Source: an uncultured bacterium (GTDB taxonomy: Bacteria; Actinomycetota; Thermoleophilia; Solirubrobacterales; 70-9). Taken from it: a DNA stretch of 64,000 nucleotides. The notes under the pieces are model-generated. The model was not told the DNA's origin. It ran no database searches and was given only the letters and a program-made list of their open reading frames with translations. The stretch is from contig CAIUSP010000042.1 in assembly GCA_903901855.1 (NCBI GenBank), positions 1 to 64,000 on the forward strand, given 5' to 3'. Positions 1 through 64,000 of this stretch are shown piece by piece (position 1 is the stretch's first letter; each line of letters opens with the position of its first letter). Made by a program: the position numbers and the translations under genes.

Positions 1-1
1 C

Positions 2-616
2 GCATCGATCAACAGCAAGCGTCGCACGATGCTCGGCAAGGCTCAGCTCGCGAGGTTCCTGAAAGACATCAAGTCCTCGAAGGCGACCTTCAAGGTGGTG
101 ATGAGCGAGGTCCCGATGCAGCAGTACTACGCGCTGCCCTACGACCGCTGGGAGGGCTACGCGGCTGAACGCACGAAGCTCCTCACCGCTCTCAACAAGA
201 TCAAGAACACGGTCGTTCTGACCACCGACGTGCACGCGACTCTGGTCAACAACGTGCGCTTCAACACGCTCGGACCCGCTGGGGTCAGGAACTCACGAAT
301 CTACGAAGCGGTGGTCGGACCTATCGCGACCAAGAACTACGGCCTCGAGATGGACGATGCGACCGGCCAGGACGGGATCGGCAACACGATCCAACAGCTG
401 TTCTTCAAGCAGCCTGTCGATGCAACCGGATTCCCCGGACCCGGAATGGGTATGCAGTGTGCCGCCACCGACCAGTTCGGCTTCGGTCAGGTACACGTGA
501 CCTCGACGCAACTCACGGTCGATTTCTTCGACCAGGACGGCGCTCAGACCACCGAGTACGCCGGGGACGGCAACCCCCGCCAGGCTTGCGCCTCACTCGT
601 GATCCCGAAGCGCTGA
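2..616 (+). CDS. PhoD-like alkaline phosphatase, C-terminal part (5' end outside window)
   Basis: The reading frame is open from the first bases of the window, so the start lies upstream; the ATG at 29 is internal. The visible 204 residues match the C-terminal half of PhoD-like metallophosphatases: an LGKAQLARFL segment, a WEGYAAERTKLL segment, and then VVLTTDVHA, which supplies late metal-binding Asp/His residues. PhoD enzymes are secreted, Ca/Fe-dependent phosphomonoesterases or diesterases that release phosphate from organic esters. The signal peptide would be in the missing part. The gene ends 26 bp before a convergent MMPL gene. The family call is firm; the substrate cannot be told from this part. 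Confidence 0.85.
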   Translation, partial: ASINSKRRTMLGKAQLARFLKDIKSSKATFKVVMSEVPMQQYYALPYDRWEGYAAERTKLLTALNKIKNTVVLTTDVHATLVNNVRFNTLGPAGVRNSRIYEAVVGPIATKNYGLEMDDATGQDGIGNTIQQLFFKQPVDATGFPGPGMGMQCAATDQFGFGQVHVTSTQLTVDFFDQDGAQTTEYAGDGNPRQACASLVIPKR

Positions 617-642
617 GTTGAACCCCCTGTCATAGACCTCTT

Positions 643-2910
643 CTAGGCCTTGCGACGCTTTCGGGCAGGGCGCGTATCGGCGCCCTCCAACGGTATCCGG
701 GGAAGGACCCGGTCCAACCAGCCCGGAATCCACCAGTTCCAGCGTCCGAGCAACTGCATGGTTGCCGGCACCAGCACGAGCCTCACGATCGTCGCATCGA
801 AGGCGATCGCCACCGCGCACCCGAGTCCGATCTCTTTGATCGAGGCGACACCGGTGAAGACGAACGTGAGGAAGACCAGCACCATGATCAGCGCGGCCGA
901 CGAGATGGTCGAGGCTCCTGCCTCCAGGCCTTCGGCCACCGCGCGCCGGTTGTCGCCGTGAGCCAGGTAGCGCTCCTTGATCCGCGAGAGGAGGAAGACC
1001 TCGTAATCCATCGAGAGGCCGAAAACGACCGCCAGCAGCAGCGGAAGCGTCATCACCTCCAGCGCCCCCTTCGATTCGAAGGTAGGGAGGAAATCGAGCC
1101 AGCCCCACTGGAAAACCACAACCAACACGCCGTAGGCAGCGCCGATCGAGAGGAGGTTCATCGCGATCGCCTTCAGCGGGAGGATCACCGATCGAAAGAG
1201 GATGAGCAACACCAGGTATGAGAGGCAGAGAACGAAGGCGAAGATCTTCCACATCGAGTCGGCGATCTGGTCGCGGTTGTCGACCGCCGCCCCGGGTTCT
1301 CCTCCGACCAGTGCACTCCCGCCGGATCTCGCAGCCCAGGCCGGGATCGTCCATTCACGCAGGCGATCGACCAGCTTCTCGGATGCCGGAGACTCGGCCG
1401 CCCGGGCGGCGTCGGAAACCTCGATCAAGGCGGTTCGGCCTCTCACCAGTGGTTCGGTGACCGAGGTGACCCCGGGTGTCGAGGCGATCGCCCGCGAGAG
1501 GTCGGTCGCGGCCTCCTCACCCCTGACAGGAGGCACGGGCAGAGTTGCAACCACCTCGATCCGGTCGAATCCCTCACCGGTTGCCTCCAGAGCGATCTCG
1601 GTCCCGACCCGGGCATCGAAGTCTTTGGGCATCTGCTCCAGCGCGCTGTTCCCGGTCTTGATCCAGATGGAAGGCGCGATCAACGCGGCCAGCAGCGCAA
1701 CCACCAGTGCCGCGGCGAGCAGGGGACGCTCCATCACCCGGTGGGACCAGCGGTGCCAGAAGGACTCCCTCTCAGAGCCTCTCCTCCTCACCTTCGACCC
1801 GATCCGGGAGAGAGTCCTCAGGACCCACTCCTTGATCTTGCCGTCTCCCTCCACCCTGTGGCCGAAGATCGCGATCATCGCCGGCAGGAGAGTGAGCGCC
1901 AAGAGAATCGATACAGCGACCACGATCATCGCCCCCAGGGCCATCGACTGCAGGGTTCGGTTGTCCACCAGCCACAGCCCGGCGAGCGAGACGATCACCG
2001 CCAGACCCGAGAAGGTCACCGCGAGACCGGAGGTCGAGAGGGCCTCGGCCCGTGCAGCGTCGCGTCCTCTGCCGGCGCGGATCGCCTGCCGGTATCGCGC
2101 GAGGATGAACAACGAGTAATCGACAGCGACGCCGATCCCGATCATCGTCGCCATGTTCGAGACGAAGATCGACATCTCCAGCTCGAAGGAGATCAGGAAG
2201 ACGAAGGCTCCCGTGACGACCACCGCGAATGCCGCAAGCAGCAGCGGAAGCGAAGCAGCGATCAGGGTGCCGAATACCGTGATCAGGACGATCGCGATCA
2301 AGGGGAAGCCGATCGCCTCGGCCTTCTGGAGGTCCCTCTGCGAGAGCTCTGACATCGCAGCCCACATCGCCGGCTGTCCGACCAGATACGGAGTGACGCC
2401 GCGGCCCTCGTTCTCCTTCCCGAGCTTGACCGAGTCGCGAAGGTCGTCGGCCACATCGATCGCGTCGGGGGCTCCGGCTGCGAGATCTATCGGGACGATC
2501 GCTACGTCTCCGCGTACGAGAGCGGCAGCTCCCGCTGCTCGGGCGGCAGGCGAGAACCCCGCTCCCTCCACCTCGGAGAGCTTCCGCTGGTAGGCGTCCA
2601 GCGTCTCCGGAGCATCCGTCGGCGACAGGGCCGATTCCGGCACCAGCACGAACGCGATGCCCGAACCAGCGCGATCAGGGAAGCTCGCCTGAGCGGCTCG
2701 CTCAGCCCGCGACGCCTCGCTGCGCGGTGATCCGAACCCACCGCCGGTGAGGTTGTCGGACTGGCGGAGGAAGAGAGGTAACGCCGCGACGATGATCGCT
2801 ATCCAGATCCCGAGTACCCACCAACGGTGCCTCGAGATGCGTCCGGCGAGTCGAGCCAGCGGAGGCTCTGGTCTCGTTCGCTTCGCGCCTGTCGACTTGC
2901 CGCCCGCCAT
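643..2910 (-). CDS. MMPL/RND family transporter
   Basis: A 755-residue polytopic membrane protein with the two-fold repeat of the MMPL (RND superfamily) exporters. Each half has one N-terminal helix, a large extracytoplasmic loop and a bundle of helices. The proton-relay motif GxxxDY occurs twice, as GIGVAVDYSLFILARYR in the first half and GLSMDYEVFLLSRIKE in the second. It likely exports lipids or hydrophobic compounds using proton motive force; the substrate is unknown. The ATG at 2910 directly precedes a basic cytoplasmic tail (KRTRPEPPLARLAGRISRHR) and the first helix. The C-terminus is Arg/Lys rich. Full length for the family. Confidence 0.93.
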   Translation of the reverse strand: MAGGKSTGAKRTRPEPPLARLAGRISRHRWWVLGIWIAIIVAALPLFLRQSDNLTGGGFGSPRSEASRAERAAQASFPDRAGSGIAFVLVPESALSPTDAPETLDAYQRKLSEVEGAGFSPAARAAGAAALVRGDVAIVPIDLAAGAPDAIDVADDLRDSVKLGKENEGRGVTPYLVGQPAMWAAMSELSQRDLQKAEAIGFPLIAIVLITVFGTLIAASLPLLLAAFAVVVTGAFVFLISFELEMSIFVSNMATMIGIGVAVDYSLFILARYRQAIRAGRGRDAARAEALSTSGLAVTFSGLAVIVSLAGLWLVDNRTLQSMALGAMIVVAVSILLALTLLPAMIAIFGHRVEGDGKIKEWVLRTLSRIGSKVRRRGSERESFWHRWSHRVMERPLLAAALVVALLAALIAPSIWIKTGNSALEQMPKDFDARVGTEIALEATGEGFDRIEVVATLPVPPVRGEEAATDLSRAIASTPGVTSVTEPLVRGRTALIEVSDAARAAESPASEKLVDRLREWTIPAWAARSGGSALVGGEPGAAVDNRDQIADSMWKIFAFVLCLSYLVLLILFRSVILPLKAIAMNLLSIGAAYGVLVVVFQWGWLDFLPTFESKGALEVMTLPLLLAVVFGLSMDYEVFLLSRIKERYLAHGDNRRAVAEGLEAGASTISSAALIMVLVFLTFVFTGVASIKEIGLGCAVAIAFDATIVRLVLVPATMQLLGRWNWWIPGWLDRVLPRIPLEGADTRPARKRRKA

Positions 2911-2981
2911 CTCGCAAGACGAGTCTAGGGACGGGTCGAACTCGCCCCGGGGAGAATCCTGCCCCTTCTACCGGGAGAGAA

Positions 2982-3683
2982 TCAACTCAGAGCGACCGGT
3001 GGATTGTGGCCCGGGATCACGACCGCGGGTTCGAGATCACGGATCCGCTGCCACTGGGTCAGCAGTTCCTCGCGCTCAGGACCGAAATCCTCCGGCAGGT
3101 CCATCTGCTCGAAGTACTCGGGCAGCGGACCGACGCAGTCGGAGGCGATCACGGTCAGTCCCTCCTCGGTATCGACGAGGATCGAGATCAGGCCATCGCA
3201 GTGCCCGGGTGTACGCATCCAGCGGATCCCTGGCTCGATCTCTCCTTCTTCACCCTCGACGATGTCGAGCTTGGCCATCTCCAACTGACCTGCGACGAGT
3301 TGGGCGTATGGAGCCTCGGTCTCGATCTTGTGGACGAGAGTCCGACGCATCGGCCAGGCCGCCAACGCCTCGGCATGGTCGTAGTGGAGATGGGTGAGGA
3401 TTACATCCTGGATCGAGTTCGGATCGACCCCGAGGCCAGCCAACGCACCGAGGATCGGTGCACCTTGCATGTTCATCCCCGGATCCACCAGATAGTCGCG
3501 CTCCCCGCGGATCAGGAGCGTGTTCGGGAAGGCGACCATTCCCGCGCTCTTGCCCTCGGACTGGAGCTCCTTGTAAGCGGCGAACCCCTCGGCGGAACTG
3601 CCGACCGGCCTTTGGGTCGCCTCGCCGTCCGCGACCGAGAAGATGAAGCGCTGGGCGGGGATCAGTACGTGGACGCTGGCCAA
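2982..3683 (-). CDS. MBL-fold hydrolase, N-acyl homoserine lactonase-like
   Basis: A 233-residue metallo-beta-lactamase-fold protein. The metal-binding HxHxDH motif is present as LTHLHYDHAEAL, with later ligands in TPGHCDG, ASDCVG and the C-terminal IPGHNP. The size and order resemble the AttM/AiiA-type lactonase group, which opens the lactone ring of acyl-homoserine lactones, but many members act on other esters, so the substrate is inferred weakly. The longest frame begins at a TTG (3683) and I see no good ribosome binding site, so the start is uncertain. It lies in the same direction as, and 25 bp from, a small membrane protein gene. Confidence 0.82.
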   Translation of the reverse strand: MASVHVLIPAQRFIFSVADGEATQRPVGSSAEGFAAYKELQSEGKSAGMVAFPNTLLIRGERDYLVDPGMNMQGAPILGALAGLGVDPNSIQDVILTHLHYDHAEALAAWPMRRTLVHKIETEAPYAQLVAGQLEMAKLDIVEGEEGEIEPGIRWMRTPGHCDGLISILVDTEEGLTVIASDCVGPLPEYFEQMDLPEDFGPEREELLTQWQRIRDLEPAVVIPGHNPPVALS

Positions 3684-3708
3684 GGCTCAGGTCTGCCGCG
3701 GTTGCCGG

Positions 3709-4152
3709 TCAGGCACTCGGAACGGATGCGTTCTCAGGGGCCGGAGTCGAGGTGTACTCGAACTCTTCTTCGGCTCCGAAGATCAAATCGAGCACGGCTC
3801 GCCTTGCGGTCTCACTGAGAACCAGTACGAGTACTGCTCCGACGATGGCGATCAGGATCGCCTTGCCGACTCCGAAACTCCTCTTCTGCTTCCTGCCCCT
3901 CAACTGGTCGGAAGCGTCGCGGAGGGTTTCCGCGGCATTACGGAGTTCATCCTGGATCTTGCGGTCGTCGAAGATCGCGCGGGCAGGTGACGGCTCTTCG
4001 TAGATCCGCTGGCCGGCTCCGCGAACCGCATCGAAGGCGTCACGGATGTTCCGACGGAGCTCCTCGTCCTCGATCAACCGGCGCAGATAGGGATTGGATG
4101 CGACTGCACGGGCCGCGTCGGTCGCCTTCTGGGTGGTCGTCTTCTGGGCCAT
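3709..4152 (-). CDS. Hypothetical single-pass membrane protein
   Basis: A 147-residue protein, starting at the ATG at 4152 (MAQKTTTQK); the frame extends six codons further upstream but that adds nothing plausible. An N-terminal charged helical region, with RRLIEDEELRRNIRDAFDAV resembling a coiled coil, is followed by a basic stretch and one membrane helix (AILIAIVGAVLVLVLS). A short acidic tail follows. I do not recognise a named family. It sits 48 bp downstream of lon on the same strand and may be cotranscribed with the hsp20-lon unit, which would suggest an envelope or stress role; that is inference only. Confidence 0.7.
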   Translation of the reverse strand: MAQKTTTQKATDAARAVASNPYLRRLIEDEELRRNIRDAFDAVRGAGQRIYEEPSPARAIFDDRKIQDELRNAAETLRDASDQLRGRKQKRSFGVGKAILIAIVGAVLVLVLSETARRAVLDLIFGAEEEFEYTSTPAPENASVPSA

Positions 4153-4200
4153 GCGGGTTTTATACCCCACCCTGAGGGTCGATGGGCTCAGGACCTGTTC

Positions 4201-6672
4201 TCAGCTTCGCTTCGCCTTGGCGGCGCGTGACTTGCCAGACCGAGTGGAGCCGTTCCTCGAAGGTTTCAACGGCTGCAAAGCCGCGTCCAGTGCATCGCCC
4301 ACTTCGTCCACGTATACGAACTTGAGGCCCTTTCGCTCGCGCGTGGGAATCTCCTCGACATCCCCCTTGTTGCGGTCGGGGATGATCACGGTCTTGATCC
4401 CCGCACGCTGAGCCGCCAGGGACTTCTCCTTCAGGCCGCCGATCGGGAGCACCTGCCCGGTCAAGGTCACCTCGCCGGTCATCGCAACCTCGTTGGAAAC
4501 CGGTCGCCCGCTGATCAGCGATGCCAGCGCCGTTGTCATGGCGATACCCGCCGAGGGACCGTCCTTCGGAACTGCACCTGCGGGCACGTGGATGTGGATG
4601 TCGTGCTCGGCGAACCACTTCTCGCCGAGGTCGGGGGCGACTCGATCCGTGTGACCCCGGATGAAGGTCAGCGCGGCCTGCGCAGACTCCCGCATCACAT
4701 CTCCGATCTGTCCGGTGATGGTCAAAGAGCCTGTGCCCGGAACGGCCGAAGCCTCGACGAACAGCACCTCGCCACCCGCGGGCGTCCAGGCGAGTCCGGT
4801 TGCGACGCCGGGATCCTTGGTCCTCCGCCGCTGCTCGGCGAAGTACTTTCGCCTGCCGAGCAGCTCACGGGCCTTCTTGGCGGAGATCGTGGTCTTGCCA
4901 CGTGACTTGCCCTCCGCAATCCGTGCGGCGATCTTCCTGCAGATCGCGCCGATCTCACGCTCGAGATTCCTCACGCCCGCCTCTCGCGTGTATTCGTTGA
5001 TCACGGCGAGCAGACCCGCGTCCGCGAATTCGAGCTTCGACTTGGTCAGCCCGTTGGCCTTGAGCTGCCGTGGCACCAGATAACGCTTGGCGATCCGTAG
5101 CTTCTCCTCGACCGTGTAGCCGGCCAGTTCGATCACTTCCATCCGGTCGAGCAGAGCGTGCGGAATGGGGTCGAGCACGTTGGCGGTAGCGATGAACATG
5201 ACGTCGGAGAGGTCGAACGGCAGGTCGAGATAGTGATCGCGGAAGGTCGAGTTCTGTGCCGGATCGAGGACCTCGAGCATCGCGCTGGCCGGATCGCCGC
5301 GAAAGTCCGCTCCCATCTTGTCGATCTCGTCGATCATGAATACGGGGTTCTTGGTGCCGGCGTCCCGCAAGGCGCGGATGATCGTCCCGGGCATCGCTCC
5401 TATGTAGGTACGACGGTGACCACGTATCTCTGCCTCGTCGCGGACGCCGCCGACGGAGATGCGTTCGAACTCGCGGCCGAGAGCTTTCGCGATCGACTGT
5501 CCGAGGCTGGTCTTGCCAACCCCCGGAGGTCCGACGAAGCAGAGGATCGGTCCCGGGGAATCAGGGTTCAACTTCCGCACCGCGAGGTACTCGAGGATCC
5601 TCTCCTTGATCTCTTCGAGGTCGTAGTGATCGCGGTTCAAGACCTTTCGCGTGTTCCCGAGGTCGAGGTCGTCGGTCGTCTCCTCGTTCCACGGCAGCTC
5701 GATCAACCACTCGAGATAGCTCCGGATCACTCCGTACTCGGCTGCGGCAGGTGGCAGCTTCTCGAGCCGGGCGAGCTCACGATCCGCCTGCTTCCTGGCC
5801 TCTTCCGGCAGCTCCGCCTCTTCGATCTTCTCTCGTAGTTCCCTGGCCTCCACCTGCTGCTCATCGCCCTCTCCCAGCTCGTCCTGGATCGCCTTCAGCT
5901 GCTGGCGCAGGAAGAACTCACGCTGTCCCTTGCCGATCTCCGACTCCACGTCGGACTGGATCTTCGAACCGATCTTGACCACCTCGAGCTCTCTGGCGAG
6001 CAGCTTGGAAAGAGCGTGCAGGCGCTTGGAGACGTTGCGCTCTTCGAGCAGTTGCTGTTTCTCCTCGATGGGGATCCTCAGCGCCCCGGCGATCAGGTGC
6101 GCCAGAGCGGAGGGTTCGTCCATGTTGGTCACCGCAAGCTGCAGCTCCTCGGGCAGGTAGGGAATCTGTTCGATGATCTCGCTGAAGGTGTTCTGGACGT
6201 TGCGGGTGAGCGCCTGGAGCTCCTGCGTCTCCTCCATCTGATCCGGCAGAGCTTTGACCTTGGCCACCAGATAGGGCTTCTCGGAGATATACGGACCGAC
6301 CTCGACCCTCTCACCACCCTGCACCAGGATCCGCAGCGTCCCGTCGGGAACCTTGAGCATTCGGGCGATCGTGCCTGCGACGCCGACCGGGAAGAGATCG
6401 GCCGGTCCCGGTGTGTCGTTCTCGGGATCCTTCGAGGCGACCATCGCCAGCATGCGGTTGCCCGATAGGACATCGTCGATCAACTTGATCGACCTCTCCT
6501 GGCCCACGGCGAGTGGCGTCAGTTGGTCCGGGTAGGTGACCGTCTCTCGCAATGGCAGGACGGGCAAGGCGTCGGGTAGAGGCACCTGGGTCCGGACTAG
6601 CTCGTCCACGTCCGGGAGCTCGACCACCTCCAGTTGCGGGATCTCCTGAACCTCGTCGTCGGCGCGAATCAC
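4201..6672 (-). CDS. lon: ATP-dependent protease La (Lon)
   Basis: An 823-residue cytoplasmic AAA+ serine protease of the LonA type. The order is a N-terminal LON substrate-binding domain (about 30-230), a coiled-coil linker, the AAA+ module with Walker A GPPGVGKTS (381-389) and Walker B VFMIDEID (444-451), and the protease domain with catalytic Ser707 in PKDGPSAG and Lys750 in GGLKEKSLAAQR. The Ser-Lys spacing of 43 is as in known LonA enzymes. It degrades misfolded and regulatory proteins. The tail is unusually basic (RSGKSRAAKAKRS). The GTG start at 6672 overlaps the stop of the upstream hsp20 gene by 4 bp, implying translational coupling of holdase and protease. Confidence 0.97.
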   Translation of the reverse strand: MIRADDEVQEIPQLEVVELPDVDELVRTQVPLPDALPVLPLRETVTYPDQLTPLAVGQERSIKLIDDVLSGNRMLAMVASKDPENDTPGPADLFPVGVAGTIARMLKVPDGTLRILVQGGERVEVGPYISEKPYLVAKVKALPDQMEETQELQALTRNVQNTFSEIIEQIPYLPEELQLAVTNMDEPSALAHLIAGALRIPIEEKQQLLEERNVSKRLHALSKLLARELEVVKIGSKIQSDVESEIGKGQREFFLRQQLKAIQDELGEGDEQQVEARELREKIEEAELPEEARKQADRELARLEKLPPAAAEYGVIRSYLEWLIELPWNEETTDDLDLGNTRKVLNRDHYDLEEIKERILEYLAVRKLNPDSPGPILCFVGPPGVGKTSLGQSIAKALGREFERISVGGVRDEAEIRGHRRTYIGAMPGTIIRALRDAGTKNPVFMIDEIDKMGADFRGDPASAMLEVLDPAQNSTFRDHYLDLPFDLSDVMFIATANVLDPIPHALLDRMEVIELAGYTVEEKLRIAKRYLVPRQLKANGLTKSKLEFADAGLLAVINEYTREAGVRNLEREIGAICRKIAARIAEGKSRGKTTISAKKARELLGRRKYFAEQRRRTKDPGVATGLAWTPAGGEVLFVEASAVPGTGSLTITGQIGDVMRESAQAALTFIRGHTDRVAPDLGEKWFAEHDIHIHVPAGAVPKDGPSAGIAMTTALASLISGRPVSNEVAMTGEVTLTGQVLPIGGLKEKSLAAQRAGIKTVIIPDRNKGDVEEIPTRERKGLKFVYVDEVGDALDAALQPLKPSRNGSTRSGKSRAAKAKRS

Positions 6673-7130
6673 TGTTCGCCTTGATCTGCCCGCTGAACCG
6701 GTACCCGCTTCACAGCTCTGGACTTCACCGGCAGCTCGACGTTGAGTACACCGTCCTCGTAGGTGGCCTCGGCTCGCTCAGGATCGACCTCGATCGCGAG
6801 CTCGATCACCCGACGGAACGGACCGGACGGCAACTCCACCTGCTGATAGCTGCGACCGGAGGTCTCCCGCTGGGGCTTCTCGCCGCTGATCACCAGGGTC
6901 CTGCCACGCACCTCGAGGTTCACGGCAGAGACCTCGACCCCCGGGATCTCAGCACGGACCACCGCGACCTCCGGCTTGTTGCCTCCCAGGTAGTAGACGT
7001 CGACCCTCGGAGCGAATCCGACCGGGCGGCGCTGTGTGCGCAATCCGGGGCGCTCCCAGAAATCGACCAGCAGCTCGTCCATCTCGAGCCTGACGCGGGT
7101 GAAATCGGCGAATGGGTCTTTCTTCGGCAT
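6669..7130 (-). CDS. Hsp20/alpha-crystallin small heat shock protein
   Basis: A 153-residue small heat shock protein. The alpha-crystallin domain runs from about residue 45 to 140, with the conserved end of the domain visible as EATYEDGVLNVELPV, near the family signature GVLxxxxP. A short N-terminal arm precedes it, and a C-terminal IxI-like segment is represented by KRVPV. Such proteins form oligomers that hold unfolding proteins for later refolding or degradation. The stop codon overlaps the GTG start of lon (GTGA), so the pair is one operon linking a holdase to a protease. I found no clear HAIR or CIRCE operator upstream. Confidence 0.95.
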   Translation of the reverse strand: MPKKDPFADFTRVRLEMDELLVDFWERPGLRTQRRPVGFAPRVDVYYLGGNKPEVAVVRAEIPGVEVSAVNLEVRGRTLVISGEKPQRETSGRSYQQVELPSGPFRRVIELAIEVDPERAEATYEDGVLNVELPVKSRAVKRVPVQRADQGEQ

Positions 7131-7156
7131 CTGTAAAGAGGATAGAGAGGCGTCGA

Positions 7157-7948
7157 TCAGAGCTCGACGGTCTCACCTTCGGCGGCGAGGATCACCTCGG
7201 CTCCGTATCCGGCCTCGGCCTCTGACCGGACCTGATCCGGGTCCAGTTCGTCGGAGAAGTGGGTGATCATCACAGCGCCGACCTCGGCCTTTCCCGCGAG
7301 TTCACCCGCTTCGCGAGCGGTCATGTGTCCCCGCTCGTCCTCGGGTTCGTCTCCCTGCTGGGCCAAAGTCGCCTCGACGGTCAGCAGATCGGCCCCCTTG
7401 GCGAACTCGATCAACTCGTTGTTCGGTCGGCAGTCCGCCCCATGGACGATTCTCGAGCCGTTGGCCGTGACGAGCGAGATCGCGTAGGTCTCGATGTAGT
7501 GGGGTACCGGTTGGAAGGTCACGGAGATGCCACCGACTGAAATCTCACCATCCGGCTCGTACTCGTTCACCTCGAAGGCGGTTGCGAGCAACTCCTCGCT
7601 GCCCCATGCCCCCGTCACGCGACCGAAAGCGTCCGTCGAGCCGGGAGGACCCCACAACGCTGGTCCAGCGGAACCCGCGATCGGCATCTCCCCGGAATGA
7701 ACTCGACTCGGTGAGTAGTTGAGTGCATAGGAGAACGGGATCAGGTCCAACCAGTGATCGGCGTGGAGATGGCTGACCACAACTGCATCGATCGCCGAGT
7801 AGTCCGGCATCCGTTCACGAAGCTTGCCGAAGACACCGTTGCCGCACTCGAGCAACAGCTGCGTCTCCTGCTCCTCGACCAGGTAGCCGGAGCAGGCTCC
7901 CCCGGTGTCTTCCCAGGCCGGGGACTTCCCGAGGACCGTGAACCTCAC
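7157..7948 (-). CDS. MBL-fold metallohydrolase (RNase Z-like group)
   Basis: A metallo-beta-lactamase-fold enzyme of about 263 residues. I place the start at the GTG at 7948 because the sequence from there (VRFTVLGKSPAWEDTGGACS) is the usual first beta strand and loop of this group. The longer open frame adds 20 unconvincing residues. The metal site is HLHADHWLDL, with later ligands in VHGADCRPN and a final MITHFSDE. The overall pattern is that of the Rv2407/ElaC-like beta-lactamase-fold proteins, some of which are nucleases or phosphodiesterases. The substrate is unassigned. It lies just upstream of hsp20 on the same strand. Confidence 0.88.
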   Translation of the reverse strand: MRFTVLGKSPAWEDTGGACSGYLVEEQETQLLLECGNGVFGKLRERMPDYSAIDAVVVSHLHADHWLDLIPFSYALNYSPSRVHSGEMPIAGSAGPALWGPPGSTDAFGRVTGAWGSEELLATAFEVNEYEPDGEISVGGISVTFQPVPHYIETYAISLVTANGSRIVHGADCRPNNELIEFAKGADLLTVEATLAQQGDEPEDERGHMTAREAGELAGKAEVGAVMITHFSDELDPDQVRSEAEAGYGAEVILAAEGETVEL

Positions 7949-8041
7949 TTGACCGATTCGCTCCGCATAGAAAGAACATGAAACCGCACCGGAGTGCCGA
8001 ACGCGCAACCGGGGTGGCGTTTCCCGCCCCCGGCGCCTGGG

Positions 8042-8314
8042 TCAGGTCAGCGGACCTGTCGAAGCGGAGTCGCCCGGGTCACGCATCAGCAGCGTCGGCT
8101 GCCGTGGCGGCACGAGTCCCTCCGGGGAATCGAGCCTGAAGGTGGGACAGGGCTCATCGAGGCCGAGTGCGCAGAGACCGCGAGCATCGAAGAAGCAGTC
8201 TGCACAGGTGTAGGCCTTCTTCCTCTTCCGGGGCTGGCTCCTGACTGGCGCCTGCTTCTGACTGCTGTCTGCCGCGGGTTTGGGGCCAGCGACAGCCGCT
8301 CGACCTCGGGTCAA
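8042..8314 (-). CDS. Small cysteine-motif protein, conserved-looking hypothetical
   Basis: A 90-residue basic protein with a compact cysteine cluster, YTCADCFFDARGLCALGL followed by EPCPTFR (CxxC-x7-C-x7-C), then a proline-rich tail (EGLVPPRQPTLL). The N-terminal 40 residues are low complexity and basic (RSQPRKRKKAY). The four cysteines could bind zinc or an Fe-S cluster. The start is a TTG at 8314, chosen because a strong purine-rich ribosome binding site (GAGAGGAG) lies 8 bp upstream; no ATG is available. It is divergent from the fatty acid hydroxylase gene. I do not recognise a named family. Confidence 0.65.
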   Translation of the reverse strand: MTRGRAAVAGPKPAADSSQKQAPVRSQPRKRKKAYTCADCFFDARGLCALGLDEPCPTFRLDSPEGLVPPRQPTLLMRDPGDSASTGPLT

Positions 8315-8475
8315 GTGGAATTCTCCTCTCGCTACTTCGACTGTGGGGGTGAGACGATCGCGCCGGGTCTCTCCGACGCCGCGGGATCATGTCACCTGAG
8401 CCAACGGGGCGCCAGAGCCGTTTCCGCAAATGACGGCCTATTTTTTCGCCGCAGTGGGGCTAAGATTGATTCTCG

Positions 8476-9141
8476 ATGGCAACCGACCGGACCTCACAGC
8501 TTTCTGCATCGCCACCTCTGTTCAAGAGCAGGTTCCTCGACTTCTTCTCGCGCGTCCATCCGATCGTGCCTCTGGTCTTCTTCGGACCGATCGTGGTCGG
8601 CGGAGTGTGGCTTGCAATCGACCACGGACTCAGCGCCTTGGGGGCCGCAGGAATGTTCGCTGTGGGAATCGCGGTTTGGACGCTCTCCGAGTACTGGCTC
8701 CACCGGCTCCTCTTCCACTGGCAACCGAAGATCCCGGGTGGCGATCGCATCCACTTCATCATGCACGGGGTCCATCACGACCATCCGAACGATCCGATGC
8801 GTCTGGTCATGCCGCCTGCGGTCAGCATCCCGATGTCCGCGGTGTTCGCTGGTGCCTTCTACCTGATCTTCGGCGACCCGCTCGCTTTCCCGGTCTTCTC
8901 GGGCTTCATCGCCGGGTATCTGGTCTACGACTACACCCACTACCACGTGCACCATCACCGGCCGCGAACCGCCTTCGGCAGGCGACTGCGAGAGCACCAC
9001 ATGCGCCACCACTTCCAGGATCACCGATTCGGATACGGGGTCTCCTCTCCGCTCTGGGACGCGATCTTCAGGACCATGCCGCGAAGCCGCAAGGCCGAGC
9101 GGTCCGACTCGGAGCCCGGCTCGACTACAAACGAGCGCTGA
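8476..9141 (+). CDS. Fatty acid hydroxylase/sterol desaturase family protein
   Basis: A 221-residue integral membrane di-iron oxygenase. It has about four membrane helices and the characteristic histidine boxes: HRLLFH, HGVHHDH, HYHVHHH and HMRHHF. The arrangement is close to fatty acid 2-hydroxylases (FAH/Scs7 type), which add a hydroxyl to membrane lipid acyl chains; related members act on carotenoids or sterols. All iron-ligand histidine clusters appear intact. The start is the ATG at 8476. The stop is followed one base later by the end of the convergent 2-hydroxyacid dehydrogenase gene. Confidence 0.92.
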   Translation: MATDRTSQLSASPPLFKSRFLDFFSRVHPIVPLVFFGPIVVGGVWLAIDHGLSALGAAGMFAVGIAVWTLSEYWLHRLLFHWQPKIPGGDRIHFIMHGVHHDHPNDPMRLVMPPAVSIPMSAVFAGAFYLIFGDPLAFPVFSGFIAGYLVYDYTHYHVHHHRPRTAFGRRLREHHMRHHFQDHRFGYGVSSPLWDAIFRTMPRSRKAERSDSEPGSTTNER

Positions 9142-9142
9142 C

Positions 9143-10114
9143 TCAGACGACCCGCGAAGCGGGTTCGAGTCCGTCGACAACCGCGATCGCGTTCTCTGCT
9201 GCGAGTCTTGCCATGCCGTCTCGCGAGATATGACTGGCCGATCCGATGTGGGGCAGGAGGACGCAGCGCGGTGCGCTGAGGAGGCTCTCCGGCACCGCCG
9301 GCTCTCCGTCATACACATCCAGACCGGCAGCCGCGAGCCGCCCTTCCTCCAGGGCCTCGGCAACTGCGTCCGAGTCGACGAGAGTCCCGCGTGAAGTGTT
9401 GATCAGGACTCCCTCGGGACCGATCAGCTCCAGCTCGCGCCTTCCGATCATGCCCCTGGTCCCCTCGCCTCCCGGTGCGTGGATGCTCACTACCTGCGAG
9501 CGACGGAGGAGATCCTCCAGATCGGTCCAGCCGAACCCGAACTGCTTCTCCGCCTCGACCTTTCGGCTCGAGGCCGTGTAGAGCACCTCGGCTCCGAGGG
9601 CGGAAACCATCTCGGCGTATCGCAGGCCGATACGGCCCAGGCCGACCACGCCCACCGTGGCTCCTCGCAGCTCTAGGCCGAGATACGCACCGGGATTCCA
9701 GCCGGTCCACAGTCCGCTTCTGAGATCTCTCTCGGCGTCGCCTGCCAGACGGCCGGCTGAGAGGGTCAGCATCAACGCCAACTCCGCGGTGGCCTCGGTC
9801 AGTACTCCGGGTGTGTTGGTGACGACTATCCCCCGATCGCTGCAGGCCTCGAGATCGACGTGGTCGTACCCGACCGCGAAGTTCGAAACCACCTCCAACT
9901 GCTCTCCACAGAGGTCGAGCAACTCTCCGTCCACGGGAACGCTCGGATCGGGAACCAGAGCGATCGCGCCAGGGACCATCTCCTCGAGTTGCTCCCGGGT
10001 GACATCGAGTCCGCCCTGGGATACCTCGAACCGCTGCTCGAGCAGCTCGAGTCCGGCAGGCAGAAGCACCCTCGCAACCACCGCCTTTCCCGATTTGTTC
10101 TGCAAGGTAACCAC
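9143..10114 (-). CDS. D-isomer specific 2-hydroxyacid dehydrogenase (glyoxylate/hydroxypyruvate reductase-like)
   Basis: A roughly 323-residue NAD(P)-dependent reductase. The nucleotide-binding Rossmann motif is VGVVGLGRIG; further signatures are HAPGGEGTRGMI, INTSRGTLVD (substrate/NAD Arg) and the catalytic His in LLPHIGSAS. The family reduces 2-oxoacids such as glyoxylate or hydroxypyruvate to D-2-hydroxyacids. The open frame begins at a GTG at 10114; the first 11-15 residues look unlike the family, so an internal GTG (for example at V12 or V16) may be the true start. Divergent from the DNA-binding protein gene at 10281. Confidence 0.92.
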   Translation of the reverse strand: MVTLQNKSGKAVVARVLLPAGLELLEQRFEVSQGGLDVTREQLEEMVPGAIALVPDPSVPVDGELLDLCGEQLEVVSNFAVGYDHVDLEACSDRGIVVTNTPGVLTEATAELALMLTLSAGRLAGDAERDLRSGLWTGWNPGAYLGLELRGATVGVVGLGRIGLRYAEMVSALGAEVLYTASSRKVEAEKQFGFGWTDLEDLLRRSQVVSIHAPGGEGTRGMIGRRELELIGPEGVLINTSRGTLVDSDAVAEALEEGRLAAAGLDVYDGEPAVPESLLSAPRCVLLPHIGSASHISRDGMARLAAENAIAVVDGLEPASRVV

Positions 10115-10124
10115 CTTCGGCTAG

Positions 10125-10134
10125 CCGTTAACGG
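10125..10134. promoter_or_regulatory. Perfect 10-bp palindrome in divergent promoter region
   Basis: CCGTTAACGG is its own reverse complement. Two further matching pairs lie just outside after one mismatch. It lies between the divergently transcribed 2-hydroxyacid dehydrogenase gene and the DNA-binding protein gene, where an operator would be expected. The function is inferred from position only. Confidence 0.35.
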
Positions 10135-10280
10135 TTATGACAAAACGCTTTTCTGCTATGAAATTCGGGGCGGAAGTCGACAGGTGGCTACGGTTGGACG
10201 TACCCCCACTGTTCGCATCGCTCAAAAGCAGACACAACTCAGAGTCGCTCGGGACAACGGGGGACGGTGAAAGGAGATTC

Positions 10281-10652
10281 ATGCCAGCAGGTTCGCAGAC
10301 TTTGGACAAGGCGAGAGCATTGCTCGAGCAACGGCGCAAGGAGTTGCACGAGGAGCTCCGGCAGGTGGAGACGGCTCTCTCAGGCCTCGGTGCAGCAGGC
10401 CGGAAAGGCCCTGGTCGTCCCCCTGGCTCGGGTGCTGGGAGGACCAAGGGACCAAAGCGCAGGCGTCGCGGTGGAACCCGTGCCGACCAGGCGGTGAAGA
10501 TCATCAACTCCAGTCCCGACGGCATCGGCGTGGCGGAGGTCGCGAAGCAGATGAAGCTGAACGCTCCCAACTACCTCTACCGGGTGCTCCCTGAGCTGGA
10601 GGCCGAGGGCAAGATCCGCAAGCAGGGAAGCACCTACTTCCCTGGCAGTTGA
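10281..10652 (+). CDS. Putative DNA-binding protein: coiled coil, AT-hook-like linker, winged helix
   Basis: A 123-residue basic protein. The start is the ATG at 10281, preceded by AAGGAG at close spacing. The open frame upstream to 10137 does not look protein-like. Residues 5-35 (LDKARALLEQRRKELHEELR) predict a coiled coil. A glycine/arginine-rich linker holds an AT-hook-like core (KGPGRPPGSG) followed by KGPKRRRRGG. Residues 73-123 (ADQAVKIINSSPDGIGVAEV onwards) resemble a winged helix ending in a KIRKQGSTYF wing. The design is that of a small nucleoid-associated or regulatory protein. No exact family is recognised. It stands alone, followed by a hairpin and the convergent mdh. Confidence 0.75.
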   Translation: MPAGSQTLDKARALLEQRRKELHEELRQVETALSGLGAAGRKGPGRPPGSGAGRTKGPKRRRRGGTRADQAVKIINSSPDGIGVAEVAKQMKLNAPNYLYRVLPELEAEGKIRKQGSTYFPGS

Positions 10653-10656
10653 GGGA

Positions 10657-10679
10657 CCTGTCGGGCCCCGCCCGACAGG
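10657..10679. terminator. Hairpin between convergent genes
   Basis: A 9-bp perfect stem (CCTGTCGGG / CCCGACAGG) with a 5-base loop lies 4 bp after the stop of the DNA-binding protein gene and 16 bp from the end of mdh. There is no T-run on either side, so it may act as a bidirectional, U-less terminator of the kind common in GC-rich actinobacteria. Confidence 0.5.
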
Positions 10680-10695
10680 ACTGTCTGAACCGGTA

Positions 10696-11688
10696 CTAGA
10701 TCAGGCCCAATTCCTCTACGGCCTTGCGCTCTTCGGTGAGCTCGGCCGCAGATGCATCGATGCGCTCGCGGGAGAAATCGGGGACGTCGAGGCCCTCGAC
10801 GATCTTCCACTGGCCGTCACTGCAGGTGCAGGGGAAACCGGAGATCAGCCCATCCGGCACCCCATAACTGCCGTCTGACGGAACGGCCATCGATACCCAG
10901 TCGTCGGCGGGCGTTCCGAGATGCCAGTCACGCAGATGATCGATCGCGGCGTTGGCTGCCGAGGCGGCGCTCGAAGCACCCCTCGCCTCGATGATCGCCG
11001 CACCGCGGGTCGCCACGGTCGGAATGAACTCATCCGCGATCCAGGCCTCGTCTGCGACCTCGTCCCAAGCGGACTTGCCGTCGACCTTGGCATTGACCAG
11101 GTCCGGGTACTGAGTGGTCGAGTGGTTGCCCCAGATCGTCATCTGTGTGACATCCGAAACCGTCTTGTCGGTGTGCTCGGCGAGCTGTGCAATTGCGCGG
11201 TTGTGATCGAGCCGAACCATCGCGGTGAAGCGTTCCTTCGGAACATCAGGAGCGTTCGACATCGCGATCAGGCAGTTGGTGTTGGCCGGGTTGCCGACTA
11301 CGAGGATCTTCACGTCATCGGCTGCGCCGGCGTTGATCGCCTCGCCCTGCGGGCGGAAGATCCCACCGTTTGCCTCCAACAGATCGGAGCGCTCCATACC
11401 CTGCTGACGCGGCCGCGAACCGACCAGAACGCCCACATTCACACCATCGAAGGCCTTGGTTGCGTCGTCGGTTATCTCGATTCCCGAGAGCGTCGGAAAG
11501 GCACAGTCATCGAGCTCCATCGCCGTTCCTTCGGCAGCCTTGACCGCATCGGGTATCTCGAGCAGGCTGAGGTGGACGGGCTGGTCGGGGCCGAGCATCT
11601 CTCCGGCGGCGATGCGGAAGAGGATTGCGTAACCGATCTGACCGGCGGCGCCGGTGACCGTGACCTTAAGGGGTGACTTCTCGCTCAC
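10696..11688 (-). CDS. mdh: Malate dehydrogenase
   Basis: A 330-residue NAD-dependent malate dehydrogenase, the TCA-cycle enzyme interconverting malate and oxaloacetate in the cytoplasm. The Rossmann motif is [11 protein letters not shown]; the substrate-binding arginines are in [16 protein letters not shown], the second in [10 protein letters not shown], and the catalytic histidine is in [12 protein letters not shown]. Length and motifs fit the type-2 (lactate-dehydrogenase-superfamily, cytosolic-like) MDH group. The GTG start at 11688 overlaps the TGA stop of the isocitrate dehydrogenase gene (GTGA), so icd and mdh form a coupled operon. Confidence 0.96.
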
Positions 11689-12770
11689 TTTGTCTCCTTC
11701 ATTTGGTCGATGACAGCGTCTGCGAACTCCGAGGTACCGACAGCCGTGGGGTCGTCGCGATCCGGCTTCAGGTCATAGGTGACCTTGTCGCCCTCGGCGA
11801 TCACGGCGGCGATCGCCGCCTCCATGCGGTCTGCGGCATCGGCCTCTCCGAGGTGACGCAACATCAGCACCCCCGAGAGCATCAGAGCGGTGGGGTTGAC
11901 CTTGTTCTGGCCCTTGTACTTGGGAGCGGAGCCGTGGGTGGCCTCGAACATTGCCGCTTGAGTGCCGATGTTGGCGCCAGGGGCAAGCCCGAGACCACCG
12001 ATCATCCCGGCGCCCAGATCGCTGACGATGTCGCCGTAGAGGTTCGGCAGCACGATCACGTCGTACTCCTCGGGACGGGAAACCAGTTGATTGCAGAGGT
12101 TGTCGATGATCCGGTCCTCGAACTCGATCTCGGGATGACGCTCCGCCACCTTGCGAGCCGTCTCGAGGAAGAGCCCGTCGGAGAACTTCATGATGTTCGC
12201 CTTGTGCGCCGCGGTGACCTTCTTGCGGCCGTGCTTCTCGGCGTAGTCGAAGGCCGCCTCCACGATCCGGTCGCTTCCGAACTCGGAGATCGGCTTGATC
12301 GAGATACCCGCGTCCTCGCGAACCTCCACGTCCATGCCCGCGAGGAACTCGCGCAGTTTCGCGTTGTCCTCGCTTCCTCGCTCGAACTCGATACCTGCAT
12401 ACAGGTCCTCGGTGTTCTCGCGGACGATCACGATGTCGACCTGATCGAAGTGGGAGCGCACTCCCGGGTAGAGCTTGCAGGGCCTGAGGCAGGCGTACAG
12501 GTCGAGTTCCTTGCGCAGCTGGACGTTGATCGACCTGAAACCGGACCCGACGGGTGTGGTGGTCGGACCCTTTATCCCTACCTTCGTCCGACGGATGGAT
12601 TCCAGGGTGCGCTCCGGGAAGGGATCACCCTCGGCTTCGTAGACATCCTCGCCGGCCGGGTGTTCATCCCACTCGAACTCGACACCGGTCGCCTCTAGAA
12701 CGCGTCGGGTCGCCTCGATCAGTTCGGGGCCGGTCCCGTCGCCCGGAATGAGTGTGACTTCGTGAGTCAT
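11685..12770 (-). CDS. Isocitrate dehydrogenase (NAD-type, isopropylmalate dehydrogenase superfamily)
   Basis: A 361-residue decarboxylating dehydrogenase. Visible signatures are [36 protein letters not shown] (substrate phosphate/carboxylate site), [12 protein letters not shown], the catalytic [13 protein letters not shown] segment and [15 protein letters not shown] with the metal-binding aspartates. The order and the [11 protein letters not shown] loop favour isocitrate over isopropylmalate as substrate. The start is the ATG at 12770 ([10 protein letters not shown]); the open frame upstream is spurious. It directly precedes and overlaps mdh, placing two consecutive TCA-cycle dehydrogenases in one transcript. 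Confidence 0.92.
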
Positions 12771-12825
12771 CAGAGGCGATGGTATCCACAGAGGGCCTGA
12801 CGGGTCCGGCTCGCCGCCGGTGGAT

Positions 12826-14076
12826 TCACAGCCAGCGCTGATCGAGGCGCCGGACCAACCCCTCCGTGAGACGGATCGCATCGGCGAGAGTTCCGTAGTC
12901 GATCCGGTCTGGGGTGTCCGTCTTCCAGTGGTAGTTCGCCGGTGCCTTGTAGTCGGTCACCGAACACATCGAGATGGTCGGATACCCGGCGACCAACGAC
13001 TCGAGGCCGTCGGTTCCGTTGTGCAGCCGCAGGTTCGGGTAGAGCCAGATTCCGAGCTCGCGGGCGATCTCCTCGGTCATCTCGATCAGGTCCGCCGGGT
13101 ACTCGTGCATCTTCAGGAAACCCTCACCGTGGAGGAGGTTCAGGTGTGGCGATCCAAGGGTGTCCACGCAGCAGAAGAAGGTGCTCTCCGGAGGCAGTTC
13201 GGGGAAATGCCGCTCGCCGAACGCCTTCATCCCCTCGCTGAAGGACTCCTCCGAACCTGTGGAGACCAACATCACACGAAGCTTCTCGGTGGGCCTCTCC
13301 TTCAGCGCTCTCGCCAGTGCCAGCAGGAGGACCACCGCGGTCCCGTTGTCGTTGGCGCCGGGTACCGCCGGGCGGGCACCGATGTCCGCGAACACGGGCA
13401 CAGCGCCAGCCGAGAGGAAGGTTCCGATCTTGGTCAGCAGACGGCTGCCGATCAACGAACCCAGAGCCACGGCGACCGGGCCGCCGAGGACCGGGAACAT
13501 CATCGGGGGGCTCGTCTCGGCGTCGTCCCAGAGGATGGGGAATCGCCTGGAGAGGTTGTCGGGAACCGCGGGGTGGAACAGCAGCCCGGCGTGCGCGGAG
13601 TCGTGGTGGGCGACGATCACGATGGTCTTCTCGGCATCGGGGGGACCCAGTTCGGCCACCACGTTGTGTGTAGGCCGTTTTGGAAGCAGCTTGCGGATCC
13701 ACCGTGGCCCTGGCGGGTAGTCGCTGGCTATCCCCGCTGCGGCTGCTCCTGCGAGACCCGCGGCAGCGAGTCGCCCTTTGCGTGTTCTCGCCTTCAACGA
13801 CGCGATCCCGGCGAGCGCGCCGGCCGCTACCCCCAAACCGAGCGGCCACCAGTATGTGCCGTGGACCTGCTCCACCTCCACTCGACCCTCGACCCTCTCG
13901 TCGGCGAGGCGCTCGACGATCCATGCAGCGGCATCGTGCTCACCCTGGGTGGCGGACTCGCGGTCGAACTCGCACAACTGGTCGAGCATTTGCCTCAGCC
14001 ACTCCCGATCGAGGTGGGGGGAAACCTGCGATGAGGCAGCGGAGGTGGCGACGGGGGTCTTCTCGGAGTCACTCAT
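12826..14076 (-). CDS. M28 family zinc metallopeptidase with membrane segments
   Basis: A 416-residue protein, starting at the ATG at 14076 (MSDSEKTPV). The aminopeptidase metal site is visible as HHDSAH, GANDNG and STGSEES, with later residues CCVDT and the C-terminal YHWKTDTPD, as in M28 (bi-zinc exopeptidases). Odd for the family, two to four hydrophobic stretches interrupt the N-terminal half (WWPLGLGVAAGALAGIAS, AAAGLAGAAAAGIAS and one near VLGGPVAVALGSLIG), suggesting membrane anchoring. The start is 71 bp from the divergent site-2 protease gene. The substrate is unknown; peptide or other amide hydrolysis is inferred from the family. Confidence 0.85.
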   Translation of the reverse strand: MSDSEKTPVATSAASSQVSPHLDREWLRQMLDQLCEFDRESATQGEHDAAAWIVERLADERVEGRVEVEQVHGTYWWPLGLGVAAGALAGIASLKARTRKGRLAAAGLAGAAAAGIASDYPPGPRWIRKLLPKRPTHNVVAELGPPDAEKTIVIVAHHDSAHAGLLFHPAVPDNLSRRFPILWDDAETSPPMMFPVLGGPVAVALGSLIGSRLLTKIGTFLSAGAVPVFADIGARPAVPGANDNGTAVVLLLALARALKERPTEKLRVMLVSTGSEESFSEGMKAFGERHFPELPPESTFFCCVDTLGSPHLNLLHGEGFLKMHEYPADLIEMTEEIARELGIWLYPNLRLHNGTDGLESLVAGYPTISMCSVTDYKAPANYHWKTDTPDRIDYGTLADAIRLTEGLVRRLDQRWL

Positions 14077-14147
14077 CGGGGAACCAGAGGCTACCCCCGA
14101 TGGTCGGCAGCAGGGACCGAAGGCCCTCACCCGTAAGATCAGTGGCG

Positions 14148-15335
14148 ATGGGAGCAACCGGTCAAGGCGGCCTCACCCTGTTCCGCTTTCGCGGCATCCG
14201 AGTCTCGGTGGACTACTCGTGGTTCTTCGTCCTCTTCCTGGTCATCTGGTGGCTGTCTGGCTTCTACCGGGACGTCCTCGGTCCGGGCACCTCGGATCTG
14301 CTCCCCTACCTGCTCGCCCTGGTCAGCGCGCTCCTCTTCTTCGCGTCGATCCTGTTGCACGAGTTCGGACACGCCTTGGTTGCACTGAGGAACGGGATAG
14401 GTATCGATGGCATCACCCTCTGGCTCTTCGGGGGCGTGGCCAGGATGGAGCGCGACACCGACTCTCCCGGAGTCGAGTTCAGGGTCGCGGTCGCCGGCCC
14501 CTTGGTGACCCTCGCGATCGCCTTCATCTGCACCGCGATCGGAGTTGCCCTGACCGGTCCGGAGGAGTTCAGGCGGGCAGCTCTCACCGAAGGCAACACC
14601 GCGATCGGCGCCGTTCCGGCGGTTCTCGGATGGCTCGCATCGATCAACATCCTGGTCCTGATCTTCAACCTCGTCCCAGCCTTCCCGCTCGATGGAGGTC
14701 GCATCGCGAGGGCGATCGCCTGGAAGAAGACCGGCAACCGCGCCAGTGCCACCCGCTTCGCTGCGCGTCTCGGACAGATCTTCGCCTACGTCCTGATGGG
14801 GCTTGGTCTGCTCTCGCTGATCAACGGAAACGTGGTCGGAGGAGTCTGGCTGGGCGTTCTCGGATTCATCCTCAACAGCTCCGCCAAGGCAGCGGTCGCC
14901 CAGAGCAAGGTCGCCTCGAAGGTCGAGGGCATCTCGGTCGCCGACCTGATGGATCCGGGTCCGCCGGTGATCCCGGCCTCGGCGAAGCTCGCCACGGCCC
15001 TCGATGACTTCTTCAACCCGTATGGCTGGCCGTGGTTTGCGGTCACCGATCCCGACGGACGGTTCCTGGGTCTACTCGCTGAGGAGACGGTCCGAAACGT
15101 CCCTCCCGCTCAACTCGAGACCGAGCTCGTCGCCGACCACATGGCCGCCGATGGAGGCGAGGCCCACATGGCGATCAAGGCCGAGGCGCCGCTCGAGGAC
15201 GCGCTCGACCGTGAGGAACTCCCGAGGCTCGGTGGGCTGATGGCTGTCGACTCCGATGGCCGCGTGGTCGGGTTGCTGACTGCCCAGGCGGTTCAACGCT
15301 CGATGGGCGCTGACGGTCAGTGGCCAGCGGTCTGA
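14148..15335 (+). CDS. Site-2 protease family (M50) metalloprotease with CBS-like C-terminal domain
   Basis: A 395-residue intramembrane zinc protease. The catalytic HExxH is in LLHEFGHALVALR and the third ligand in NLVPAFPLDGGRI, both within hydrophobic segments; about six membrane helices occupy residues 20-250. The soluble C-terminal part (about 260-395, ISVADLMDPGPPVIPA onwards) looks like a CBS-domain pair, as in the Rip3/FtsH-independent S2P group. Such proteases cleave anti-sigma factors or other membrane proteins. The start is the ATG at 14148; an in-frame frame runs far upstream but lies over the divergent M28 gene. Confidence 0.92.
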   Translation: MGATGQGGLTLFRFRGIRVSVDYSWFFVLFLVIWWLSGFYRDVLGPGTSDLLPYLLALVSALLFFASILLHEFGHALVALRNGIGIDGITLWLFGGVARMERDTDSPGVEFRVAVAGPLVTLAIAFICTAIGVALTGPEEFRRAALTEGNTAIGAVPAVLGWLASINILVLIFNLVPAFPLDGGRIARAIAWKKTGNRASATRFAARLGQIFAYVLMGLGLLSLINGNVVGGVWLGVLGFILNSSAKAAVAQSKVASKVEGISVADLMDPGPPVIPASAKLATALDDFFNPYGWPWFAVTDPDGRFLGLLAEETVRNVPPAQLETELVADHMAADGGEAHMAIKAEAPLEDALDREELPRLGGLMAVDSDGRVVGLLTAQAVQRSMGADGQWPAV

Positions 15336-15422
15336 GTCTCACCGCCACATTTGTGATCTGAGTCACTCGATCAGCCGACCCGACCGGCGGGAGCGTGTGG
15401 CGGTGGGATATCATCGCTGTCG

Positions 15423-17111
15423 ATGCCAACCCACGACGTACTCGTCATCGGTGCCGGTCTCGCTGGACAGCGTGCGGCACTCGCCGCTGCCGAGGAGGGT
15501 GTGTCTGTTGGAATCCTCAGCAAGGTCCACCCGGTCCGCTCTCACTCCAACGCGGCTCAGGGCGGGATCAACGCCGCCCTCCAGGAGGACGACACCTGGG
15601 AATCCCACGCTTTCGACACGATCAAGGGCTCCGACTATCTCGCCGATCAGGACGCGGTCGAGGTCATGTGCCGCGAGGCACCCGAGGAGCTGCTCTACCT
15701 AGAGCATCTCGGAGTCACCTTCCATCGCAACGAGGAAGGCAAGATGGGTACCCGCGCATTCGGTGGCGCATCGGCAGCCCGCACCTACTACGTGGCCGAT
15801 ATCACCGGCCAGGCGATCATGCACGTTCTCTACGAGCAGTTGATGAAGGCCTCTGGCGAGGTTGCGCGCTACGAGGAGTACTTCTGCACCGCCCTGGCCC
15901 TCGATGATGCGGGCCGCTGCGTCGGTGCCGTCTCGCGGAACGTGCGCGACGGATCCATGGAGCTGTTCAAGGCGAAAGCCGTGATCCTCGCCACTGGCGG
16001 CAACGGGCAGGTCTGGAAGCCCAGCACCAACGCTCTGATCTGCACCGGCGACGGAATCGCGATGGCCTATCGGGCCGGAGCGAAGTTGATGGACATGGAG
16101 ATGATCCAGTACCACCCCACCACCCTCGCCAAGAAGGGCTTCCTGATCACCGAGGGCGCCCGCGGCGAAGGTGCTCATCTGCTCAACGCCAAGGGAGAGC
16201 GCTTCATGGAGAAGTACGCACCCAACAAGATGGAGCTCGCCTCGCGTGACGTCGTGTCGCGCGCCGAACAGACCGAGATCGACGAGGGTCGTGGGTTCCC
16301 GGACGGGACCATCGCCCTCGACATCACCGTGGTTCCGAAGAAGCGAATCCTCGAAGCTCTCCGTGAGATCGTGCTGGTCGGGCGTGACTTCGCCGGCGTC
16401 GACATCACGAAGGAGCCGATCCACATCAAGCCTGGCAACCACTACACGATGGGCGGGGTCAAGACCGACTTCGACGGCCGCACCGACGTGGAGGGCCTGT
16501 ACGCAGCCGGCGAGGTCGCCTGTGTCTCGGTCCACGGAGGAAACCGACTCGGTGCCAACTCGCTGCTGGACACGCTGATCTTCGGTCGTCGTTCCGGAGT
16601 GCACGCGGCCGACTACGTGAAGGGCCGCGAGGAGCCGGTGGTCTCTCAGACGCTGCTCGACGACGAAGAGGCGAAGATCGCCGAGATAGTCGGTCGCGAG
16701 CGTGGCAAGGGCCGCAGGGTGTCGGAGATCCGCGATGAGCTCGGCGCGGTGATGGACAAGCACGTCGCCGTCTTCCGGGACGCCGAAGGCCTGCAGACCG
16801 CCCTCGAGACCGTTCGCCGCCTGCGCGAGGAGGCATCCTCTTGCTACATCGATGACGACGGCCACATCTTCAACCAGGACGTGATCGGCGCGGTAGAGCT
16901 CGACTTCATGCTCGACAACGCACTGGCCACCTGCGTGGCGGCGATCGAGCGAACAGAGAGCCGCGGTGCCCAATACCGGACGGACTTCCCAGACCGAAAC
17001 GATGACGAGTGGCTCAAGCACATCGACCTGACCGTCAACGGTGGAGACCCGACCGTCAGTTACTCAGAGGTGAAGATCACCGACTGGCAGCCGATGGAGA
17101 GGACCTACTAG
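15423..17111 (+). CDS. sdhA: Succinate dehydrogenase/fumarate reductase flavoprotein subunit
   Basis: A 562-residue FAD subunit of complex II. The dinucleotide motif is [16 protein letters not shown]; the FAD-linking His is in [16 protein letters not shown]; catalytic residues lie in YHPTT and in the [12 protein letters not shown] segment. It oxidises succinate to fumarate and passes electrons to the iron-sulfur subunit. The gene is followed after 3 bp by sdhB, which in turn overlaps sdhE, so all three are one operon. No transmembrane anchor gene (sdhC/sdhD) is present, consistent with a type-E enzyme. Confidence 0.96.
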
Positions 17112-17114
17112 GCG

Positions 17115-18263
17115 ATGGCGAAGTTCAGCCTCAAGGTCCGGCGGTTCAAGCCAGAGCCGGGTGAGGGTCCCTACTGGGAGAACTTCGACGTCGACCTCGA
17201 CCCTGATCTCTCCGTCCTCGACGGGCTGCTCCAGGTTCGCGATCAGCAGGACGGCTCTCTCTCGGTCCGCTGCTCGTGCAAAGCGGCGATCTGCGGCTCC
17301 TGCGGAGTCAAGATCAACGGCCAGTCCACCCTGGCCTGCAAGACCCGCCTGAGCGAAGCCAAGGAGTGGGCGAACCGCAGCAACGGCAACTCCGAGCCGA
17401 TCACCATCGAGCCGATGGGGAACATGCCGGTGATCAAGGACCTCGTCACCGACATGGAGTCGACCCACTGGCAGAAGATCCGTCGCGTGACCCCGTGGCT
17501 GCTCCCCAAGGGAGATCCTCCCGAGCGCGAGTACATCGTGCCACCCGAGTCGATGATCGACGTCACCCAGACCATGGCCTGCGTCCAGTGTGGTGCCTGC
17601 GTATCCGCCTGCCTCTCCATGGAGGCCGACCCCGACTTCGTCGGTCCTGCCGCTCTTGCCAAGGCCTACCGCTTCGTCGGCGACCCCCGCGACGGCGAGC
17701 GCAAAGAGCGACTCCACGACCTCGCCCAAGATCCTCACGGCATCTACAACTGCACCCACTGCTTCGCCTGCGTCGAGGCGTGCCCCAAGGGCGTCGCTCC
17801 GATGGACCAGATCATGCGCCTGCGCCGGATCGCGGGTCACGACGAGGACATCGACGACGTCAACAACGGTCGCCGCCACGAGCTCGCCTTCGTGAACATC
17901 ATCGAGCAGAAGGGAACCCTCGACGAGGCTCTCCTCCTGCAGGAGTCCTTCGCCCCCGGCATCAAGGGCAAGCTCAAGCCGCCGAGGGGCGCGATCAAGG
18001 CGCTGTTCGACAACATCCCCACCGCGCTTCGGGCCATCCGCTCCGGAAAGGCTAGGAGTGCCGAGAAGCTGGTTCCGGGCATCCACCCCAAGCTTCCGGG
18101 CGACGCGCAGAAGCACGTCAAGCGGATCTACGCACACGCCGAGGAGCACAGGATCGAGCTCAACCTCTACATCAAGGGCGAGGAGTTCGGCGGTGGCGAC
18201 GACAACGAGGCCGAGGAACTGGCCGAGAACGAACTTCAAGGCAAGGAGGGTGCACCCGCATGA
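17115..18263 (+). CDS. sdhB: Succinate dehydrogenase iron-sulfur subunit with C-terminal extension
   Basis: A 382-residue iron-sulfur protein, about 130 residues longer than usual. Cys55, Cys60, Cys63 and Cys75 form the plant-type [2Fe-2S] site (CSCKAAICGSCGVKING). Cys156, 159, 162 and 166 (CVQCGACVSAC) and Cys213, 216, 219 and 223 (CTHCFACVEACPKG) bind the other centres. The extra Cys216 between 213 and 219 is the hallmark of type-E enzymes, in which the [3Fe-4S] centre is replaced by a second [4Fe-4S]. The extension past residue 250 is charged and helical, of unknown role. Its stop overlaps the sdhE start. Confidence 0.95.
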   Translation: MAKFSLKVRRFKPEPGEGPYWENFDVDLDPDLSVLDGLLQVRDQQDGSLSVRCSCKAAICGSCGVKINGQSTLACKTRLSEAKEWANRSNGNSEPITIEPMGNMPVIKDLVTDMESTHWQKIRRVTPWLLPKGDPPEREYIVPPESMIDVTQTMACVQCGACVSACLSMEADPDFVGPAALAKAYRFVGDPRDGERKERLHDLAQDPHGIYNCTHCFACVEACPKGVAPMDQIMRLRRIAGHDEDIDDVNNGRRHELAFVNIIEQKGTLDEALLLQESFAPGIKGKLKPPRGAIKALFDNIPTALRAIRSGKARSAEKLVPGIHPKLPGDAQKHVKRIYAHAEEHRIELNLYIKGEEFGGGDDNEAEELAENELQGKEGAPA

Positions 18264-19168
18264 GTCCGGCAAAGAATCTCAAGTTCGCCTACTGGCCAGG
18301 TTGCGTATCCCGAGGGTTCACCACCGAGTTGCACGGTTCGATGGCCCTGGTAGCCGAGAAACTCGAGATCGAACTGGTCGAACTCGACCGCGCCAACTGC
18401 TGTGGAGCTGGCGTGATCGCCGAACACAACCAAGAACTCGCAGACACTCTCAATGCCCGCACCTTCGCGCTCGCCCAGCAGACCGGTCTGCCGATGATGA
18501 ACATCTGCTCGACCTGCCAGGGCGCCCAGTCCGAGTGCCGCCAGCGCCTCGACGCCGACAAGGCCTATCGCGAACACGTAAACGGCGCGCTCGCCGAAGA
18601 GGGTCTCAGCTACGACCCTGAAGGCTTCTCCAACAAGAACTTCCTCTGGGTCCTGGTCGAGGACTACGGACTCCAGAAGCTGAAGAACCGGGTGGTGCGT
18701 CCGCTCGAAGGTCTGCGCGTCGGCCCCTTCTACGGTTGTTACGTTCTCAGGCCGCGCCACCGCCTCGGCTACGACCAGCACCCCGAGCGCGATCTGTATC
18801 TGGAGAAGGTGATCGAGGCACTGGGTGGCACTGTCGTCGAATACGACGGTGCCCGCAAGTGCTGCGGGTTCCCCGTGATCACGATGAGCCGAGAGGTCTC
18901 GCTGCGTCAGGCAGGAACCCACCTCGGTGACGCGATGGACGCCGGTGCCGACTGTTTGGTGACCCCGTGCCCGCTCTGCCACCTCAACCTCGACATGCAG
19001 CAGCCCGAGGCCGCCAAGGTGACGGGCAAGGATCTCGACCTCGCGGTACTCCATCTGCCGCAGTTGGTCGGACTCGCGCTTGGAATCGACCCGAAGGAAC
19101 TCGGTCTCGGCAAACACGTCGCTTCGACCAAGTGGGTCATCGACCGGCTCGAGCCGGTTTCCGCCTGA
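18260..19168 (+). CDS. sdhE: SdhE/heterodisulfide-reductase subunit B-like CCG-domain protein (type-E SDH anchor subunit)
   Basis: A 302-residue protein with two cysteine-rich CCG domains. The first is built from YWPGCVSRG, RANCCGAG and CSTC; the second from FYGCYVLRP, RKCCGFPV and CPLC. This architecture matches HdrB and the SdhE subunit of type-E succinate:quinone oxidoreductases, which replaces the membrane-spanning SdhC/SdhD and binds the membrane peripherally. It overlaps sdhB by 4 bp (ATGA). The SdhE symbol here denotes that subunit, not the flavinylation factor of the same name. No SdhF-like gene follows. Confidence 0.9.
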   Translation: MSPAKNLKFAYWPGCVSRGFTTELHGSMALVAEKLEIELVELDRANCCGAGVIAEHNQELADTLNARTFALAQQTGLPMMNICSTCQGAQSECRQRLDADKAYREHVNGALAEEGLSYDPEGFSNKNFLWVLVEDYGLQKLKNRVVRPLEGLRVGPFYGCYVLRPRHRLGYDQHPERDLYLEKVIEALGGTVVEYDGARKCCGFPVITMSREVSLRQAGTHLGDAMDAGADCLVTPCPLCHLNLDMQQPEAAKVTGKDLDLAVLHLPQLVGLALGIDPKELGLGKHVASTKWVIDRLEPVSA

Positions 19169-19252
19169 TCCCGACTGGCGTAGCCTTTCGACTAGCGACG
19201 GTTCGGTGAGCCACTTGCGCAGACCAGCCGCAGGTTGGTCCAGAATCACCGC

Positions 19253-20434
19253 ATGAACCTCCCGGCCCCACCGATCGCCGCCTCGAGCGAGATCCCGGAT
19301 GTCTTGCTTTCGCTGTTCATCGTCTTGCTCGCAGCAAAGATCGGCGACGAGATCTTCAAGCGTCTCAAGCAGCCGACCCTGATCGGGGAGATCCTGGCCG
19401 GAGTGATCATCGGACCCGCGGTATTCGGGCTGGTCGAACCGAATCAGACCCTCGAGGTGTTCGCTGAGCTCGGAGTGGTCTTCCTTCTCTTCTGGGTCGG
19501 GTTGGAGACCAGGCTCTCGGACCTCGCCAAGGTCGGTGGCACGGCTACCCGAGTGGGCGTCTTCGGGATGATCCTTCCCCTGATCGCCGGGTTCTTCGGA
19601 GCACGACTGATCGGTGAGAGCACCGAGACCAGTCTCTTCGTTGGAGCGGCACTGGTTGCGACCAGCGTCGGGATAACTTCGGCGGTCCTGCTCGACCTGA
19701 AGGCCCTCAAGACCCGAGCTGCGCGAACCATCCTCGGAGCTGCGGTGATCGACGACGTCCTCGCGCTGGTGTTGCTCTCGATCGTGGTCGGCATAGCCGA
19801 CACGGGCGGCGTCGACGTCTTCTCGCTGCTGATCGTGATCGGATTGTCTCTGGGCTTCCTCGTCTTCGTCGGATTCGGTGGCATCCAGCTGGTTCGGCGG
19901 TGGCCAGACATCTTCCACGCGCCGAAGTTCGCCGAATCGCCTCTACTCCCGGCGATCATCCTCTGTCTCGGCCTCGCAGCGATCGCAGCGGAGATCGGCC
20001 TCGCGGCGATCATCGGCGCATTCCTCGCCGGAATGATCGTGGCCGAGACCCAGGACAAGCACGACTTCGAAAAGGAGGTCGCGCCGCTCTACGCCTTCTT
20101 CCCTCCGTTCTTCTTCGCATTCATCGGTCTGCAGGTGGAACTCTCGGCCTTCGGGGATCCGCTGGTGCTGGTGGCGCTCGTCGCCGTGACTCTGATCGCG
20201 GCGCTGACCAAGTTCGCCGGTGCCTGGCTTGGGGCCCGGGCGATGGGAGCGAAAGAAGCGCTGATCGTGGGCGTCGGGATGATCCCGCGCGGTGAGGTGG
20301 GGATCATCGTCGCGGGGATTGGGCTGGGCAAGGGCGTGATCGACGGCAACGTCTTCACGGTCATCGTCGGGATGTCGGTGCTGACCACTCTGATCGCGCC
20401 GACCCTGCTCAAACGGCTTCTCGAACGGCCCTAG
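19253..20434 (+). CDS. Cation:proton antiporter (CPA2, NapA/KefB-type membrane domain)
   Basis: A 393-residue membrane protein with about 12 helices, beginning at the ATG at 19253 (MNLPAPPIAA); an upstream in-frame start adds only six residues. Family features are KQPTLIGEILAGVIIGP near the N-terminus, the unwound-helix region with GAAVIDDVLALVLLS carrying the paired acidic residues of electrogenic antiporters, and GMIPRGEVGIIVA near the C-terminus. It likely exchanges Na+ or K+ for protons at the cytoplasmic membrane. There is no RCK/TrkA regulatory tail. Its TAG stop overlaps the stop of the convergent asd gene by three bases. Confidence 0.93.
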   Translation: MNLPAPPIAASSEIPDVLLSLFIVLLAAKIGDEIFKRLKQPTLIGEILAGVIIGPAVFGLVEPNQTLEVFAELGVVFLLFWVGLETRLSDLAKVGGTATRVGVFGMILPLIAGFFGARLIGESTETSLFVGAALVATSVGITSAVLLDLKALKTRAARTILGAAVIDDVLALVLLSIVVGIADTGGVDVFSLLIVIGLSLGFLVFVGFGGIQLVRRWPDIFHAPKFAESPLLPAIILCLGLAAIAAEIGLAAIIGAFLAGMIVAETQDKHDFEKEVAPLYAFFPPFFFAFIGLQVELSAFGDPLVLVALVAVTLIAALTKFAGAWLGARAMGAKEALIVGVGMIPRGEVGIIVAGIGLGKGVIDGNVFTVIVGMSVLTTLIAPTLLKRLLERP

Positions 20435-21486
20435 TCGAGGATCGAGGGCGAGGGGACTCGCACGAGGTCCCGCTCGACCAGCGCCTCCGCCAACTGGACG
20501 GCGTTGGTCGCCGCCCCTTTGCGGAGGTTGTCACCGACCACCCAAAGGTTGAGTGTGTTCTCGGCCGATGGATCGCGGCGGATCCGGCCGACATAGACAT
20601 CGTCACTCCCCGCTACCTCCGAGGGCAACGGGTAGACACCGTTAGACGGGTCGTCTGCGACCACCACACCCGGTGCTTCGGCGAGCAGTTCACGACACCG
20701 CTCTGGGCTGAGATCGTCTCTGGTCGTGAGGTTGATCGACTCGGCATGCCCGATCTCCACCGGCACTCTTGCGCAGGTCGCGGAGATACCCATCTCCTCT
20801 CCCGCTCCGAGGATCTTGCGGGTCTCGTCCATCATCTTGCGCTCCTCGGTCGTGTAGTCGTCTCCGCCCTTGAAGCTCTCGACCTGCGGGATCACGTTGA
20901 ATGCGATCCGGTGCGGATATATCTCCGGTGGGGTGGGTTCGGAGCCGGCGAGCATCGCCCGTGACTGATCGCGCATCTCCTCCAAGGCCCTGCGACCGGT
21001 ACCCGAGACCGACTGATAAGTACTGACTACGATCCGCTCCACCCCGACCTCGCGGTGGAGGGGCGCCAACGCGACCACCATCTGCATGGTCGAGCAGTTC
21101 GGGTTGGCGACGATCCCCATGTGGGAATCCAGCGCCTCGGGGTTCACCTCCGAGATCACCAGAGGCACCTTGTCGTTCATCCGCCAGAAGCTGGTGTTGT
21201 CGACCACCACCGCGCCTGCTGCGACCGCCTTGGGCGCCCACTCTTCGCTGACCGAACCACCGGCCGAGGAGAGAACCAGATCGAGACCTTCCAGAGCGGG
21301 CTCCTCCAGCAAGCGGACCTCCAACTCGTCGGAGCCGTAAGTGACCTTGCTACCGGCAGACCGCTCGCTGGCGAGCGGCACTACCTCCGCGGCTTCGAAT
21401 CCTCTCTCTGCGAGGACCTGGAGGATCGTCGATCCCACTGCGCCGGTGGCTCCGAGGATGCCGATACGCGGGGGATCGGAGGCCAT
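20431..21486 (-). CDS. asd: Aspartate-semialdehyde dehydrogenase
   Basis: A 351-residue NADPH-dependent enzyme converting aspartyl phosphate to aspartate semialdehyde, the branch point to lysine, methionine and threonine. The start is the ATG at 21486 (MASDPPRIGILGATGAVG); the long frame upstream lies over lysC. Signatures are the Rossmann loop GATGAVGS, the catalytic cysteine in ANPNCSTMQM, and the substrate-binding ARVPVEIGHAESI. It lies 2 bp downstream of lysC in the same direction, so the first two steps of the aspartate pathway are cotranscribed. Confidence 0.96.
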   Translation of the reverse strand: MASDPPRIGILGATGAVGSTILQVLAERGFEAAEVVPLASERSAGSKVTYGSDELEVRLLEEPALEGLDLVLSSAGGSVSEEWAPKAVAAGAVVVDNTSFWRMNDKVPLVISEVNPEALDSHMGIVANPNCSTMQMVVALAPLHREVGVERIVVSTYQSVSGTGRRALEEMRDQSRAMLAGSEPTPPEIYPHRIAFNVIPQVESFKGGDDYTTEERKMMDETRKILGAGEEMGISATCARVPVEIGHAESINLTTRDDLSPERCRELLAEAPGVVVADDPSNGVYPLPSEVAGSDDVYVGRIRRDPSAENTLNLWVVGDNLRKGAATNAVQLAEALVERDLVRVPSPSILD

Positions 21487-21488
21487 GG

Positions 21489-22811
21489 CTATTGCTCCGG
21501 ATCGGGGGTGACCCTGGGGCGGTGCCCCTCGCTGCTCATCGGGTTCTCCTCGAACACGGCACCCGAGCCGAGATCGAATGCGTTGTGGAGAGCCTTTACG
21601 GCATCGGGCACGCGGTCGGAGGCGATCACACATGAAATCTTGATCGGCGATGTCGAGATCATCTCGATGTTGATCTTCGACTCTCCGAGCACCTCGAACA
21701 CCTTGGCTGCCACACCCGGGTGGCTGCGCATACCGGCTCCGACGATCGAGACCTTGCCGATCTTCTCATCGGTTTCTATCCCCTCGGCAGCGTCGAGCGA
21801 CTCGATCGCCTCGACTGCATCGGTGACGTCACCGCTCTCCACGGTGAAGGAGAGATCGGCTCCTCCCCCATGCGAGACGGGCTCGTTCTGGATGATCACG
21901 TCGACGTTCACGTTTGCTTCGGCCAACGCACCGAAGATCTCTCCGGCTACGCCTGGCTCATCGCGGACCCCGGTAAGGGTCACGCGGGCCTCGTTGGAGG
22001 AGTGGGTTACGGCTGTTACGAGTGGTCGTTCCATGGTCTCCTGTTCTGCGATAACGAGGGTACCTGCGCCGTCAGAAAAAGAACTCCGACAGTGGATCGG
22101 GACACCGTTGTTGCGCGCGTACTCGACCGAGCGAAGCTGCAGGACCTTGGCTCCCGACGCCGCCATCTCGAGCATCTCCTCGTAGGAGACGACCGGGAGC
22201 TTACGGGCGTCGGCCACGATCCTCGGGTCAGCGCTGAAGACACCCTCGACGTCCGTGTAGATCTCGCAGACGTCGGCATCGAGGGCTGCCGCGAGCGCGA
22301 CCGCAGTGGTGTCTGAGCCGCCACGCCCCAAGGTGGTCACGTCGTTGCTCTCGGTCGAGACGCCCTGGAAGCCTGCCACCAGGACGATCGAGTCCTCCTC
22401 GAGGGCCTGCCGAATGCGGTCGGCGCGAACGTCGATGATGCGCGCCTTGGTGTGAGACGAGTCGGTGACGATTCCGGCCTGAGAGCCGGTGAGTGAGATA
22501 GCCCGGTGACCCAGCTCGACGATCGCCATCGCACAGAGGGCGCAAGAGATTCGCTCTCCGGTGGAGAGCAACATGTCCATCTCCCGCGGGTCAGGTCGCC
22601 CGGCGACCTCGCGGGCCATCGCCTCGAGTTCATCGGTGGTCGAGCCGCGGGCGGAGAGCACGGCCACCACCGATCGCCCCTCTTCGCGAGCGGCGACGAT
22701 CCGCTTGGCGGCGCGCTTCAACTCCTCGGCCCCTGCGACCGAGGTGCCCCCGAACTTCATCACCACGAGCTCGCGCTCGACTTCTTTCGGACTCTGGACG
22801 GCTTCCATCAT
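21489..22811 (-). CDS. lysC: Aspartate kinase
   Basis: A 440-residue aspartokinase catalysing the first committed step of the aspartate family. The kinase domain starts with VMKFGGTSVAGAEEL and includes GFQGVSTESNDVTTLGRGGSDTTA, the ATP/substrate site. Two C-terminal ACT domains follow (about 260-410; LTGVRDEPGVAGEIF and VSIVGAGMRSHPGVAAKVF), the usual site of feedback inhibition by lysine or threonine. There are two adjacent ATG codons at the start (22811 and 22808). As in other actinobacteria, an internal start could also give the ACT-only beta subunit, but I did not identify its ribosome binding site. Operon with asd. Confidence 0.96.
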   Translation of the reverse strand: MMEAVQSPKEVERELVVMKFGGTSVAGAEELKRAAKRIVAAREEGRSVVAVLSARGSTTDELEAMAREVAGRPDPREMDMLLSTGERISCALCAMAIVELGHRAISLTGSQAGIVTDSSHTKARIIDVRADRIRQALEEDSIVLVAGFQGVSTESNDVTTLGRGGSDTTAVALAAALDADVCEIYTDVEGVFSADPRIVADARKLPVVSYEEMLEMAASGAKVLQLRSVEYARNNGVPIHCRSSFSDGAGTLVIAEQETMERPLVTAVTHSSNEARVTLTGVRDEPGVAGEIFGALAEANVNVDVIIQNEPVSHGGGADLSFTVESGDVTDAVEAIESLDAAEGIETDEKIGKVSIVGAGMRSHPGVAAKVFEVLGESKINIEMISTSPIKISCVIASDRVPDAVKALHNAFDLGSGAVFEENPMSSEGHRPRVTPDPEQ

Positions 22812-22903
22812 CGGACGAGGATAGGCCAGCCACTCAGGACCACGCGGGCGGTCGATGGCGACAGCGTCTCGCTTATCCTTGGAACCCAGAGCGCCCCCTC
22901 GCC

Positions 22904-25012
22904 ATGAGTCGACTCGGATCCTTCACATTCTCGAAGCGCCGCTGGGTGCTGGTCGTCGCAGTCGCCTTCTTCGTCGGCGCGGCCCTCTACGGAGGGAACG
23001 TCGCGAGTTACCTGGCTCCCTATGGCGCCAAGGATCCCGACACCGAGAGCATCCAGACCGACGATGACCTTCAGACAGCCGGCTATCGCTCGGCTAGCGT
23101 CGTCGTGCTGGTCGAGGATCTCGATGTAACGACCGCCGCTGGGAAGCGTCAGCTCGCAGGGTTGCAGGAGAAGATCTCCGCCGATCCAGCCGTGGAAGGG
23201 TCGACCGGATGGCTGCAGACGCGCTCTGACGATTTCGTCTCCCGAGACGGCGACGCGACCTACCTCGCGGTAACGCTGAAATCGACCGACGACGGGCAAC
23301 TCCAGGACGACGCCGAGCACCTCGCCAGCCTCCTAGCCGACGAACCAGGGGTGAAGGTCGGAGGCAGCGCTCTCGGCCAGAAACAGGTCAACGACCAGAT
23401 CGAGGAGGACCTGCGTCGCGCGGAGTTGCTGGTCTTCCCACTGCTCTTCTTGCTCTCGCTGCTCTTCTTCCGGAGCCTGATCGCCTCGGCTCTGCCCCTG
23501 CTGATCGGTGCGATCGCGATCGTCGGGACCTGGCTCATGCTGAGGGCGGTGAACGAGGCGGTCTCGATCTCGGTCTTCGCCCTCAATCTCACGATCGGGC
23601 TGGGGCTCGGTCTGGCGATCGACTACAGCCTCTTCATCGTCTCCAGGTTCAGGGAGGAGATCGAAAAACACGGTGCCGGCAGACAGGCGCTGATCAGGAC
23701 CCTTCAGACCGCAGGCAGGACCGTTCTGTTCAGCTCGATCACCGTTTCTGCTGCCCTCGCCTCGCTGATCGTCTTCCCGCAGCGATTCCTCTACTCGATG
23801 GGGATCGGGGGGTCGCTGGTTGCCCTGTTCGCAGCGCTGATCTCACTCACGGTCTTGCCGGCGATCCTCGCCGTTCTCGGTGAGCGAGTCAACTCGTTGG
23901 CGCCGAAGTTCCTCCAGCGCCGTACCGCCAAGGAAGCCAGCACCGATACCAACGGCTTCTGGTACCGACTGGCCAAGTGGGAGATGTTGCGTCCGGTGAT
24001 CGTTGCCGGTGCCTGCACCGTGCTGCTTCTCTTCCTCGCCAGCCCCTTCCTCAAGATCAAGTTCGGCGATGTCGATGCCCAGGTCCTGCCGAAGGATGCG
24101 AGCGCACGCCAAGTCGACGACTTCATCCGGGCCGAGTTCCCGCCCTACAGAGACACACCGGTGCTGGTCGTGGTCAGCGGCGGAGAGGAGGCAACGGCAA
24201 CGGTTACAGCGCAGGTCCAACGACTCCCCGGCGTAGCGGCCGTGTATCCCCCTCGACCGGTCGGCTCCGCAGGCTCTCTGATCGAGGCGGTCGCTCGCTA
24301 CCCGTCCACCGACGACCGCAGCGCGGATCTGGTTCAGGAGATCAGGGACCTCCCAGAGCCACCGGGCGCCGAAGTGAGAGTCACGGGCGCCTCGGCGAGA
24401 TTCGTCGACTTCCAGAAGAGCCTCTTGGAGCATCTGCCTATTGCCGCTGCGATCATCATCGTCTCGACCCTCTTGGTGCTCTTCCTGATGACCGGGTCGG
24501 TGGTGCTGCCGCTGAAACAGTTGCTGCTGAACGTGCTCAACCTCGCTGCGGTCTTCGGGATCCTGGTCTGGATCTTCCAGGACGGAAACCTCGAGGGATT
24601 GCTCGACTTCGAGAGCCAAGGCAACATCGAGCAGACGATCCCAATCCTGCTTTTCGCCGTCTCGTTCGGCCTCTCCACCGACTACGGCGTCTTCCTCTTC
24701 TCACGGATCAAGGAGGCACGTGACGAGGGCGCCACCGACGGCGATGCGGTTGCGGTCGGTCTCGAACGAACCGGCCGGATCATCACCTCGGCGGCACTGC
24801 TCTTCGCGATCGCGATCGGCGCCTTCGCGACCTCGCAGATCATCTTCATCAAACTCAACGGCGTCGGTGGAGCGCTCTCAGTACTGATCGACGCGACCAT
24901 CATCCGCGCCCTGCTGGTGCCGTCGCTGATGGCGCTACTCGGCCAGTGGAACTGGTGGTCACCGCGCTGGTTGAGGCGTATCTACTGGCGATTCGGCTTG
25001 AGCGATGGCTGA
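22904..25012 (+). CDS. MMPL/RND family transporter
   Basis: A 702-residue exporter with a duplicated six-helix architecture. Proton-relay motifs are GLGLAIDYSLFIVSRFREE in the first half and GLSTDYGVFLFSRIKEARD in the second. Extracytoplasmic loops lie at about residues 30-170 and 400-510. It starts at the ATG at 22904, which places a short basic tail (FTFSKRRW) before the first helix. It is divergent from lysC and is the second complete MMPL gene in the window after 643-2910; the two are paralogous families rather than recent duplicates. The substrate is unknown. Confidence 0.93.
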   Translation: MSRLGSFTFSKRRWVLVVAVAFFVGAALYGGNVASYLAPYGAKDPDTESIQTDDDLQTAGYRSASVVVLVEDLDVTTAAGKRQLAGLQEKISADPAVEGSTGWLQTRSDDFVSRDGDATYLAVTLKSTDDGQLQDDAEHLASLLADEPGVKVGGSALGQKQVNDQIEEDLRRAELLVFPLLFLLSLLFFRSLIASALPLLIGAIAIVGTWLMLRAVNEAVSISVFALNLTIGLGLGLAIDYSLFIVSRFREEIEKHGAGRQALIRTLQTAGRTVLFSSITVSAALASLIVFPQRFLYSMGIGGSLVALFAALISLTVLPAILAVLGERVNSLAPKFLQRRTAKEASTDTNGFWYRLAKWEMLRPVIVAGACTVLLLFLASPFLKIKFGDVDAQVLPKDASARQVDDFIRAEFPPYRDTPVLVVVSGGEEATATVTAQVQRLPGVAAVYPPRPVGSAGSLIEAVARYPSTDDRSADLVQEIRDLPEPPGAEVRVTGASARFVDFQKSLLEHLPIAAAIIIVSTLLVLFLMTGSVVLPLKQLLLNVLNLAAVFGILVWIFQDGNLEGLLDFESQGNIEQTIPILLFAVSFGLSTDYGVFLFSRIKEARDEGATDGDAVAVGLERTGRIITSAALLFAIAIGAFATSQIIFIKLNGVGGALSVLIDATIIRALLVPSLMALLGQWNWWSPRWLRRIYWRFGLSDG

Positions 25013-25064
25013 CGACAGCCTCCGTGCGTAATTCCCGCTGGCCGATGGCTATCCTCACCGCCTG

Positions 25065-25313
25065 ATGACGATTGGAGCCGCAGTCCTGCTTATCGCGATC
25101 GGAGCGATCCTCCGTTACGCAATCGAGGTCAACTCGGACGTCGTGGACATCCCCACGGTCGGGTTGATCCTGATGATCGCCGGTGGACTCGGGCTCGCGC
25201 TTTCGCTCCTCTACGAGCTGATCCGCTCCAACCGCGACGATGACTCGACCGGTGGCGGGCAGCCGCCGCTCTCGGGTGGGTCCGAAGATCCCACTCGTCA
25301 GATCCGACGCTAG
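25065..25313 (+). CDS. DUF6458 family small membrane protein
   Basis: An 82-residue protein with two membrane helices (TIGAAVLLIAIGAILRYAI and VGLILMIAGGLGLALSLLYE) separated by a short EVNSDVVDIPT loop, followed by a polar Gly/Pro-rich tail. This is the pattern of the actinobacterial DUF6458 family, whose role is unknown. It starts at the ATG at 25065 and ends overlapping the stop of the convergent recR gene by 4 bp. Confidence 0.8.
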   Translation: MTIGAAVLLIAIGAILRYAIEVNSDVVDIPTVGLILMIAGGLGLALSLLYELIRSNRDDDSTGGGQPPLSGGSEDPTRQIRR

Positions 25314-25909
25314 TCGCCGCTGAGCGAGCGCCTACCTGCGAGGGCCTTGCCGATGGTCACCTCGTCGGCATGCTCCAGATCCGCGCCTACCGGCAGACCG
25401 CTCGCCAGACGCGTCACCTTGGTCTTGCCCGCGAGTCGATCGGCGATGTGCTGGGCGGTCGCCTCGCCGGTGGTGGTCGGATTGGTGGCGAGCACCACCT
25501 CCTCGATACCCCCCTCATCCACGCGACCGATCAACTCGGCGATCTTCAGATCCTCGGGATCTATGCCGTCGATCGGTGAGAGCGCACCGCCGAGCACGTG
25601 GTAGAGGCCCCGATACTCACCCGTCCGCTCGATCGGGATCACGTCCGCTGGTTCCTCGACCACGCAGATAGAGGAGCGATCGCGTCGTTCGTCGGTGCAG
25701 ATCTGACAACGCGGACCTTCCGAGAGGTTCGAGCAGACCTCGCACAGCCCGACCTTCTCCTTGACCTCGCGTATCGCGTCGGCCAGGGCGAATGCCTGAT
25801 CCTCGGGGGATCTCAGGATATGGAAGGCGAGTCGCTGGGCGGTCCTTTGACCGATACCCGGCAGCCGCGACAACTCGGCGATCAGACGACTGATCGGTCC
25901 CGCGTACAA
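25310..25909 (-). CDS. recR: Recombination mediator RecR
   Basis: A 199-residue protein of the RecFOR pathway, loading RecA at gapped DNA. N-terminal helix-hairpin-helix LSRLPGIGQRTAQRLAFH, then a zinc finger CEVCSNLSEGPRCQIC (residues about 57-72), the Toprim domain with ICVVEEPADVIPIE and VLATNPTTTGEATA, and a C-terminal Walker-like segment. Full length. The start codon is a TTG at 25909; no better candidate is in frame. It lies downstream of ybaB and dnaX, the classic dnaX-ybaB-recR arrangement. Confidence 0.96.
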   Translation of the reverse strand: MYAGPISRLIAELSRLPGIGQRTAQRLAFHILRSPEDQAFALADAIREVKEKVGLCEVCSNLSEGPRCQICTDERRDRSSICVVEEPADVIPIERTGEYRGLYHVLGGALSPIDGIDPEDLKIAELIGRVDEGGIEEVVLATNPTTTGEATAQHIADRLAGKTKVTRLASGLPVGADLEHADEVTIGKALAGRRSLSGD

Positions 25910-25923
25910 GGCTCAGGCCACGC

Positions 25924-26244
25924 TCACAGCCCCGGCAGGCCGGGGAGTCCGCCACCTGCGAGGCCACCCATCTTGGAGGCCGCGAGTTCCTGCGATGCCC
26001 GGATCCCCTCGTTGACCGCCGCGTGGATCATGTCCTGGAGGATCTCCGGCTCCGCCGGATCGATCGCCTCGGGGTCGATGGTCAACTCCAGCAGCCGCGT
26101 GTCACCGCTCATCTTGACCTTGACCATTCCACCCCCGGCGCTCGCCTCGACCGTCTCGTTGGCCAGTTCCTCCTGGGCCTTCATCATCTGGGCCTGCATC
26201 TGCTGGGCCTGCTTCATCAGCTCGTTCATGTTCGGCTGAGCCAT
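25924..26244 (-). CDS. YbaB/EbfC family nucleoid-associated protein
   Basis: A 106-residue DNA-binding protein. The N-terminal helix is MNELMKQAQQMQAQMMKAQE, then the core strand segment GGGMVKVKMSGDTRLLELTI and a C-terminal helix with LQDMIHAAVNEGI. It forms tweezer-like dimers that bind DNA and affect expression and nucleoid structure. The C-terminal tail is Gly/Leu-rich (GGLAGGGLPGLPGL), a common variation. It lies 3 bp after the dnaX stop and 14 bp before recR. Confidence 0.95.
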   Translation of the reverse strand: MAQPNMNELMKQAQQMQAQMMKAQEELANETVEASAGGGMVKVKMSGDTRLLELTIDPEAIDPAEPEILQDMIHAAVNEGIRASQELAASKMGGLAGGGLPGLPGL

Positions 26245-26247
26245 CGT

Positions 26248-28032
26248 TTATCCGACCTCCTCTGCTTCGTCGTTGGTGCTGGTGTCAGGGGCTGCCGGAG
26301 CGGAGTCGGTGATCTCCTCGGCGTCGAACTCGTCCTTGAACATGTCCACCACCGCGCCCTCGTCCATCGAATCCACCGTTGCCGAGGCAGAAGGCGCTTC
26401 GTCGGCCTCCTCTTCCAGCAACTCGAAGGCCGGACGCAGGGGGACCCCGAAGACAGCGTGGAGGGACTCGGTGATGATCTCGGAATTCTGATCGCTCTCG
26501 ATCTTCCGCTTGTTGAACTTGGCCGACGATGGGAACCCGATCCTGATCACCGACTTCTCGCTGTCGATCGCGATTGGACGCGCACCGTGGAAGAGGGTCG
26601 AGACCATTTCGGAGTTGGAGTCGCGCACGTGCTCCACGACCGCGGGCCAGAGCGAGGTCACCCGCTCGATCTCGATCGTCACCTCGACCGATTCGCCTCC
26701 GGCTGGATCGGGAACGGACACCTCATCCTCCACGGGTGCTGAGGGCGGCTCGGCCACCGCTTCAGGCTCCGACCCGGCATCAGCCTCAGCGACCGGGGGC
26801 TCGGAAGGAGCTTCAGGGGCTGGCGCGGGGTCTTCGTCCGTCCTGGTCGGTGCCGGGGGCGTCGGTGCGGGTGAGCCCTTTCCGAGGCGAGCCTCGAGGT
26901 CCTCGATCCGGCGCGACAGCGCCTCGCGAGAGGGATCGACTCGCGGCTCGGCGATCCTGATCAATGCGATCTCGAGGCTGAAGCGGGGATCGTCTCCCGC
27001 GCGCATCGCCGAGATCGCGTTGGATAGGACGTCGATCGCTCCCACCAGTTTGGCCTCGCCGATGGTCTCGGCCTGTCCTGCGAGGCGGGCTGGATCCGAC
27101 GCGGTGACTGTGAAGGCCGCTGGGATTCCGCCGGTGGTCTTGCAGACCAGCAACTGGCGGAGGTGGGCGACCAGATCGGCAGCGAAGCGCGAAGGATCTC
27201 GGCCCGAGGACGAGAGTTTCTCGACCGCCTCGAGCGTGGCCTTGGCGTCTCCGGCACCGAGCGCATCGGTGGCCTCGAAGATCAATTCGGCATCGGCGGC
27301 TCCCAGCAGGTCGGCCACAGCCGAGGCCTCGATCGAATCCCCGCCGAAGGCGACCAGTTGGTCGAGCGTGCCGAGCGCGTCGCGGAAGCTGCCGGCAGCA
27401 GCGCGGGCGACCAGCGCCACCGCCGCGTCCTCGATCGAGATGCCCTCGCTCTCGGCGACGCGCTTCACCACCTCGCCGATCTGCTCTGGCGTAGGCCGCT
27501 GGAAGTCGAAGCGCTGGCAGCGATCGGCGATGGTCGGCATCACCTTCTGGGGCTCGGTCGTAGCGAGTACGAAGACGGTGTTGGGCGGGGGTTCTTCGAG
27601 CGTCTTCAGGAAGGCGTTCCACGCTTCCTTGGTGAGCATGTGGGCCTCGTCGAGGATGTAGACCTTCCAGTGGCCCTCGGCTGGCGCGTAGCCAACCCGA
27701 TCGCGCAACTCGCGGATGTCGTCGACCGAACGGTTGGAGGCTGCGTCCATCTCGATCACGTCCATCGAGTTGCCGCGCTCTATCGCAAGGCAGGCCTCGC
27801 ACTTGCCGCATGGCGTGAGCGTCGGGCCCTGCTCGCAGTTGAGAGACCGGGCGAGGATCTTCGCCATCGAGGTCTTGCCGGTGCCGCGGGAGCCGACGAA
27901 CAGATAAGCGTGGTGTACGCGGTTTCCCTCGATCGCGTTCGAGAGCGTCTTCACCACGTGCTCCTGGCCAACTACGTCGGCAAAGGCCTGAGGGCGGTGA
28001 CGGCGGTAGAGGGAGGTCGACTGCTCGGACAT
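26248..28032 (-). CDS. dnaX: DNA polymerase III subunit gamma/tau
   Basis: A 594-residue clamp-loader ATPase. The start is the ATG at 28032 (MSEQSTSLYRRHRPQ), where homology begins. Walker A is GSRGTGKTS (47-55); the zinc module uses Cys66, 75, 78 and 81; Walker B and sensor regions follow (VYILDEAHMLT, FVLATTEPQKVM). After the clamp-loader domains (to about 365) comes an acidic, Pro/Ala-rich linker and a C-terminal domain that would correspond to tau. I saw no obvious slippery run for a gamma-type frameshift, though this was not searched exhaustively. It lies downstream of the SRP RNA gene. Confidence 0.96.
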   Translation of the reverse strand: MSEQSTSLYRRHRPQAFADVVGQEHVVKTLSNAIEGNRVHHAYLFVGSRGTGKTSMAKILARSLNCEQGPTLTPCGKCEACLAIERGNSMDVIEMDAASNRSVDDIRELRDRVGYAPAEGHWKVYILDEAHMLTKEAWNAFLKTLEEPPPNTVFVLATTEPQKVMPTIADRCQRFDFQRPTPEQIGEVVKRVAESEGISIEDAAVALVARAAAGSFRDALGTLDQLVAFGGDSIEASAVADLLGAADAELIFEATDALGAGDAKATLEAVEKLSSSGRDPSRFAADLVAHLRQLLVCKTTGGIPAAFTVTASDPARLAGQAETIGEAKLVGAIDVLSNAISAMRAGDDPRFSLEIALIRIAEPRVDPSREALSRRIEDLEARLGKGSPAPTPPAPTRTDEDPAPAPEAPSEPPVAEADAGSEPEAVAEPPSAPVEDEVSVPDPAGGESVEVTIEIERVTSLWPAVVEHVRDSNSEMVSTLFHGARPIAIDSEKSVIRIGFPSSAKFNKRKIESDQNSEIITESLHAVFGVPLRPAFELLEEEADEAPSASATVDSMDEGAVVDMFKDEFDAEEITDSAPAAPDTSTNDEAEEVG

Positions 28033-28144
28033 TGCTGAGAGCGAGTCTATCCGCGAGGGCGGCAGTGGCCACCTCACGGTCTGCCCAACTTGCGGACAGG
28101 ACCGTGCACCCGATCTCGGAGTGAGGCTCTCGGGTGCCATCGTT

Positions 28145-28376
28145 CGTTACGGCTCGAGCCAGGCTTGCCTGCATCACACACCGGCGTTCGCTTAAGGCTG
28201 CTTCCTTCCGGATCTGACCTGGTTCACGGACCGGCGCTGCGCAGGACCTGGCCGTCAACGCCTCCCGGACGCGGGCGACACCGAGGGCTTCGACCCCTCC
28301 TTCGGGGATTCAGCCCCGCTAGAGCGGATTGCGGGTGACAGGGCACCGCTACCTCCCCGCCTAGCACGGTCCGAAG
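28145..28376 (-). ncRNA. ffs: Signal recognition particle RNA, large bacterial type
   Basis: Read on the minus strand, the region begins with the Alu-domain signature GTGCTAGGCGGGGAGGTAGC (28348-28367) and ends near CCTGGCTCGAGCC (28151-28163). The universally conserved S-domain core CAGATCCGGAAGGAAGCAGC (about 28197-28216) is the Ffh-binding loop. The presence of the Alu domain makes this the long, Bacillus-like scRNA rather than the 4.5S form. It lies about 110 bp upstream of dnaX, an arrangement also known in Bacillus. Ends are estimated to about 15 bp. Confidence 0.93.
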
Positions 28377-28412
28377 GGGAGGTTAGAGGCTGAGCGACGA
28401 CAGGGTGCTGGC

Positions 28413-29039
28413 TCAGGGGCCGAGGCGCTGGATCGTCCAGCCGCCGCTGCCATCGGGCGTGTAGGTGAAGCGGTCGTGCAGGCGGCCGATCCGGCCCTGC
28501 CAGAACTCGATCACATCAGGCTCGAGTACGTAACCGCCCCAGTTCTCGGGCCGGGGCACGTCCTCTTCACCGGCGAAGCGCTCCTCGGCCTCGGCCAGGC
28601 GCCGCTCGAGCTCATCGCGGTTCTCGATCGGCTGGCTCTGCGGCGAGGCCCAGGCTCCGAGCCGATGCAGCGGTGGGCGCGAGAGGTAGTAAGCGTCAGA
28701 CTCCTCGGCGGTTGCTCTCTTCACCGTGCCGCGGATCCGGACCTGCCGGTCGAGCTCTCTCCAGAACAGACACAGTGCGGCCACTCCCTGACCGTCGAGC
28801 TGGGCGGCCTTGTTGGAGTCGTAGTTGGTGTAGATGCGAAAACCGTCGGGACCATGGCCCCTCAACAGGACCATCCGGGCGTCGGGCATGCCCTGCGCGT
28901 CCACCGTCGAGAGACAGATCGCCTCGGGCATCGGAACCTTGTCGGCCGCGTACTCCCACCACGCGTCGAACTGCTCGAACGGATCGTCCGCCAGATCGGA
29001 TCGGCTGAGGGTGAGATCGTCTTCGCGGTGGGCTGCCAT
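28413..29039 (-). CDS. pdxH: Pyridoxamine 5'-phosphate oxidase
   Basis: A 208-residue FMN enzyme that oxidises pyridoxamine or pyridoxine 5'-phosphate to PLP. The start is the ATG at 29039 (MAAHREDDLTLSR), giving the family's usual length; the longer frame upstream is spurious. Signatures: PEAICLSTVDAQGMPDARMV, VLLRGHGPDGFRIYTNYDS (FMN phosphate site), LFWRELDRQVRIRG, and the C-terminal PENWGGYVLEPDVIEFWQ with RLHDRFTY. It stands between the SRP RNA and the divergent 3D-domain gene. Confidence 0.95.
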   Translation of the reverse strand: MAAHREDDLTLSRSDLADDPFEQFDAWWEYAADKVPMPEAICLSTVDAQGMPDARMVLLRGHGPDGFRIYTNYDSNKAAQLDGQGVAALCLFWRELDRQVRIRGTVKRATAEESDAYYLSRPPLHRLGAWASPQSQPIENRDELERRLAEAEERFAGEEDVPRPENWGGYVLEPDVIEFWQGRIGRLHDRFTYTPDGSGGWTIQRLGP

Positions 29040-29134
29040 CTGCAAGGCATGATGCCGGATACGCACCCGCGGGGAGGATTCCGGGCGGTGACCGCGGAAC
29101 TCTCTCGTATGGTGAGTGTTAGTGGAACCTAACG

Positions 29135-29953
29135 ATGCTTCGTAGACGCACCGAAATCCGACCGTTATTGCTGCTCGCCGCGGCGATGTTGTCTCTCTGC
29201 CTGCTCCTGCCATCGAGCGCAGGAGCCGTGATCAAGAAGACGGGCTGGGTCAAGGACGTGACCCTCACCGAGTACTACCCGACGCCAGAGAAGTGGTTCG
29301 TCGGCAAGAAGATCAATGCGCCCGGCCTCACCGACAAGCACCGTGCGGACTGGCTCTACTCGGCCTACGGCCTGCCGATGGAAGGGAGCGGGATCGGTCT
29401 CGACGGGCGGACCTACCACTACGCAGACGGCTACGACGTTCCCTGGGTCGGCAAGAACGGCAAGCGCGACGGCAGCTACTACTGGCTCGATGTCGGGTGG
29501 CGCAACAAGAAGGGCGCGGTGACCTTCCCCCTCGAGGGCGGCGGGTGGTCCAACGGACCCGAGGTGAAGAACCGATACAAGTCTCCGAAGGAGCGGGGCG
29601 TGCGTTTCCAGGTGGTCAAGTGGCCGATCGGCGCGTCGGGGAAGAAACTGAACTTCTGGGGATCGATCGCGGTCGATCCCGACCTGATCAAGTTCGGCAG
29701 CCGTGTCTACGTACCCGCCTACCGCAACAAGCCGGGGGGAGGCTGGTTCGTCGCTGCCGACACCGGCGGAGCCATCGACGGTCGCCACATCGACATCTAC
29801 CGGCCCCCGCCCAAGAAGAAGGGGATCGGCGGCAACTACTTCTCCTCCAAGCGGATCTGCGTCGTTCCGCCCAAGAAGGCCCTCGGGATCTGCGGCAAGG
29901 CCGCAGGTGGAACCGGCGGGGGCACTGGTGGTGGTGGCGGAGTCGGCACCTGA
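29135..29953 (+). CDS. Secreted 3D-domain protein (putative peptidoglycan-active)
   Basis: A 272-residue exported protein. The signal peptide spans about residues 1-32 (LLLLAAAMLSLCLLLPSSAG then AVIKK). Near residues 185-230 the 3D fold is visible: GSIAVDPDLIKFGSRVYVPA, GWFVAADTGG and GRHIDIY, containing the three conserved aspartates. In YuiC, MltA and resuscitation-factor-like proteins this domain cleaves or binds peptidoglycan. The middle region (TLTEYYPTPEKWF onwards) is also shared by such proteins. The C-terminus is low-complexity Gly (GGTGGGTGGGGG). The nearest downstream gene is tRNA-Val. Confidence 0.85.
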   Translation: MLRRRTEIRPLLLLAAAMLSLCLLLPSSAGAVIKKTGWVKDVTLTEYYPTPEKWFVGKKINAPGLTDKHRADWLYSAYGLPMEGSGIGLDGRTYHYADGYDVPWVGKNGKRDGSYYWLDVGWRNKKGAVTFPLEGGGWSNGPEVKNRYKSPKERGVRFQVVKWPIGASGKKLNFWGSIAVDPDLIKFGSRVYVPAYRNKPGGGWFVAADTGGAIDGRHIDIYRPPPKKKGIGGNYFSSKRICVVPPKKALGICGKAAGGTGGGTGGGGGVGT

Positions 29954-30005
29954 TCCAACGCCGGCCCGACTCTTCCGGCTAGCCTTCTCGAACCGAAGAT
30001 CTCCC

Positions 30006-30077
30006 GGGCGCGTAGCTCAGCGGGAGAGCGCTCGCCTCACACGCGAGAGGTCGCTGGTTCGAACCCAGCCGCGCCCA
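30006..30077 (+). tRNA. tRNA-Val (anticodon CAC)
   Basis: A complete cloverleaf: acceptor GGGCGCG/CGCGCCC, D-arm GCTC...GAGC, anticodon stem CTCGC/GCGAG around loop CTCACAC with anticodon CAC, variable AGGTC, T-arm GCTGG/CCAGC around TTCGAAC, discriminator A; the CCA tail is not encoded. Its 3' end is the apparent integration target of the cassette array that begins immediately downstream; partial copies of its T-arm and acceptor end recur at 30774-30797, 32657-32680, 36136-36159 and 37200-37223. Confidence 0.96.
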
Positions 30078-30104
30078 TCTTCAGGCCGTGTGATACTCCG
30101 GTTC

Positions 30105-30563
30105 TTAGCTCTCGATCATTGGCGCGGTAGCTTCTGCGATACCGGATTGAGACTGCTTCAGGAGGCCAGCTGTAACTACCTGTGTGTCCTCGTAGACGTC
30201 AAACGATTGGGCCTTGCCCCACTTAAGGCCAATGACGTGACAGCCAGGGTTGACGTAGTTGTCACCGTTGAGGAGCGTGGTGGTCGCCACCCAGCGAGCG
30301 ACGACCGTTGTGTTCCATGGTGGCCCCTTTACAAGTACGTCTGTGACGTCGAACTTGAGATCCGGAAGCACCGCACCAACTCGTCTGAGCCATCGCTCCA
30401 AGGCCTCTTTGTCATGGCGCGTTCCACCAAGTGCGTTGTTGCCTGCAAAATGATGGGTCAAGTTTGAATCAGAGATCCCGGCTAGAACCTGGTCATAGTC
30501 GTGATCTTGAACAGCCAGAAATGTTTCGCGAACTTTTTTGGTGACGATTAACTTGTAAATCAT
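30105..30563 (-). CDS. SnoaL-like/NTF2-fold protein
   Basis: A 152-residue protein resembling the SnoaL-like, NTF2-fold superfamily: an N-terminal helix (VRETFLAVQDHDYDQVLAGI), LTHHFAGNNALGGTRHDKEA, and late strands with VVARWVATTTLLNGDNYVNP and HVIGLKWGKAQSFDVYEDTQ. Such folds serve as small hydrolases, cyclases or isomerases, or are non-enzymatic; the function here is unassigned. Its stop is only 27 bp from the tRNA-Val 3' end, it is transcribed toward the tRNA, and it is the sole gene of the first cassette. A GAAAGG ribosome binding site precedes the ATG at 30563. Confidence 0.78.
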   Translation of the reverse strand: MIYKLIVTKKVRETFLAVQDHDYDQVLAGISDSNLTHHFAGNNALGGTRHDKEALERWLRRVGAVLPDLKFDVTDVLVKGPPWNTTVVARWVATTTLLNGDNYVNPGCHVIGLKWGKAQSFDVYEDTQVVTAGLLKQSQSGIAEATAPMIES

Positions 30564-30698
30564 TCGTAATTAGACCTTTCGCCTGGACGTAGAAGTGACT
30601 AATGACCGAGATCTGTTGACCGCGGATGGTTTCAGGCGATGCGGCGGGTAAGAGACCGCTCTCGTCGTTAAGGACCCCGCCGACCGGCTCGGTCACGC
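30564..30698. other. Non-coding left part of a 328-bp gap (with repeat site 1 to its right)
   Basis: The stretch 30564-30891 between the SnoaL-like and DoxX-like genes has no convincing gene. This first part is somewhat AT-richer near the SnoaL-like start, where its promoter should be. The remainder is occupied by repeat site 1 (30699-30797) and the leader of the DoxX-like gene. Confidence 0.5.
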
Positions 30699-30797
30699 GT
30701 AGCAAGCTGCCTGCGGCACAGCTCGGGGCTGTAGAAACCCTGTAGCAAACACCCCGAATCGCCCGCCAACACGGCTGTTCGAACCAGCCGCGCCCAT
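30699..30797 (+). repeat. Cassette boundary site 1 (three GTAGCAA repeats plus tRNA-Val 3' end)
   Basis: GTAGCAAG at 30699, GTAGAAAC at 30731 and GTAGCAAAC at 30742 are spaced 32 and 11 bp, and the tRNA-like core (TTCGAACCAGCCGCGCCCAT) ends at 30797, 55 bp from the third repeat. From 30742 the site is identical over 55 bases to site 2 (32626-32680). It lies at the right end of the first cassette. Confidence 0.85.
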
Positions 30798-30891
30798 CAA
30801 AAACCAGGAACCTTGCGGGGTGGTTCCAGCCGGCCTCTGCCAATGGATAGGAGAGAGGCAGTAGCACCTCGCCTGGTACTTTGGACGCGTT

Positions 30892-31287
30892 ATGACGGTT
30901 GTCGCAATCGCTATCTCGGTGCTGTTGGCACTTGTCTTCGCCCAAGCTGGCCAGAACAAGTTCAGCGGGAGCGAACTCGCCGAGGTCTGTCCGGGACACC
31001 TCGGGATCACGCCCGGCACTTATCGGCTGGTCGGCGTGCTCGAAATCCTCGCAGCGATCGGATTGATCGTCGGGGTCATTGCCGCTCCGGCGCTCGCCGC
31101 CGTCGCCTCGATCGGCCTCGCACTGCTGATGGTGGGCGCGGTGGCCCTGCACCTCCGGGCCGGTGACCCGTTCAGGATCGCGCCAGGCTTCCTCCAACGA
31201 CGGGCGGAATCGATACGAGGCTGGCTCCCTGCGGCCGCACTCGGGTTGCTGGCGATCGCAAATGCCGCGTTGATCCTGACGGACTAG
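30892..31287 (+). CDS. DoxX-like/MauE-like four-helix membrane protein
   Basis: A 131-residue membrane protein with four helices. The first carries the DoxX-type pattern VLLALVFAQAGQNKFSGSE; then YRLVGVLEILAAIGLIVGV and two further helices with LLMVGAVALHLRAGDP. DoxX-like proteins occur in thiosulfate:quinone oxidoreductase and redox-stress complexes, but most small members have no assigned role. The start is the ATG at 30892. It follows boundary site 1 by 94 bp and is followed by a core-only tRNA-end relic at 31302, so it may be a one-gene cassette of its own. Confidence 0.82.
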   Translation: MTVVAIAISVLLALVFAQAGQNKFSGSELAEVCPGHLGITPGTYRLVGVLEILAAIGLIVGVIAAPALAAVASIGLALLMVGAVALHLRAGDPFRIAPGFLQRRAESIRGWLPAAALGLLAIANAALILTD

Positions 31288-31301
31288 CCTGAACCGGCCG
31301 A

Positions 31302-31326
31302 TGGTTCGATCCCAGCCGTGCCCATG
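31302..31326 (+). repeat. Core-only relic of the tRNA-Val 3' end
   Basis: TGGTTCGATCCCAGCCGTGCCCAT differs from the tRNA-Val T-arm/3' end at only two positions over 24 bases, and it keeps the full-length T stem that the four arm-bearing sites lack. No GTAGCAA repeats are found at the expected distances to its left. It lies just after the DoxX-like gene and may mark an older cassette junction. Confidence 0.65.
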
Positions 31327-31459
31327 GCATCTGACCTAACCCGTTCTTGGTGACCTCTTGCCGGCATTCTCCAAACCGATTGACTGCCGGCGGGAGGGAA
31401 ACCATTGCGCCAATGCGGTGTTATTTAAGTTGGATGACAGAGCTAAGCAAGAGAAGCCG

Positions 31460-32575
31460 ATGATGTCTCAGCGTTTTAGCTACGCCACGGGAGCGCTCGT
31501 GATGGCCGTTACCGTCGGAGTCTTGGCATTCGCGGCAAGCAGTTCCGCTCAGGCCGGGACAGTCTGGCTATGCAAGCCAGGCATCAAGTCGAACCCCTGT
31601 GCCGTGTCGATGGGCAACACGGCCGTCTACTCAGATCGAACCACCAAGAAAGAGACGACGGCAGTGCCGAAGTCGCCGCCCGTCGATTGCTTCTACGTAT
31701 ACCCGACCGTGAGCAACCAGACGACGGGAAACGCAAACTTGCGCATTGATCCAGAAGAGATCGCCGTAGCCCAATCCCAAGCCTCACGCTTTCAGGCGAA
31801 GTGCAAGATCTACGCGCCTATGTACAGGCAGTTGACTAGGTCCAGCTCAATGCTCCATGCCGGAACCCCTACGACGCCTGCTGACATGGAACTCCCCTAC
31901 ACCGACGTCAAGGCCGCATGGAAGGAGTACCTCTCCAAGTACAACAAGGGGCGGGGGGTCATTCTGATCGGGCACAGCCAAGGAACAGCCAACCTGACGC
32001 GCCTGGTGAAAGAGGAGATCGACCCGGCTTCGAGCGTTCGGCGCAAGCTCGTCTCGGCGATGCTGATCGGCGGAGCAGTCCTCGTGCCTGAGGGCAAGGA
32101 CGTCGGTGGAAGCTTCCAGCACATTCCGCCCTGCAGGGCTGCCAACCAGACACACTGCGTGATTGCCTACAACAGCTACCTGACCGCGCCGCCCGCGAAC
32201 GGCCAGTTCGGGATCACGCTGAAGCCTGGGATGCGCGTACTGTGCGTCAACCCCAACGCACTAGCCGCCGGAGCCACCGGCTCGGCACTTCCCTACCTGC
32301 CAGCTTCGAGGCTAGCCCCAGTGCTGTCCGCAGCAGGGTTCGCCGCTCCAAGTACTCAATGGGTAAGCCTGCCGGGCATGTACTCGACCCAGTGCAAGTC
32401 GAATGCGACCCACACGTGGCTTCAGGTCAGCGATATCGGTCCGGCTGGTGACCCGCGTCCACACCTAACTCAGAGTCTTGGCCCGGCTTGGGGAATGCAC
32501 ATGACCGACATCAGCCTCAACCTCGGCTCGCTGGTCTCGCTGGCAGGCAAGCAGTCTGCAGCATGGAAGCCGTGA
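31460..32575 (+). CDS. Secreted DUF3089 alpha/beta hydrolase (lipase-like)
   Basis: A 371-residue exported protein. The start is the ATG at 31460 (MMSQRFSYATG), with a signal peptide to about residue 35 (LAFAASSSAQAG). The mature part shows VDCFYVYPTVSNQ, AKCKIYAPMYRQ and the nucleophile elbow VILIGHSQGT, the pattern of the DUF3089 group of alpha/beta hydrolases, several of which are esterases. The Asp/His of the triad lie in the C-terminal half; THTWLQVSDIG and WGMHMTD are candidates. Eight bases after the stop the first repeat of boundary site 2 begins. Paired cysteines suggest disulfides. Confidence 0.87.
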   Translation: MMSQRFSYATGALVMAVTVGVLAFAASSSAQAGTVWLCKPGIKSNPCAVSMGNTAVYSDRTTKKETTAVPKSPPVDCFYVYPTVSNQTTGNANLRIDPEEIAVAQSQASRFQAKCKIYAPMYRQLTRSSSMLHAGTPTTPADMELPYTDVKAAWKEYLSKYNKGRGVILIGHSQGTANLTRLVKEEIDPASSVRRKLVSAMLIGGAVLVPEGKDVGGSFQHIPPCRAANQTHCVIAYNSYLTAPPANGQFGITLKPGMRVLCVNPNALAAGATGSALPYLPASRLAPVLSAAGFAAPSTQWVSLPGMYSTQCKSNATHTWLQVSDIGPAGDPRPHLTQSLGPAWGMHMTDISLNLGSLVSLAGKQSAAWKP

Positions 32576-32582
32576 GCTACGC

Positions 32583-32680
32583 GTAGCAAGCCGGAATCAA
32601 GCATCTGCGTTTCTGTAGCAAACCAGTAGCAAACACCCCGAATCGCCCGCCAACACGGCTGTTCGAACCAGCCGCGCCCA
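32583..32680 (+). repeat. Cassette boundary site 2 (three GTAGCAA repeats plus tRNA-Val 3' end)
   Basis: GTAGCAAG at 32583, GTAGCAAAC at 32615 and GTAGCAAAC at 32626 repeat the 32/11-bp spacing of site 1. The 55 bases from 32626 to 32680 are identical to site 1. The first repeat starts 8 bp after the lipase stop codon. Identity with site 1 stops at the base after CCCA. Confidence 0.85.
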
Positions 32681-32703
32681 CTGCCAACCGAGGGTGGTTC
32701 GAG

Positions 32704-32811
32704 TCAGCCGGTGAACTGCGGCTTGAGCGAACGCAACCAGACGTATCGGGTCACGATGCGCGCTGTTCCGCCGGCGGGGGTATAGGTCACGCGAACCGTG
32801 ACCCTCACGCG
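32704..32811 (-). pseudogene. C-terminal remnant of a secreted/cell-wall repeat-type protein
   Basis: Between boundary site 2 and the tautomerase gene, the minus strand encodes RVTVRVTYTPAGGTARIVTR followed by a short basic tail and a stop at 32704. The beta-rich, Thr/Gly pattern resembles the last strand of secreted beta-sandwich (Ig/Fn3-like) proteins common in this class. The frame has no start or upstream body before the tautomerase gene, so it looks like a truncated relic. The assignment to a relic is tentative. Confidence 0.35.
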
Positions 32812-33254
32812 TCCCCGCTGGCTGCCTCTTCGCGAGCCGCCTTGGCTGCCGCCCGAAGTTGGGCGAAGTCGATGACCTGACCGGCAGCCCCCCAGTTGCC
32901 GTTGGGTACCTCACCGATCAGGACCCAGACCCGGAGCGGGTCGGGCTCGCCGCCGTCGGCCTCAAGGAGGAGGTCGGTGACGTCCTTGACGAGCCCGGCC
33001 TTTCGCTCCTCGTTCATCGCCCCCTCCGGAACGGTGGCATTGACCCGGTAGATCGGCACGTCGGTCGGTACGCCCGCCCGGTTGACCATCCCTTCGGGCA
33101 GCTCGTGAAAGTAGACCCAGCACTGCTGCCGAAAGAAGTCGGTGGCCGGTACGCCTTCCCAGTGCATGAAGGTGGTGGTCAGCTTCTCGGCCAGGTCCTT
33201 GCGGGTCGGCTCGTCGATTGCTCCAGTCGGGTAGGTCACGTCTAGACAGGGCAC
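32805..33254 (-). CDS. Tautomerase superfamily protein
   Basis: A 149-residue protein of the 4-oxalocrotonate tautomerase/cis-CaaD superfamily. I choose the GTG at 33254 because an AGGAG lies 7 bp upstream and because it puts proline directly after the initiator (VPCLDVTYPTG); Pro1 is the catalytic base of the superfamily. The length suggests a two-domain (fused-trimer-like) member. The substrate is not predictable. It is the last gene of the minus-strand group adh-CMD-tautomerase in the third cassette. Confidence 0.82.
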   Translation of the reverse strand: MPCLDVTYPTGAIDEPTRKDLAEKLTTTFMHWEGVPATDFFRQQCWVYFHELPEGMVNRAGVPTDVPIYRVNATVPEGAMNEERKAGLVKDVTDLLLEADGGEPDPLRVWVLIGEVPNGNWGAAGQVIDFAQLRAAAKAAREEAASGDA

Positions 33255-33309
33255 TTGGATTCTCCTATTCGGTTGTTCGTTTGTACTTGCTCGATGACGG
33301 GTTTCGGCT

Positions 33310-33927
33310 TCAGCTTTCCCCGGCTCCGTCTTCCAGGTCTTCAAATCGGGTCGCCCATGGCTCCAGCGGAATCTCCGCGACGTTAATCACGTAGCTGATC
33401 GCGTGGTACCAGCCGGATGTGATGCAGAGCTCGATGATCTGCTCGTCGTCGAGGTATTCTCGCAGCCGTCCAAAAAGGGCGTCGTCGATGGTGCTGTCGC
33501 CGTGGAGGGCATCGGCCATCGCGAAGACGGCCGCTTCGGCGGGCTCCCACACCGGGTCCTCCGGGCTTCCGCTAACCGTTGACGCGAGATGCTCGTCGGT
33601 GAAGCCGAGCGGTCGGCCGAACCCCATCACATGGACTCCCCACTCGTATTCGGCTCCGGTCAGGGCGCAGGTGCGATGAATCATCACTTCCCGCAGCCGG
33701 GGCGGAACGAGCCCCTTGCCGAGGATTCCGGCGCCCAGCGGCCTGGAGCGGGAGGCGAGCTCCTCGTGGCGACCGAGCGTGCGGAACAGGGCGAGCGGCT
33801 CCACGCCACTGCCCGGCGGCATCCACTTGGCCAGCATCGATTCGGTCTCGGGGTCGTATGGGGGCTCAAGTGCGGCGATCCTCGCCTCTCCGAGGCCGAC
33901 CGGGATCTCAGGGGTCTCGTCGGTCAC
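33310..33927 (-). CDS. Carboxymuconolactone decarboxylase (CMD)-like protein
   Basis: A 205-residue protein with the CMD/AhpD-type all-helical fold: LPPRLREVMIHRTCALTGAE followed by YEWGVHVMGFGRPLGFTDEH. This resembles the AhpD-like CxxC region, but only one Cys is present here, so a peroxidase-type dithiol seems absent; the His in GVHVMG is retained. Related proteins act as decarboxylases or lactone/peroxide-linked enzymes. The GTG start at 33927 overlaps the adh stop by 4 bp, showing translational coupling; 55 bp separate it from the tautomerase gene. Confidence 0.87.
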   Translation of the reverse strand: MTDETPEIPVGLGEARIAALEPPYDPETESMLAKWMPPGSGVEPLALFRTLGRHEELASRSRPLGAGILGKGLVPPRLREVMIHRTCALTGAEYEWGVHVMGFGRPLGFTDEHLASTVSGSPEDPVWEPAEAAVFAMADALHGDSTIDDALFGRLREYLDDEQIIELCITSGWYHAISYVINVAEIPLEPWATRFEDLEDGAGES

Positions 33928-34958
33928 CGCGCGAACACGATCTTGATTGCGTCTTCCGTCATCGCCTCGGCCGCATCCTCGAACGGAAGGACCTTGGTGA
34001 TCAGCGCGCCGGGATCCAGCCGGCCCTGCTCCACGAGCTCGATCACCTCCGGAGCGGTGGCCCGAGCCTGCACGCGGCTGACGTCGTAGGTGATTCCCTT
34101 GGCGTACATCGAGGCCAGCGGCACCTCGGTCATCGCCGTCGGGCCGCCGGAGACGCTGGTGCAGTGCCCACAGGCCGACGTGGACCGGAGGGCGAGGTTG
34201 CGCCCGGGCGGCAGGGCGCACGCGTCGACGGTGATCGGGAAGCGCTCCTGCCACTTGAACTCCACGAGCTCGTCAAAGGTCAGGGAGACCGTCTCGGCGC
34301 CGAAGCCCGCCGCGATCTCGGTGCGGCGCTCGTCGAAGTCGACGTAGACCACTCGCTCGGAGCCGAGCGCCAGCGCCGCGGCGACGGCGTAGAGGCCGAC
34401 CGACTGGGCCGGGCCCCCGACCACGAGCACCGGCGCCCCCGGGCTGGCCGCCAGTGGTCCGGCCACGGTGCGGTACCCGTCGGAGACGTTGTCGGGGATC
34501 CCCGCCGCGACCTCAGGGTCGATCGAGCCCGGGAGGGGCAGGAGCATGTGATCGGCCCAGGGAACGCGAACCAGGTCGGCCAGCCCGCCACCGAAGTCCA
34601 TCCCGTCCCGTACCACCAGGCCGTAGGCCGCGCCGAGCGGAACCGACTCACAGGCGTTGGTCAGCCCGGCCATGCACTTCGGGCACTCGCCGCAGCTGAT
34701 CTGGAACGGGACGATCACCCGGTCACCGGCGCTCCAGTCGCCGGCGCGCTCGCCGGCCTCGACGATCTCCCCAACGATCTCGTGGCCCATCGTGAACGGC
34801 GGCTCCATTGGGTAAAGGCCGGTTGCGATGGCCGTGTCCAGGTCGCACCGGGCCACGGCGATTGGCCGCACGATGGCATCCCGATCGTCCTGGATCGCCG
34901 GGTCGGCTGTCTCCTCCCAGCTGAGCTTTCCGACACCGTTGAAGAGCAGGTGCTGCAT
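33924..34958 (-). CDS. Zinc-dependent medium-chain alcohol dehydrogenase
   Basis: A 344-residue MDR-family dehydrogenase. Catalytic zinc ligands are in VARCDLDTA and GHEIVGE; the structural zinc site is CGECPKCMAGLTNAC. The cofactor segment is VLVVGGPAQSVGLYAVAA, where the usual GxGxxG is altered. I place the start at the ATG at 34958 (MQHLLFNGVGKLSW), preceded by GGGAG, rather than at the ATG at 35000: the latter lies inside a palindrome that is likely the TetR operator. It leads the coupled adh-CMD-tautomerase unit, divergent from the TetR gene. Confidence 0.9.
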   Translation of the reverse strand: MQHLLFNGVGKLSWEETADPAIQDDRDAIVRPIAVARCDLDTAIATGLYPMEPPFTMGHEIVGEIVEAGERAGDWSAGDRVIVPFQISCGECPKCMAGLTNACESVPLGAAYGLVVRDGMDFGGGLADLVRVPWADHMLLPLPGSIDPEVAAGIPDNVSDGYRTVAGPLAASPGAPVLVVGGPAQSVGLYAVAAALALGSERVVYVDFDERRTEIAAGFGAETVSLTFDELVEFKWQERFPITVDACALPPGRNLALRSTSACGHCTSVSGGPTAMTEVPLASMYAKGITYDVSRVQARATAPEVIELVEQGRLDPGALITKVLPFEDAAEAMTEDAIKIVFAR

Positions 34959-34998
34959 CGGCCTCCCAAGCGAACCTTCGGTGACTATGACGCGTGGC

Positions 34999-35016
34999 AT
35001 AGTAACACGGTTCTAT
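34999..35016. promoter_or_regulatory. Inverted repeat, probable TetR operator
   Basis: ATAGTAACACGGTTCTAT is an imperfect 18-bp palindrome (six of nine pairs match, including all four outer pairs). It lies between the divergent adh and TetR genes, 41 bp and 18 bp from their starts, the usual place for autoregulation and control of the divergent operon. Operator function is inferred from position and symmetry. Confidence 0.55.
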
Positions 35017-35033
35017 GATGAGCGTCCTAACCG

Positions 35034-35612
35034 ATGGCTGACGACACGCGAGACAGGATGATCATCGGCGCCGCCGGCGTGCTCGCGCAGCGAGGCCTTC
35101 AGGGCACATCATTCAGCGAGGTCATCGAGGCAACCGGTGCGCCACGCGGATCGATCTACCACCACTTCCCCGGCGGCAAGGACGAGATGATCGGCGAGGC
35201 GATCTTCCTGCTCGGGGGTTCGGTCGCCGAACGGATCCGCGCCATCGAGGCGACACGGCCCGAACAGGTTTCCGACGAGTTCATCGAAGGCTGGCGCGAA
35301 TTCGCCAGGGCGACCGACCTCAAAGCCGTGTGCGCGGTCTCGGCCGTGACGGTCGGGGCCGGTGCCGCCGCCCAGGGGCTCCTGCCCGCAGTCGCCTCGA
35401 CGTTCGCCTCCTGGCAGGACGCCCTCGCCGAGGCCTACGCGAGAACCGGCGTCACCAAGGCAGACAGCAAGAGGCTGGCCACCACGACGGTCGCCGCGCT
35501 GGAAGGCGCGCTGATACTTGCCCGCGCTCAGCAAAGCATGGAGCCCTTCGACGCCGTCCAGCACGACCTGGCCGCGATGGCGAGAGCCGCCCGGCGCGGC
35601 CGCTCCACCTGA
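35034..35612 (+). CDS. TetR/AcrR family regulator
   Basis: A 192-residue one-component repressor. The N-terminal helix-turn-helix runs AAGVLAQRGLQGTSFSEVIE followed by GAPRGSIYHHFPGGKDEMIG, close to the LmrA/YxaF subgroup. The C-terminal ligand domain (about 60-190) is alanine-rich with the LmrA-like DLKAVCAVSAVTVG segment. It most likely represses the divergent adh-CMD-tautomerase genes and itself through the palindrome at 34999. The ligand is unknown. The four-helix protein gene follows 38 bp downstream. Confidence 0.92.
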   Translation: MADDTRDRMIIGAAGVLAQRGLQGTSFSEVIEATGAPRGSIYHHFPGGKDEMIGEAIFLLGGSVAERIRAIEATRPEQVSDEFIEGWREFARATDLKAVCAVSAVTVGAGAAAQGLLPAVASTFASWQDALAEAYARTGVTKADSKRLATTTVAALEGALILARAQQSMEPFDAVQHDLAAMARAARRGRST

Positions 35613-35650
35613 CCGTGGCCCGGGAGCAATCAAGCGACATACGAGATCCG

Positions 35651-36064
35651 ATGCGTTTCTGGCTGGCGTGGCTTCGCGTCGCGACGATCCTCCTGATCGC
35701 CTTCGGGCTCTTTCTGGTCGTCGCCCATGGCCTGACGCTGAAGGGCTTCAGCCTCCTCGTCTACTCGTCGAGCGGGCGGATCTCCGAATTCGGTGACGAG
35801 GCCGCCGACTACATCGCGCTGGCCCACGCCGTCCTGGGCGCTGTGATGGTCGGCTGGGGAACGGCGCTCCTCCTCGTCCTGCGCGGACCAATGAAGCGCA
35901 ACGTCCGGGAGGGCGCCCTCATCTTCGCCATCTCGCTCACGTGCTGGTTCATCCCCGACACGATCTTCTCCGTGGCATCCGGGTTCTGGCAGAACGCGCT
36001 ACTCAACGCCGGCTTCGCGGTGCTGTTCGCGATCCCCCTGGTCGCGCTCGTTAGACGCGAGTAG
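35651..36064 (+). CDS. Four-helix membrane protein, unknown function
   Basis: A 137-residue hydrophobic protein with four predicted membrane helices: VATILLIAFGLFLVV, a segment around DYIALAHAVLGAVMVGWGTA, GALIFAISLTCWFIP and ALLNAGFAVLFAIPLVALV. No family is recognised. Its TAG stop lies inside the first GTAGCAC repeat of boundary site 3 at 36061. A decayed copy of its C-terminal half lies in the next-but-one cassette at 37764-37916. The start at the ATG at 35651 is preferred over an upstream GTG. Confidence 0.78.
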   Translation: MRFWLAWLRVATILLIAFGLFLVVAHGLTLKGFSLLVYSSSGRISEFGDEAADYIALAHAVLGAVMVGWGTALLLVLRGPMKRNVREGALIFAISLTCWFIPDTIFSVASGFWQNALLNAGFAVLFAIPLVALVRRE

Positions 36065-36159
36065 CACTCCGGTCGCAGACCCTCTCACCCGAGTAGCAGC
36101 CGGGTAGCAACGCCCCGGAAACGTCAACCGCCAGGGCGGTGCGAACCTGCCGAGCCCAT
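36061..36159 (+). repeat. Cassette boundary site 3 (diverged copy)
   Basis: GTAGCAC at 36061, GTAGCAG at 36093 and GTAGCAAC at 36104 keep the same 32/11-bp spacing, and the tRNA-like core ends CCCAT at 36159, again 55 bp from the third repeat. About 41 of 56 positions from 36104 match site 1 without gaps. The repeat at 36061 supplies the stop codon of the upstream gene. Confidence 0.75.
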
Positions 36160-36174
36160 GGTCAGAGAGGCCGG

Positions 36175-37005
36175 CTAGAAGGCGTTAGGTAGCGCCGCCC
36201 AGGCCACGGCGTCGTGTCCCGGGATCGCGATCGTGTTGGGGTTATTCGTGAGGTATCGCTGGATTCGCCCGAGCGAGTCACGGAAGCCCCGTCGGTCCTG
36301 CATAACCGTCATTTCGAGAACTTCGTGCAGCTGGCGCTCAACATGGGCGGCGTCGCCGCACAAGAGCACGGGGCCGTGCTCTGTTTCAAGCAGGAGCGAG
36401 AGATGCCCAAACGTATGGCCGGGGGTGCGCAAGAGCCTGATGCTCCCGTCTCCGAACAGATCGAGCGTCTCATCGAAGACACCCCACCTCTCTTTCGGCG
36501 CAACGGTCCGGATGCGTCGATGCTCTCTGAGCAGCACCGGGTGGTAGCCGCCGGGCTTCACTGAGGAACCGGGGCGAGTCGCGATCGCAAACTCGGCCTC
36601 ATCCAGCAGCAGTTCGGCATCGGCAAACTGGCGCAGCCCGCTGAGGTGATCCATGTGGCAGTGAGTCATCACGACGATCCGCGGCTGGCCGAGTCCGAGC
36701 GCCTCAAGTTGCGGGGCGACAGGCTCCGCGCGATGGTCGAAGATGAAAGGGCTCGATGGGCCCATCGTGTTCGCTGGATCGTTGGCGACCGAGGGGTCAT
36801 AGCCCGTGTCGACCAGCAGCAGTCCCTCATCGGGGTGTTCGATTGCGAAGGTCGGCACCGGCTGCCACGCCGCGCCGACACGAAGCAGCTGCCGCGCCCA
36901 ACCATGCAGTTGCCCCACTACCCCCGCACCAGAAGGCTTGACACTGAAGGCTGGCGAGAGTCGGATCTCCCCGCCTCGGATCGGATAGACACGCACGACC
37001 GTCAT
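36175..37005 (-). CDS. MBL-fold hydrolase, quorum-quenching lactonase-like
   Basis: A 276-residue metallo-beta-lactamase-fold protein. The zinc-binding motif is VVMTHCHMDHLSGL; further ligands lie in TPGHTFGHLS, CGDAAH and IPGHDA, the order found in N-acyl-homoserine lactonases of the AttM/AiiB type. The start is placed at the ATG at 37005 (MTVVRVYPIRGGEIRL), where family homology begins; the frame extends to 37131 across the boundary repeat, which is unlikely to be coding. It is the only gene of the fourth cassette. Confidence 0.85.
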   Translation of the reverse strand: MTVVRVYPIRGGEIRLSPAFSVKPSGAGVVGQLHGWARQLLRVGAAWQPVPTFAIEHPDEGLLLVDTGYDPSVANDPANTMGPSSPFIFDHRAEPVAPQLEALGLGQPRIVVMTHCHMDHLSGLRQFADAELLLDEAEFAIATRPGSSVKPGGYHPVLLREHRRIRTVAPKERWGVFDETLDLFGDGSIRLLRTPGHTFGHLSLLLETEHGPVLLCGDAAHVERQLHEVLEMTVMQDRRGFRDSLGRIQRYLTNNPNTIAIPGHDAVAWAALPNAF

Positions 37006-37124
37006 GTCGAGCGAAGAATAGTCGGGCGTCCGGTATCTCGGCTTGTCCGCGAATGCAGCGCGACCCAAGGGCCACCGGCACCACAGTCCCGCGCGCGCGG
37101 CGCGCAACAGCGCCTTAGCTACAG

Positions 37125-37223
37125 GCAGCAACCGGACGGCAGGCTGTCGCGTTTCGGTAGCAACCCAGTGGCAACCACCCCGAACCGCCGGTCAACACGG
37201 CAGTTCGAACCAGCCGCGCCCAT
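37125..37223 (+). repeat. Cassette boundary site 4 (three GTAGCAA-like repeats plus tRNA-Val 3' end)
   Basis: GCAGCAAC at 37125, GTAGCAAC at 37157 and GTGGCAAC at 37168 keep the 32/11-bp spacing. The core ends CCCAT at 37223, 55 bp from the third repeat. From the third repeat, 50 of 56 positions match site 1. The following bases CATCAAAA are shared with site 1 too. Confidence 0.82.
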
Positions 37224-37253
37224 CAAAAGTCGGTCCGCGAGTAGTCTGAGAGC

Positions 37254-37607
37254 GTGTTTATTGGACTTCGAACAGTGATCTACCCCGCTCCTGACTTGGC
37301 CGCAGCCAAGGCTTGGTTCACCGAGCTGCTCCAAACAGAGCCTTATTTCGACCAACCCTTTTACGTCGGCTTTGACGTCGGGGGATACGAACTTGGACTG
37401 GATCCGAGCCTCCCTGCCGGTGAGGGACCGACGACGTACTGGGGAGTGGCTAACGCGGATCTTGGCTTGGCCCATCTCCTCGACAAGGGCGCGACCGTTA
37501 TCAGCCCTGTGCAGGATGTCGGCGAAGGTATCCGCGTAGCCCGCGTCGAGACTCCCGACGGGTTCACATTCGGAGTCATCGAGAACCCAAACTTCAAAGC
37601 TAAGTAG
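37254..37607 (+). CDS. VOC family protein (glyoxalase/dioxygenase fold)
   Basis: A 117-residue protein of the vicinal-oxygen-chelate superfamily, one beta-alpha-beta-beta-beta module pair: LRTVIYPAPDLAAAKAWFTE, VGFDVGGYELGLDP, YWGVANADLGLAHLLDKGAT and RVARVETPDGFTFGVIENP. Members include glyoxalase I and antibiotic-binding resistance proteins; this sub-type has no assigned substrate, and metal ligands are not obvious. The start is the GTG at 37254, 30 bp after boundary site 4. Confidence 0.87.
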   Translation: MFIGLRTVIYPAPDLAAAKAWFTELLQTEPYFDQPFYVGFDVGGYELGLDPSLPAGEGPTTYWGVANADLGLAHLLDKGATVISPVQDVGEGIRVARVETPDGFTFGVIENPNFKAK

Positions 37608-37763
37608 CTTCCAATCCCGCTTCCGCGTCGCAGGCTAGAAAGCATGCTTTCTGCCCATTACCGGGCGGAGAGACGGCCTGATTACCAACCGCCCATTCAG
37701 CGCGCTCGACAACACCGACCTCGTAACGAATCCGTTTGATCCAACCTCAGCGAAATAATCCAG

Positions 37764-37916
37764 GTCTACGCCGTCTAACTGACCTGCTGGTTGGTCCCCG
37801 ACACCGTTTTCTCGATCGCTTCGGACTGGTGGCAGAACGCGATCCTCAACTTCGTATTCGCTGTGCTCTTTACAATTCCACCGGCGACACTAACCACCTC
37901 GCGAGGAAGGTCGTGA
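37764..37916 (+). pseudogene. Decayed paralogue of the four-helix membrane protein at 35651
   Basis: The plus strand encodes VYAV, a stop, then LTCWLVPDTVFSIASDWWQN and a further stretch to a TGA at 37914-37916. It aligns without gaps to residues IFAISLTCWFIPDTIFSVAS onwards of the intact gene at 35651-36064, with a stop where that protein has serine. The N-terminal half is missing. This explains the roughly 310-bp gene-free stretch 37608-37919, whose remaining left part holds nothing recognisable. Confidence 0.8.
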
Positions 37917-37919
37917 TCG

Positions 37920-38321
37920 ATGGCAGATGCAAATGAGACACGAAACACGCTCCGCTCCTACGCCGACGCTTGGCTTGCAGGTGATCTCGAGCGAGTACTC
38001 GAGATGTATCACGACGAGATCGTCCTCCACTACATGGGCGAGAGCCCCCTGGCAGGAACCCACACCGGCAAAGATGAGGTCCTCGCGGTACTCGGCCAAG
38101 CCTCTTGGCGGGCATCGCGGAAGCTGATCGAGGTAGAAGACGTACTCGTTGGGGAGAACCTCGGCGCGATCCTCGCCATCGAAGACCTTGGAGACCCTCC
38201 GCGTCGAGTGCGGCGAGTCCTCCTCTACCGAGTGGAAGAGGAAAAGCTGCGGGAGTGCTGGCTCTACGACGAGGACCAGCGCTTCATCGATGGGCTCTGG
38301 TCGTCTGATCCCGGCGAGTAG
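37920..38321 (+). CDS. SnoaL-like/NTF2-fold protein
   Basis: A 133-residue protein of the SnoaL-like superfamily: a N-terminal helix (TRNTLRSYADAWLAGDLERV), LEMYHDEIVLHYMGESPLAG, GKDEVLAVLGQAS, and strands with RRVLLYRVEEEKLRECWLYD. Related family members include polyketide cyclases and ketosteroid-isomerase-like proteins; no catalytic residue set is certain. It is the second SnoaL-like gene of the array (the other is at 30105), but the two are not close copies. It starts at the ATG at 37920, directly after the decayed membrane-protein gene. Confidence 0.83.
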   Translation: MADANETRNTLRSYADAWLAGDLERVLEMYHDEIVLHYMGESPLAGTHTGKDEVLAVLGQASWRASRKLIEVEDVLVGENLGAILAIEDLGDPPRRVRRVLLYRVEEEKLRECWLYDEDQRFIDGLWSSDPGE

Positions 38322-38567
38322 CGAGCCGCAGGTTCGGCAATTCCGGCAAGAGCTGCTTCAAGTCGCCGGACAAAAAACCAAGGCTTGGGGTTGGCTCATA
38401 TCATCAGACATCGCCCAAAGCCTCGAAAACACCACCCCCGCTGGGAAGTCGAAGGCGTGATCTCCTATATGAGCTCTCAGACACTTCTCATCGGCCTCGC
38501 ACTGGTCGTAATCCTCTCGGTGCTCGTGCGCCGCCGAGATCTCCCGGGCGTCCTGGCACCGTCCGAA
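38322..38567. other. Gene-free stretch
   Basis: About 250 bp between the second SnoaL-like gene and the convergent Fn3 protein gene. I see no convincing open frame, no copy of the cassette boundary site at the expected spacing and no tRNA-like core, so the right end of the last cassette cannot be placed. Confidence 0.5.
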
Positions 38568-40148
38568 CTAAAAAGCCCGAATCGGCCTCACTGCGAGGTC
38601 CCAGTACTTGACGCAGCAGGGATCCTCACCCTTGCGTAGCGCTCTGGCGACGCCCGCATTGACCTGCGACGACGACCAGTAAAAACCACCCCGACGCAAC
38701 CCACCAACAGCGGAATCATCAAGCTGGACGAGTTCATCAATGGATGGCAGGAACCAGCCCGTGACAACCAGACCATTGACGGTCGGAGCGTAGGTTGAGG
38801 CGGCATATGCAGCAGGAGCCGATCGATCATCGCGGTAGTCAGCGCGGGGGCACTCATCAAGGATCGCAGCAGTATTGGCAAACCCAGAACCAAGAGCAGT
38901 ACGAGTAACTATGAACCTATAACTGCACTGCGGCTGGCTCTTCTTCTGTTCGCCATTACCGGCACCCCACCGAAGTCTGGGATCAGGACTACCATCCGGA
39001 TCCCAACCAGCCGGCGCAGCCTCCAGATAGCGACAGCTCGAACCACACGCCGCACCCGTCTCAGTGAAGGTGCCGCCCGGAGCGTAGAAGACCTTGCCGC
39101 CGCCAGGACCATCGTCACCAACGTTCCAAGTACGTGGTGTAGCCGCAGCGGACGCCACTGAAGCGACCGAATCACCGAGAGCATTAGTTGCCTTCACGGT
39201 GAACGTGTAAGCCGTACCGTTGGTGAGCCCGGTGACCGTGCAAGACAGGGTTGTCGTTGTGCAGGATTGTGAACCGCCTCCAGATGCAGTGACCGTGTAA
39301 CTCGTGATCTCAGAGCCACCATCACTAGACGGAGCCGACCACGACACCGCGACATACCCGTGACCAACCAAGCCCGCAACACTCGTCGGAGGGTCCGGCA
39401 CCGTGGCTGGCGTAACCGCAGCGGACGCCAGTGAAGCGACCGAATCACCACGAGCATTGGTTGCCTTCACGAGGAACCAGTAAGACATGCCGTTGGTGAG
39501 CCCAGTGACCGTGCAAGACAGGGTTGCCGTTGTGCAGGATTGTGAACCGTCTCCCCAAGCAGTGACCGTGTAACTCGTGATCTCAGAGCCACCATCACTA
39601 GACGGAGCCGACCACGACACCGCCGCCGAAGAGTCACCGGCCACGCCCGAAACGCCCGTCGGAGGGTCCGGCACCGTGGCTGGCGTAGGCTCAGGCGTGA
39701 CGGCATTCGGGCTGGCCACCAGCCTCGAGCTGACCACCCACCGCGAATTCTTCGCCGTCGTCTTCGACTCCAACCTGAGCTGATACTCACGATCATTGAC
39801 GAGTCCCGAAACCTTGAAGGACCGATCGGAAGCCTCGAGCACCTTCAGCCCGAGCCACTTAGCTGACCAAGTCGCAGTTTGCTCACCGCCCTTCAAAACC
39901 CGGCCACGCCAACTAACGCGGTAACCAGCAGCACCCTTCACAGCGGACCATTTCAAGGTCAGAGAACGATCACCAACGGCAACCTGCGCGCCAGAGCCAG
40001 CCGAATTGGCAAACTCAGCTGGCGCGGCAAACGAAGACGAGAAAACCGGAGCAGCCTCAGCACGGACCACAAAACACGCCGCAAGCGCAGCAGCCAGCAC
40101 GCCAGCCAATACAAACCGCACACCACCGACCGCCAGAACTCTCGCCAC
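38568..40148 (-). CDS. Secreted protein with Fn3 repeats and a DUF1566-like C-terminal domain
   Basis: A roughly 526-residue exported protein. A signal peptide is clear (VLAGVLAAALAACFVVRAEA); I prefer the GTG at 40148, which has a purine-rich GGGGA upstream, over the TTG at 40178. Three Fn3-type beta-sandwich units follow, the second and third nearly identical (PDPPTxVxG, VSWSAPSSDGGSEITSYTVT). The C-terminal about 170 residues end in FYWSSSQ and VRPIRAF, as in DUF1566/Lcl-type domains; a WFLPSIDEL segment fits too. It is probably a surface or extracellular binding protein. The third and second repeats share a 273-bp period in the DNA. Confidence 0.82.
   Translation of the reverse strand: MARVLAVGGVRFVLAGVLAAALAACFVVRAEAAPVFSSSFAAPAEFANSAGSGAQVAVGDRSLTLKWSAVKGAAGYRVSWRGRVLKGGEQTATWSAKWLGLKVLEASDRSFKVSGLVNDREYQLRLESKTTAKNSRWVVSSRLVASPNAVTPEPTPATVPDPPTGVSGVAGDSSAAVSWSAPSSDGGSEITSYTVTAWGDGSQSCTTATLSCTVTGLTNGMSYWFLVKATNARGDSVASLASAAVTPATVPDPPTSVAGLVGHGYVAVSWSAPSSDGGSEITSYTVTASGGGSQSCTTTTLSCTVTGLTNGTAYTFTVKATNALGDSVASVASAAATPRTWNVGDDGPGGGKVFYAPGGTFTETGAACGSSCRYLEAAPAGWDPDGSPDPRLRWGAGNGEQKKSQPQCSYRFIVTRTALGSGFANTAAILDECPRADYRDDRSAPAAYAASTYAPTVNGLVVTGWFLPSIDELVQLDDSAVGGLRRGGFYWSSSQVNAGVARALRKGEDPCCVKYWDLAVRPIRAF
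39288..39625 (-). repeat. 273-bp tandem repeat inside the Fn3 gene
   Basis: A stretch of about 60 bases starting at 39288 (AGTGACCGTG onwards) recurs almost unchanged at 39561, a distance of 273 bp, exactly 91 codons or one Fn3 domain. The similarity covers most of each unit. Near identity at DNA level points to a recent internal duplication or gene conversion; domain number may vary between strains. Confidence 0.75.
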
Positions 40149-40290
40149 TACCTGATCCCCAATCCCCAGCAACGTCAATTTGTCGAGAGGCCACGGAGCG
40201 ACGGACGTCGCACGTCGATCGGTGACCTGAAGGTACTTGGAGGCAGACTACCAAGCCCAGATCCTTCCTCACGTAAGGAGCCGAAGCCCG

Positions 40291-41280
40291 TTAGTGACCG
40301 AGCTGCCTCATCACCGTCGACATCTGGCCGACCTTGCCGCGCAGGCAGCCGATCGTGTACGGGTACTCATTGTTGGTGTGGTAGTGGTACATGTACTTCT
40401 TCTTGCCGTCCCAACGAATCCAGCCGTAGTGGCCGTGGCATTCGTCGAGCTGAGCATTCGTGATCGGCTTGCGGGTGGAGCCCGTCACAGCACCACGCCG
40501 AGGTCCCTCGCTGTAAGGCCCGTAAATGCCGAAGCCGTCGGCGGCGTAGCCGTATAGCGGCGATGGCTCACCCTTCTTGCCCTGGTTGGGGAAGCACTTC
40601 CACGAAAAGCCGTGGTAGTGGTACTGCTCGGCGTACGGATGGCCCCAGCACTTGTCGTACGGCAGCGCCGCGCTTGGGCTGACCGCCTTGAAGTCAGCAC
40701 TCACGGCGACCTCCGCGTGAATCGCGGCGCCGGTCTGCGATGCAATGCCTACAGCTAGCGATTCGATACAAGAGGGCCTTGGCTGAACCTTCGGGTTCCG
40801 CGGCACAGTCAGCGACATGTCGTACTGACGCACTGGTATCTCGGCAGCGTTCGCATAACCCTGCGCCGGAAGCGCAGCGTAATACGAATAAGCATCACTG
40901 CTCGAAGGGACCGGAAACCGGCCAAACGAATGGTTCGGAATTCCATTCCCCTTCAGGTGGCGCTTTTTCGAGGTGAGCTTGATCGAGAAGCGGTGCTTCT
41001 TCTTGACCGAGCCGGGCACCGTGGGGATGTCAGCAATATTGATCGTGGTCCCAGACACCCAGGGTTCGCTCGCGTTGGTCAACGTCGTTGGGAACGTAAT
41101 ACCCTGGATCACCCGCGGGCAGAAGTACAGCGTGTTCTTTGCCGGGGAGCCAATGCTCGTCCCGGTTGGCGGTGTCTTGAGCGTCGTCGGTACTAAGACG
41201 CACGCGACAACTACTGGCACAACAAGAAGTCCCCCCGCGAACGCCGCAAGGGCGGTGGCCACAAAGCTCCTCATCTTCAT
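40291..41280 (-). CDS. YHYH-domain protein, exported
   Basis: A 329-residue protein with an N-terminal signal or anchor helix (ATALAAFAGGLLVVPVVVAC). The YHYH domain is marked by EQYHYHGFSWKCF, GYAADGFGIYGPY and ECHGHYGWI with a YMYHYHTNNEYPY tail, the repeated Tyr-His signature that suggests metal binding. YHYH proteins are extracellular and mostly uncharacterised. A GGAGG lies 9 bp before the ATG at 41280. It lies between the Fn3 protein and a TetR gene, all on the minus strand. Confidence 0.85.
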   Translation of the reverse strand: MKMRSFVATALAAFAGGLLVVPVVVACVLVPTTLKTPPTGTSIGSPAKNTLYFCPRVIQGITFPTTLTNASEPWVSGTTINIADIPTVPGSVKKKHRFSIKLTSKKRHLKGNGIPNHSFGRFPVPSSSDAYSYYAALPAQGYANAAEIPVRQYDMSLTVPRNPKVQPRPSCIESLAVGIASQTGAAIHAEVAVSADFKAVSPSAALPYDKCWGHPYAEQYHYHGFSWKCFPNQGKKGEPSPLYGYAADGFGIYGPYSEGPRRGAVTGSTRKPITNAQLDECHGHYGWIRWDGKKKYMYHYHTNNEYPYTIGCLRGKVGQMSTVMRQLGH

Positions 41281-41406
41281 TACTCGGCACCTCCATGGAT
41301 CATCGTGGTTTTCCCTGCCACGAAGACTATAACAACCATCTGCTCTTCAGTCGAGGCTGGAGATCCGAGAGGCCGCGCTTGATGGTCTCGTTGGCGTTGC
41401 AGCCGA

Positions 41407-42048
41407 CTACTGAGAGGGTCCGCCAAGCGGTGACAGTGGCGCCTTCACCAACTTGCGTGCACGCGCCGGAGTGAAGCCCACTAGAGAAAGCGCAACCTCG
41501 ACAACAGCATCCGCCTCGTCGGGCTTAGGTTTCGGCAATGACCCCTGCCGAATGAACTCATCGACGAGACAGGCGAGAAAGAGTCGTGTTCGCCTCTCGA
41601 TCTGATCGACTCGAATAACCCCGTCTGCGACGAGGCGTTCGACTCTCGCCCCAAGGTCTACCGTCAGGGCATCCAAATCGATCAGAGTAGTCCGTAAGAC
41701 ACTCAACCCAATACGCGCGAACTCGGGCTGGAACTCGTGACCACGCACCCCCAAGCGGGCCCCAGCGACGAATTGTTCGATCTCGGTGGGCAGATCGGAG
41801 ACAGCCTCCGTCATCCAGGCTTCCCAGCGCTGCAGCACGTCAACGATCGCTGCAGCGAGAAGCCCCTCCTTCGAGCCGAAATGCTTATAGAGAGTGGCGA
41901 TGGAAACACGGGCCGACGCCGCCAAGTCCTCGATCGTTACCTCCGGTCCTCGCTCAGCGATCGTGTCCTGAGCCGAGACAATCAGCGCGGCGCGCCGACG
42001 TTCGAGATGAGCACTTTGGCGACTTGATTTGACGGAATCTTGGGTCAT
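41407..42048 (-). CDS. TetR/AcrR family regulator
   Basis: A 213-residue repressor: N-terminal helix-turn-helix in ALIVSAQDTIAERGPEVTIE and SARVSIATLYKHFGSKEGLL, then a ligand domain with LERLVADGVIRVDQIERRTR, the TetR C-terminal family region 33-like tail. It is on the minus strand upstream of the YHYH gene, 126 bp away, and may control it or its own gene; no operator is evident. The ATG at 42048 is the natural start. Confidence 0.9.
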   Translation of the reverse strand: MTQDSVKSSRQSAHLERRRAALIVSAQDTIAERGPEVTIEDLAASARVSIATLYKHFGSKEGLLAAAIVDVLQRWEAWMTEAVSDLPTEIEQFVAGARLGVRGHEFQPEFARIGLSVLRTTLIDLDALTVDLGARVERLVADGVIRVDQIERRTRLFLACLVDEFIRQGSLPKPKPDEADAVVEVALSLVGFTPARARKLVKAPLSPLGGPSQ

Positions 42049-42122
42049 CTTGGATCCAGCAAGCGACCATACCGAAGGGTCCCAACGGTGGATGGCGAAC
42101 GGCTAGCGGGACCCAGAAGAAG

Positions 42123-42380
42123 CTACTTCTCTCGGTGGCTGCATCCAGGCCAGCAGCAGGGGCGCCGCATTCCCTCTTCCAGCTCTTCCTGGGTGCGACG
42201 GATGCGGCGCTCGCGCGTCTCGACCTTCTTTGCGTCTTCTACCCAGCAGATGAACTCATTGCGGGCCAAGGGGGTGATGTCCTTCCAAGCATCGAGCGCC
42301 ACCTCATTGCCGACCAGCGCAGTGCGCAAGTCGACCGGAAGTTTGTGAACCACTCCTCCCGGAACTCTCTGACTAGCCAT
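42123..42380 (-). CDS. YdeI/OmpD-associated family protein
   Basis: An 85-residue protein. Starting at the ATG at 42380 (MASQRVPGGVVHKLPVDLRT), it contains the family signature in NEFICWVEDAKKVETRERRI and the C-terminal RRPCCWPGC. This matches the short YdeI/OmpD-associated (bacteriocin-protection-like) proteins, which are usually less than 100 residues in this form. The biochemical role is unknown. The longer open frame to 42650 overlaps the start of the downstream hydrolase region and is a shadow. Confidence 0.85.
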   Translation of the reverse strand: MASQRVPGGVVHKLPVDLRTALVGNEVALDAWKDITPLARNEFICWVEDAKKVETRERRIRRTQEELEEGMRRPCCWPGCSHREK

Positions 42381-42411
42381 CGGGCGAAGATAGCGCCCGA
42401 GGTTGCCGCGA

Positions 42412-44733
42412 TCAGCCGCCGTTGCCGGCAGGCACGTAATCGCGCCAGGGCTGGCCGCGAAGGGCGTTGTAGGGCGGCAGGTCGGTCTTGGCGCTGACTC
42501 CGGGCAGGACCGGAAGCACGAGTCTCGAGGCGAACTTGCCTCCGAGCCCGATCGTGTTGGGGATGGTTCCGTCCTCGATCGTGTCGAAGTCCCAGATCTG
42601 ACGGTCGCCACCAGGCGCCTGGATGTTGAGCCTGATCTTGGAGCCCGCACGGAACGCGTGCGCTGCAGGGAACACCGGAACCCTGACCAGCGTCCACTTG
42701 CCGGAAGGCAGCGGAGCGGAGTCCTTCTCGAGATGCGTCGGCACCGGGTTCAACACCGTGGACTTGCTCCGATCGAGCTTGCGGTGCGATGCCCTCAGCC
42801 AACCGCTCTGCACCAGCACCTCCTTGCCGTCGGGCCGGACCTCGGTGAGCGTCGCCTGGAGATCCGTATCCGACGCGGAGGACTTGAGCCAGAGGTCCAC
42901 GCTGATGTCACCTGCGATCACCGTGTCACGCGCCAGGGCGGGAGTGATGAAGCCGAGTCCCCTCCCGTTCACCATCGGCTGCCAGTTGTAGTTGGGCTGC
43001 GCCCGCCACTCGGAACCGTCGGTGATGGTCTGGGCTGGCCTCGCAGCGGGATCTCCGAGATAGCTGGTCGTGTCGAGGCTGGCCGGCCTGGTCGGCTTCA
43101 TGCGACCGCTGTCGCCGGTGAGATACCACGAGGTCGGCTTGACCGACCTGATCGGCCAACTGTCGAAGTTCAACTCCCATGCACCACCCAGAGCGCCCGG
43201 CGAACCGTCGATCGCGTCGCCGTTGTCCATCAGGAGACGCACGCGCTTGTCCCTCCGGAACGCGGTCTTCGCCTTGGCAGCACTCGTGTAGCCGGCGAAC
43301 CTCGACTGCACGATCGGGAGTGCATCGGCACCGACGAATTCCGTATAGAAGAAGTCGCCCAGTCCGAGGACGAGATCAGGCACTCGGGGAACCTCGTTGG
43401 CCACGTACAGCTTCATGAACTCGAACCAGCGGGTCATCGTGCTCGGTCCGAGCGAATCGCCGTGGACTCCGTTCTGCAGGCTGATCCAGACGTTCGGGTT
43501 GCTCTTCAGCCTCGACAGGCTGTCGACGAAGTGCCCACCGGTCTGTTCGTCCTGGAAGGCGCCCACGAGGAAGGTCGGTACCCGGATCTTGTTCATCCAG
43601 AAGGAGGGAGCCCTCTGGGCGAACAGGCGCGGCGTGCGATACGGGTTGTCCTGGATCAACTGCTCGAAGTCGAGGGTCTGCAATCGCATCTCCTGGTTGG
43701 CGGCGCAGGTCGGGTCGTAATCCGGACTCGACGGATCGGCGAGCTCCCGTGCCCAGGGCTGGCCTCCGCCCGGCGCAGGCTCGGCATCGTCGGCGCGCTG
43801 GGTGATCCACGAGAAGGCGAAGCCCTTGTTGAAGATGCCGCCGGGATAGCCCGTCGCCGAGTAGACGTCGTCGGTGACCGACAACGGTGAGATCGCCGCC
43901 AGATGCGGCGGCCGCGTGCCCGCGGTGAGCAACTGGGTGATGCCCGAGAACGAGATCCCGGCCATACCGACCTTTCCGCCCTTCACCCAATCCTGAGCAG
44001 CCACAGTCTCGACCACGTCGTAGCCGTCGTAGATGGTCGGCAGGCCGAACAGGTCGAAGGCGCCACCGGAGCATCCCGAGCCGCGCATCTGCACGCTGAC
44101 CGTGGCGAATCCGAACATCCGACCGAGGGCGCCACCGACGATGGTCGAAGACGCAGGAAGGAGATCCGGGTTACCGGCATCTCCACCGGTGAGGGCTGTG
44201 ATCAGATCTCCGGGCGCCGCGGTCTGATATCCGGAGTACTCGATCAGGGTCGGGAATTTCGCGCCGGCGAGGCTGCTTGCGCCGAAGGGCAGGCGAACCG
44301 TCACCGCCAGCTTGGTGCCGTCACGGGTGGTGACGTAGTTGAGGCCTTGCTGCAGGTCCTGGCGTTCGTAGAAGGTCTGCTTGGGGTGGGCGCCCCTCCG
44401 CTTGACCGTCAGCAAGGGGCTCCGCACGGTGCCGCCACCGGTCGAGCTGGCTACGCGGTACTGGGCGCCCTCCTTGAGGAAGTAGAAGATCTTCGAACCG
44501 TAGGAGTCGGCCACCCCCTGCTGGACCGTCTTGCCTGCAGGTGTGACGAGCTTCAGCGCCTGACCGGGATCTGCGTCGGTCACATGGATCTCGCCGATCG
44601 ATGCAGCCGAGTCGAAGTTCGGCGCAGCGGCATCGGCCTCGGTCGCACCCAGAGCAGCGAACAGCAGCAGCGCGGAGATCGCCCCTGCAGCGACGAGTCT
44701 GGTGTTCCTCCCTGTGCGAACCACCGTGGCCAA
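42412..44733 (-). CDS. Secreted CocE/NonD-type alpha/beta hydrolase (X-Pro dipeptidyl-peptidase-like)
   Basis: A 773-residue exported serine hydrolase. A signal peptide (LVAAGAISALLLFAALGATE) is followed by the catalytic S15 domain, YVTTRDGTKLAVTVRLP, VQMRGSGCSGGAFDLFG and the nucleophile elbow GMAGISFSGITQ; the C-terminal half carries the beta-sandwich (X-Pro dipeptidyl-peptidase C-terminal-like; FITPALARDTVIAGDISVDL). Members cleave X-Pro dipeptides, cocaine-like esters or beta-lactam side chains; the substrate is open. The frame begins at a TTG (44733); a GTG three codons later is an alternative. It is followed downstream by the YdeI gene. Confidence 0.9.
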   Translation of the reverse strand: MATVVRTGRNTRLVAAGAISALLLFAALGATEADAAAPNFDSAASIGEIHVTDADPGQALKLVTPAGKTVQQGVADSYGSKIFYFLKEGAQYRVASSTGGGTVRSPLLTVKRRGAHPKQTFYERQDLQQGLNYVTTRDGTKLAVTVRLPFGASSLAGAKFPTLIEYSGYQTAAPGDLITALTGGDAGNPDLLPASSTIVGGALGRMFGFATVSVQMRGSGCSGGAFDLFGLPTIYDGYDVVETVAAQDWVKGGKVGMAGISFSGITQLLTAGTRPPHLAAISPLSVTDDVYSATGYPGGIFNKGFAFSWITQRADDAEPAPGGGQPWARELADPSSPDYDPTCAANQEMRLQTLDFEQLIQDNPYRTPRLFAQRAPSFWMNKIRVPTFLVGAFQDEQTGGHFVDSLSRLKSNPNVWISLQNGVHGDSLGPSTMTRWFEFMKLYVANEVPRVPDLVLGLGDFFYTEFVGADALPIVQSRFAGYTSAAKAKTAFRRDKRVRLLMDNGDAIDGSPGALGGAWELNFDSWPIRSVKPTSWYLTGDSGRMKPTRPASLDTTSYLGDPAARPAQTITDGSEWRAQPNYNWQPMVNGRGLGFITPALARDTVIAGDISVDLWLKSSASDTDLQATLTEVRPDGKEVLVQSGWLRASHRKLDRSKSTVLNPVPTHLEKDSAPLPSGKWTLVRVPVFPAAHAFRAGSKIRLNIQAPGGDRQIWDFDTIEDGTIPNTIGLGGKFASRLVLPVLPGVSAKTDLPPYNALRGQPWRDYVPAGNGG

Positions 44734-44757
44734 CTCTACCGGAATCGACCCGGGTAA

Positions 44758-45195
44758 CTAGGCAGCAGCCAGCTGGGAATCGAGCTTGGCGATGCTGCGG
44801 GTGATGTCGCGAGAGAGCTTCCTGCGCACCAACGGGGCCAGACCGGGAATGTGGGAGGCAACCCGGATCCGGTAGTCGATGTTGGTCCCGCCACCGGAGA
44901 CGTCGCTCAACGCGACGATCCCGATGTGGTTGCGCAGCGGACCACCCTTGGTGATTCGATACTCGATCAGCGAGTGCGGCTCGAACTTGGTGATGGTCTC
45001 CTCGAGCGGGCGGGCGGGGCCTACTTTGACCCGCCGCACGGAGCCCACCCCGTTGCGCTCGGTGTTGCCATCTCGCACTCTGGAGATTTCTGCCCCGAGC
45101 AGCGGACCAAGGTTCTCGTGCTCTGCCAGGAACTCGAATACCGCCTCGCGGGGAGTCGAAACATCTTGGTTTACCTCCACCCAGTACTCACGCAT
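44758..45195 (-). CDS. SRPBCC family protein
   Basis: A 145-residue START-like fold protein: VEVNQDVSTPREAVFEFLAE at the start, then strands including RRVKVGPARPLEETITKFEP and a C-terminal helix with LVRRKLSRDITRSIAKLDSQ. SRPBCC proteins bind hydrophobic ligands or act as polyketide cyclases/aromatases; the ligand here is unknown. The ATG at 45195 lies 54 bp from the divergent gene at 45250, and the stop is 24 bp before the CocE-type hydrolase, perhaps an operon. Confidence 0.88.
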   Translation of the reverse strand: MREYWVEVNQDVSTPREAVFEFLAEHENLGPLLGAEISRVRDGNTERNGVGSVRRVKVGPARPLEETITKFEPHSLIEYRITKGGPLRNHIGIVALSDVSGGGTNIDYRIRVASHIPGLAPLVRRKLSRDITRSIAKLDSQLAAA

Positions 45196-45249
45196 TGCGT
45201 CAGTTTGTCAGAAGGAGGCGGTGCCGTTCGCTCCACTACCGTTCCGCTC

Positions 45250-45957
45250 ATGTCATCGCCAGCCGAGCCCCGATACGGCACGCCCAACTGGGAGATGTTG
45301 AGCGGATGGTTCGATCTGCCGAAAGAAGACGATGGTCCCTTCTGGGCGGTCAACCTGATGAAGTACCGGGCAATCGCCGACTACGCCGACGGACGCGAGA
45401 CGACACTCACCGGTCGTGAGGCCGACGATCTCTACGCGCCGTTCGGTCCGATCGAGGCAGTGGGAGGAATGGTCGCCTTCGGCGCCGATGTGTCGAAGCA
45501 ACTTCGTGGCTCACCTGACTACGACCGCATAGCGATCGTCCGCTATCCAACTCGCGCATCGTTTCTCGATATGCAGCGGCGAGAGGACTTTCAGGAACTG
45601 CACGTGCACAAAGACGCAGGAATGGAGTTCACAATCGTCATGGCCTGTACACCGGACTCGATCGACCCGGCGCATACGAATAGCGACGGAACGCTCGTGA
45701 TGCGGGTGAGGCGTCTGACCGAAGGCGTCGAGCCCTCAGCCGATCCGGATGGAGTGACTCCGATAGCCCACTTCGAGACCGAGGGCGCGATCATCGGCGA
45801 CGGCAGCGTCTGGCACCAGGTCCTATTGGACTGGGTCGCCGGTGCCGAGATCGATCAGCTGATCAAGTCAGAGGGTGTGGAAGAAGAGATAGTGATGGTG
45901 CTCGACCCGCCGGTGATAGACGCGCTCGTCGAGTCGGTGGAGACTGCCGCGAGTTAG
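45250..45957 (+). CDS. DUF1330-like ferredoxin-fold protein, two-domain
   Basis: A 235-residue protein; the start is the ATG at 45250, since the open frame upstream is antisense to the SRPBCC gene. WAVNLMKYRAIADYADGR, PDYDRIAIVRYPTRASFLDM and HVHKDAGMEFTIVMACTPDS resemble the DUF1330/dimeric alpha-beta barrel pattern. A second, weaker copy begins about residue 135 (TLVMRVRRLTEGV), ending VMVLDPPVIDALV. Function unknown. It is divergent from the SRPBCC gene. Confidence 0.75.
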   Translation: MSSPAEPRYGTPNWEMLSGWFDLPKEDDGPFWAVNLMKYRAIADYADGRETTLTGREADDLYAPFGPIEAVGGMVAFGADVSKQLRGSPDYDRIAIVRYPTRASFLDMQRREDFQELHVHKDAGMEFTIVMACTPDSIDPAHTNSDGTLVMRVRRLTEGVEPSADPDGVTPIAHFETEGAIIGDGSVWHQVLLDWVAGAEIDQLIKSEGVEEEIVMVLDPPVIDALVESVETAAS

Positions 45958-45967
45958 ATCCAGATCA

Positions 45968-46000
45968 CCCGCCCGCACGAACTCGATCCGCACGGGCGGG
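45968..46000. terminator. GC-rich hairpin between convergent genes
   Basis: CCCGCCCG (45968) pairs with CGGGCGGG (45993), an 8-bp stem with a 17-base loop, 10 bp after the stop of the DUF1330-like gene and 14 bp from the stop of the convergent lipoprotein gene. Without a T-run, it may terminate both as a U-less hairpin. Confidence 0.5.
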
Positions 46001-46014
46001 CAACCGGAGGAGAA

Positions 46015-46290
46015 TCAGGGAATGTTCGCGCAGTTCTCGGGATAGCCCTTGTTGTTCTTCAGGCATTCCTTCTTCTGCTTCGAAACGCTCTCGTTCTGAT
46101 TCTGATTCTGATTCTGATTCTGATTCTGATTCTGATTCTGATTCTGTTTCTGGTTCTGGTTGTCGTTCTGCTCCTCGACCGTCTTGGTCACAGTCGAAGT
46201 GGTGCTACCGCTGCTGCCGCATGCGGCAACCCCAACAGCAAGCGCTGCGACGCAGGCAATTGCCAGAAACACGCGTGTGAATTTGCTCAC
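46015..46290 (-). CDS. Small lipoprotein with Gln-Asn repeat
   Basis: A 91-residue protein. The lipobox LAVGVAACGSS at the end of a signal peptide marks a lipoprotein anchored at Cys24. After a TSTVTKTVEEQ linker, residues 40-70 are almost pure Gln-Asn (QN)n, encoded by an uninterrupted hexanucleotide repeat. The C-terminal 25 residues have two cysteines (KKECLKNNKGYPENCANIP), probably a disulfide. GTG start at 46290 with AAGG upstream. No family is recognised; the low-complexity linker suggests a spacer between membrane and a small terminal knob. Confidence 0.8.
   Translation of the reverse strand: MSKFTRVFLAIACVAALAVGVAACGSSGSTTSTVTKTVEEQNDNQNQKQNQNQNQNQNQNQNQNQNESVSKQKKECLKNNKGYPENCANIP
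46094..46146 (+). repeat. Hexanucleotide microsatellite (TTCTGA)n
   Basis: About 8.8 perfect copies of TTCTGA, in the lipoprotein gene. On the coding strand each unit is one Gln-Asn pair, so slipped-strand changes alter length without changing frame. Such repeats are prone to variation between strains. Confidence 0.9.
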
Positions 46291-46402
46291 GTGAACCTTT
46301 CCGCTTGGAATGGAGCTTCTCTTACCCGAAGGAAGCTACTCGGTCATGACCGCTAATTGGCGAGCTGCGCAGGATTGAACGCATACGGCTAGATTGACCG
46401 CG

Positions 46403-46969
46403 ATGCGTCTGCCGAAGCGGAAGAACCTCGCGGACATCTCGAGCGCCTACCGCTCGAGTCCGGTCTACGTGGTGATCGCATCGGTTCTGACCATGGCGGT
46501 CATCGGGATCCTGGCAATCTGGCGCAGCGAGCCGTTCGTCTTCCCGCCGCTCGGACCCACGATCTTCATCCTGTTCGCTTTCCCCCTCGCCCAGGAGGCC
46601 AACCCCCGCAACGTGATCGGCGCTTATCTGGCCGGCCTAGCCGCTGGGATAGTGGCCCTGCTGATCTTCGGGCTGGTCGACGTCCCGCCCGACATCACCG
46701 ACCTGTCCTGGAACAGGCTGGGAGCGATCCTCTTCAGCCTCGGCCTGGCAATCGCTCTCATCATGGGGTTCAGGCTCCTGCATGTCCCGGGAGTGGCGAC
46801 CGCTTTGGTGGTGGGGATGGGCCTGCTCTCGCAGCCGGAGGACTGGCTGTTCATGGTGGTAGGAGTCGTCGCGGTGACGGCCCTCGCCGTGGTGATCAAC
46901 CGGATCGTCGGAATCCCCCACCCGCTCTGGCGCGATCCTGGCGCCAAGAGAGCAACAGGCAGGGACTGA
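46403..46969 (+). CDS. HPP family integral membrane protein
   Basis: A 188-residue protein with about four to five helices and the family signature VFPPLGPTIFILFAFPLAQE followed by ANPRNVIGAYLAG, then VPGVATALVVGMGLL and a C-terminal helix. HPP proteins are thought to transport nitrite in some organisms, with most members uncharacterised. The start is the ATG at 46403; an upstream TTG in frame adds three residues. The stop is 7 bp from the end of the convergent secreted hydrolase gene. Confidence 0.88.
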   Translation: MRLPKRKNLADISSAYRSSPVYVVIASVLTMAVIGILAIWRSEPFVFPPLGPTIFILFAFPLAQEANPRNVIGAYLAGLAAGIVALLIFGLVDVPPDITDLSWNRLGAILFSLGLAIALIMGFRLLHVPGVATALVVGMGLLSQPEDWLFMVVGVVAVTALAVVINRIVGIPHPLWRDPGAKRATGRD

Positions 46970-46976
46970 AGCTGCC

Positions 46977-49403
46977 CTAGCGATCGACCACGAAGCCGCT
47001 GAAAGCACTGGTTCCCACACCTCGGGCGCCGCTGATGCTGACGAGGGCGAGGTCGATCGAGGTGCCCACCCTGGCCTCGTCGGACAACGGGAGGGTGATC
47101 CTGTACCCGCCCGAACCTGCCCTGCGCGATTCGAGCACCAGCGGATCGTCTGCGCCGATCCGTCCAGAGTCCGGCAAGCCCCTACGCGCCCTGAACTCGG
47201 GGTCGAGGTCGGAGAAGTCGAGTGAGGAGCTGACAGCGCGCACCTCCGCCGAAATCGAAGCGGTGGCGTTGCGGGGCGAAAGACTCCATACGAGGCTCTC
47301 CCCTGGCTCAGCAACCGCAACGGGATCACGAGCGACCAAACGGGGGATCGAGGTTGGAGACAGGCCGTAGCTATTGACGGTGAAGCTGGCGGTCCACCGG
47401 CCCACGGTTGCGCCGCGGGTGGTGTAGATCCACGGCGCAACCGTGTCGGCGGCGAAATCGCCTGGGGCGTTCACCTCGACTTCCACGGTGGCTGACTTAC
47501 CGCCGGGGGGAACGATCGCCGTCTCATCGACAGCCGAAATGGCAGACGAACCGTCCATCCATACCCGGATGCGAGCACCGTTCGGCGCCGCCCTGTCGAG
47601 CCTGACTTCATAGGGAACGACCGTCGTCTGGCCTGGGGTCACCGTCTGGGTGAAATCCGAGATGCTCGCGGTCGGAAGAGCGGTTGCCTTCGGGGCCGGA
47701 CGGGCGCCTCGGCTGCTCGCATCGACAAACCAGGCTCGACCCGAGCCCGCTGTGGCCAAGCCCACCGATTCGACCCGGCTCAGATCGATGCCCTTGAATG
47801 CAGTTCGCGGAGCCCAGATCTGCTGCGGCCAGAGCCGGATGTCGCTGGCGGAACTGGTCACCGGCTCCACCGGATTGCCGAAGGAGCGGGCTACAGCCAC
47901 CTTCCCGCGCGCATCGCGGAGGGCAAGACGAACGGTTCCGGTGCTGGAGGGATCGAGGATCACCCGGGCACTGACCCGACGGATCCGGCTGAGATCCCTC
48001 GGGCGCGGAAACCCGAGGAGAGCCCGACCCGCCTGCGACCACTCCACTTGGAGCGCCGTTCGGCCGGGGAGATCGGGAACGTAATTGAAGAGCGGTCCAA
48101 GCCAGGCGGTGTCGTGGGCGGAGTACGGACCCACCACCCCTCTGGCGCAGGCATTCGGTGTGATGAACTCGTCCGAGAACGAGACGCCTGCGCAAACCGA
48201 GGCGCTCAGTGCGCTCGAGGCGACACGAGTTCCGCTGGCGGGAACCAGCAGCAGCCGATCAGGTCCCGCGATGCTCGCTGAGCGGACATCGGTGCCATCG
48301 GTGACGACTGCCCGCGGGCGCGGTCCGGTTCCGTCGAGCAGCGGAAGCATCGACCTGTTGCCGTCCTGGGTCATCCGGACTACGGCGGCCAGATACTCGC
48401 GTCCGACCACCCGCTCCGCTACCGGCGTCAGCCGCTGCGAATCCTCACACCTCCCCGAAGACGGATCTGGCCCATAGGAGTACTGCGCGTCGTCGGATCC
48501 GCTTTCAGAGACTGAGAGCCCCGGAGTCCATTCGGTGTTGAGGTAGTTGTGGTTCGCCCCGCCGATCCAGATGCTGCTCTGAAGTGCACCCTTGCCCTGA
48601 TAGAGATCCCTGCCGCGATCCACCAGAGTTTGGCCTTGCAGGTCCGCGACATCGCCATCGCAGGCTGGCAGGAGGGTGACGGTGGGAACGGTCGGCGGCG
48701 CAGAGCGTGAGAAGGCGACCGGAGCGAACGGCACCACTCCGGCCAGCCGGTACGGCTCGCTCGAGCGGTCCGCGATCATCTGCGCTGCACGCACCACTCC
48801 CTCGCCGCCGCGGCTGTGGCCCATCAAGACCGTCCGAGAGAGGTCCAGGTGCCCCGTGAATCTCGATCCGTAGATCGCGATGGGGCGCCGGTGGGCAGTC
48901 GCGAGCGTCGACAGATGATGCTCGATCAGTTTCGCTCTCGGTGTGGCACCGAAATCCTCTCCCCAATCCTGTGCGTTGATGCCGTTGGCAGAGATGCTGA
49001 TCACCACACGTCCCTGGCTTGCGAGCCGATCGGCCACGTAGCGGTATCCGGTGTAGCTCGGAACCGGGATCGCTCCGAAGCCGTCACACCACTGCGGCGT
49101 GGGATCCGGGGCCGGGATGTCTCCGACCTCAGCGCACCACTGGTGTCGACCGTGCAGGAGTAGTACGACCGGGAACCTCCCGCGCGCCACGCCCCCTCCC
49201 TGTCTGGAGGGAAAGGTGACCTCGGCGAGGCTCTCGACCCGATACGGCATCCCTACTTGGACCGATTCCCAGCCGCCGAACCCCTTCACGCGTTGCGTCG
49301 GGTAAGGACCTTGGCGACCCGGATCAGGGACGTCGGCGGAGGCGGTTGTCCCTCCAGCTAATCCGGTCATGCAGACCGCAACGACTGCCGCGAAGCGCTT
49401 CAT
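46977..49403 (-). CDS. Large secreted alpha/beta hydrolase
   Basis: An 808-residue exported protein with a signal peptide (AAVVAVCMTGLAGGTTASAD). The N-terminal half is an alpha/beta hydrolase with the dipeptidyl-like FPVVLLLHGRHQWC, oxyanion region and nucleophile elbow VLMGHSRGGEGVV; a downstream VPFAPVAFSRSAPP and WIGGANHNYLNTEW may hold the Asp/His. The C-terminal half (from about residue 450) is beta-rich, probably two carbohydrate- or surface-binding sandwiches. Similar proteins in actinobacteria are annotated as hydrolases of unknown substrate. The ATG at 49403 is 4 bp after the stop of the upstream secreted gene, so both are likely cotranscribed. Confidence 0.82.
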   Translation of the reverse strand: MKRFAAVVAVCMTGLAGGTTASADVPDPGRQGPYPTQRVKGFGGWESVQVGMPYRVESLAEVTFPSRQGGGVARGRFPVVLLLHGRHQWCAEVGDIPAPDPTPQWCDGFGAIPVPSYTGYRYVADRLASQGRVVISISANGINAQDWGEDFGATPRAKLIEHHLSTLATAHRRPIAIYGSRFTGHLDLSRTVLMGHSRGGEGVVRAAQMIADRSSEPYRLAGVVPFAPVAFSRSAPPTVPTVTLLPACDGDVADLQGQTLVDRGRDLYQGKGALQSSIWIGGANHNYLNTEWTPGLSVSESGSDDAQYSYGPDPSSGRCEDSQRLTPVAERVVGREYLAAVVRMTQDGNRSMLPLLDGTGPRPRAVVTDGTDVRSASIAGPDRLLLVPASGTRVASSALSASVCAGVSFSDEFITPNACARGVVGPYSAHDTAWLGPLFNYVPDLPGRTALQVEWSQAGRALLGFPRPRDLSRIRRVSARVILDPSSTGTVRLALRDARGKVAVARSFGNPVEPVTSSASDIRLWPQQIWAPRTAFKGIDLSRVESVGLATAGSGRAWFVDASSRGARPAPKATALPTASISDFTQTVTPGQTTVVPYEVRLDRAAPNGARIRVWMDGSSAISAVDETAIVPPGGKSATVEVEVNAPGDFAADTVAPWIYTTRGATVGRWTASFTVNSYGLSPTSIPRLVARDPVAVAEPGESLVWSLSPRNATASISAEVRAVSSSLDFSDLDPEFRARRGLPDSGRIGADDPLVLESRRAGSGGYRITLPLSDEARVGTSIDLALVSISGARGVGTSAFSGFVVDR

Positions 49404-49407
49404 CTAC

Positions 49408-50160
49408 TCAGCGGTACCGCTGGTAGACGCTCTTCAGGCCGTCGCGGACGATCGTGGCCTTGGTGGGAGCGGTAAGCACCCAGCGCTTCTTCGTCTTGAA
49501 GGCTCGATAGCGCCAGCCATCAGGAACTCCGTAGCCAGCGCCCAGCTCGGTATTGGTCGGATCGAGCTGCTGCTCGGTCTTGGTCGCCGCACCGTCATAG
49601 GCCTGCATCACGTAGCGCCTCCCGTTGGGAGCAATCAGCTCACGAACCCGGCGACCCTTGTTGAAGATCCACTGGGTGCTGCGGTTGACCGTGATCTCTT
49701 TGAAGTTGGGCGGAGGCAGAGGAGCGAATCTGGCGGTGGCCACCTTCCGAAGGTCCAGCCCGGAAAGGGTCACGGTGACTCCGACGTTCCGCCCCCCTAT
49801 GGCGTCCAGGACCCAGTGGCGAGGTCCATTGGGGGCAGCGAGATCGATTCCTGCGCCCGAGTACTCGGAGGCCAGGGACGTGAAGTCGACGCCGTCCCAG
49901 GTTGCCTGGGGGCAGTCGTTGACACCGATCGTGTTGTAGATATCCGCAACGCCACCAGCAATCGGGTTGCCAGGGTCGTCGAGATCGATCATGAAGATCT
50001 CGCAGTAGCGTGCGTTGTAGACGCCCTTGATCAGCTTGTAGGAAGCGGGCTTGGCCGAAGCACCGGCGGGCATCAGCAATACGAGGCAGGCAAGCGCGAC
50101 GAGCGCCCCTGCGGCCCAGCTTGCTCTCCGATTCAAGTTGGAAGCCACTTGGTCAGGCAT
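49408..50160 (-). CDS. Secreted hypothetical protein
   Basis: A 250-residue exported protein: signal peptide ASWAAGALVALACLVLLMPAGA, then KPASYKLIKGVYNARYCEIF and a beta-rich body (IDLDDPGNPIAGGVADIYNT, CPQATWDGVDFTSLASEY, GRRYVMQAYDG). No family is recognised. It is the first gene of a two-gene unit with the large secreted hydrolase and is divergent from the class-III aminotransferase, with the inverted repeat at 50177 between them. It may be an envelope or extracellular enzyme; unsupported further. Confidence 0.7.
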   Translation of the reverse strand: MPDQVASNLNRRASWAAGALVALACLVLLMPAGASAKPASYKLIKGVYNARYCEIFMIDLDDPGNPIAGGVADIYNTIGVNDCPQATWDGVDFTSLASEYSGAGIDLAAPNGPRHWVLDAIGGRNVGVTVTLSGLDLRKVATARFAPLPPPNFKEITVNRSTQWIFNKGRRVRELIAPNGRRYVMQAYDGAATKTEQQLDPTNTELGAGYGVPDGWRYRAFKTKKRWVLTAPTKATIVRDGLKSVYQRYR

Positions 50161-50176
50161 ACTAATGGTTGAAACC

Positions 50177-50202
50177 TACTCCGAAACAGAAGTTTCGGAG
50201 TA
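50177..50202. promoter_or_regulatory. Perfect inverted repeat in divergent promoter region
   Basis: TACTCCGAAAC and GTTTCGGAGTA, each 11 bases and perfectly complementary, are separated by AGAA. The 26-bp element lies 16 bp from the start of the secreted hypothetical gene and 28 bp from the start of the aminotransferase. This is the position for a shared operator. It could also form a stem-loop in the 5' leader of either message. The regulator is not in the window. Confidence 0.65.
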
Positions 50203-50230
50203 AACGACGAAACTGGAAAGAGGGATAAGC

Positions 50231-51619
50231 ATGGAAGTCACGACCACATCGAAGATCGACCACAGTCGTGTCAAGGAGTTGACTGTTCGCGAGACAGAGT
50301 CTCTGAACGCCCGCACCCAGGGATCGAAGGCGATGTTCGAACGCGCCGACGTGCACCTTTCCGGCGGTGTCGCCTCCTCCTACCAGGCCCGTGAGCCGTG
50401 GCCGATCTACATGGAGCGCGGCGAGGGTCCGAAGGTCTGGGACGTCGACGGCAACGAGATGTACGACTTCCATAACGGCTTCGGCTCGATGGTCCAGGGT
50501 CATGCCAATCCCGCGATCGGCAAGGCGGTGCAGGACCGCTACGGCGAGGGAACCCACTTCGCCGCGCCGACCGAGGACGCGATCGCAGTTGGCGACGAAC
50601 TGGCCCGCCGCTGGGGTCTGCCCAAGTGGCGCTACACCAACTCAGGCTCCGAGGCCACCATGGACGCGATCCGGATCGCACGCGGCTTCACCGGCCGTGA
50701 CGACGTGATGAAGATCTTCGGTTCGTACCACGGACACCACGACACGGTGATGGTCTCGATCGGCGTCGAGTACGACGAGATCGGCGACCACGAGAACCTC
50801 GCCTCCCTCCCCTACGGCGCCGGCATCCCGCAGGCGATCGTGGACCAGGTGGTGGCGGTTCCGTTCAACGACGCCGGCGCGATGGAGCGTCGCATGCTGA
50901 AGATGAAGGAAGAGGGTCGCCTTCCCGCCTGCGGGATCATGGAGGCGGCGATGATGAACCTCGGCGTCGTCCTGCCCGAGGACGGCTACCTCGAGGAGGT
51001 CCGTCGGATCACCGCGGAGCACGGCGTGGTCCTGATCTTCGACGAGGTCAAGACCGGACTCACCATCGCCCCGGGCGGTGCGGTCGAGAAGTACGGAGTG
51101 ATGCCCGACCTGGTCACTCTTGCCAAGGCGCTGGGCGGAGGCTTCCCCGTCGGCGCGATTGGCGGAAGCGACGAGGTGATGAAGGTGGTCGAGGACGGCA
51201 CCGTCTACCAGGTGGGCACCTACAACGGGAACCCGCTCTGCATGGCGGCCGCCCGGGCGAACCTGGAAGAGGTGATGACCCCCGATGCCTACAAGACACT
51301 CGACCGGCTGAACGACCGGATCCTCGCCGGCTGCACCGAGGTGATCGAAAAGCACAACCTGCCGGGCTACGCGGTCGGGATCGGCTCCAAAGGTTGCGTG
51401 ACCTTCTCGCCCACTCCTGTGGTGGATTACGAGACCTTCAAGGCCAATCAGGATGCCGAGCTCTGCGAACTCGCATGGCTGTTCAACATGAACCGCGGCA
51501 TCTTCATGACGCCTGGCCGTGAGGAGGAGTGGACGCTCTCGATCACGCACACCGACGAGGCGGTCGACCGGTACGTCGAGGTGTTCGAGGAGATGGCTTT
51601 CGAGCTGACGAGGCCCTGA
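50231..51619 (+). CDS. Class-III PLP aminotransferase
   Basis: A 462-residue enzyme. The PLP lysine is Lys299 in LVTLAKALGGGFPVGA, with Asp271/Glu272 in LIFDEVKTGL binding the pyridine nitrogen region; TNSGSEATMDAIRIARG (136-152) and FGSYHGHHD complete the cofactor site. The pattern is near glutamate-1-semialdehyde aminomutase and other class-III aminotransferases; without phylogeny I do not name the substrate. The ATG at 50231 has GAGGG 6 bp upstream. Divergent from the secreted-protein operon with the shared inverted repeat. Confidence 0.92.
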   Translation: MEVTTTSKIDHSRVKELTVRETESLNARTQGSKAMFERADVHLSGGVASSYQAREPWPIYMERGEGPKVWDVDGNEMYDFHNGFGSMVQGHANPAIGKAVQDRYGEGTHFAAPTEDAIAVGDELARRWGLPKWRYTNSGSEATMDAIRIARGFTGRDDVMKIFGSYHGHHDTVMVSIGVEYDEIGDHENLASLPYGAGIPQAIVDQVVAVPFNDAGAMERRMLKMKEEGRLPACGIMEAAMMNLGVVLPEDGYLEEVRRITAEHGVVLIFDEVKTGLTIAPGGAVEKYGVMPDLVTLAKALGGGFPVGAIGGSDEVMKVVEDGTVYQVGTYNGNPLCMAAARANLEEVMTPDAYKTLDRLNDRILAGCTEVIEKHNLPGYAVGIGSKGCVTFSPTPVVDYETFKANQDAELCELAWLFNMNRGIFMTPGREEEWTLSITHTDEAVDRYVEVFEEMAFELTRP

Positions 51620-51672
51620 CCCTCCTCTCCCGCGTCCGGAAGCCTGCTTGGTTGAAGCGCCGTGAATACAGG

Positions 51673-51678
51673 TATATT
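51673..51678 (+). promoter_or_regulatory. Possible -10 element of the secreted protein gene
   Basis: TATATT at 51673, with a weak GGTTGA 17 bp upstream, stands out in GC-rich DNA about 70 bp before the ATG at 51748. Evidence is positional and the -35 match is poor. Confidence 0.35.
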
Positions 51679-51747
51679 GCCGTCTCTGTCGAAACCTGAC
51701 GGCACATCGAGCGGCTCCGTGAGCCAGACGAAAGGAATAACCGGGAA

Positions 51748-52551
51748 ATGAAGAGCCGGACCAAGATCATCGCCATCGCAGCATCCGCTGCTCTCACCCT
51801 GACCGCAGGGGTTGCGTTCGCAGCGACCCAGAACGTCGAGAGGTACCCCTCCTGGACGATCTCGCCATCGAACGCCGCGGCGAAAAACCACAAGGGCAAA
51901 CTGACCTTCAGTCTGGGTGCCAAGTTCCCCGACGCCGGATACACGGTCAAGAAGTCGGTCTTCGACGGTGAAGACACCGAGCTGCTGAACGGTGCCGACG
52001 GTGAGGACTGGTTCACCAAGGACACACCTTTCGGCGCGGAATTCGGTCCGACCGGACCAAAGGCTCCCGAGGTGAACAAGGTCCGCTACATCAAGATCAG
52101 GGTCGATAGGTCGGATGATCAGTCAGTGGCAACCGCCACCTATACCTTCAAGAGCCCGACCCCTGCGAACAAGCTCGGTTTTGCGGTAAGCGACATCGAT
52201 CTCGATCGTCTGCAGATCACCGCCAAGGATGCGAGCGGCAGAGCCGTTGCGGGAAGCGAGCTTGCCGGAGACGTATTCAACTTCTGCGACGTCCCCGCAG
52301 CTGGTCGACCTGGAGAGTGCAGTGGCACCCGGTACAAGATCACGCCACGCCTGAAGAACACCTCGAACGGAGTGATCCTTACCGGGCGCAACGACAACGA
52401 CACGGAAGGCGCTTCCGCGTGGTTCAGGCCGACCGTGAAGATCAAACGGATCACCTTCGTGTTCCGAGGCGATGCGGCAAGCGGCAGCCCGTCCTACCGA
52501 ACCTGGTTCGCGGCCAAGGTCAAGAAGCAGACTGACCCTGTGACCGGCTGA
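51748..52551 (+). CDS. Secreted hypothetical protein, beta-rich
   Basis: A 267-residue exported protein: signal peptide IIAIAASAALTLTAGVAFAA, then RYPSWTISPSNAAAKNHKGK and a long beta-rich body with KVRYIKIRVDRSDDQSVATA and a C-terminal FRPTVKIKRITFVFRGDAAS. Two cysteines in FCDVPAAGRPGECSG could form a disulfide. I do not recognise the family; the style is of a secreted envelope or matrix protein. It has its own promoter-like TATATT and a strong intrinsic terminator, so it is transcribed alone. Confidence 0.75.
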   Translation: MKSRTKIIAIAASAALTLTAGVAFAATQNVERYPSWTISPSNAAAKNHKGKLTFSLGAKFPDAGYTVKKSVFDGEDTELLNGADGEDWFTKDTPFGAEFGPTGPKAPEVNKVRYIKIRVDRSDDQSVATATYTFKSPTPANKLGFAVSDIDLDRLQITAKDASGRAVAGSELAGDVFNFCDVPAAGRPGECSGTRYKITPRLKNTSNGVILTGRNDNDTEGASAWFRPTVKIKRITFVFRGDAASGSPSYRTWFAAKVKKQTDPVTG

Positions 52552-52578
52552 CGATCTGAAGTCACGCAGTTTGGAAGA

Positions 52579-52605
52579 CGCCCCTCTCTCATGAGGGGCG
52601 TTTTT
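52579..52605 (+). terminator. Intrinsic terminator
   Basis: An 8-bp stem (CGCCCCTC / GAGGGGCG) with a 6-base loop followed directly by TTTTT, 28 bp after the stop of the secreted protein gene. It is the clearest rho-independent terminator I found in the window. Confidence 0.9.
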
Positions 52606-52654
52606 CGTTCCGCTGCTGACCGCTGCTCGCATACGTGCGCAATAGGATGAACCG

Positions 52655-52945
52655 ATGAGTGACCGACTGAAGGAGATGTGGCGTCGCGGACAGCGGGGCT
52701 GGCCGGCAGACAATCCGGTGGCGCAGTTCCCAAATGCACCTCTGCTGGTTGCGATCGCCGCCTGGATCGTGAGGCAGTTCACCGACGGCACCGCGAACGA
52801 CTGGGCGAGTGCGGTCTCCTACGTGGCGCTCGCCTGCTTCGCCTTCTGGGAGCTGATCGACGGCGTCAATCGCTTCCGCCGCATCGGCGGTGCGGTGCTG
52901 CTCGTCCTCATCGCCTACTGGCTGGCCCAGGCTCTCGGGGCCTGA
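52655..52945 (+). CDS. Small membrane protein, hypothetical
   Basis: A 96-residue protein with a basic N-terminus (SDRLKEMWRRGQRGW) and two to three helices (PLLVAIAAWIVRQF, a region near WASAVSYVALACFAFWELI, and GGAVLLVLIAYWLAQAL). No family recognised. It precedes the DHA2 exporter gene by 20 bp and may be cotranscribed with it. Confidence 0.75.
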   Translation: MSDRLKEMWRRGQRGWPADNPVAQFPNAPLLVAIAAWIVRQFTDGTANDWASAVSYVALACFAFWELIDGVNRFRRIGGAVLLVLIAYWLAQALGA

Positions 52946-52965
52946 GCAGCGAGTACCCTCGACTG

Positions 52966-54591
52966 ATGGGCAAGTGGAAGGCGATAGTCGCGATCTCGCT
53001 GGCGCAGTTCGTGATGGTGCTCGACACCACGGTGATGAACGTGTCGCTGGAGCAGGTGGTGAACGATCTCGACACCACCGTCGCAAACATCCAGCTCGCG
53101 ATCACCTTCTACACGCTGACCATGGCAGCGCTGATGCTCACCGGCGGTCGGCTTGGAGGCATGTGGGGACGGCTGCGTATCTACAAGATCGGTGCAGTGG
53201 TCTACGGAGTCGGGTCGCTCTTGACAGCGCTCGCACCGAACCTCGCAGTGCTACTGATCGGTTGGTCGTTCGTGGAGGCAATCGGTGCAGCGATGATCAT
53301 TCCAGCAACGATGGCGCTGACGGCGAGCAACTATCGCGGCCGTGATCGAGCGATCGCCTACGGAATCCTCGGGGGCATCGCCGCCGCTGGCGCCGCCGCT
53401 GGCCCTTTGATCGGCGGGTTCGTTACCGAGTACGCATCCTGGCGGTACGTGTTTGCAGCCGAGACCTTGATCATGCTCGGCCTGCTCGCCACGGCCGGTT
53501 CGATCAAGGACTCGAAGGTCACCGGCAAGGAGAGCCTCGACATACCCAGCGCCCTTCTCTCTGCAACCGGACTCGGCGTATTCGTCTTCGCGATCCTGCG
53601 CTCGAGCGAGTGGGGGTGGGTCACTCCGACTGGCAACGGCCCCACTCTGCTCGGACTGTCGCTCGTCCCGTTCCTGGCAGCGCTCGGACTCCTGATCCTC
53701 TCCTTCTTCCTGAGGCGCCAAGAGAAGCTCGAGCGCGAGGGAAAGCAGCCGCTTCTACCCAGCAAGCTGCTGAAGATTGCTCAGCTGCGAGGAGGCTTGG
53801 TGATGCTCTCGGTCCAGCAGTTGGTGCTGGCGGGGACCTTCTTCGTCATTCCCGTCTATCTGCAGATCGTGCTCGGCAAAGGTGCACTTGAGACCGGAGT
53901 CAACATCCTTCCCCTCGCAATCGGAGTGATCGTCTTCTCGCTGCTCGGCGCAAGGGCATCGGGTCTCTATTCCCCTCGCATCCTGGTGCGCTCTGGCCTG
54001 ATGGTGCTCTTCGTAGGCATCCTCACCATTCTCGGATCGGTCGGGTCCAATCCTGATTCGACCTGGTTCCTCATAGGGATGGGACTTTTTGGAGCCGGGA
54101 TCGGGCTTGGTATCTCTCAGCTGGGTAACACGATCATGTCGGCTGCACCGCAAAAGAACGCGAGTGAGGCAGGAGGCCTGCAGGGGACGGCCAACAACCT
54201 CGGCATGTCGCTTGGCACGGCCCTGATCGGCGCGGTCCTTCTGACCGGGTTGACGACTTCGCTCGAGGACACGATCCAAAGCGACCAGAGGATCTCTGCC
54301 GAGGTGAAACAACAGGTCACGAACTCGACCAAGCAGGCGCCGGTAATTACCACCGAAGATGCCAAGGCAGAGCTGCAAAAGACATCGCTCACCGCAAGTG
54401 AACAGAAGGCCGTACTCGACGACTACGAGGAGTCGATGATCAATGCACTCCAGCGATCATTCGCCGCTGCGGCCCTGATCGCGCTCATCGCCCTCTGGTT
54501 CGTGCGCTTCCTGCCGGACAAGCCACTGGTTGCGAGCAAGCAGGCCAAGCGCGCCCCGCCCAAGCGCAAGCCACGCGCGGCGCGTGCGTGA
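52966..54591 (+). CDS. DHA2-type MFS drug/metabolite exporter
   Basis: A 541-residue transporter with 14 predicted helices (EmrB/QacA group). The start is the ATG at 52966 (MGKWKAIVAISLAQFVMVLD). The antiporter motif D1-like LDTTVMNVSLEQV is in helix 1, motif A RLGGMWGRLRIYK between helices 2 and 3, and motif C GILGGIAAAGAAAGPLIGG in helix 5. It probably expels drugs or metabolites using the proton gradient. The C-terminal tail is very basic (KQAKRAPPKRKPRAARA). Upstream lies a small membrane protein; downstream GH10. Confidence 0.94.
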   Translation: MGKWKAIVAISLAQFVMVLDTTVMNVSLEQVVNDLDTTVANIQLAITFYTLTMAALMLTGGRLGGMWGRLRIYKIGAVVYGVGSLLTALAPNLAVLLIGWSFVEAIGAAMIIPATMALTASNYRGRDRAIAYGILGGIAAAGAAAGPLIGGFVTEYASWRYVFAAETLIMLGLLATAGSIKDSKVTGKESLDIPSALLSATGLGVFVFAILRSSEWGWVTPTGNGPTLLGLSLVPFLAALGLLILSFFLRRQEKLEREGKQPLLPSKLLKIAQLRGGLVMLSVQQLVLAGTFFVIPVYLQIVLGKGALETGVNILPLAIGVIVFSLLGARASGLYSPRILVRSGLMVLFVGILTILGSVGSNPDSTWFLIGMGLFGAGIGLGISQLGNTIMSAAPQKNASEAGGLQGTANNLGMSLGTALIGAVLLTGLTTSLEDTIQSDQRISAEVKQQVTNSTKQAPVITTEDAKAELQKTSLTASEQKAVLDDYEESMINALQRSFAAAALIALIALWFVRFLPDKPLVASKQAKRAPPKRKPRAARA

Positions 54592-54633
54592 ACTCGCAAC
54601 CTATGCGCAGATCGGGTGTTTAATCGAGAGACG

Positions 54634-55887
54634 ATGAAGCCGCTCGACTCCCCCACGGTCACCCGCCGCCTGGCCCTCGCGGTTTGTGGATTCCTCGCAG
54701 CGCTGGCCGGGTGGTCGCTCCTGCCGGGCGGAGGAGCTATCTCCGGCACCGAGGCAGAGGCAGCCTCGTGCAGGTTGAAGCCAGCCGCCACCAACTGTGC
54801 GCTCAAGTGGGCAGGCAGCCGATCGGGTATCGCCATTGGTGCATCGATCTCGGAAGGCATCCCCGAGCAGCAACAGGCCGACATCCTCGCCCACTTCAAC
54901 GCGGTCAGTGACGAGAACGCCTTCAAGTGGTCTTCCATGGAGTCGAGCGAAGGGAACATCGACTTCTCCGACACCGATGCGCTGGTGGACTGGGCGAACG
55001 CAAACGGCCTCAGGCTCAGAGCGCACACGCTGTTCTGGCACCGGTACCAGACCCCCTCCTGGGTGACCAGTCAGATCAACACTGCCGACGATCCCGCCGA
55101 GACCTTGCGCGAGTTGATGGATCGGAGGGTCGAACAGGTGGTCGGCCGGTATCGAGGCAGGGTGAAGATCTACGACGTGGTCAACGAACCGCTGCAGACC
55201 TTCGGTCCGGGCTGGGATACGACCGACTCGTTCGTGTCGAGATCGAACTTCTTCTATCTGGCGCTGGGTGAGGGGTATATCGATCATGCCTTCCGGGCGA
55301 CACGGGCCGCTGACCCCAAGGCGAAGTTGTTCCTCAACGAGACCGTCTGGAATCCGACCATCGGCGATCCGAAGGCGGACGCCTTCCTCGCCCTGGTCAA
55401 GCGGCTGAAGCGGCGCGGTGTGCCAGTAGACGGGGTCGGCCTGCAGACGCACGGGATGTTCGGCTTGGCTCCACCGAACTTCCCTGAATCGACTCGCAGT
55501 TTCCGCAGGTACATCGATGCGCTCGGCAAACTCGGGGTGAAGGTCGAGATCACCGAACTCGACGTGGCGCTTCCACTGATCGGTGACGTCGCAGACCCAC
55601 TGGCCGAGCAGGCAAGGGTCTACCGACGGGTAGTGGATGCCTGCGCATTCGCGAGGCAGTGCGTCGGGGTGACGACCTGGAACATCCGGGATACGGACAC
55701 CTGGCTCGACACCTTCCCCTTCACCTCCGGGAGTGCGCCGAACCTCCCCTTGCTGCTCGACGGCGAGGGTAATCCCAAGCCTGCATACCAGGCGGTGAAG
55801 CAGTCCCTGCTGCGTCGCTGCAACCAGCGCTGGGCCCTCAACCGGAAGCGCCCTGCGAGGTCCTGCTCGGTCCCCTGGCCTCGCTAG
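54634..55887 (+). CDS. GH10 endo-1,4-beta-xylanase, secreted
   Basis: A 417-residue glycoside hydrolase. The ATG at 54634 gives a signal peptide (LALAVCGFLAALAGWSLLPG). The (beta/alpha)8 barrel shows HTLFWHRYQTPSW, the acid/base Glu185 in DVVNEPL and the nucleophile Glu308 in EITELDVALP, the two catalytic residues of GH10. It hydrolyses internal beta-1,4 xylan bonds outside the cell. It ends with a short basic segment (NRKRPARSC). The heliorhodopsin starts 12 bp after its stop. Confidence 0.94.
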   Translation: MKPLDSPTVTRRLALAVCGFLAALAGWSLLPGGGAISGTEAEAASCRLKPAATNCALKWAGSRSGIAIGASISEGIPEQQQADILAHFNAVSDENAFKWSSMESSEGNIDFSDTDALVDWANANGLRLRAHTLFWHRYQTPSWVTSQINTADDPAETLRELMDRRVEQVVGRYRGRVKIYDVVNEPLQTFGPGWDTTDSFVSRSNFFYLALGEGYIDHAFRATRAADPKAKLFLNETVWNPTIGDPKADAFLALVKRLKRRGVPVDGVGLQTHGMFGLAPPNFPESTRSFRRYIDALGKLGVKVEITELDVALPLIGDVADPLAEQARVYRRVVDACAFARQCVGVTTWNIRDTDTWLDTFPFTSGSAPNLPLLLDGEGNPKPAYQAVKQSLLRRCNQRWALNRKRPARSCSVPWPR

Positions 55888-55899
55888 TCTCTGATCTCG

Positions 55900-56691
55900 A
55901 TGGCGAAGACCAAGAAGAAGGCTCCCACCAAGGCCCAGAAGCTCCGGCGTCTCCACCGCCTCAACCTGATCGCGACGGTCTTCTTCGCCGTGCAGGTGGT
56001 TGTGATCCTCGCTCTGGCGCAGCCCGCCAAGCTGCCGGTTCTCGGCTCATTCCTGCTCGATGCTCCGGGAAGCGGTAAGTACGGCTCCACCGACCTCTTC
56101 GATCTGCGGATCGACTGGATGGTCGGTCTGTTCCTGCTGCTTGCTGCGGTCGATCACTTTGCTGTGGGCACCTTCGCTCGCAAGTGGTACGAGAAGAACG
56201 TCTCGAGGGGCGTCAACCCGGCGCGCTGGTGGGAGTACTCGATCAGCGCCTCGATAATGGTGGTGCTGATCGCCATGCTGGCTGGGGCGAGCGACATCGT
56301 GGCCTTGCTGATGATGTTCGGCGCCAATGCGGCGATGATCCTCTTCGGACTGGTGATGGAACGGTCGAACCTCGGCAAGCGCAAGGTCGACTGGTCGCCG
56401 TTCGTCTGGGGCTGCGTGATCGGAGCCGTTCCGTGGATCGGTATCGCGGTCCAGCTCGCCCTCTCGCAGGACAACGGCGATGGAGTCCCGGGGTTCGTAT
56501 TCGGGATCTTCGTCTCGCTGTTCATCCTCTTCAACACCTTCGCGGTGAACATGTGGCTCGGTTATCGCGGTAAGGGCCGCTGGAAGGACCCGCTCTTCGT
56601 CGAACTCGCCTACGTGGTCCTCAGCTTCACCGCCAAGACCGTGCTCGCCTGGCAGGTTTACGCCGGCTCACTCGCCGGCACCCCGGCCTAA
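55900..56691 (+). CDS. Heliorhodopsin
   Basis: A 263-residue seven-helix protein of the heliorhodopsin family. The retinal-binding lysine is Lys246 in LSFTAKTVLAWQ (helix 7), the counterion Glu112 in RWWEYSISASIM (helix 3), and the conserved histidines are His19 (RRLHRLN) and His86 (AAVDHFA). The basic N-terminus (KKKAPTKAQKLRRLHR) predicts it lies in the cytoplasm, as in the inverted topology of this family, opposite to classical microbial rhodopsins. Heliorhodopsins do not pump ions appreciably and have slow photocycles, suggesting sensory or regulatory roles. It follows GH10 by 12 bp. A photolyase operon begins 1.3 kb further on, on the same strand. Confidence 0.93.
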   Translation: MAKTKKKAPTKAQKLRRLHRLNLIATVFFAVQVVVILALAQPAKLPVLGSFLLDAPGSGKYGSTDLFDLRIDWMVGLFLLLAAVDHFAVGTFARKWYEKNVSRGVNPARWWEYSISASIMVVLIAMLAGASDIVALLMMFGANAAMILFGLVMERSNLGKRKVDWSPFVWGCVIGAVPWIGIAVQLALSQDNGDGVPGFVFGIFVSLFILFNTFAVNMWLGYRGKGRWKDPLFVELAYVVLSFTAKTVLAWQVYAGSLAGTPA

Positions 56692-57466
56692 GACTTCTCG
56701 GCCCGCTGCCTGCGCGGTGGCGTACCCGCCGCTCGCGCGCCCTTGGACACCTCTCCGTGTCCGAAGTGGATATCGGGCAGGACCCGGTCCAGCCAGTGAG
56801 GGAGGTACCAAGCCCACTTGCCGGTCAATCTGAGCAGAACCGGCAACAAGAGCAACCTGACGAGGAAAGCGTCGAGGAACACGGCTACCCCGAGGATGAC
56901 TCCCATCTCCTTGGGTGGCAGCGGTCCCGAGAGAGCGAAGGTGAAGAAGACCGCAACCATCACTCCCGCTGCCGCGAGGATCACCCGGCCGGAATGAGCG
57001 AGGCTGCCGACCATTGCTGCCTTGGGATCGCCCTGCTCCTCCCAGTGCTCCCGGGCGGACGAAAGCAGGAAGACCGTGTAATCCATCGCGATGGCGAAGA
57101 TCATCGCGAAGAAGAAGATCGGACCCCAGGCGTTCAGGAACCCCTGCGACTCGAACCCCAGCAGCCCACTCAGGTTTCCGTCTTGGAATATCCACTTGGC
57201 CACCCCGAATGCGGCGCCCACCGCCAGCAAATTGGTGACCACACCCAGCAGGGCCACCAGTGGAGCCTGGAATGCCACCAGTAGGAGCAGGAACCCGAGT
57301 ACCAACACCACCCCGATCGCGAGCGGGGTAGTGTCCGCAAGCGCAGTCTCGAGATCGTGATTCTCCGCAGCCGGTCCACCGATCAGCGACAAGTCGGTCC
57401 TCGACCTCTGTGAGCGGGTCTGCTCCGGCATCGAGACCCAGATCTCGGAGATCGAGTCGCTTCTGG
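56688..57466 (-). pseudogene. 5'-truncated MMPL transporter fragment
   Basis: The minus strand encodes only the C-terminal half of an MMPL protein: DLSLIGGPAAENHDLETALA, then helices with the GxxxDY-like motif IFAIAMDYTVFLLSSAREHW and the terminal VLPDIHFGHGEV tail. The open frame runs back past the ATG at 57431 to a stop that coincides with the end of yqgE, with no first-half domain. Complete MMPL proteins in this window have 702-755 residues; this has about 250. It is probably a deletion relic of a gene that once stood upstream of yqgE, though a half-size product cannot be excluded. Confidence 0.75.
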
Positions 57467-57467
57467 C

Positions 57468-57992
57468 TTAGTTGACCGAGGGATCCTCAGGCAACCTGGC
57501 GAGCACCTCGTACTCACCCCCGAGTCTCTTCAGCACCCCGGACCAGAGATCGCCGTCGCTGAACGCATCGTCGGCGACCGGCTCGGCGAGGATCCATCCC
57601 TCCTGCTCCATCTCGGCGTCCAACTGCCCAGCCGACCAACCCGCGTAACCAGCGAAGACCTGGAACCTCTCCAATTCTGCGGGGCGCTCGAGGTCGACCA
57701 TGCCGACCGCTCCGACGAGCAGCCTCTCCGATTCGCTCGGGTCCTCGAACTCGCCGATGCAGGTGAGGGCGTTCGGGGCCACCGGCCCACCGAGACGGAC
57801 CAATGGATCGGACCCGAGCCGCTCAGCCAACTCGGGAATCGTCTCGCCGAGACGAGTGCCCGACGGATGATTCAGCGTGAGCCCGAAGGCGCCCTCGTCG
57901 TTGTGTTCGACCACCAGCACTACCGACCGGTGGAAGAAGTCGCCGATCTCGGGCGAAGCGACCAGGAGTTTTCCGGCAACCGATTCGGCCAT
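57468..57992 (-). CDS. YqgE/AlgH family protein
   Basis: A 174-residue protein of the YqgE/AlgH family: AGKLLVASPEIGDFFHRSVV, EGAFGLTLNHPSGTRL, VRLGGPVAPN and AGYAGWSAGQLDAEMEQEGW. The fold is known but not the function; alginate and shikimate pathway links were reported in other bacteria. The start is the ATG at 57992; the frame upstream is antisense to the GST gene. Directly downstream lies the truncated MMPL fragment. Confidence 0.93.
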   Translation of the reverse strand: MAESVAGKLLVASPEIGDFFHRSVVLVVEHNDEGAFGLTLNHPSGTRLGETIPELAERLGSDPLVRLGGPVAPNALTCIGEFEDPSESERLLVGAVGMVDLERPAELERFQVFAGYAGWSAGQLDAEMEQEGWILAEPVADDAFSDGDLWSGVLKRLGGEYEVLARLPEDPSVN

Positions 57993-58025
57993 CGCCGCTA
58001 AGGCTCGCACAGGTAGTCTGAACGA

Positions 58026-58802
58026 GTGGCGAAAGTCTCCTCCACACCGCGCGTGAAGTTGTACGGGTTCGTCCTCTCCCACCCGGTGACCACTGTCCGG
58101 CTGGCGCTGGCTCGAAAGGGCATCGCCTACGAACAGGTGAACCTGAGGGTGGGTCTGCACGCCACGCAGTTGCGAGCACTCGGCTTCGCAACCGGCACGG
58201 TTCCGGCGATGAAGATCGATGGCCAGAAGATCCAGGGTTCGCGCCAGATCATCAGGGCACTGGAGGAACTCCAGCCCGAGCCGCGTCTCTTCCCGGCCGA
58301 CCCTTCTCTGCGGATCGCGGTGGAAGATGCCGAACGCTGGGGAGAGGAGACACTCCAGCCGATTCCCCGGAGGCTCTTCAGATACGTCGCGAGCACCGAC
58401 GCCTCGGTGCGCGAGGCGGTGGCCGAGCGTGAGGGGCTCCCCGCACCGAAATTGGCGGCGCGGGCAACCGCACCGCTGACCAAGCGGATGGCTGCGAAGG
58501 TCGGCGCCGACGCCGAGCAAGTGCGAGCCGACATGAACGCCCTGCCCGGCCTGATCCGCCGGGTCGAGCAGATGCTGAAGGACGGAACGATCGGCGGCGA
58601 AGAGCCCAACGCGGCCGACTTCCAGATCGCTCCGACCATCAGGGTGCTGATGAATCTCGAGGACACCGCGCCGATCGTGCTGGGCAGCCCGGTGGAGGAA
58701 TGGGCACGGCATCTGGTTCCGGACTATCCGGCAGATCTTCCGGCCAGGCTCCCCGCGGATTGGACGGCGCCCCTCCGCGATGCTGCCGCCCAGCGTGCCT
58801 GA
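58026..58802 (+). CDS. Glutathione S-transferase-like protein
   Basis: A 258-residue protein with a thioredoxin-like N-terminal domain (VKLYGFVLSHPVTTVRLALA, ATGTVPAMKIDGQKIQGSRQ, the cis-Pro VPA and the QGSRQII turn) and a helical C-terminal domain. The GST fold in actinobacteria rarely uses glutathione; another thiol such as mycothiol may be the partner. The start is the GTG at 58026. The photolyase follows after 8 bp, so both are in one operon. Confidence 0.85.
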   Translation: MAKVSSTPRVKLYGFVLSHPVTTVRLALARKGIAYEQVNLRVGLHATQLRALGFATGTVPAMKIDGQKIQGSRQIIRALEELQPEPRLFPADPSLRIAVEDAERWGEETLQPIPRRLFRYVASTDASVREAVAEREGLPAPKLAARATAPLTKRMAAKVGADAEQVRADMNALPGLIRRVEQMLKDGTIGGEEPNAADFQIAPTIRVLMNLEDTAPIVLGSPVEEWARHLVPDYPADLPARLPADWTAPLRDAAAQRA

Positions 58803-58810
58803 GCAGAGCG

Positions 58811-60313
58811 ATGTCGGGCCGCACTGCCTGGATCCTGGCCGACCAGCTTTCAGCCGATAACCCTGCTCTCGAGGGAGCCGACCGGCTGCTGATGGTCGAG
58901 GCCCGACTGCGACCCGGCAAGGTGCGATTCCACCGGCAGAAACTCCACCTGGTCTGGTCGGCGATGCGGCACTTCGCCGAGGAGAAGAGAGAGCGAGGCC
59001 TCGAGGTCGACTACCGAACCGCCGCGACCCTTACAGAGGGCCTCCGGCATCACATCGAGGAGTTCGATCCAGCAGGGGTAGCGCTGCTCGAGCCCAACAC
59101 CCTGGGAGCCGGTGAGCGGCTGGCATCCCTCGACTCCCGGGTCGAGATCGTGAAGGGATCCCTCTTCCTCACGGACCCGGCGGACTTCGCCATCTGGGCC
59201 GAGGGCAGGAAGCAGTTGAGGATGGAGAACTTCTATCGGGAGCAGCGCCGCCGTTACGGCCTGTTGATGGACGGCGAAGCGCCGGCCGGGGGCGAGTGGA
59301 ACTTCGACGCCGACAACCGACAGCCGCCACCGGCCGACCAGAGTCCGCCCAAGCCCTACAGGCCGCGCGAAGACGGGATCGACATCGCCGTTCGGGAGGA
59401 TCTGGACCGCCTCTCGACAGAAATCGAGATGGTCGGGGCTGACGGCAAGCGCATCTTCCCCGCCACCCGCGCCGAGGCCAAGCGCGCCCTCGCCTCGTTC
59501 TGTTCCAAACGACTGCCGGAGTTCGGGCCGTATCAGGACGCGATGGTCGAGGGGGAGCGATTCATGTGGCACGCGCTGATCTCGAGTTCGCTCAACCTGG
59601 GGCTGCTCGACCCGCTCGAATGCGCCGAGGCAGCCGAGCGCGAGTACCGAGAGGGCAACGCTCCGATCTCCTCGGTGGAGGGCTTCATCCGGCAGATCAT
59701 CGGCTGGCGGGAATACGTCTGGGGCGTCTACCGGTGGCGTGGCCGCGAGATGCGCAAGTCCAACGCCCTCGATGCTCACTCCGAACTCCCTGAAGCGATC
59801 GCGGACCTGGATCCGGACGCAACCGAGATGGCCTGCCTCTCGGATGTGCTCGCAGGTGTTCGCGACACCGCTTACGCGCACCACATCGAGCGCCTGATGC
59901 TGCTCGGCAACCTGATGCTCACGGTGGGAGTGGAGCCGGGACCGGCCACGGATTGGTTCCACGGCTCGTTCATCGACGGCTACGAGTGGGTGATGGGACC
60001 GAACGTGATCGGTATGGCCCTCTGGGCCGATGGCGGGCTGATGATGTCCAAGCCCTACGCGGCTACCGGTGCCTATGTGAACCGTATGTCGACCTACTGC
60101 TCCTCCTGTCGATACGACCCGAAGAAGCGCAGCGGCGATGAGGCATGTCCGTTCACCACTCTCTACTGGGACTTCCTCGAACGCAACCGGGAGACCCTCG
60201 CCGCCAACCCGAGGATGACCCTCCAGGTGAGGAACCTCGATCGCATCGACTCGGCCGAGATGGCCGCGATACGCGACCAAGCCGGCCGGTTGCGCACGAC
60301 CTTCAGCGCCTAA
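58811..60313 (+). CDS. FeS-containing cryptochrome/photolyase family protein (PhrB-type, (6-4) photolyase-like)
   Basis: A 500-residue protein of the prokaryotic FeS-BCP/PhrB family. An N-terminal alpha/beta domain (TAWILADQLSADNPALEGAD) is followed by the helical FAD-binding half (EGFIRQIIGWREYVWGVYRW, FIDGYEWVMGPNVIGMALW). The [4Fe-4S] ligands are Cys342, Cys430, Cys433 and Cys446; their spacings (88, 3, 13) equal those of Agrobacterium PhrB (350, 438, 441, 454). Related enzymes repair (6-4) photoproducts with blue light. The ATG at 58811 is 8 bp after the GST gene; the SDR gene follows 9 bp after the stop. Confidence 0.94.
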   Translation: MSGRTAWILADQLSADNPALEGADRLLMVEARLRPGKVRFHRQKLHLVWSAMRHFAEEKRERGLEVDYRTAATLTEGLRHHIEEFDPAGVALLEPNTLGAGERLASLDSRVEIVKGSLFLTDPADFAIWAEGRKQLRMENFYREQRRRYGLLMDGEAPAGGEWNFDADNRQPPPADQSPPKPYRPREDGIDIAVREDLDRLSTEIEMVGADGKRIFPATRAEAKRALASFCSKRLPEFGPYQDAMVEGERFMWHALISSSLNLGLLDPLECAEAAEREYREGNAPISSVEGFIRQIIGWREYVWGVYRWRGREMRKSNALDAHSELPEAIADLDPDATEMACLSDVLAGVRDTAYAHHIERLMLLGNLMLTVGVEPGPATDWFHGSFIDGYEWVMGPNVIGMALWADGGLMMSKPYAATGAYVNRMSTYCSSCRYDPKKRSGDEACPFTTLYWDFLERNRETLAANPRMTLQVRNLDRIDSAEMAAIRDQAGRLRTTFSA

Positions 60314-60322
60314 TATCCGCGA

Positions 60323-61183
60323 ATGGCCATCGACCGGACCAAGCCAGTCCTGATCACGGGTTGCTCGACCGGGATCGGCAGATCCACCGCGCTGCGTCTC
60401 GCAGGCTCCGGCTGGAAGGTCGTCGCCACGGCGCGCAAGCCCGAGTCGATCGCGGATCTTGCCTCGGCTGGCTGTCAGACCCTCGCCCTCGATGTGACCG
60501 ACGAGGCCTCGATGAAGACAGCGGTCGACCAGGTCGAGAGCGAACATGGATCTGTCGGTGCGCTGATCAACAACGCCGGCTACAGCCAGAGCGGCGCGGT
60601 CGAGAGCGTCCCGCTCGACGAGGCGCGAGCGCAGTTCGAGACCAACGTCTTCGGCCTCTCGCGCCTGAGCCAGTTGGTGCTCCCCGGGATGCGCAAGGCC
60701 GGATCGGGCCGGATCCTGAACATCAGCTCGATGGGCGGGAAGTTGGTCATCCCTGGAGGAGGCTGGTACCACGCCACCAAATACGCGGTCGAGGCGCTTT
60801 CGGACGCGATGCGGTTCGAGGTCGCGCCGTTCGGAGTGGATGTGGTGATCATCGAGCCCGGTGCGATCAAGACCGAGTTCGGCGAGACGGCCGTGAAGGC
60901 GATGGACGCCAACGACGACAGCGGTCCCTACACCTCGTTCAACAACGGCATGGCGCAAGCCACCCTGGACGCCTACGAGAAGGGGCCACTGAAACTGCTC
61001 GGAGGCGAACCTGACGATGTCGCGAAGGTGATCGAGAAGGCGCTGAAGGCCCGCAAGCCGAAGCCGCGCTACAAGGTGACCGCTTCGGCCCATATGTTCG
61101 CCGGTACGCGCCGCCTGCTCAGCGACCGGATGTGGGACCGCTTCATCGGGGCGCAGATCCCGAAACCCGGCAGACAAGCCTGA
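60323..61183 (+). CDS. SDR family oxidoreductase
   Basis: A 286-residue short-chain dehydrogenase. The NAD(P) motif is VLITGCSTGIGRSTALRLAG; the catalytic Ser is in ILNISSMGGK, and Tyr and Lys in WYHATKYAVEALSD. NADP preference is suggested by ATARKP after the second strand. The C-terminal extension (KARKPKPRYKVTASAH onwards) is typical of SDRs acting on lipids or retinoid-like compounds; the substrate is unproven. Third gene of the tight GST-photolyase-SDR operon. Confidence 0.92.
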   Translation: MAIDRTKPVLITGCSTGIGRSTALRLAGSGWKVVATARKPESIADLASAGCQTLALDVTDEASMKTAVDQVESEHGSVGALINNAGYSQSGAVESVPLDEARAQFETNVFGLSRLSQLVLPGMRKAGSGRILNISSMGGKLVIPGGGWYHATKYAVEALSDAMRFEVAPFGVDVVIIEPGAIKTEFGETAVKAMDANDDSGPYTSFNNGMAQATLDAYEKGPLKLLGGEPDDVAKVIEKALKARKPKPRYKVTASAHMFAGTRRLLSDRMWDRFIGAQIPKPGRQA

Positions 61184-61293
61184 GCGTTCCGCGGCCGCTC
61201 GACCTCGGATGCCTGATCGAGGCCGGACGCGGCTAAACTCGCTGCCAATGCGGTCCCAAACGGGCCGACCGCGAGGGAGAGGAGAGACTCGAA

Positions 61294-62670
61294 ATGGCAA
61301 AGAAGAGCGACCCCAAACAGACCAAGTACCTGCTGCCGGAGTCGGAGATCCCGACCAAGTGGGTGAACATCGCCGCCGATCTTCCCGGTGAGCCCCTCCC
61401 TCCTCTGAGCCCCCAGACGGGCGAGCCGCTTGGGCCCGAGGATCTCGCGCCGCTCTTTGCGATGGCGCTGATCGAGCAAGAGGTATCGGCCGAACCCGAG
61501 ATAGAGATTCCCGAAGAGGTACGCGACGCCTACCGGCTCTGGCGGCCCACCCCGCTGATCCGTGCAAGGCGGCTGGAGCAGGCACTCGACACGCCGGCAC
61601 ACATCTACTTCAAGTACGAGGGGGTCTCCCCCGCCGGATCGCACAAGCCCAACACCGCCGTGCCTCAGGCCTTCTACAACGCCCAGCAGGGCATCAAGAA
61701 GCTGGCCACCGAGACCGGTGCAGGACAGTGGGGTTCGTCGCTTTCCTTCGCGTGTCAGATGTTCGGCCTCGAGTGCGAGGTATTCATGGTCGGGGTCAGC
61801 TACGACCAGAAGCCGTACCGCCGGGCGATGATGGAGACCTGGGGCGCCACGGTGCACCGAAGCCCGTCCGACCTAACCGAGGCAGGCCGCTCACAGGCCG
61901 AGCACAGCACCGGCAGCCTCGGCATCGCGATCTCCGAGGCGGTCGAGGTTGCAGCCCAGAGCGACGACACCAACTACGCCCTCGGTTCGGTGCTGAGCCA
62001 CGTGTGTCTCCACCAGACCGTGATCGGCGAGGAAGCGATCGCGCAGCTGGAGATGGCGGGTGAGTATCCGGATGTGGTGATCGGGTGCGTCGGCGGTGGA
62101 TCGAACTTCGCCGGTATCGCCTTCCCCTTGCTGCGCAAGAAGCTGAAGGAGGGTCTCGACACGCGGTTCGTCGCGGTCGAACCCGCCGCCTGCCCCACGC
62201 TCACCCAGGGCACCTACGCCTACGACTTCGGAGACACCGTGGGCATGACCCCGATGATGCCGATGTACACGCTGGGTCACGACTTCGTGCCGCCCCCGGT
62301 CCATGCTGGAGGCCTGCGATACCACGGCGACGCACCGATCCTCTGCGCGCTGGTCAAGGAGGGCCTGATCGACGCGAAGGCTATCCCCCAGACCGAGGCC
62401 TTCGAGTCGGCGGTGCAGTTCGCCAAGGCCGAGGGAATCATCCCCGCGCCGGAACCGACCCACGCGATCCGCGCCGTGATCGAAGAGGCCGAAGCAGCCA
62501 AGGCAGAGGGAGACGAGAGAGTGATCCTGTTCAACCTCTGTGGTCACGGGCACCTCGACCTCGCGGCATATCAGGCGTTCCTCTCGGGTGAGCTCGAAGA
62601 TCTCGAGTTCTCGGAGGAGGACATGAAGAAGGCTCTCGAGAGCCTGCCTGACGCCCCCGCGGTCGCCTGA
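61294..62670 (+). CDS. TrpB-like PLP-dependent enzyme (TrpB2 type)
   Basis: A 458-residue beta-synthase-family protein. PLP Lys118 is in [13 protein letters not shown]; the phosphate-binding glycine loop is [14 protein letters not shown]. The N-terminal extension (residues 1-70, [20 protein letters not shown]) and overall length match TrpB2 tryptophan synthase beta-like enzymes, which can act without TrpA. No trpA lies nearby. Some TrpB2 enzymes make tryptophan from indole and serine; others have a related function. The ATG at 61294 is preceded by a GA-rich leader (GAGGGAGAGGAGAG). Confidence 0.92.
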
Positions 62671-62693
62671 GCATCCGGACGGGGAGCCTGCCG

Positions 62694-63254
62694 GTGGCAC
62701 TGGTCGAATCGGAGATGATCCCGCTGGGGAGCCCGGCGCCGGACTTCTCTCTGCCGGATCCTTCGGGCGAAGTCCACTCGCTCCAGGATGCCGCTGAAGC
62801 GAAGGCGGTGGTAGTCGCCTTCATCTGCAACCACTGCCCGTACGTGATCCACATTGCGGACGCGTTCGCCAAGGTCACCGGCGAACTGATCGATCAGGGG
62901 GTGGCGGTGTTCGCGATCAACTCGAATGACTGGACCACCCACCCCGATGACTCGCCGGAACGAATGGCCGAGGAATCAGAGCAACGCGGCTATCGGTTTC
63001 CCTACCTCATCGATGAGGATCAGTCGGTCGCCCGGGCCTATTCTGCGGCTTGCACCCCCGACCTCTACGTGTTCGACGGAAGCAGGAGGCTGGTCTACCG
63101 GGGCCAGTTCGACGCGACGCGACCGAGCGGCGACGAACCCGCCAACGGTGGCGACTTGAAGGCGGCGGTCGAAGCGGTGATGCTGGGCGAGGCGGTTCCC
63201 GAGCCCCAGCAACCGAGCGCAGGGTGCTCGATCAAGTGGCGGCCAGCCACTTGA
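62694..63254 (+). CDS. Thioredoxin-fold protein (AhpC/TSA-like)
   Basis: A 186-residue peroxiredoxin/thioredoxin-like protein: PLGSPAPDFSLPDPSGEVHS, VVAFICNHCPYVIH with a CxxC, and later LYVFDGSRRLVYRGQFDATR. The CNHC motif and the position after the first strand match the thioredoxin-like fold of AhpC/TSA and redoxin proteins. Start is the GTG at 62694. Directly downstream of the TrpB2-like gene on the same strand, 23 bp apart; convergent with the oxidase that follows. Confidence 0.9.
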   Translation: MALVESEMIPLGSPAPDFSLPDPSGEVHSLQDAAEAKAVVVAFICNHCPYVIHIADAFAKVTGELIDQGVAVFAINSNDWTTHPDDSPERMAEESEQRGYRFPYLIDEDQSVARAYSAACTPDLYVFDGSRRLVYRGQFDATRPSGDEPANGGDLKAAVEAVMLGEAVPEPQQPSAGCSIKWRPAT

Positions 63255-63261
63255 TCCACGC

Positions 63262-64000
63262 CTAGGCCAAGAGGTCGCTGCGGCCAGCCAGGTCGCGCGC
63301 GTTCGGCACACCGAGCAAGGCGAGCGACCGATCGAACTCGTCTTTGAGAATCTCGAGCACCGCAGCCACTCCATCGGCACCTCCGGCCGCAAGGCCCCAC
63401 AATGCTGGCCTTCCCACCAGCACCGTGCTCGCACCCAAGATCAGAGCCTTCGCCACGTCGGTGCCGCGACGGATGCCTCCGTCGACCAACACCTCGCCGT
63501 CTCCCGAGACTGCTTCTACTACTTCCGCCAGCACCTCGGCCGTAGCCGGAACGGTGTCGAGCTGACGACCCCCGTGGTTGGAGACCACCACCCCGGCCGC
63601 ACCAGCCTCGATCGCGAGCGCAGCGTCGTCACCTCTCAGGACGCCCTTGACGAGCACAGGGAGGTCCGAGGCCTCAGCGAACTCGGCGACGTCGTCCCAG
63701 GTCAGTGACGGGTCGATCAAGTCGGCCGTGTCCTGCATCGAGATCAGGCCTTCGCCTCCGGCAGCATTGACCCCAGGCACAGATTCGGCATCGCCGACCA
63801 CGAACCCGGTGGAGATCTCCCGGTCGCGTCGGCCGAGCACCGGCAGGTCCACGGTCAGCAGGAGCGCCTCGAACCCTCCTTCGACCGCCTCGGCGATCAA
63901 TTCGCGGGTGACCGCACGGTCACGGAATACATAGACCTGGAACCAGCGCGGACCCTCCACCCCCGAAGCGGCCACGTTGGCTGGCCTGGAGGTGGCGAGG
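63262..64000 (-). CDS. FMN-dependent alpha-hydroxy-acid oxidizing protein, C-terminal part (5' end outside window)
   Basis: The minus strand is open to the window's right edge, so the N-terminus is missing. The visible 245 residues are the C-terminal half of the lactate oxidase/glycolate oxidase family: WFQVYVFRDRAVTRELI, LTVDLPVLGRRDRE, VLVKGVLRGDDAALAIEAGA, GVVVSNHGGRQLD with the catalytic His-Gly-Gly-Arg, and VLVDGGIRRGTDVAKAL binding the FMN phosphate. It oxidises 2-hydroxyacids to 2-oxoacids. Convergent with the thioredoxin-fold gene. Confidence 0.93.
   Translation of the reverse strand, partial: LATSRPANVAASGVEGPRWFQVYVFRDRAVTRELIAEAVEGGFEALLLTVDLPVLGRRDREISTGFVVGDAESVPGVNAAGGEGLISMQDTADLIDPSLTWDDVAEFAEASDLPVLVKGVLRGDDAALAIEAGAAGVVVSNHGGRQLDTVPATAEVLAEVVEAVSGDGEVLVDGGIRRGTDVAKALILGASTVLVGRPALWGLAAGGADGVAAVLEILKDEFDRSLALLGVPNARDLAGRSDLLA

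What the first reader, a model, noticed from the sequence alone, without database searches (positions are those of the whole stretch)
30006..38321. Tandem, integrase-free array of cargo cassettes anchored on tRNA-Val
Downstream of tRNA-Val(CAC) four structured sites (30699, 32583, 36061, 37125) cut the region into units of one to five genes. Each site ends in a copy of the tRNA 3' end. The cargo resembles that of integron cassettes: small, independent enzymes and regulators in mixed orientation (SnoaL, DoxX, DUF3089 lipase, tautomerase/CMD/ADH/TetR, MBL hydrolase, VOC). No integrase, transposase or phage gene is visible. I propose non-autonomous cassettes that insert next to each other at one tRNA end using a recombinase encoded elsewhere. 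This is analogous to an integron array, but with a tRNA-derived recombination site.
Basis: partly seen in the sequence, partly recalled or inferred. Interest (0 to 1): 0.9.

Follow-up and report, generated by a model that had tools for sequence, protein, structure and literature searches.

The report
tRNA-anchored array of shuffled gene cassettes
Next to one valine tRNA gene, freshwater Solirubrobacterales collect a row of tiny one-to-five-gene DNA units, each usually ending in the same attachment-like sequence; the same units sit at other positions in other species' rows, so they move between species although these genomes seem to carry no enzyme gene dedicated to moving them.

Summary
Observation confirmed, interpretation largely supported. 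The four sites share one rigid ~105-bp layout: GTAGCAA repeats (consensus: two pairs, 11 bp within a pair, 32 bp between pairs), 30 bp, then a T-loop-to-3'-end copy of tRNA-Val(CAC). Such sites form tandem arrays at the same tRNA in other genera and families of Solirubrobacterales (reversed-pattern control: 0). Whole units recur end to end at other positions: the MBL unit (1064/1064 bp, 94.7%) is fifth here, first in G075; the DoxX unit (528/528 bp, 97.9%) is second here, first in G101, although XerC/XerD of these genomes are only 58-60% identical. Arrays differ on the tRNA side while distal units stay shared, suggesting gain beside the tRNA. Array genomes show no serine recombinase and almost only XerC/XerD. 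Two elements at the same tRNA (G150, G026) carry related integrases (44%), excisionase-like genes and GTAGCA repeats at both ends: candidate source of recombinase in trans. The mobile stretch reaches ~42.1 kb; one internal boundary (31.3 kb) lacks the repeats. tRNA-anchored cassettes are known from other streamlined aquatic bacteria; the conserved site, exact cross-family transfer and candidate integrase appear new. Movement is inferred, not shown.

The parts
30006..30077 (+). tRNA-Val(CAC), anchor and presumed attachment target of the array
   Evidence: ARAGORN, Rfam tRNA 71 bits
30078..30796 (+). unit 1 (719 bp): SnoaL_2 protein gene 30105-30563 (-) and right-end site
   Evidence: boundaries; Pfam; 30095-30589 is 81.8% identical to DNA in the G200 array
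30691..30796 (+). right-end site S1: GTAGCAA at 30699, GTAGAAA at 30731, GTAGCAA at 30742, T-loop/acceptor copy from 30778
30797..31324 (+). unit 2 (528 bp): DoxX_2 gene 30892-31287 (+)
   Evidence: 528/528 bp, 97.9% identical to the unit directly next to tRNA-Val in G101; 87-88% in G016 and G017
31299..31325 (+). boundary without GTAGCAA repeats: copy of the tRNA T-arm and 3' strand (TTCGATCCCAGCCGTGCCCAT)
   Evidence: homology with G101 ends at 31326
31325..32680 (+). unit 3 (1356 bp): DUF3089 gene 31358-32575 (+) and site
   Evidence: Pfam; 31536-32680 is 86.0% identical to a unit of the G197 array
32575..32680 (+). right-end site S2, GTAGCAA at 32583, 32615, 32626
   Evidence: best match to the site model in the window, 98 bits
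32681..36158 (+). unit 4 (3478 bp): tautomerase 32805-33254 (-), CMD-like 33310-33927 (-), zinc ADH 33924-34958 (-), TetR 35034-35612 (+), unassigned protein 35651-36064 (+), site
   Evidence: Pfam; the last gene has a 73.9% relative as the first unit at tRNA-Val in G197
36053..36158 (+). right-end site S3 (the most divergent), GTAGCA at 36061, 36093, 36104
36159..37222 (+). unit 5 (1064 bp): metallo-beta-lactamase-fold hydrolase 36175-37131 (-) and site
   Evidence: 1064/1064 bp, 94.7% identical to the unit directly next to tRNA-Val in G075; protein 95.3%
37117..37222 (+). right-end site S4, repeats at 37125, 37157, 37168
37223..38330 (+). distal, partly decayed units: VOC/glyoxalase 37275-37607 (+), relic 37742-37887 of the unassigned protein of unit 4, SnoaL_2 37920-38321 (+) followed by one arm-like word (GTAGCGA, 38319)
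   Evidence: Pfam; 37918-38329 is 77% identical to the second unit of G101; relic 71% identical to G197
40252..42091 (-). further mobile segment: YHYH protein 40291-41280 (-) and TetR 41407-42048 (-)
   Evidence: 92.3% identical over 1842 bp to DNA next to tRNA-Val in G017, ending there at a tRNA-end copy; Pfam
42412..44724 (-). X-Pro dipeptidyl-peptidase-like gene, probably the chromosomal right flank
   Evidence: relative lies downstream of tRNA-Val in G012 (51% protein identity); Pfam

Best explanation
The region is an array of small non-autonomous mobile units that accumulate at the 3' end of tRNA-Val(CAC) by tyrosine-integrase recombination supplied in trans. SHOWN: most units end in a ~105-bp site made of GTAGCAA direct repeats with fixed helical spacing and a copy of the T-loop/3' strand of the tRNA; whole units, boundary to boundary, recur at other array positions at the same tRNA in other genera and families; the array-bearing genomes carry essentially no recombinase but XerC/XerD; integrase-plus-excisionase elements with GTAGCA repeats occur at the same tRNA in related genomes. 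INFERRED: the GTAGCAA repeats are arm-type binding sites of an integrase of the G150/G026 kind; the tRNA copy is the core where strands are exchanged, 3' of the T-loop; the integrase comes from a transient helper (integrative element, plasmid or phage); new units enter mainly beside the tRNA and push older ones away, like spacers or integron cassettes at their proximal end. The core copy restores the 3' part of the tRNA, so the tRNA gene stays intact at each gain.
For: Rigid repeat spacing in 21 sites from 10 genomes; site model finds 20 of 232 genomes, about 12 of them strongly, mostly at tRNA-Val(CAC) where the contig reaches it. End-to-end unit sharing: MBL 1064/1064 bp 94.7% (position 5 here, 1 in G075), DoxX 528/528 bp 97.9% (2 here, 1 in G101), U10 91.7% (1 in G088, 4 in G101), U5 90-94% (1 in G090, 2 in G075, 5 in G101), the last always followed by the same U3 unit. 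Yardstick: XerC/XerD 58-60% between G000 and G075/G101, syntenic flanking genes 41-83%. Integrase of G150 and G026: 44% identical, both between tRNA-Val(CAC) and a right end with GTAGCA repeats, both with HTH_17 excisionase-like neighbour and left-end GTAGCA repeats 120-160 bp from the tRNA. 20 of 21 aligned sites have a core one base shorter than the tRNA, a form also seen in the right ends of the G026 element, G070 and G175; the C/T in the acceptor strand fits the host's own tRNA in 14 of 15 aligned sites, which places the exchange 3' of the T-loop.
Against: No excised circle, no read-level evidence and no experiment. The cassettes mostly lack left-end repeats, which the integrase-bearing elements have. 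The DoxX unit moves without any GTAGCAA site at its right end, so a second route or a second recombinase is needed for it. G150 and G026 right ends differ from the cassette core in sequence and, for G026, in spacing. Host-allele agreement is not independent of kinship and fails in G090 (L116) and in the Umea contig. Genomes are MAGs, 77-99% complete.
Confidence: 0.75

Rival explanations
1. Homologous recombination: imported DNA (transformation, transduction) recombines at the repeated site sequences and the tRNA, swapping units without any integrase; the sites are only fossil ends.
For: Array genomes hold no dedicated integrase; sites are 80-90% alike between arrays and could serve as short homology; the DoxX unit has no arm-type repeats but is shared by four genomes.
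Against: The MBL and DoxX units are shared exactly from core to core between families whose other genes are 40-83% identical, with only ~20 bp of homology on their left side, too short for efficient homologous exchange by general knowledge. It does not explain why the repeats keep fixed spacing while sequence between them drifts.
Confidence: 0.13
2. Decay: each unit is the leftover of a larger integrative element (ICE, IME or prophage) that integrated with its own integrase and then lost it in place; the units no longer move (CIME by deletion).
For: Integrase-bearing elements of 4.9 and 6.1 kb occupy the same tRNA in G026 and G150; distal units of this array are visibly decayed (37742-38330).
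Against: The same integrase-free unit, of identical length, is found in different families at 95-98% DNA identity, so it moved in its present form. Unit sizes are 0.46-3.5 kb with intact genes and intact sites.
Confidence: 0.1
3. Host XerC/XerD move the units, as in dif-module (pdif/IMEX) systems.
For: XerC/XerD are the only tyrosine recombinases in the own genome and in most array genomes.
Against: By general knowledge Xer sites are ~28 bp dif-like and need no array of arm repeats; the core here is a tRNA copy and G150/G026 pair the same repeats with a non-Xer integrase with an extra N-terminal region. dif itself was not mapped here.
Confidence: 0.04

Closest known systems
tRNA-anchored cassettes of additive flexible genomic islands in 'Ca. 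Actinomarinales' (PMC7771536) and Methylophilaceae (PMC10872708)
   Same: Small gene cassettes inserted at tRNA genes of streamlined aquatic bacteria, recognised by direct repeats of the tRNA 3' part; island grows from its tRNA end; transfer between genera reported (old, ~75% identity); no integrase discussed for these cassettes.
   Different: Here the units carry a conserved ~105-bp end with spaced GTAGCAA repeats, are shared end to end at 91-98% identity across genera and families, and a candidate integrase subfamily at the same tRNA is identified. The papers describe no such conserved end (as far as the passages I read show).
CIME, cis-mobilizable element (Streptococcus ICESt1 relatives; reviewed in PMC5704250) and accretion
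   Same: Element without integration and transfer genes that retains attachment ends and lies in tandem with others at one site.
   Different: CIMEs are described as decayed ICE/IME parts moved in cis with a neighbouring ICE; here units of 0.5-3.5 kb recur singly at new positions with no neighbouring integrase element in the array genomes.
Dehalococcoides ssrA genomic islands (PMC3146451)
   Same: Tandem islands delimited by 20-bp repeats of a tmRNA gene end, 15 of 31 without integration module; exchange point in the T-loop region.
   Different: Those use a serine recombinase (DsiB) present in the same genomes and are larger; no spaced arm-type repeats.
Integron gene cassette arrays
   Same: Tandem single-gene units, each with a recombination site at one end, order differs between strains, gain apparently at one fixed end, recombinase encoded elsewhere.
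   Different: No IntI, no attI, no folded attC (no covarying structure, no Rfam match); sites are tRNA copies with direct repeats; genes in both orientations.
Tycheposons (as described in PMC10872708)
   Same: tRNA-anchored cargo elements with tyrosine recombinase in aquatic bacteria.
   Different: Tycheposons are 4-200 kb and carry their recombinase; these units are about 0.5-3.5 kb and carry none.

Membership tests
tRNA-specific integrative element (island) with tyrosine-integrase att sites | direct repeat of the tRNA 3' end at the distal boundary, tRNA kept intact | tested here: met
   tRNA intact, boundary copies of T-loop to 3' end
tRNA-specific integrative element (island) with tyrosine-integrase att sites | arm-type direct repeats beside the core | tested here: met
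   spaced GTAGCAA repeats in 21 aligned sites; binding by an integrase not testable here
tRNA-specific integrative element (island) with tyrosine-integrase att sites | own integrase gene | tested here: not met
   no integrase in the array; own genome only XerC/XerD
CIME | lacks integration and transfer genes, keeps attachment ends | tested here: met
   gene content; ends (right ends; left ends mostly without repeats)
CIME | mobilised in cis by an adjacent integrative element | tested here: not met
   no integrase-bearing element adjacent in this array; arrays of other genomes break at contig ends
Integron cassette | attC with conserved folded structure | tested here: not met
   four consensus pairs, no compensatory change; no Rfam match
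Integron cassette | intI gene and attI | tested here: not met
   only XerC/XerD-like hits to PF00589 in the own genome; attI not searched as such
Tycheposon | element-borne tyrosine recombinase, 4-200 kb | tested here: not met
   units 0.46-3.5 kb without recombinase
Additive flexible-island tRNA cassettes | small cassettes at a tRNA, delimited by tRNA 3' repeats, differing between strains or species | tested here: met
pdif / Xer-dependent modules | dif-like XerC/XerD sites at the module ends | not tested
   dif of this genome was not mapped; the core is a tRNA copy

The most novel reading that the evidence does not exclude
A tRNA-based counterpart of the integron: a pool of minimal, integrase-free cassettes with a one-sided array of paired arm-type repeats, gained in order beside tRNA-Val(CAC) and exchanged across families of freshwater Solirubrobacterales, driven by an integrase that the hosts do not keep but receive from helper elements.
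Probability: 0.45. Interest if true: 0.85.

Novelty: new variant of a known kind. Interest (0 to 1): 0.7.

Why it matters
Cassettes at tRNA genes have been noted in streamlined aquatic bacteria without a mechanism. This locus gives the conserved end sequence, a candidate integrase family, and a set of single-gene units with exact boundaries that can be followed between species. It makes it testable how small-genome bacteria that keep almost no mobile-element genes still acquire single genes in order at a fixed place.

Tried and rejected
GTAGCAA-GTAGCAA double pattern with wrong spacing found nothing. Looking for a dedicated tyrosine or serine recombinase in the own and the array genomes: only XerC/XerD, a fragment in G197 and in G088, and in G075 one at tRNA-Pro. 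G051 has an integrase at tRNA-Val but without GTAGCA repeats and of another layout. Looking for the integrase in phage and plasmid collections: only distant matches below 60% identity. Viral contigs with the site pattern: three hits each in two scans, those of the first scan look like chance, those of the second were not examined. Other G150-like integrases (G128, G214, G180 and others) were not beside tRNA-Val or GTAGCA repeats in the DNA fetched. Matches of the three-repeat pattern outside Solirubrobacterales in 84,980 genomes look like chance or simple repeats, except an uncultured actinobacterium from Umea. Idea of an RNA element: rejected.
Full report
WHAT IS THERE. tRNA-Val(CAC) sits at 30006-30077. 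Downstream, four sites (30691-30796, 32575-32680, 36053-36158, 37117-37222) are 61-79% alike. Aligning 21 such sites from 10 genomes gives a 105-bp consensus with four GTAGCAA words in two pairs (11 bp within a pair, 32 bp from first to first of the pairs), then 30 bp to TTCGAACCAGCCGYGCCCAT, a copy of the T-loop and 3' strand of the tRNA. In the four window sites the second word is weak; the first, third and fourth are always recognisable, with the same spacing. The alignment folds into only four pairs without compensatory change and Rfam sees only the tRNA: these are DNA recombination-type sites by layout, not RNA elements.

CHANCE. In the own genome the one-mismatch pattern occurs only at this locus; in 232 genomes of the order it occurs in 14, the reversed control in none. 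A sequence-only model of the site finds 20 of 232 genomes, about 12 strongly. Where the contig reaches it, the neighbouring tRNA is tRNA-Val(CAC) in every strong case.

WHO. Titles of matching public records name Solirubrobacterales MAGs, among them from Lac Pavin; other isolate codes (RH-, MH-, Loc, Umea) suggest further lakes and reservoirs, which is my reading of the names.

UNITS MOVE BETWEEN SPECIES. Cutting each locus at the tRNA copies and comparing the pieces: the MBL unit of the window (36159-37222) equals, end to end, the 1064-bp unit directly beside tRNA-Val in G075 (94.7%); the DoxX unit (30797-31324) equals the 528-bp unit directly beside tRNA-Val in G101 (97.9%; protein 100%) and is 87-88% identical to a piece in G016 and G017. 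DUF3089 recurs in G197 (86%), SnoaL in G200 (82%), the second SnoaL in G101 (77%), YHYH+TetR in G017 (92.3%). By contrast XerC and XerD of G000 are 58-60% identical to those of G075 and G101, and syntenic genes upstream of the tRNA are about 41-83%. The upstream synteny also shows that the chromosomal locus is the same.

ORDER. G090: tRNA-U5-U3. G075: tRNA-U9(MBL)-U5-U3. G101: tRNA-U2(DoxX)-U4-x-U10-U5-U3. G088: tRNA-U10-y. The distal pair is shared and the tRNA side differs, as expected if units are gained beside the tRNA. In the genus of G101 the sequence right after the tRNA differs between most species, and several contigs break within 5-160 bp of it. This is a pattern from few genomes, not a formal test; deletion of proximal units would give it too.

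THE RECOMBINASE. The own genome has two PF00589 proteins, XerC and XerD by context and length. The array genomes G090, G096, G100, G101, G198, G200 likewise have two each; G088 and G197 have a third, short fragment, and G075 has a third at tRNA-Pro. None of 13 genomes tested has a serine recombinase domain. Integrase-bearing elements do exist at the same tRNA: G150 (6.1 kb from tRNA to right end) and G026, of the window's own family (4.9 kb). Their integrases are 44% identical over the length, each preceded by a small HTH_17 protein of excisionase type, and both elements have GTAGCA repeats near the tRNA side as well as at the right end. The N-terminal 108 residues of the G150 integrase match AP2 only insignificantly (E 0.19), so arm binding is an analogy to other integrases, not shown. 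G070 has a site with an integrase gene just beyond it.

WHERE STRANDS MAY EXCHANGE. 20 of 21 sites have TTCGAACC where the tRNA has one base more, and the right ends of G026, G070 and G175 share that form; the C/T difference in the acceptor strand agrees with the host's tRNA in 14 of 15 aligned sites. This suggests that DNA 5' of the exchange comes from the unit and DNA 3' of it from the host, with exchange 3' of the T-loop. Exceptions: S3 here, one site in G090 (L116) and the Umea contig.

LIMITS. Cassettes mostly lack left-end repeats. The DoxX unit lacks right-end repeats. The family of the window also uses this tRNA for another class of tandem pieces with longer tRNA 3'-half copies (G022, G016, G045, G034), so more than one recombinase may feed the locus. 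All genomes are MAGs or drafts. No circle, read or experiment was available.

KNOWN OR NEW. Small cassettes at tRNAs, delimited by tRNA repeats, are described for 'Ca. Actinomarinales' (PMC7771536) and for an additive island of freshwater Methylophilaceae with repeats of the last 20 bp of tRNA-Lys (PMC10872708); tandem ssrA islands with and without integration modules for Dehalococcoides (PMC3146451); CIMEs and accretion are reviewed in PMC5704250. A search for Solirubrobacterales with genomic island and integrase gave one unrelated paper. I file the locus as a new variant of tRNA-anchored additive cassettes: it works like an integron-type array, but is not a member of the integrons, and it fits the CIME definition only in part.

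Noticed in passing
L152 (G022:C41), L153 (G016), L154 (G045), L157 (G034): A second class of tandem units at the same tRNA-Val in the window's family, delimited by longer copies of the tRNA 3' half (from the anticodon loop on) and, in G022, by a shared upstream stretch (CCATCCGTGCCTGAGG...).
   Followed up: partly
L114 (G175) 8168-8731: A 564-bp unit between tRNA-Val and a site carries two small genes that look like HicB (8226-8444) and HicA by eye; not confirmed by a family search.
   Followed up: partly
L117 (G026) 4122-8972: Integrase-bearing element at tRNA-Val with an aquaporin-family gene (MIP) and a low-molecular-weight phosphatase/arsenate-reductase-type gene as cargo.
   Followed up: partly
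L033, L036, L037, L042, L116: first ~60 bp after a core copy: Many unit left ends share CAAAAGCCCTTTGAAATCAGGCTCTGCGAGGTCACGGTTCGATACCAG, which contains a short inverted repeat and a second T-arm-like remnant; role unknown.
   Followed up: no
L188 (uncultured actinobacterium Umea2p1): The same kind of site beside a tRNA-Val(CAC) whose 3' half differs from the site's copy (TTCGATCCCAGTACTGCCCA versus TTCGAACCAGCCGCGACCAC).
   Followed up: partly
L177 title (G101 contig): The public record of G101 is titled Bifidobacterium breve, although the locus groups with Solirubrobacterales; probably a wrong organism label.
   Followed up: no
window 38568-40172 (-): Long fibronectin-type-III repeat protein inside the mobile stretch, without a relative in the loci fetched.
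   Followed up: no
L267 (G099:C85): Two tRNA-Val(CAC)-like copies (2032-2105, 95%; 4337-4410, 100%) within 2.3 kb on one contig.
   Followed up: no
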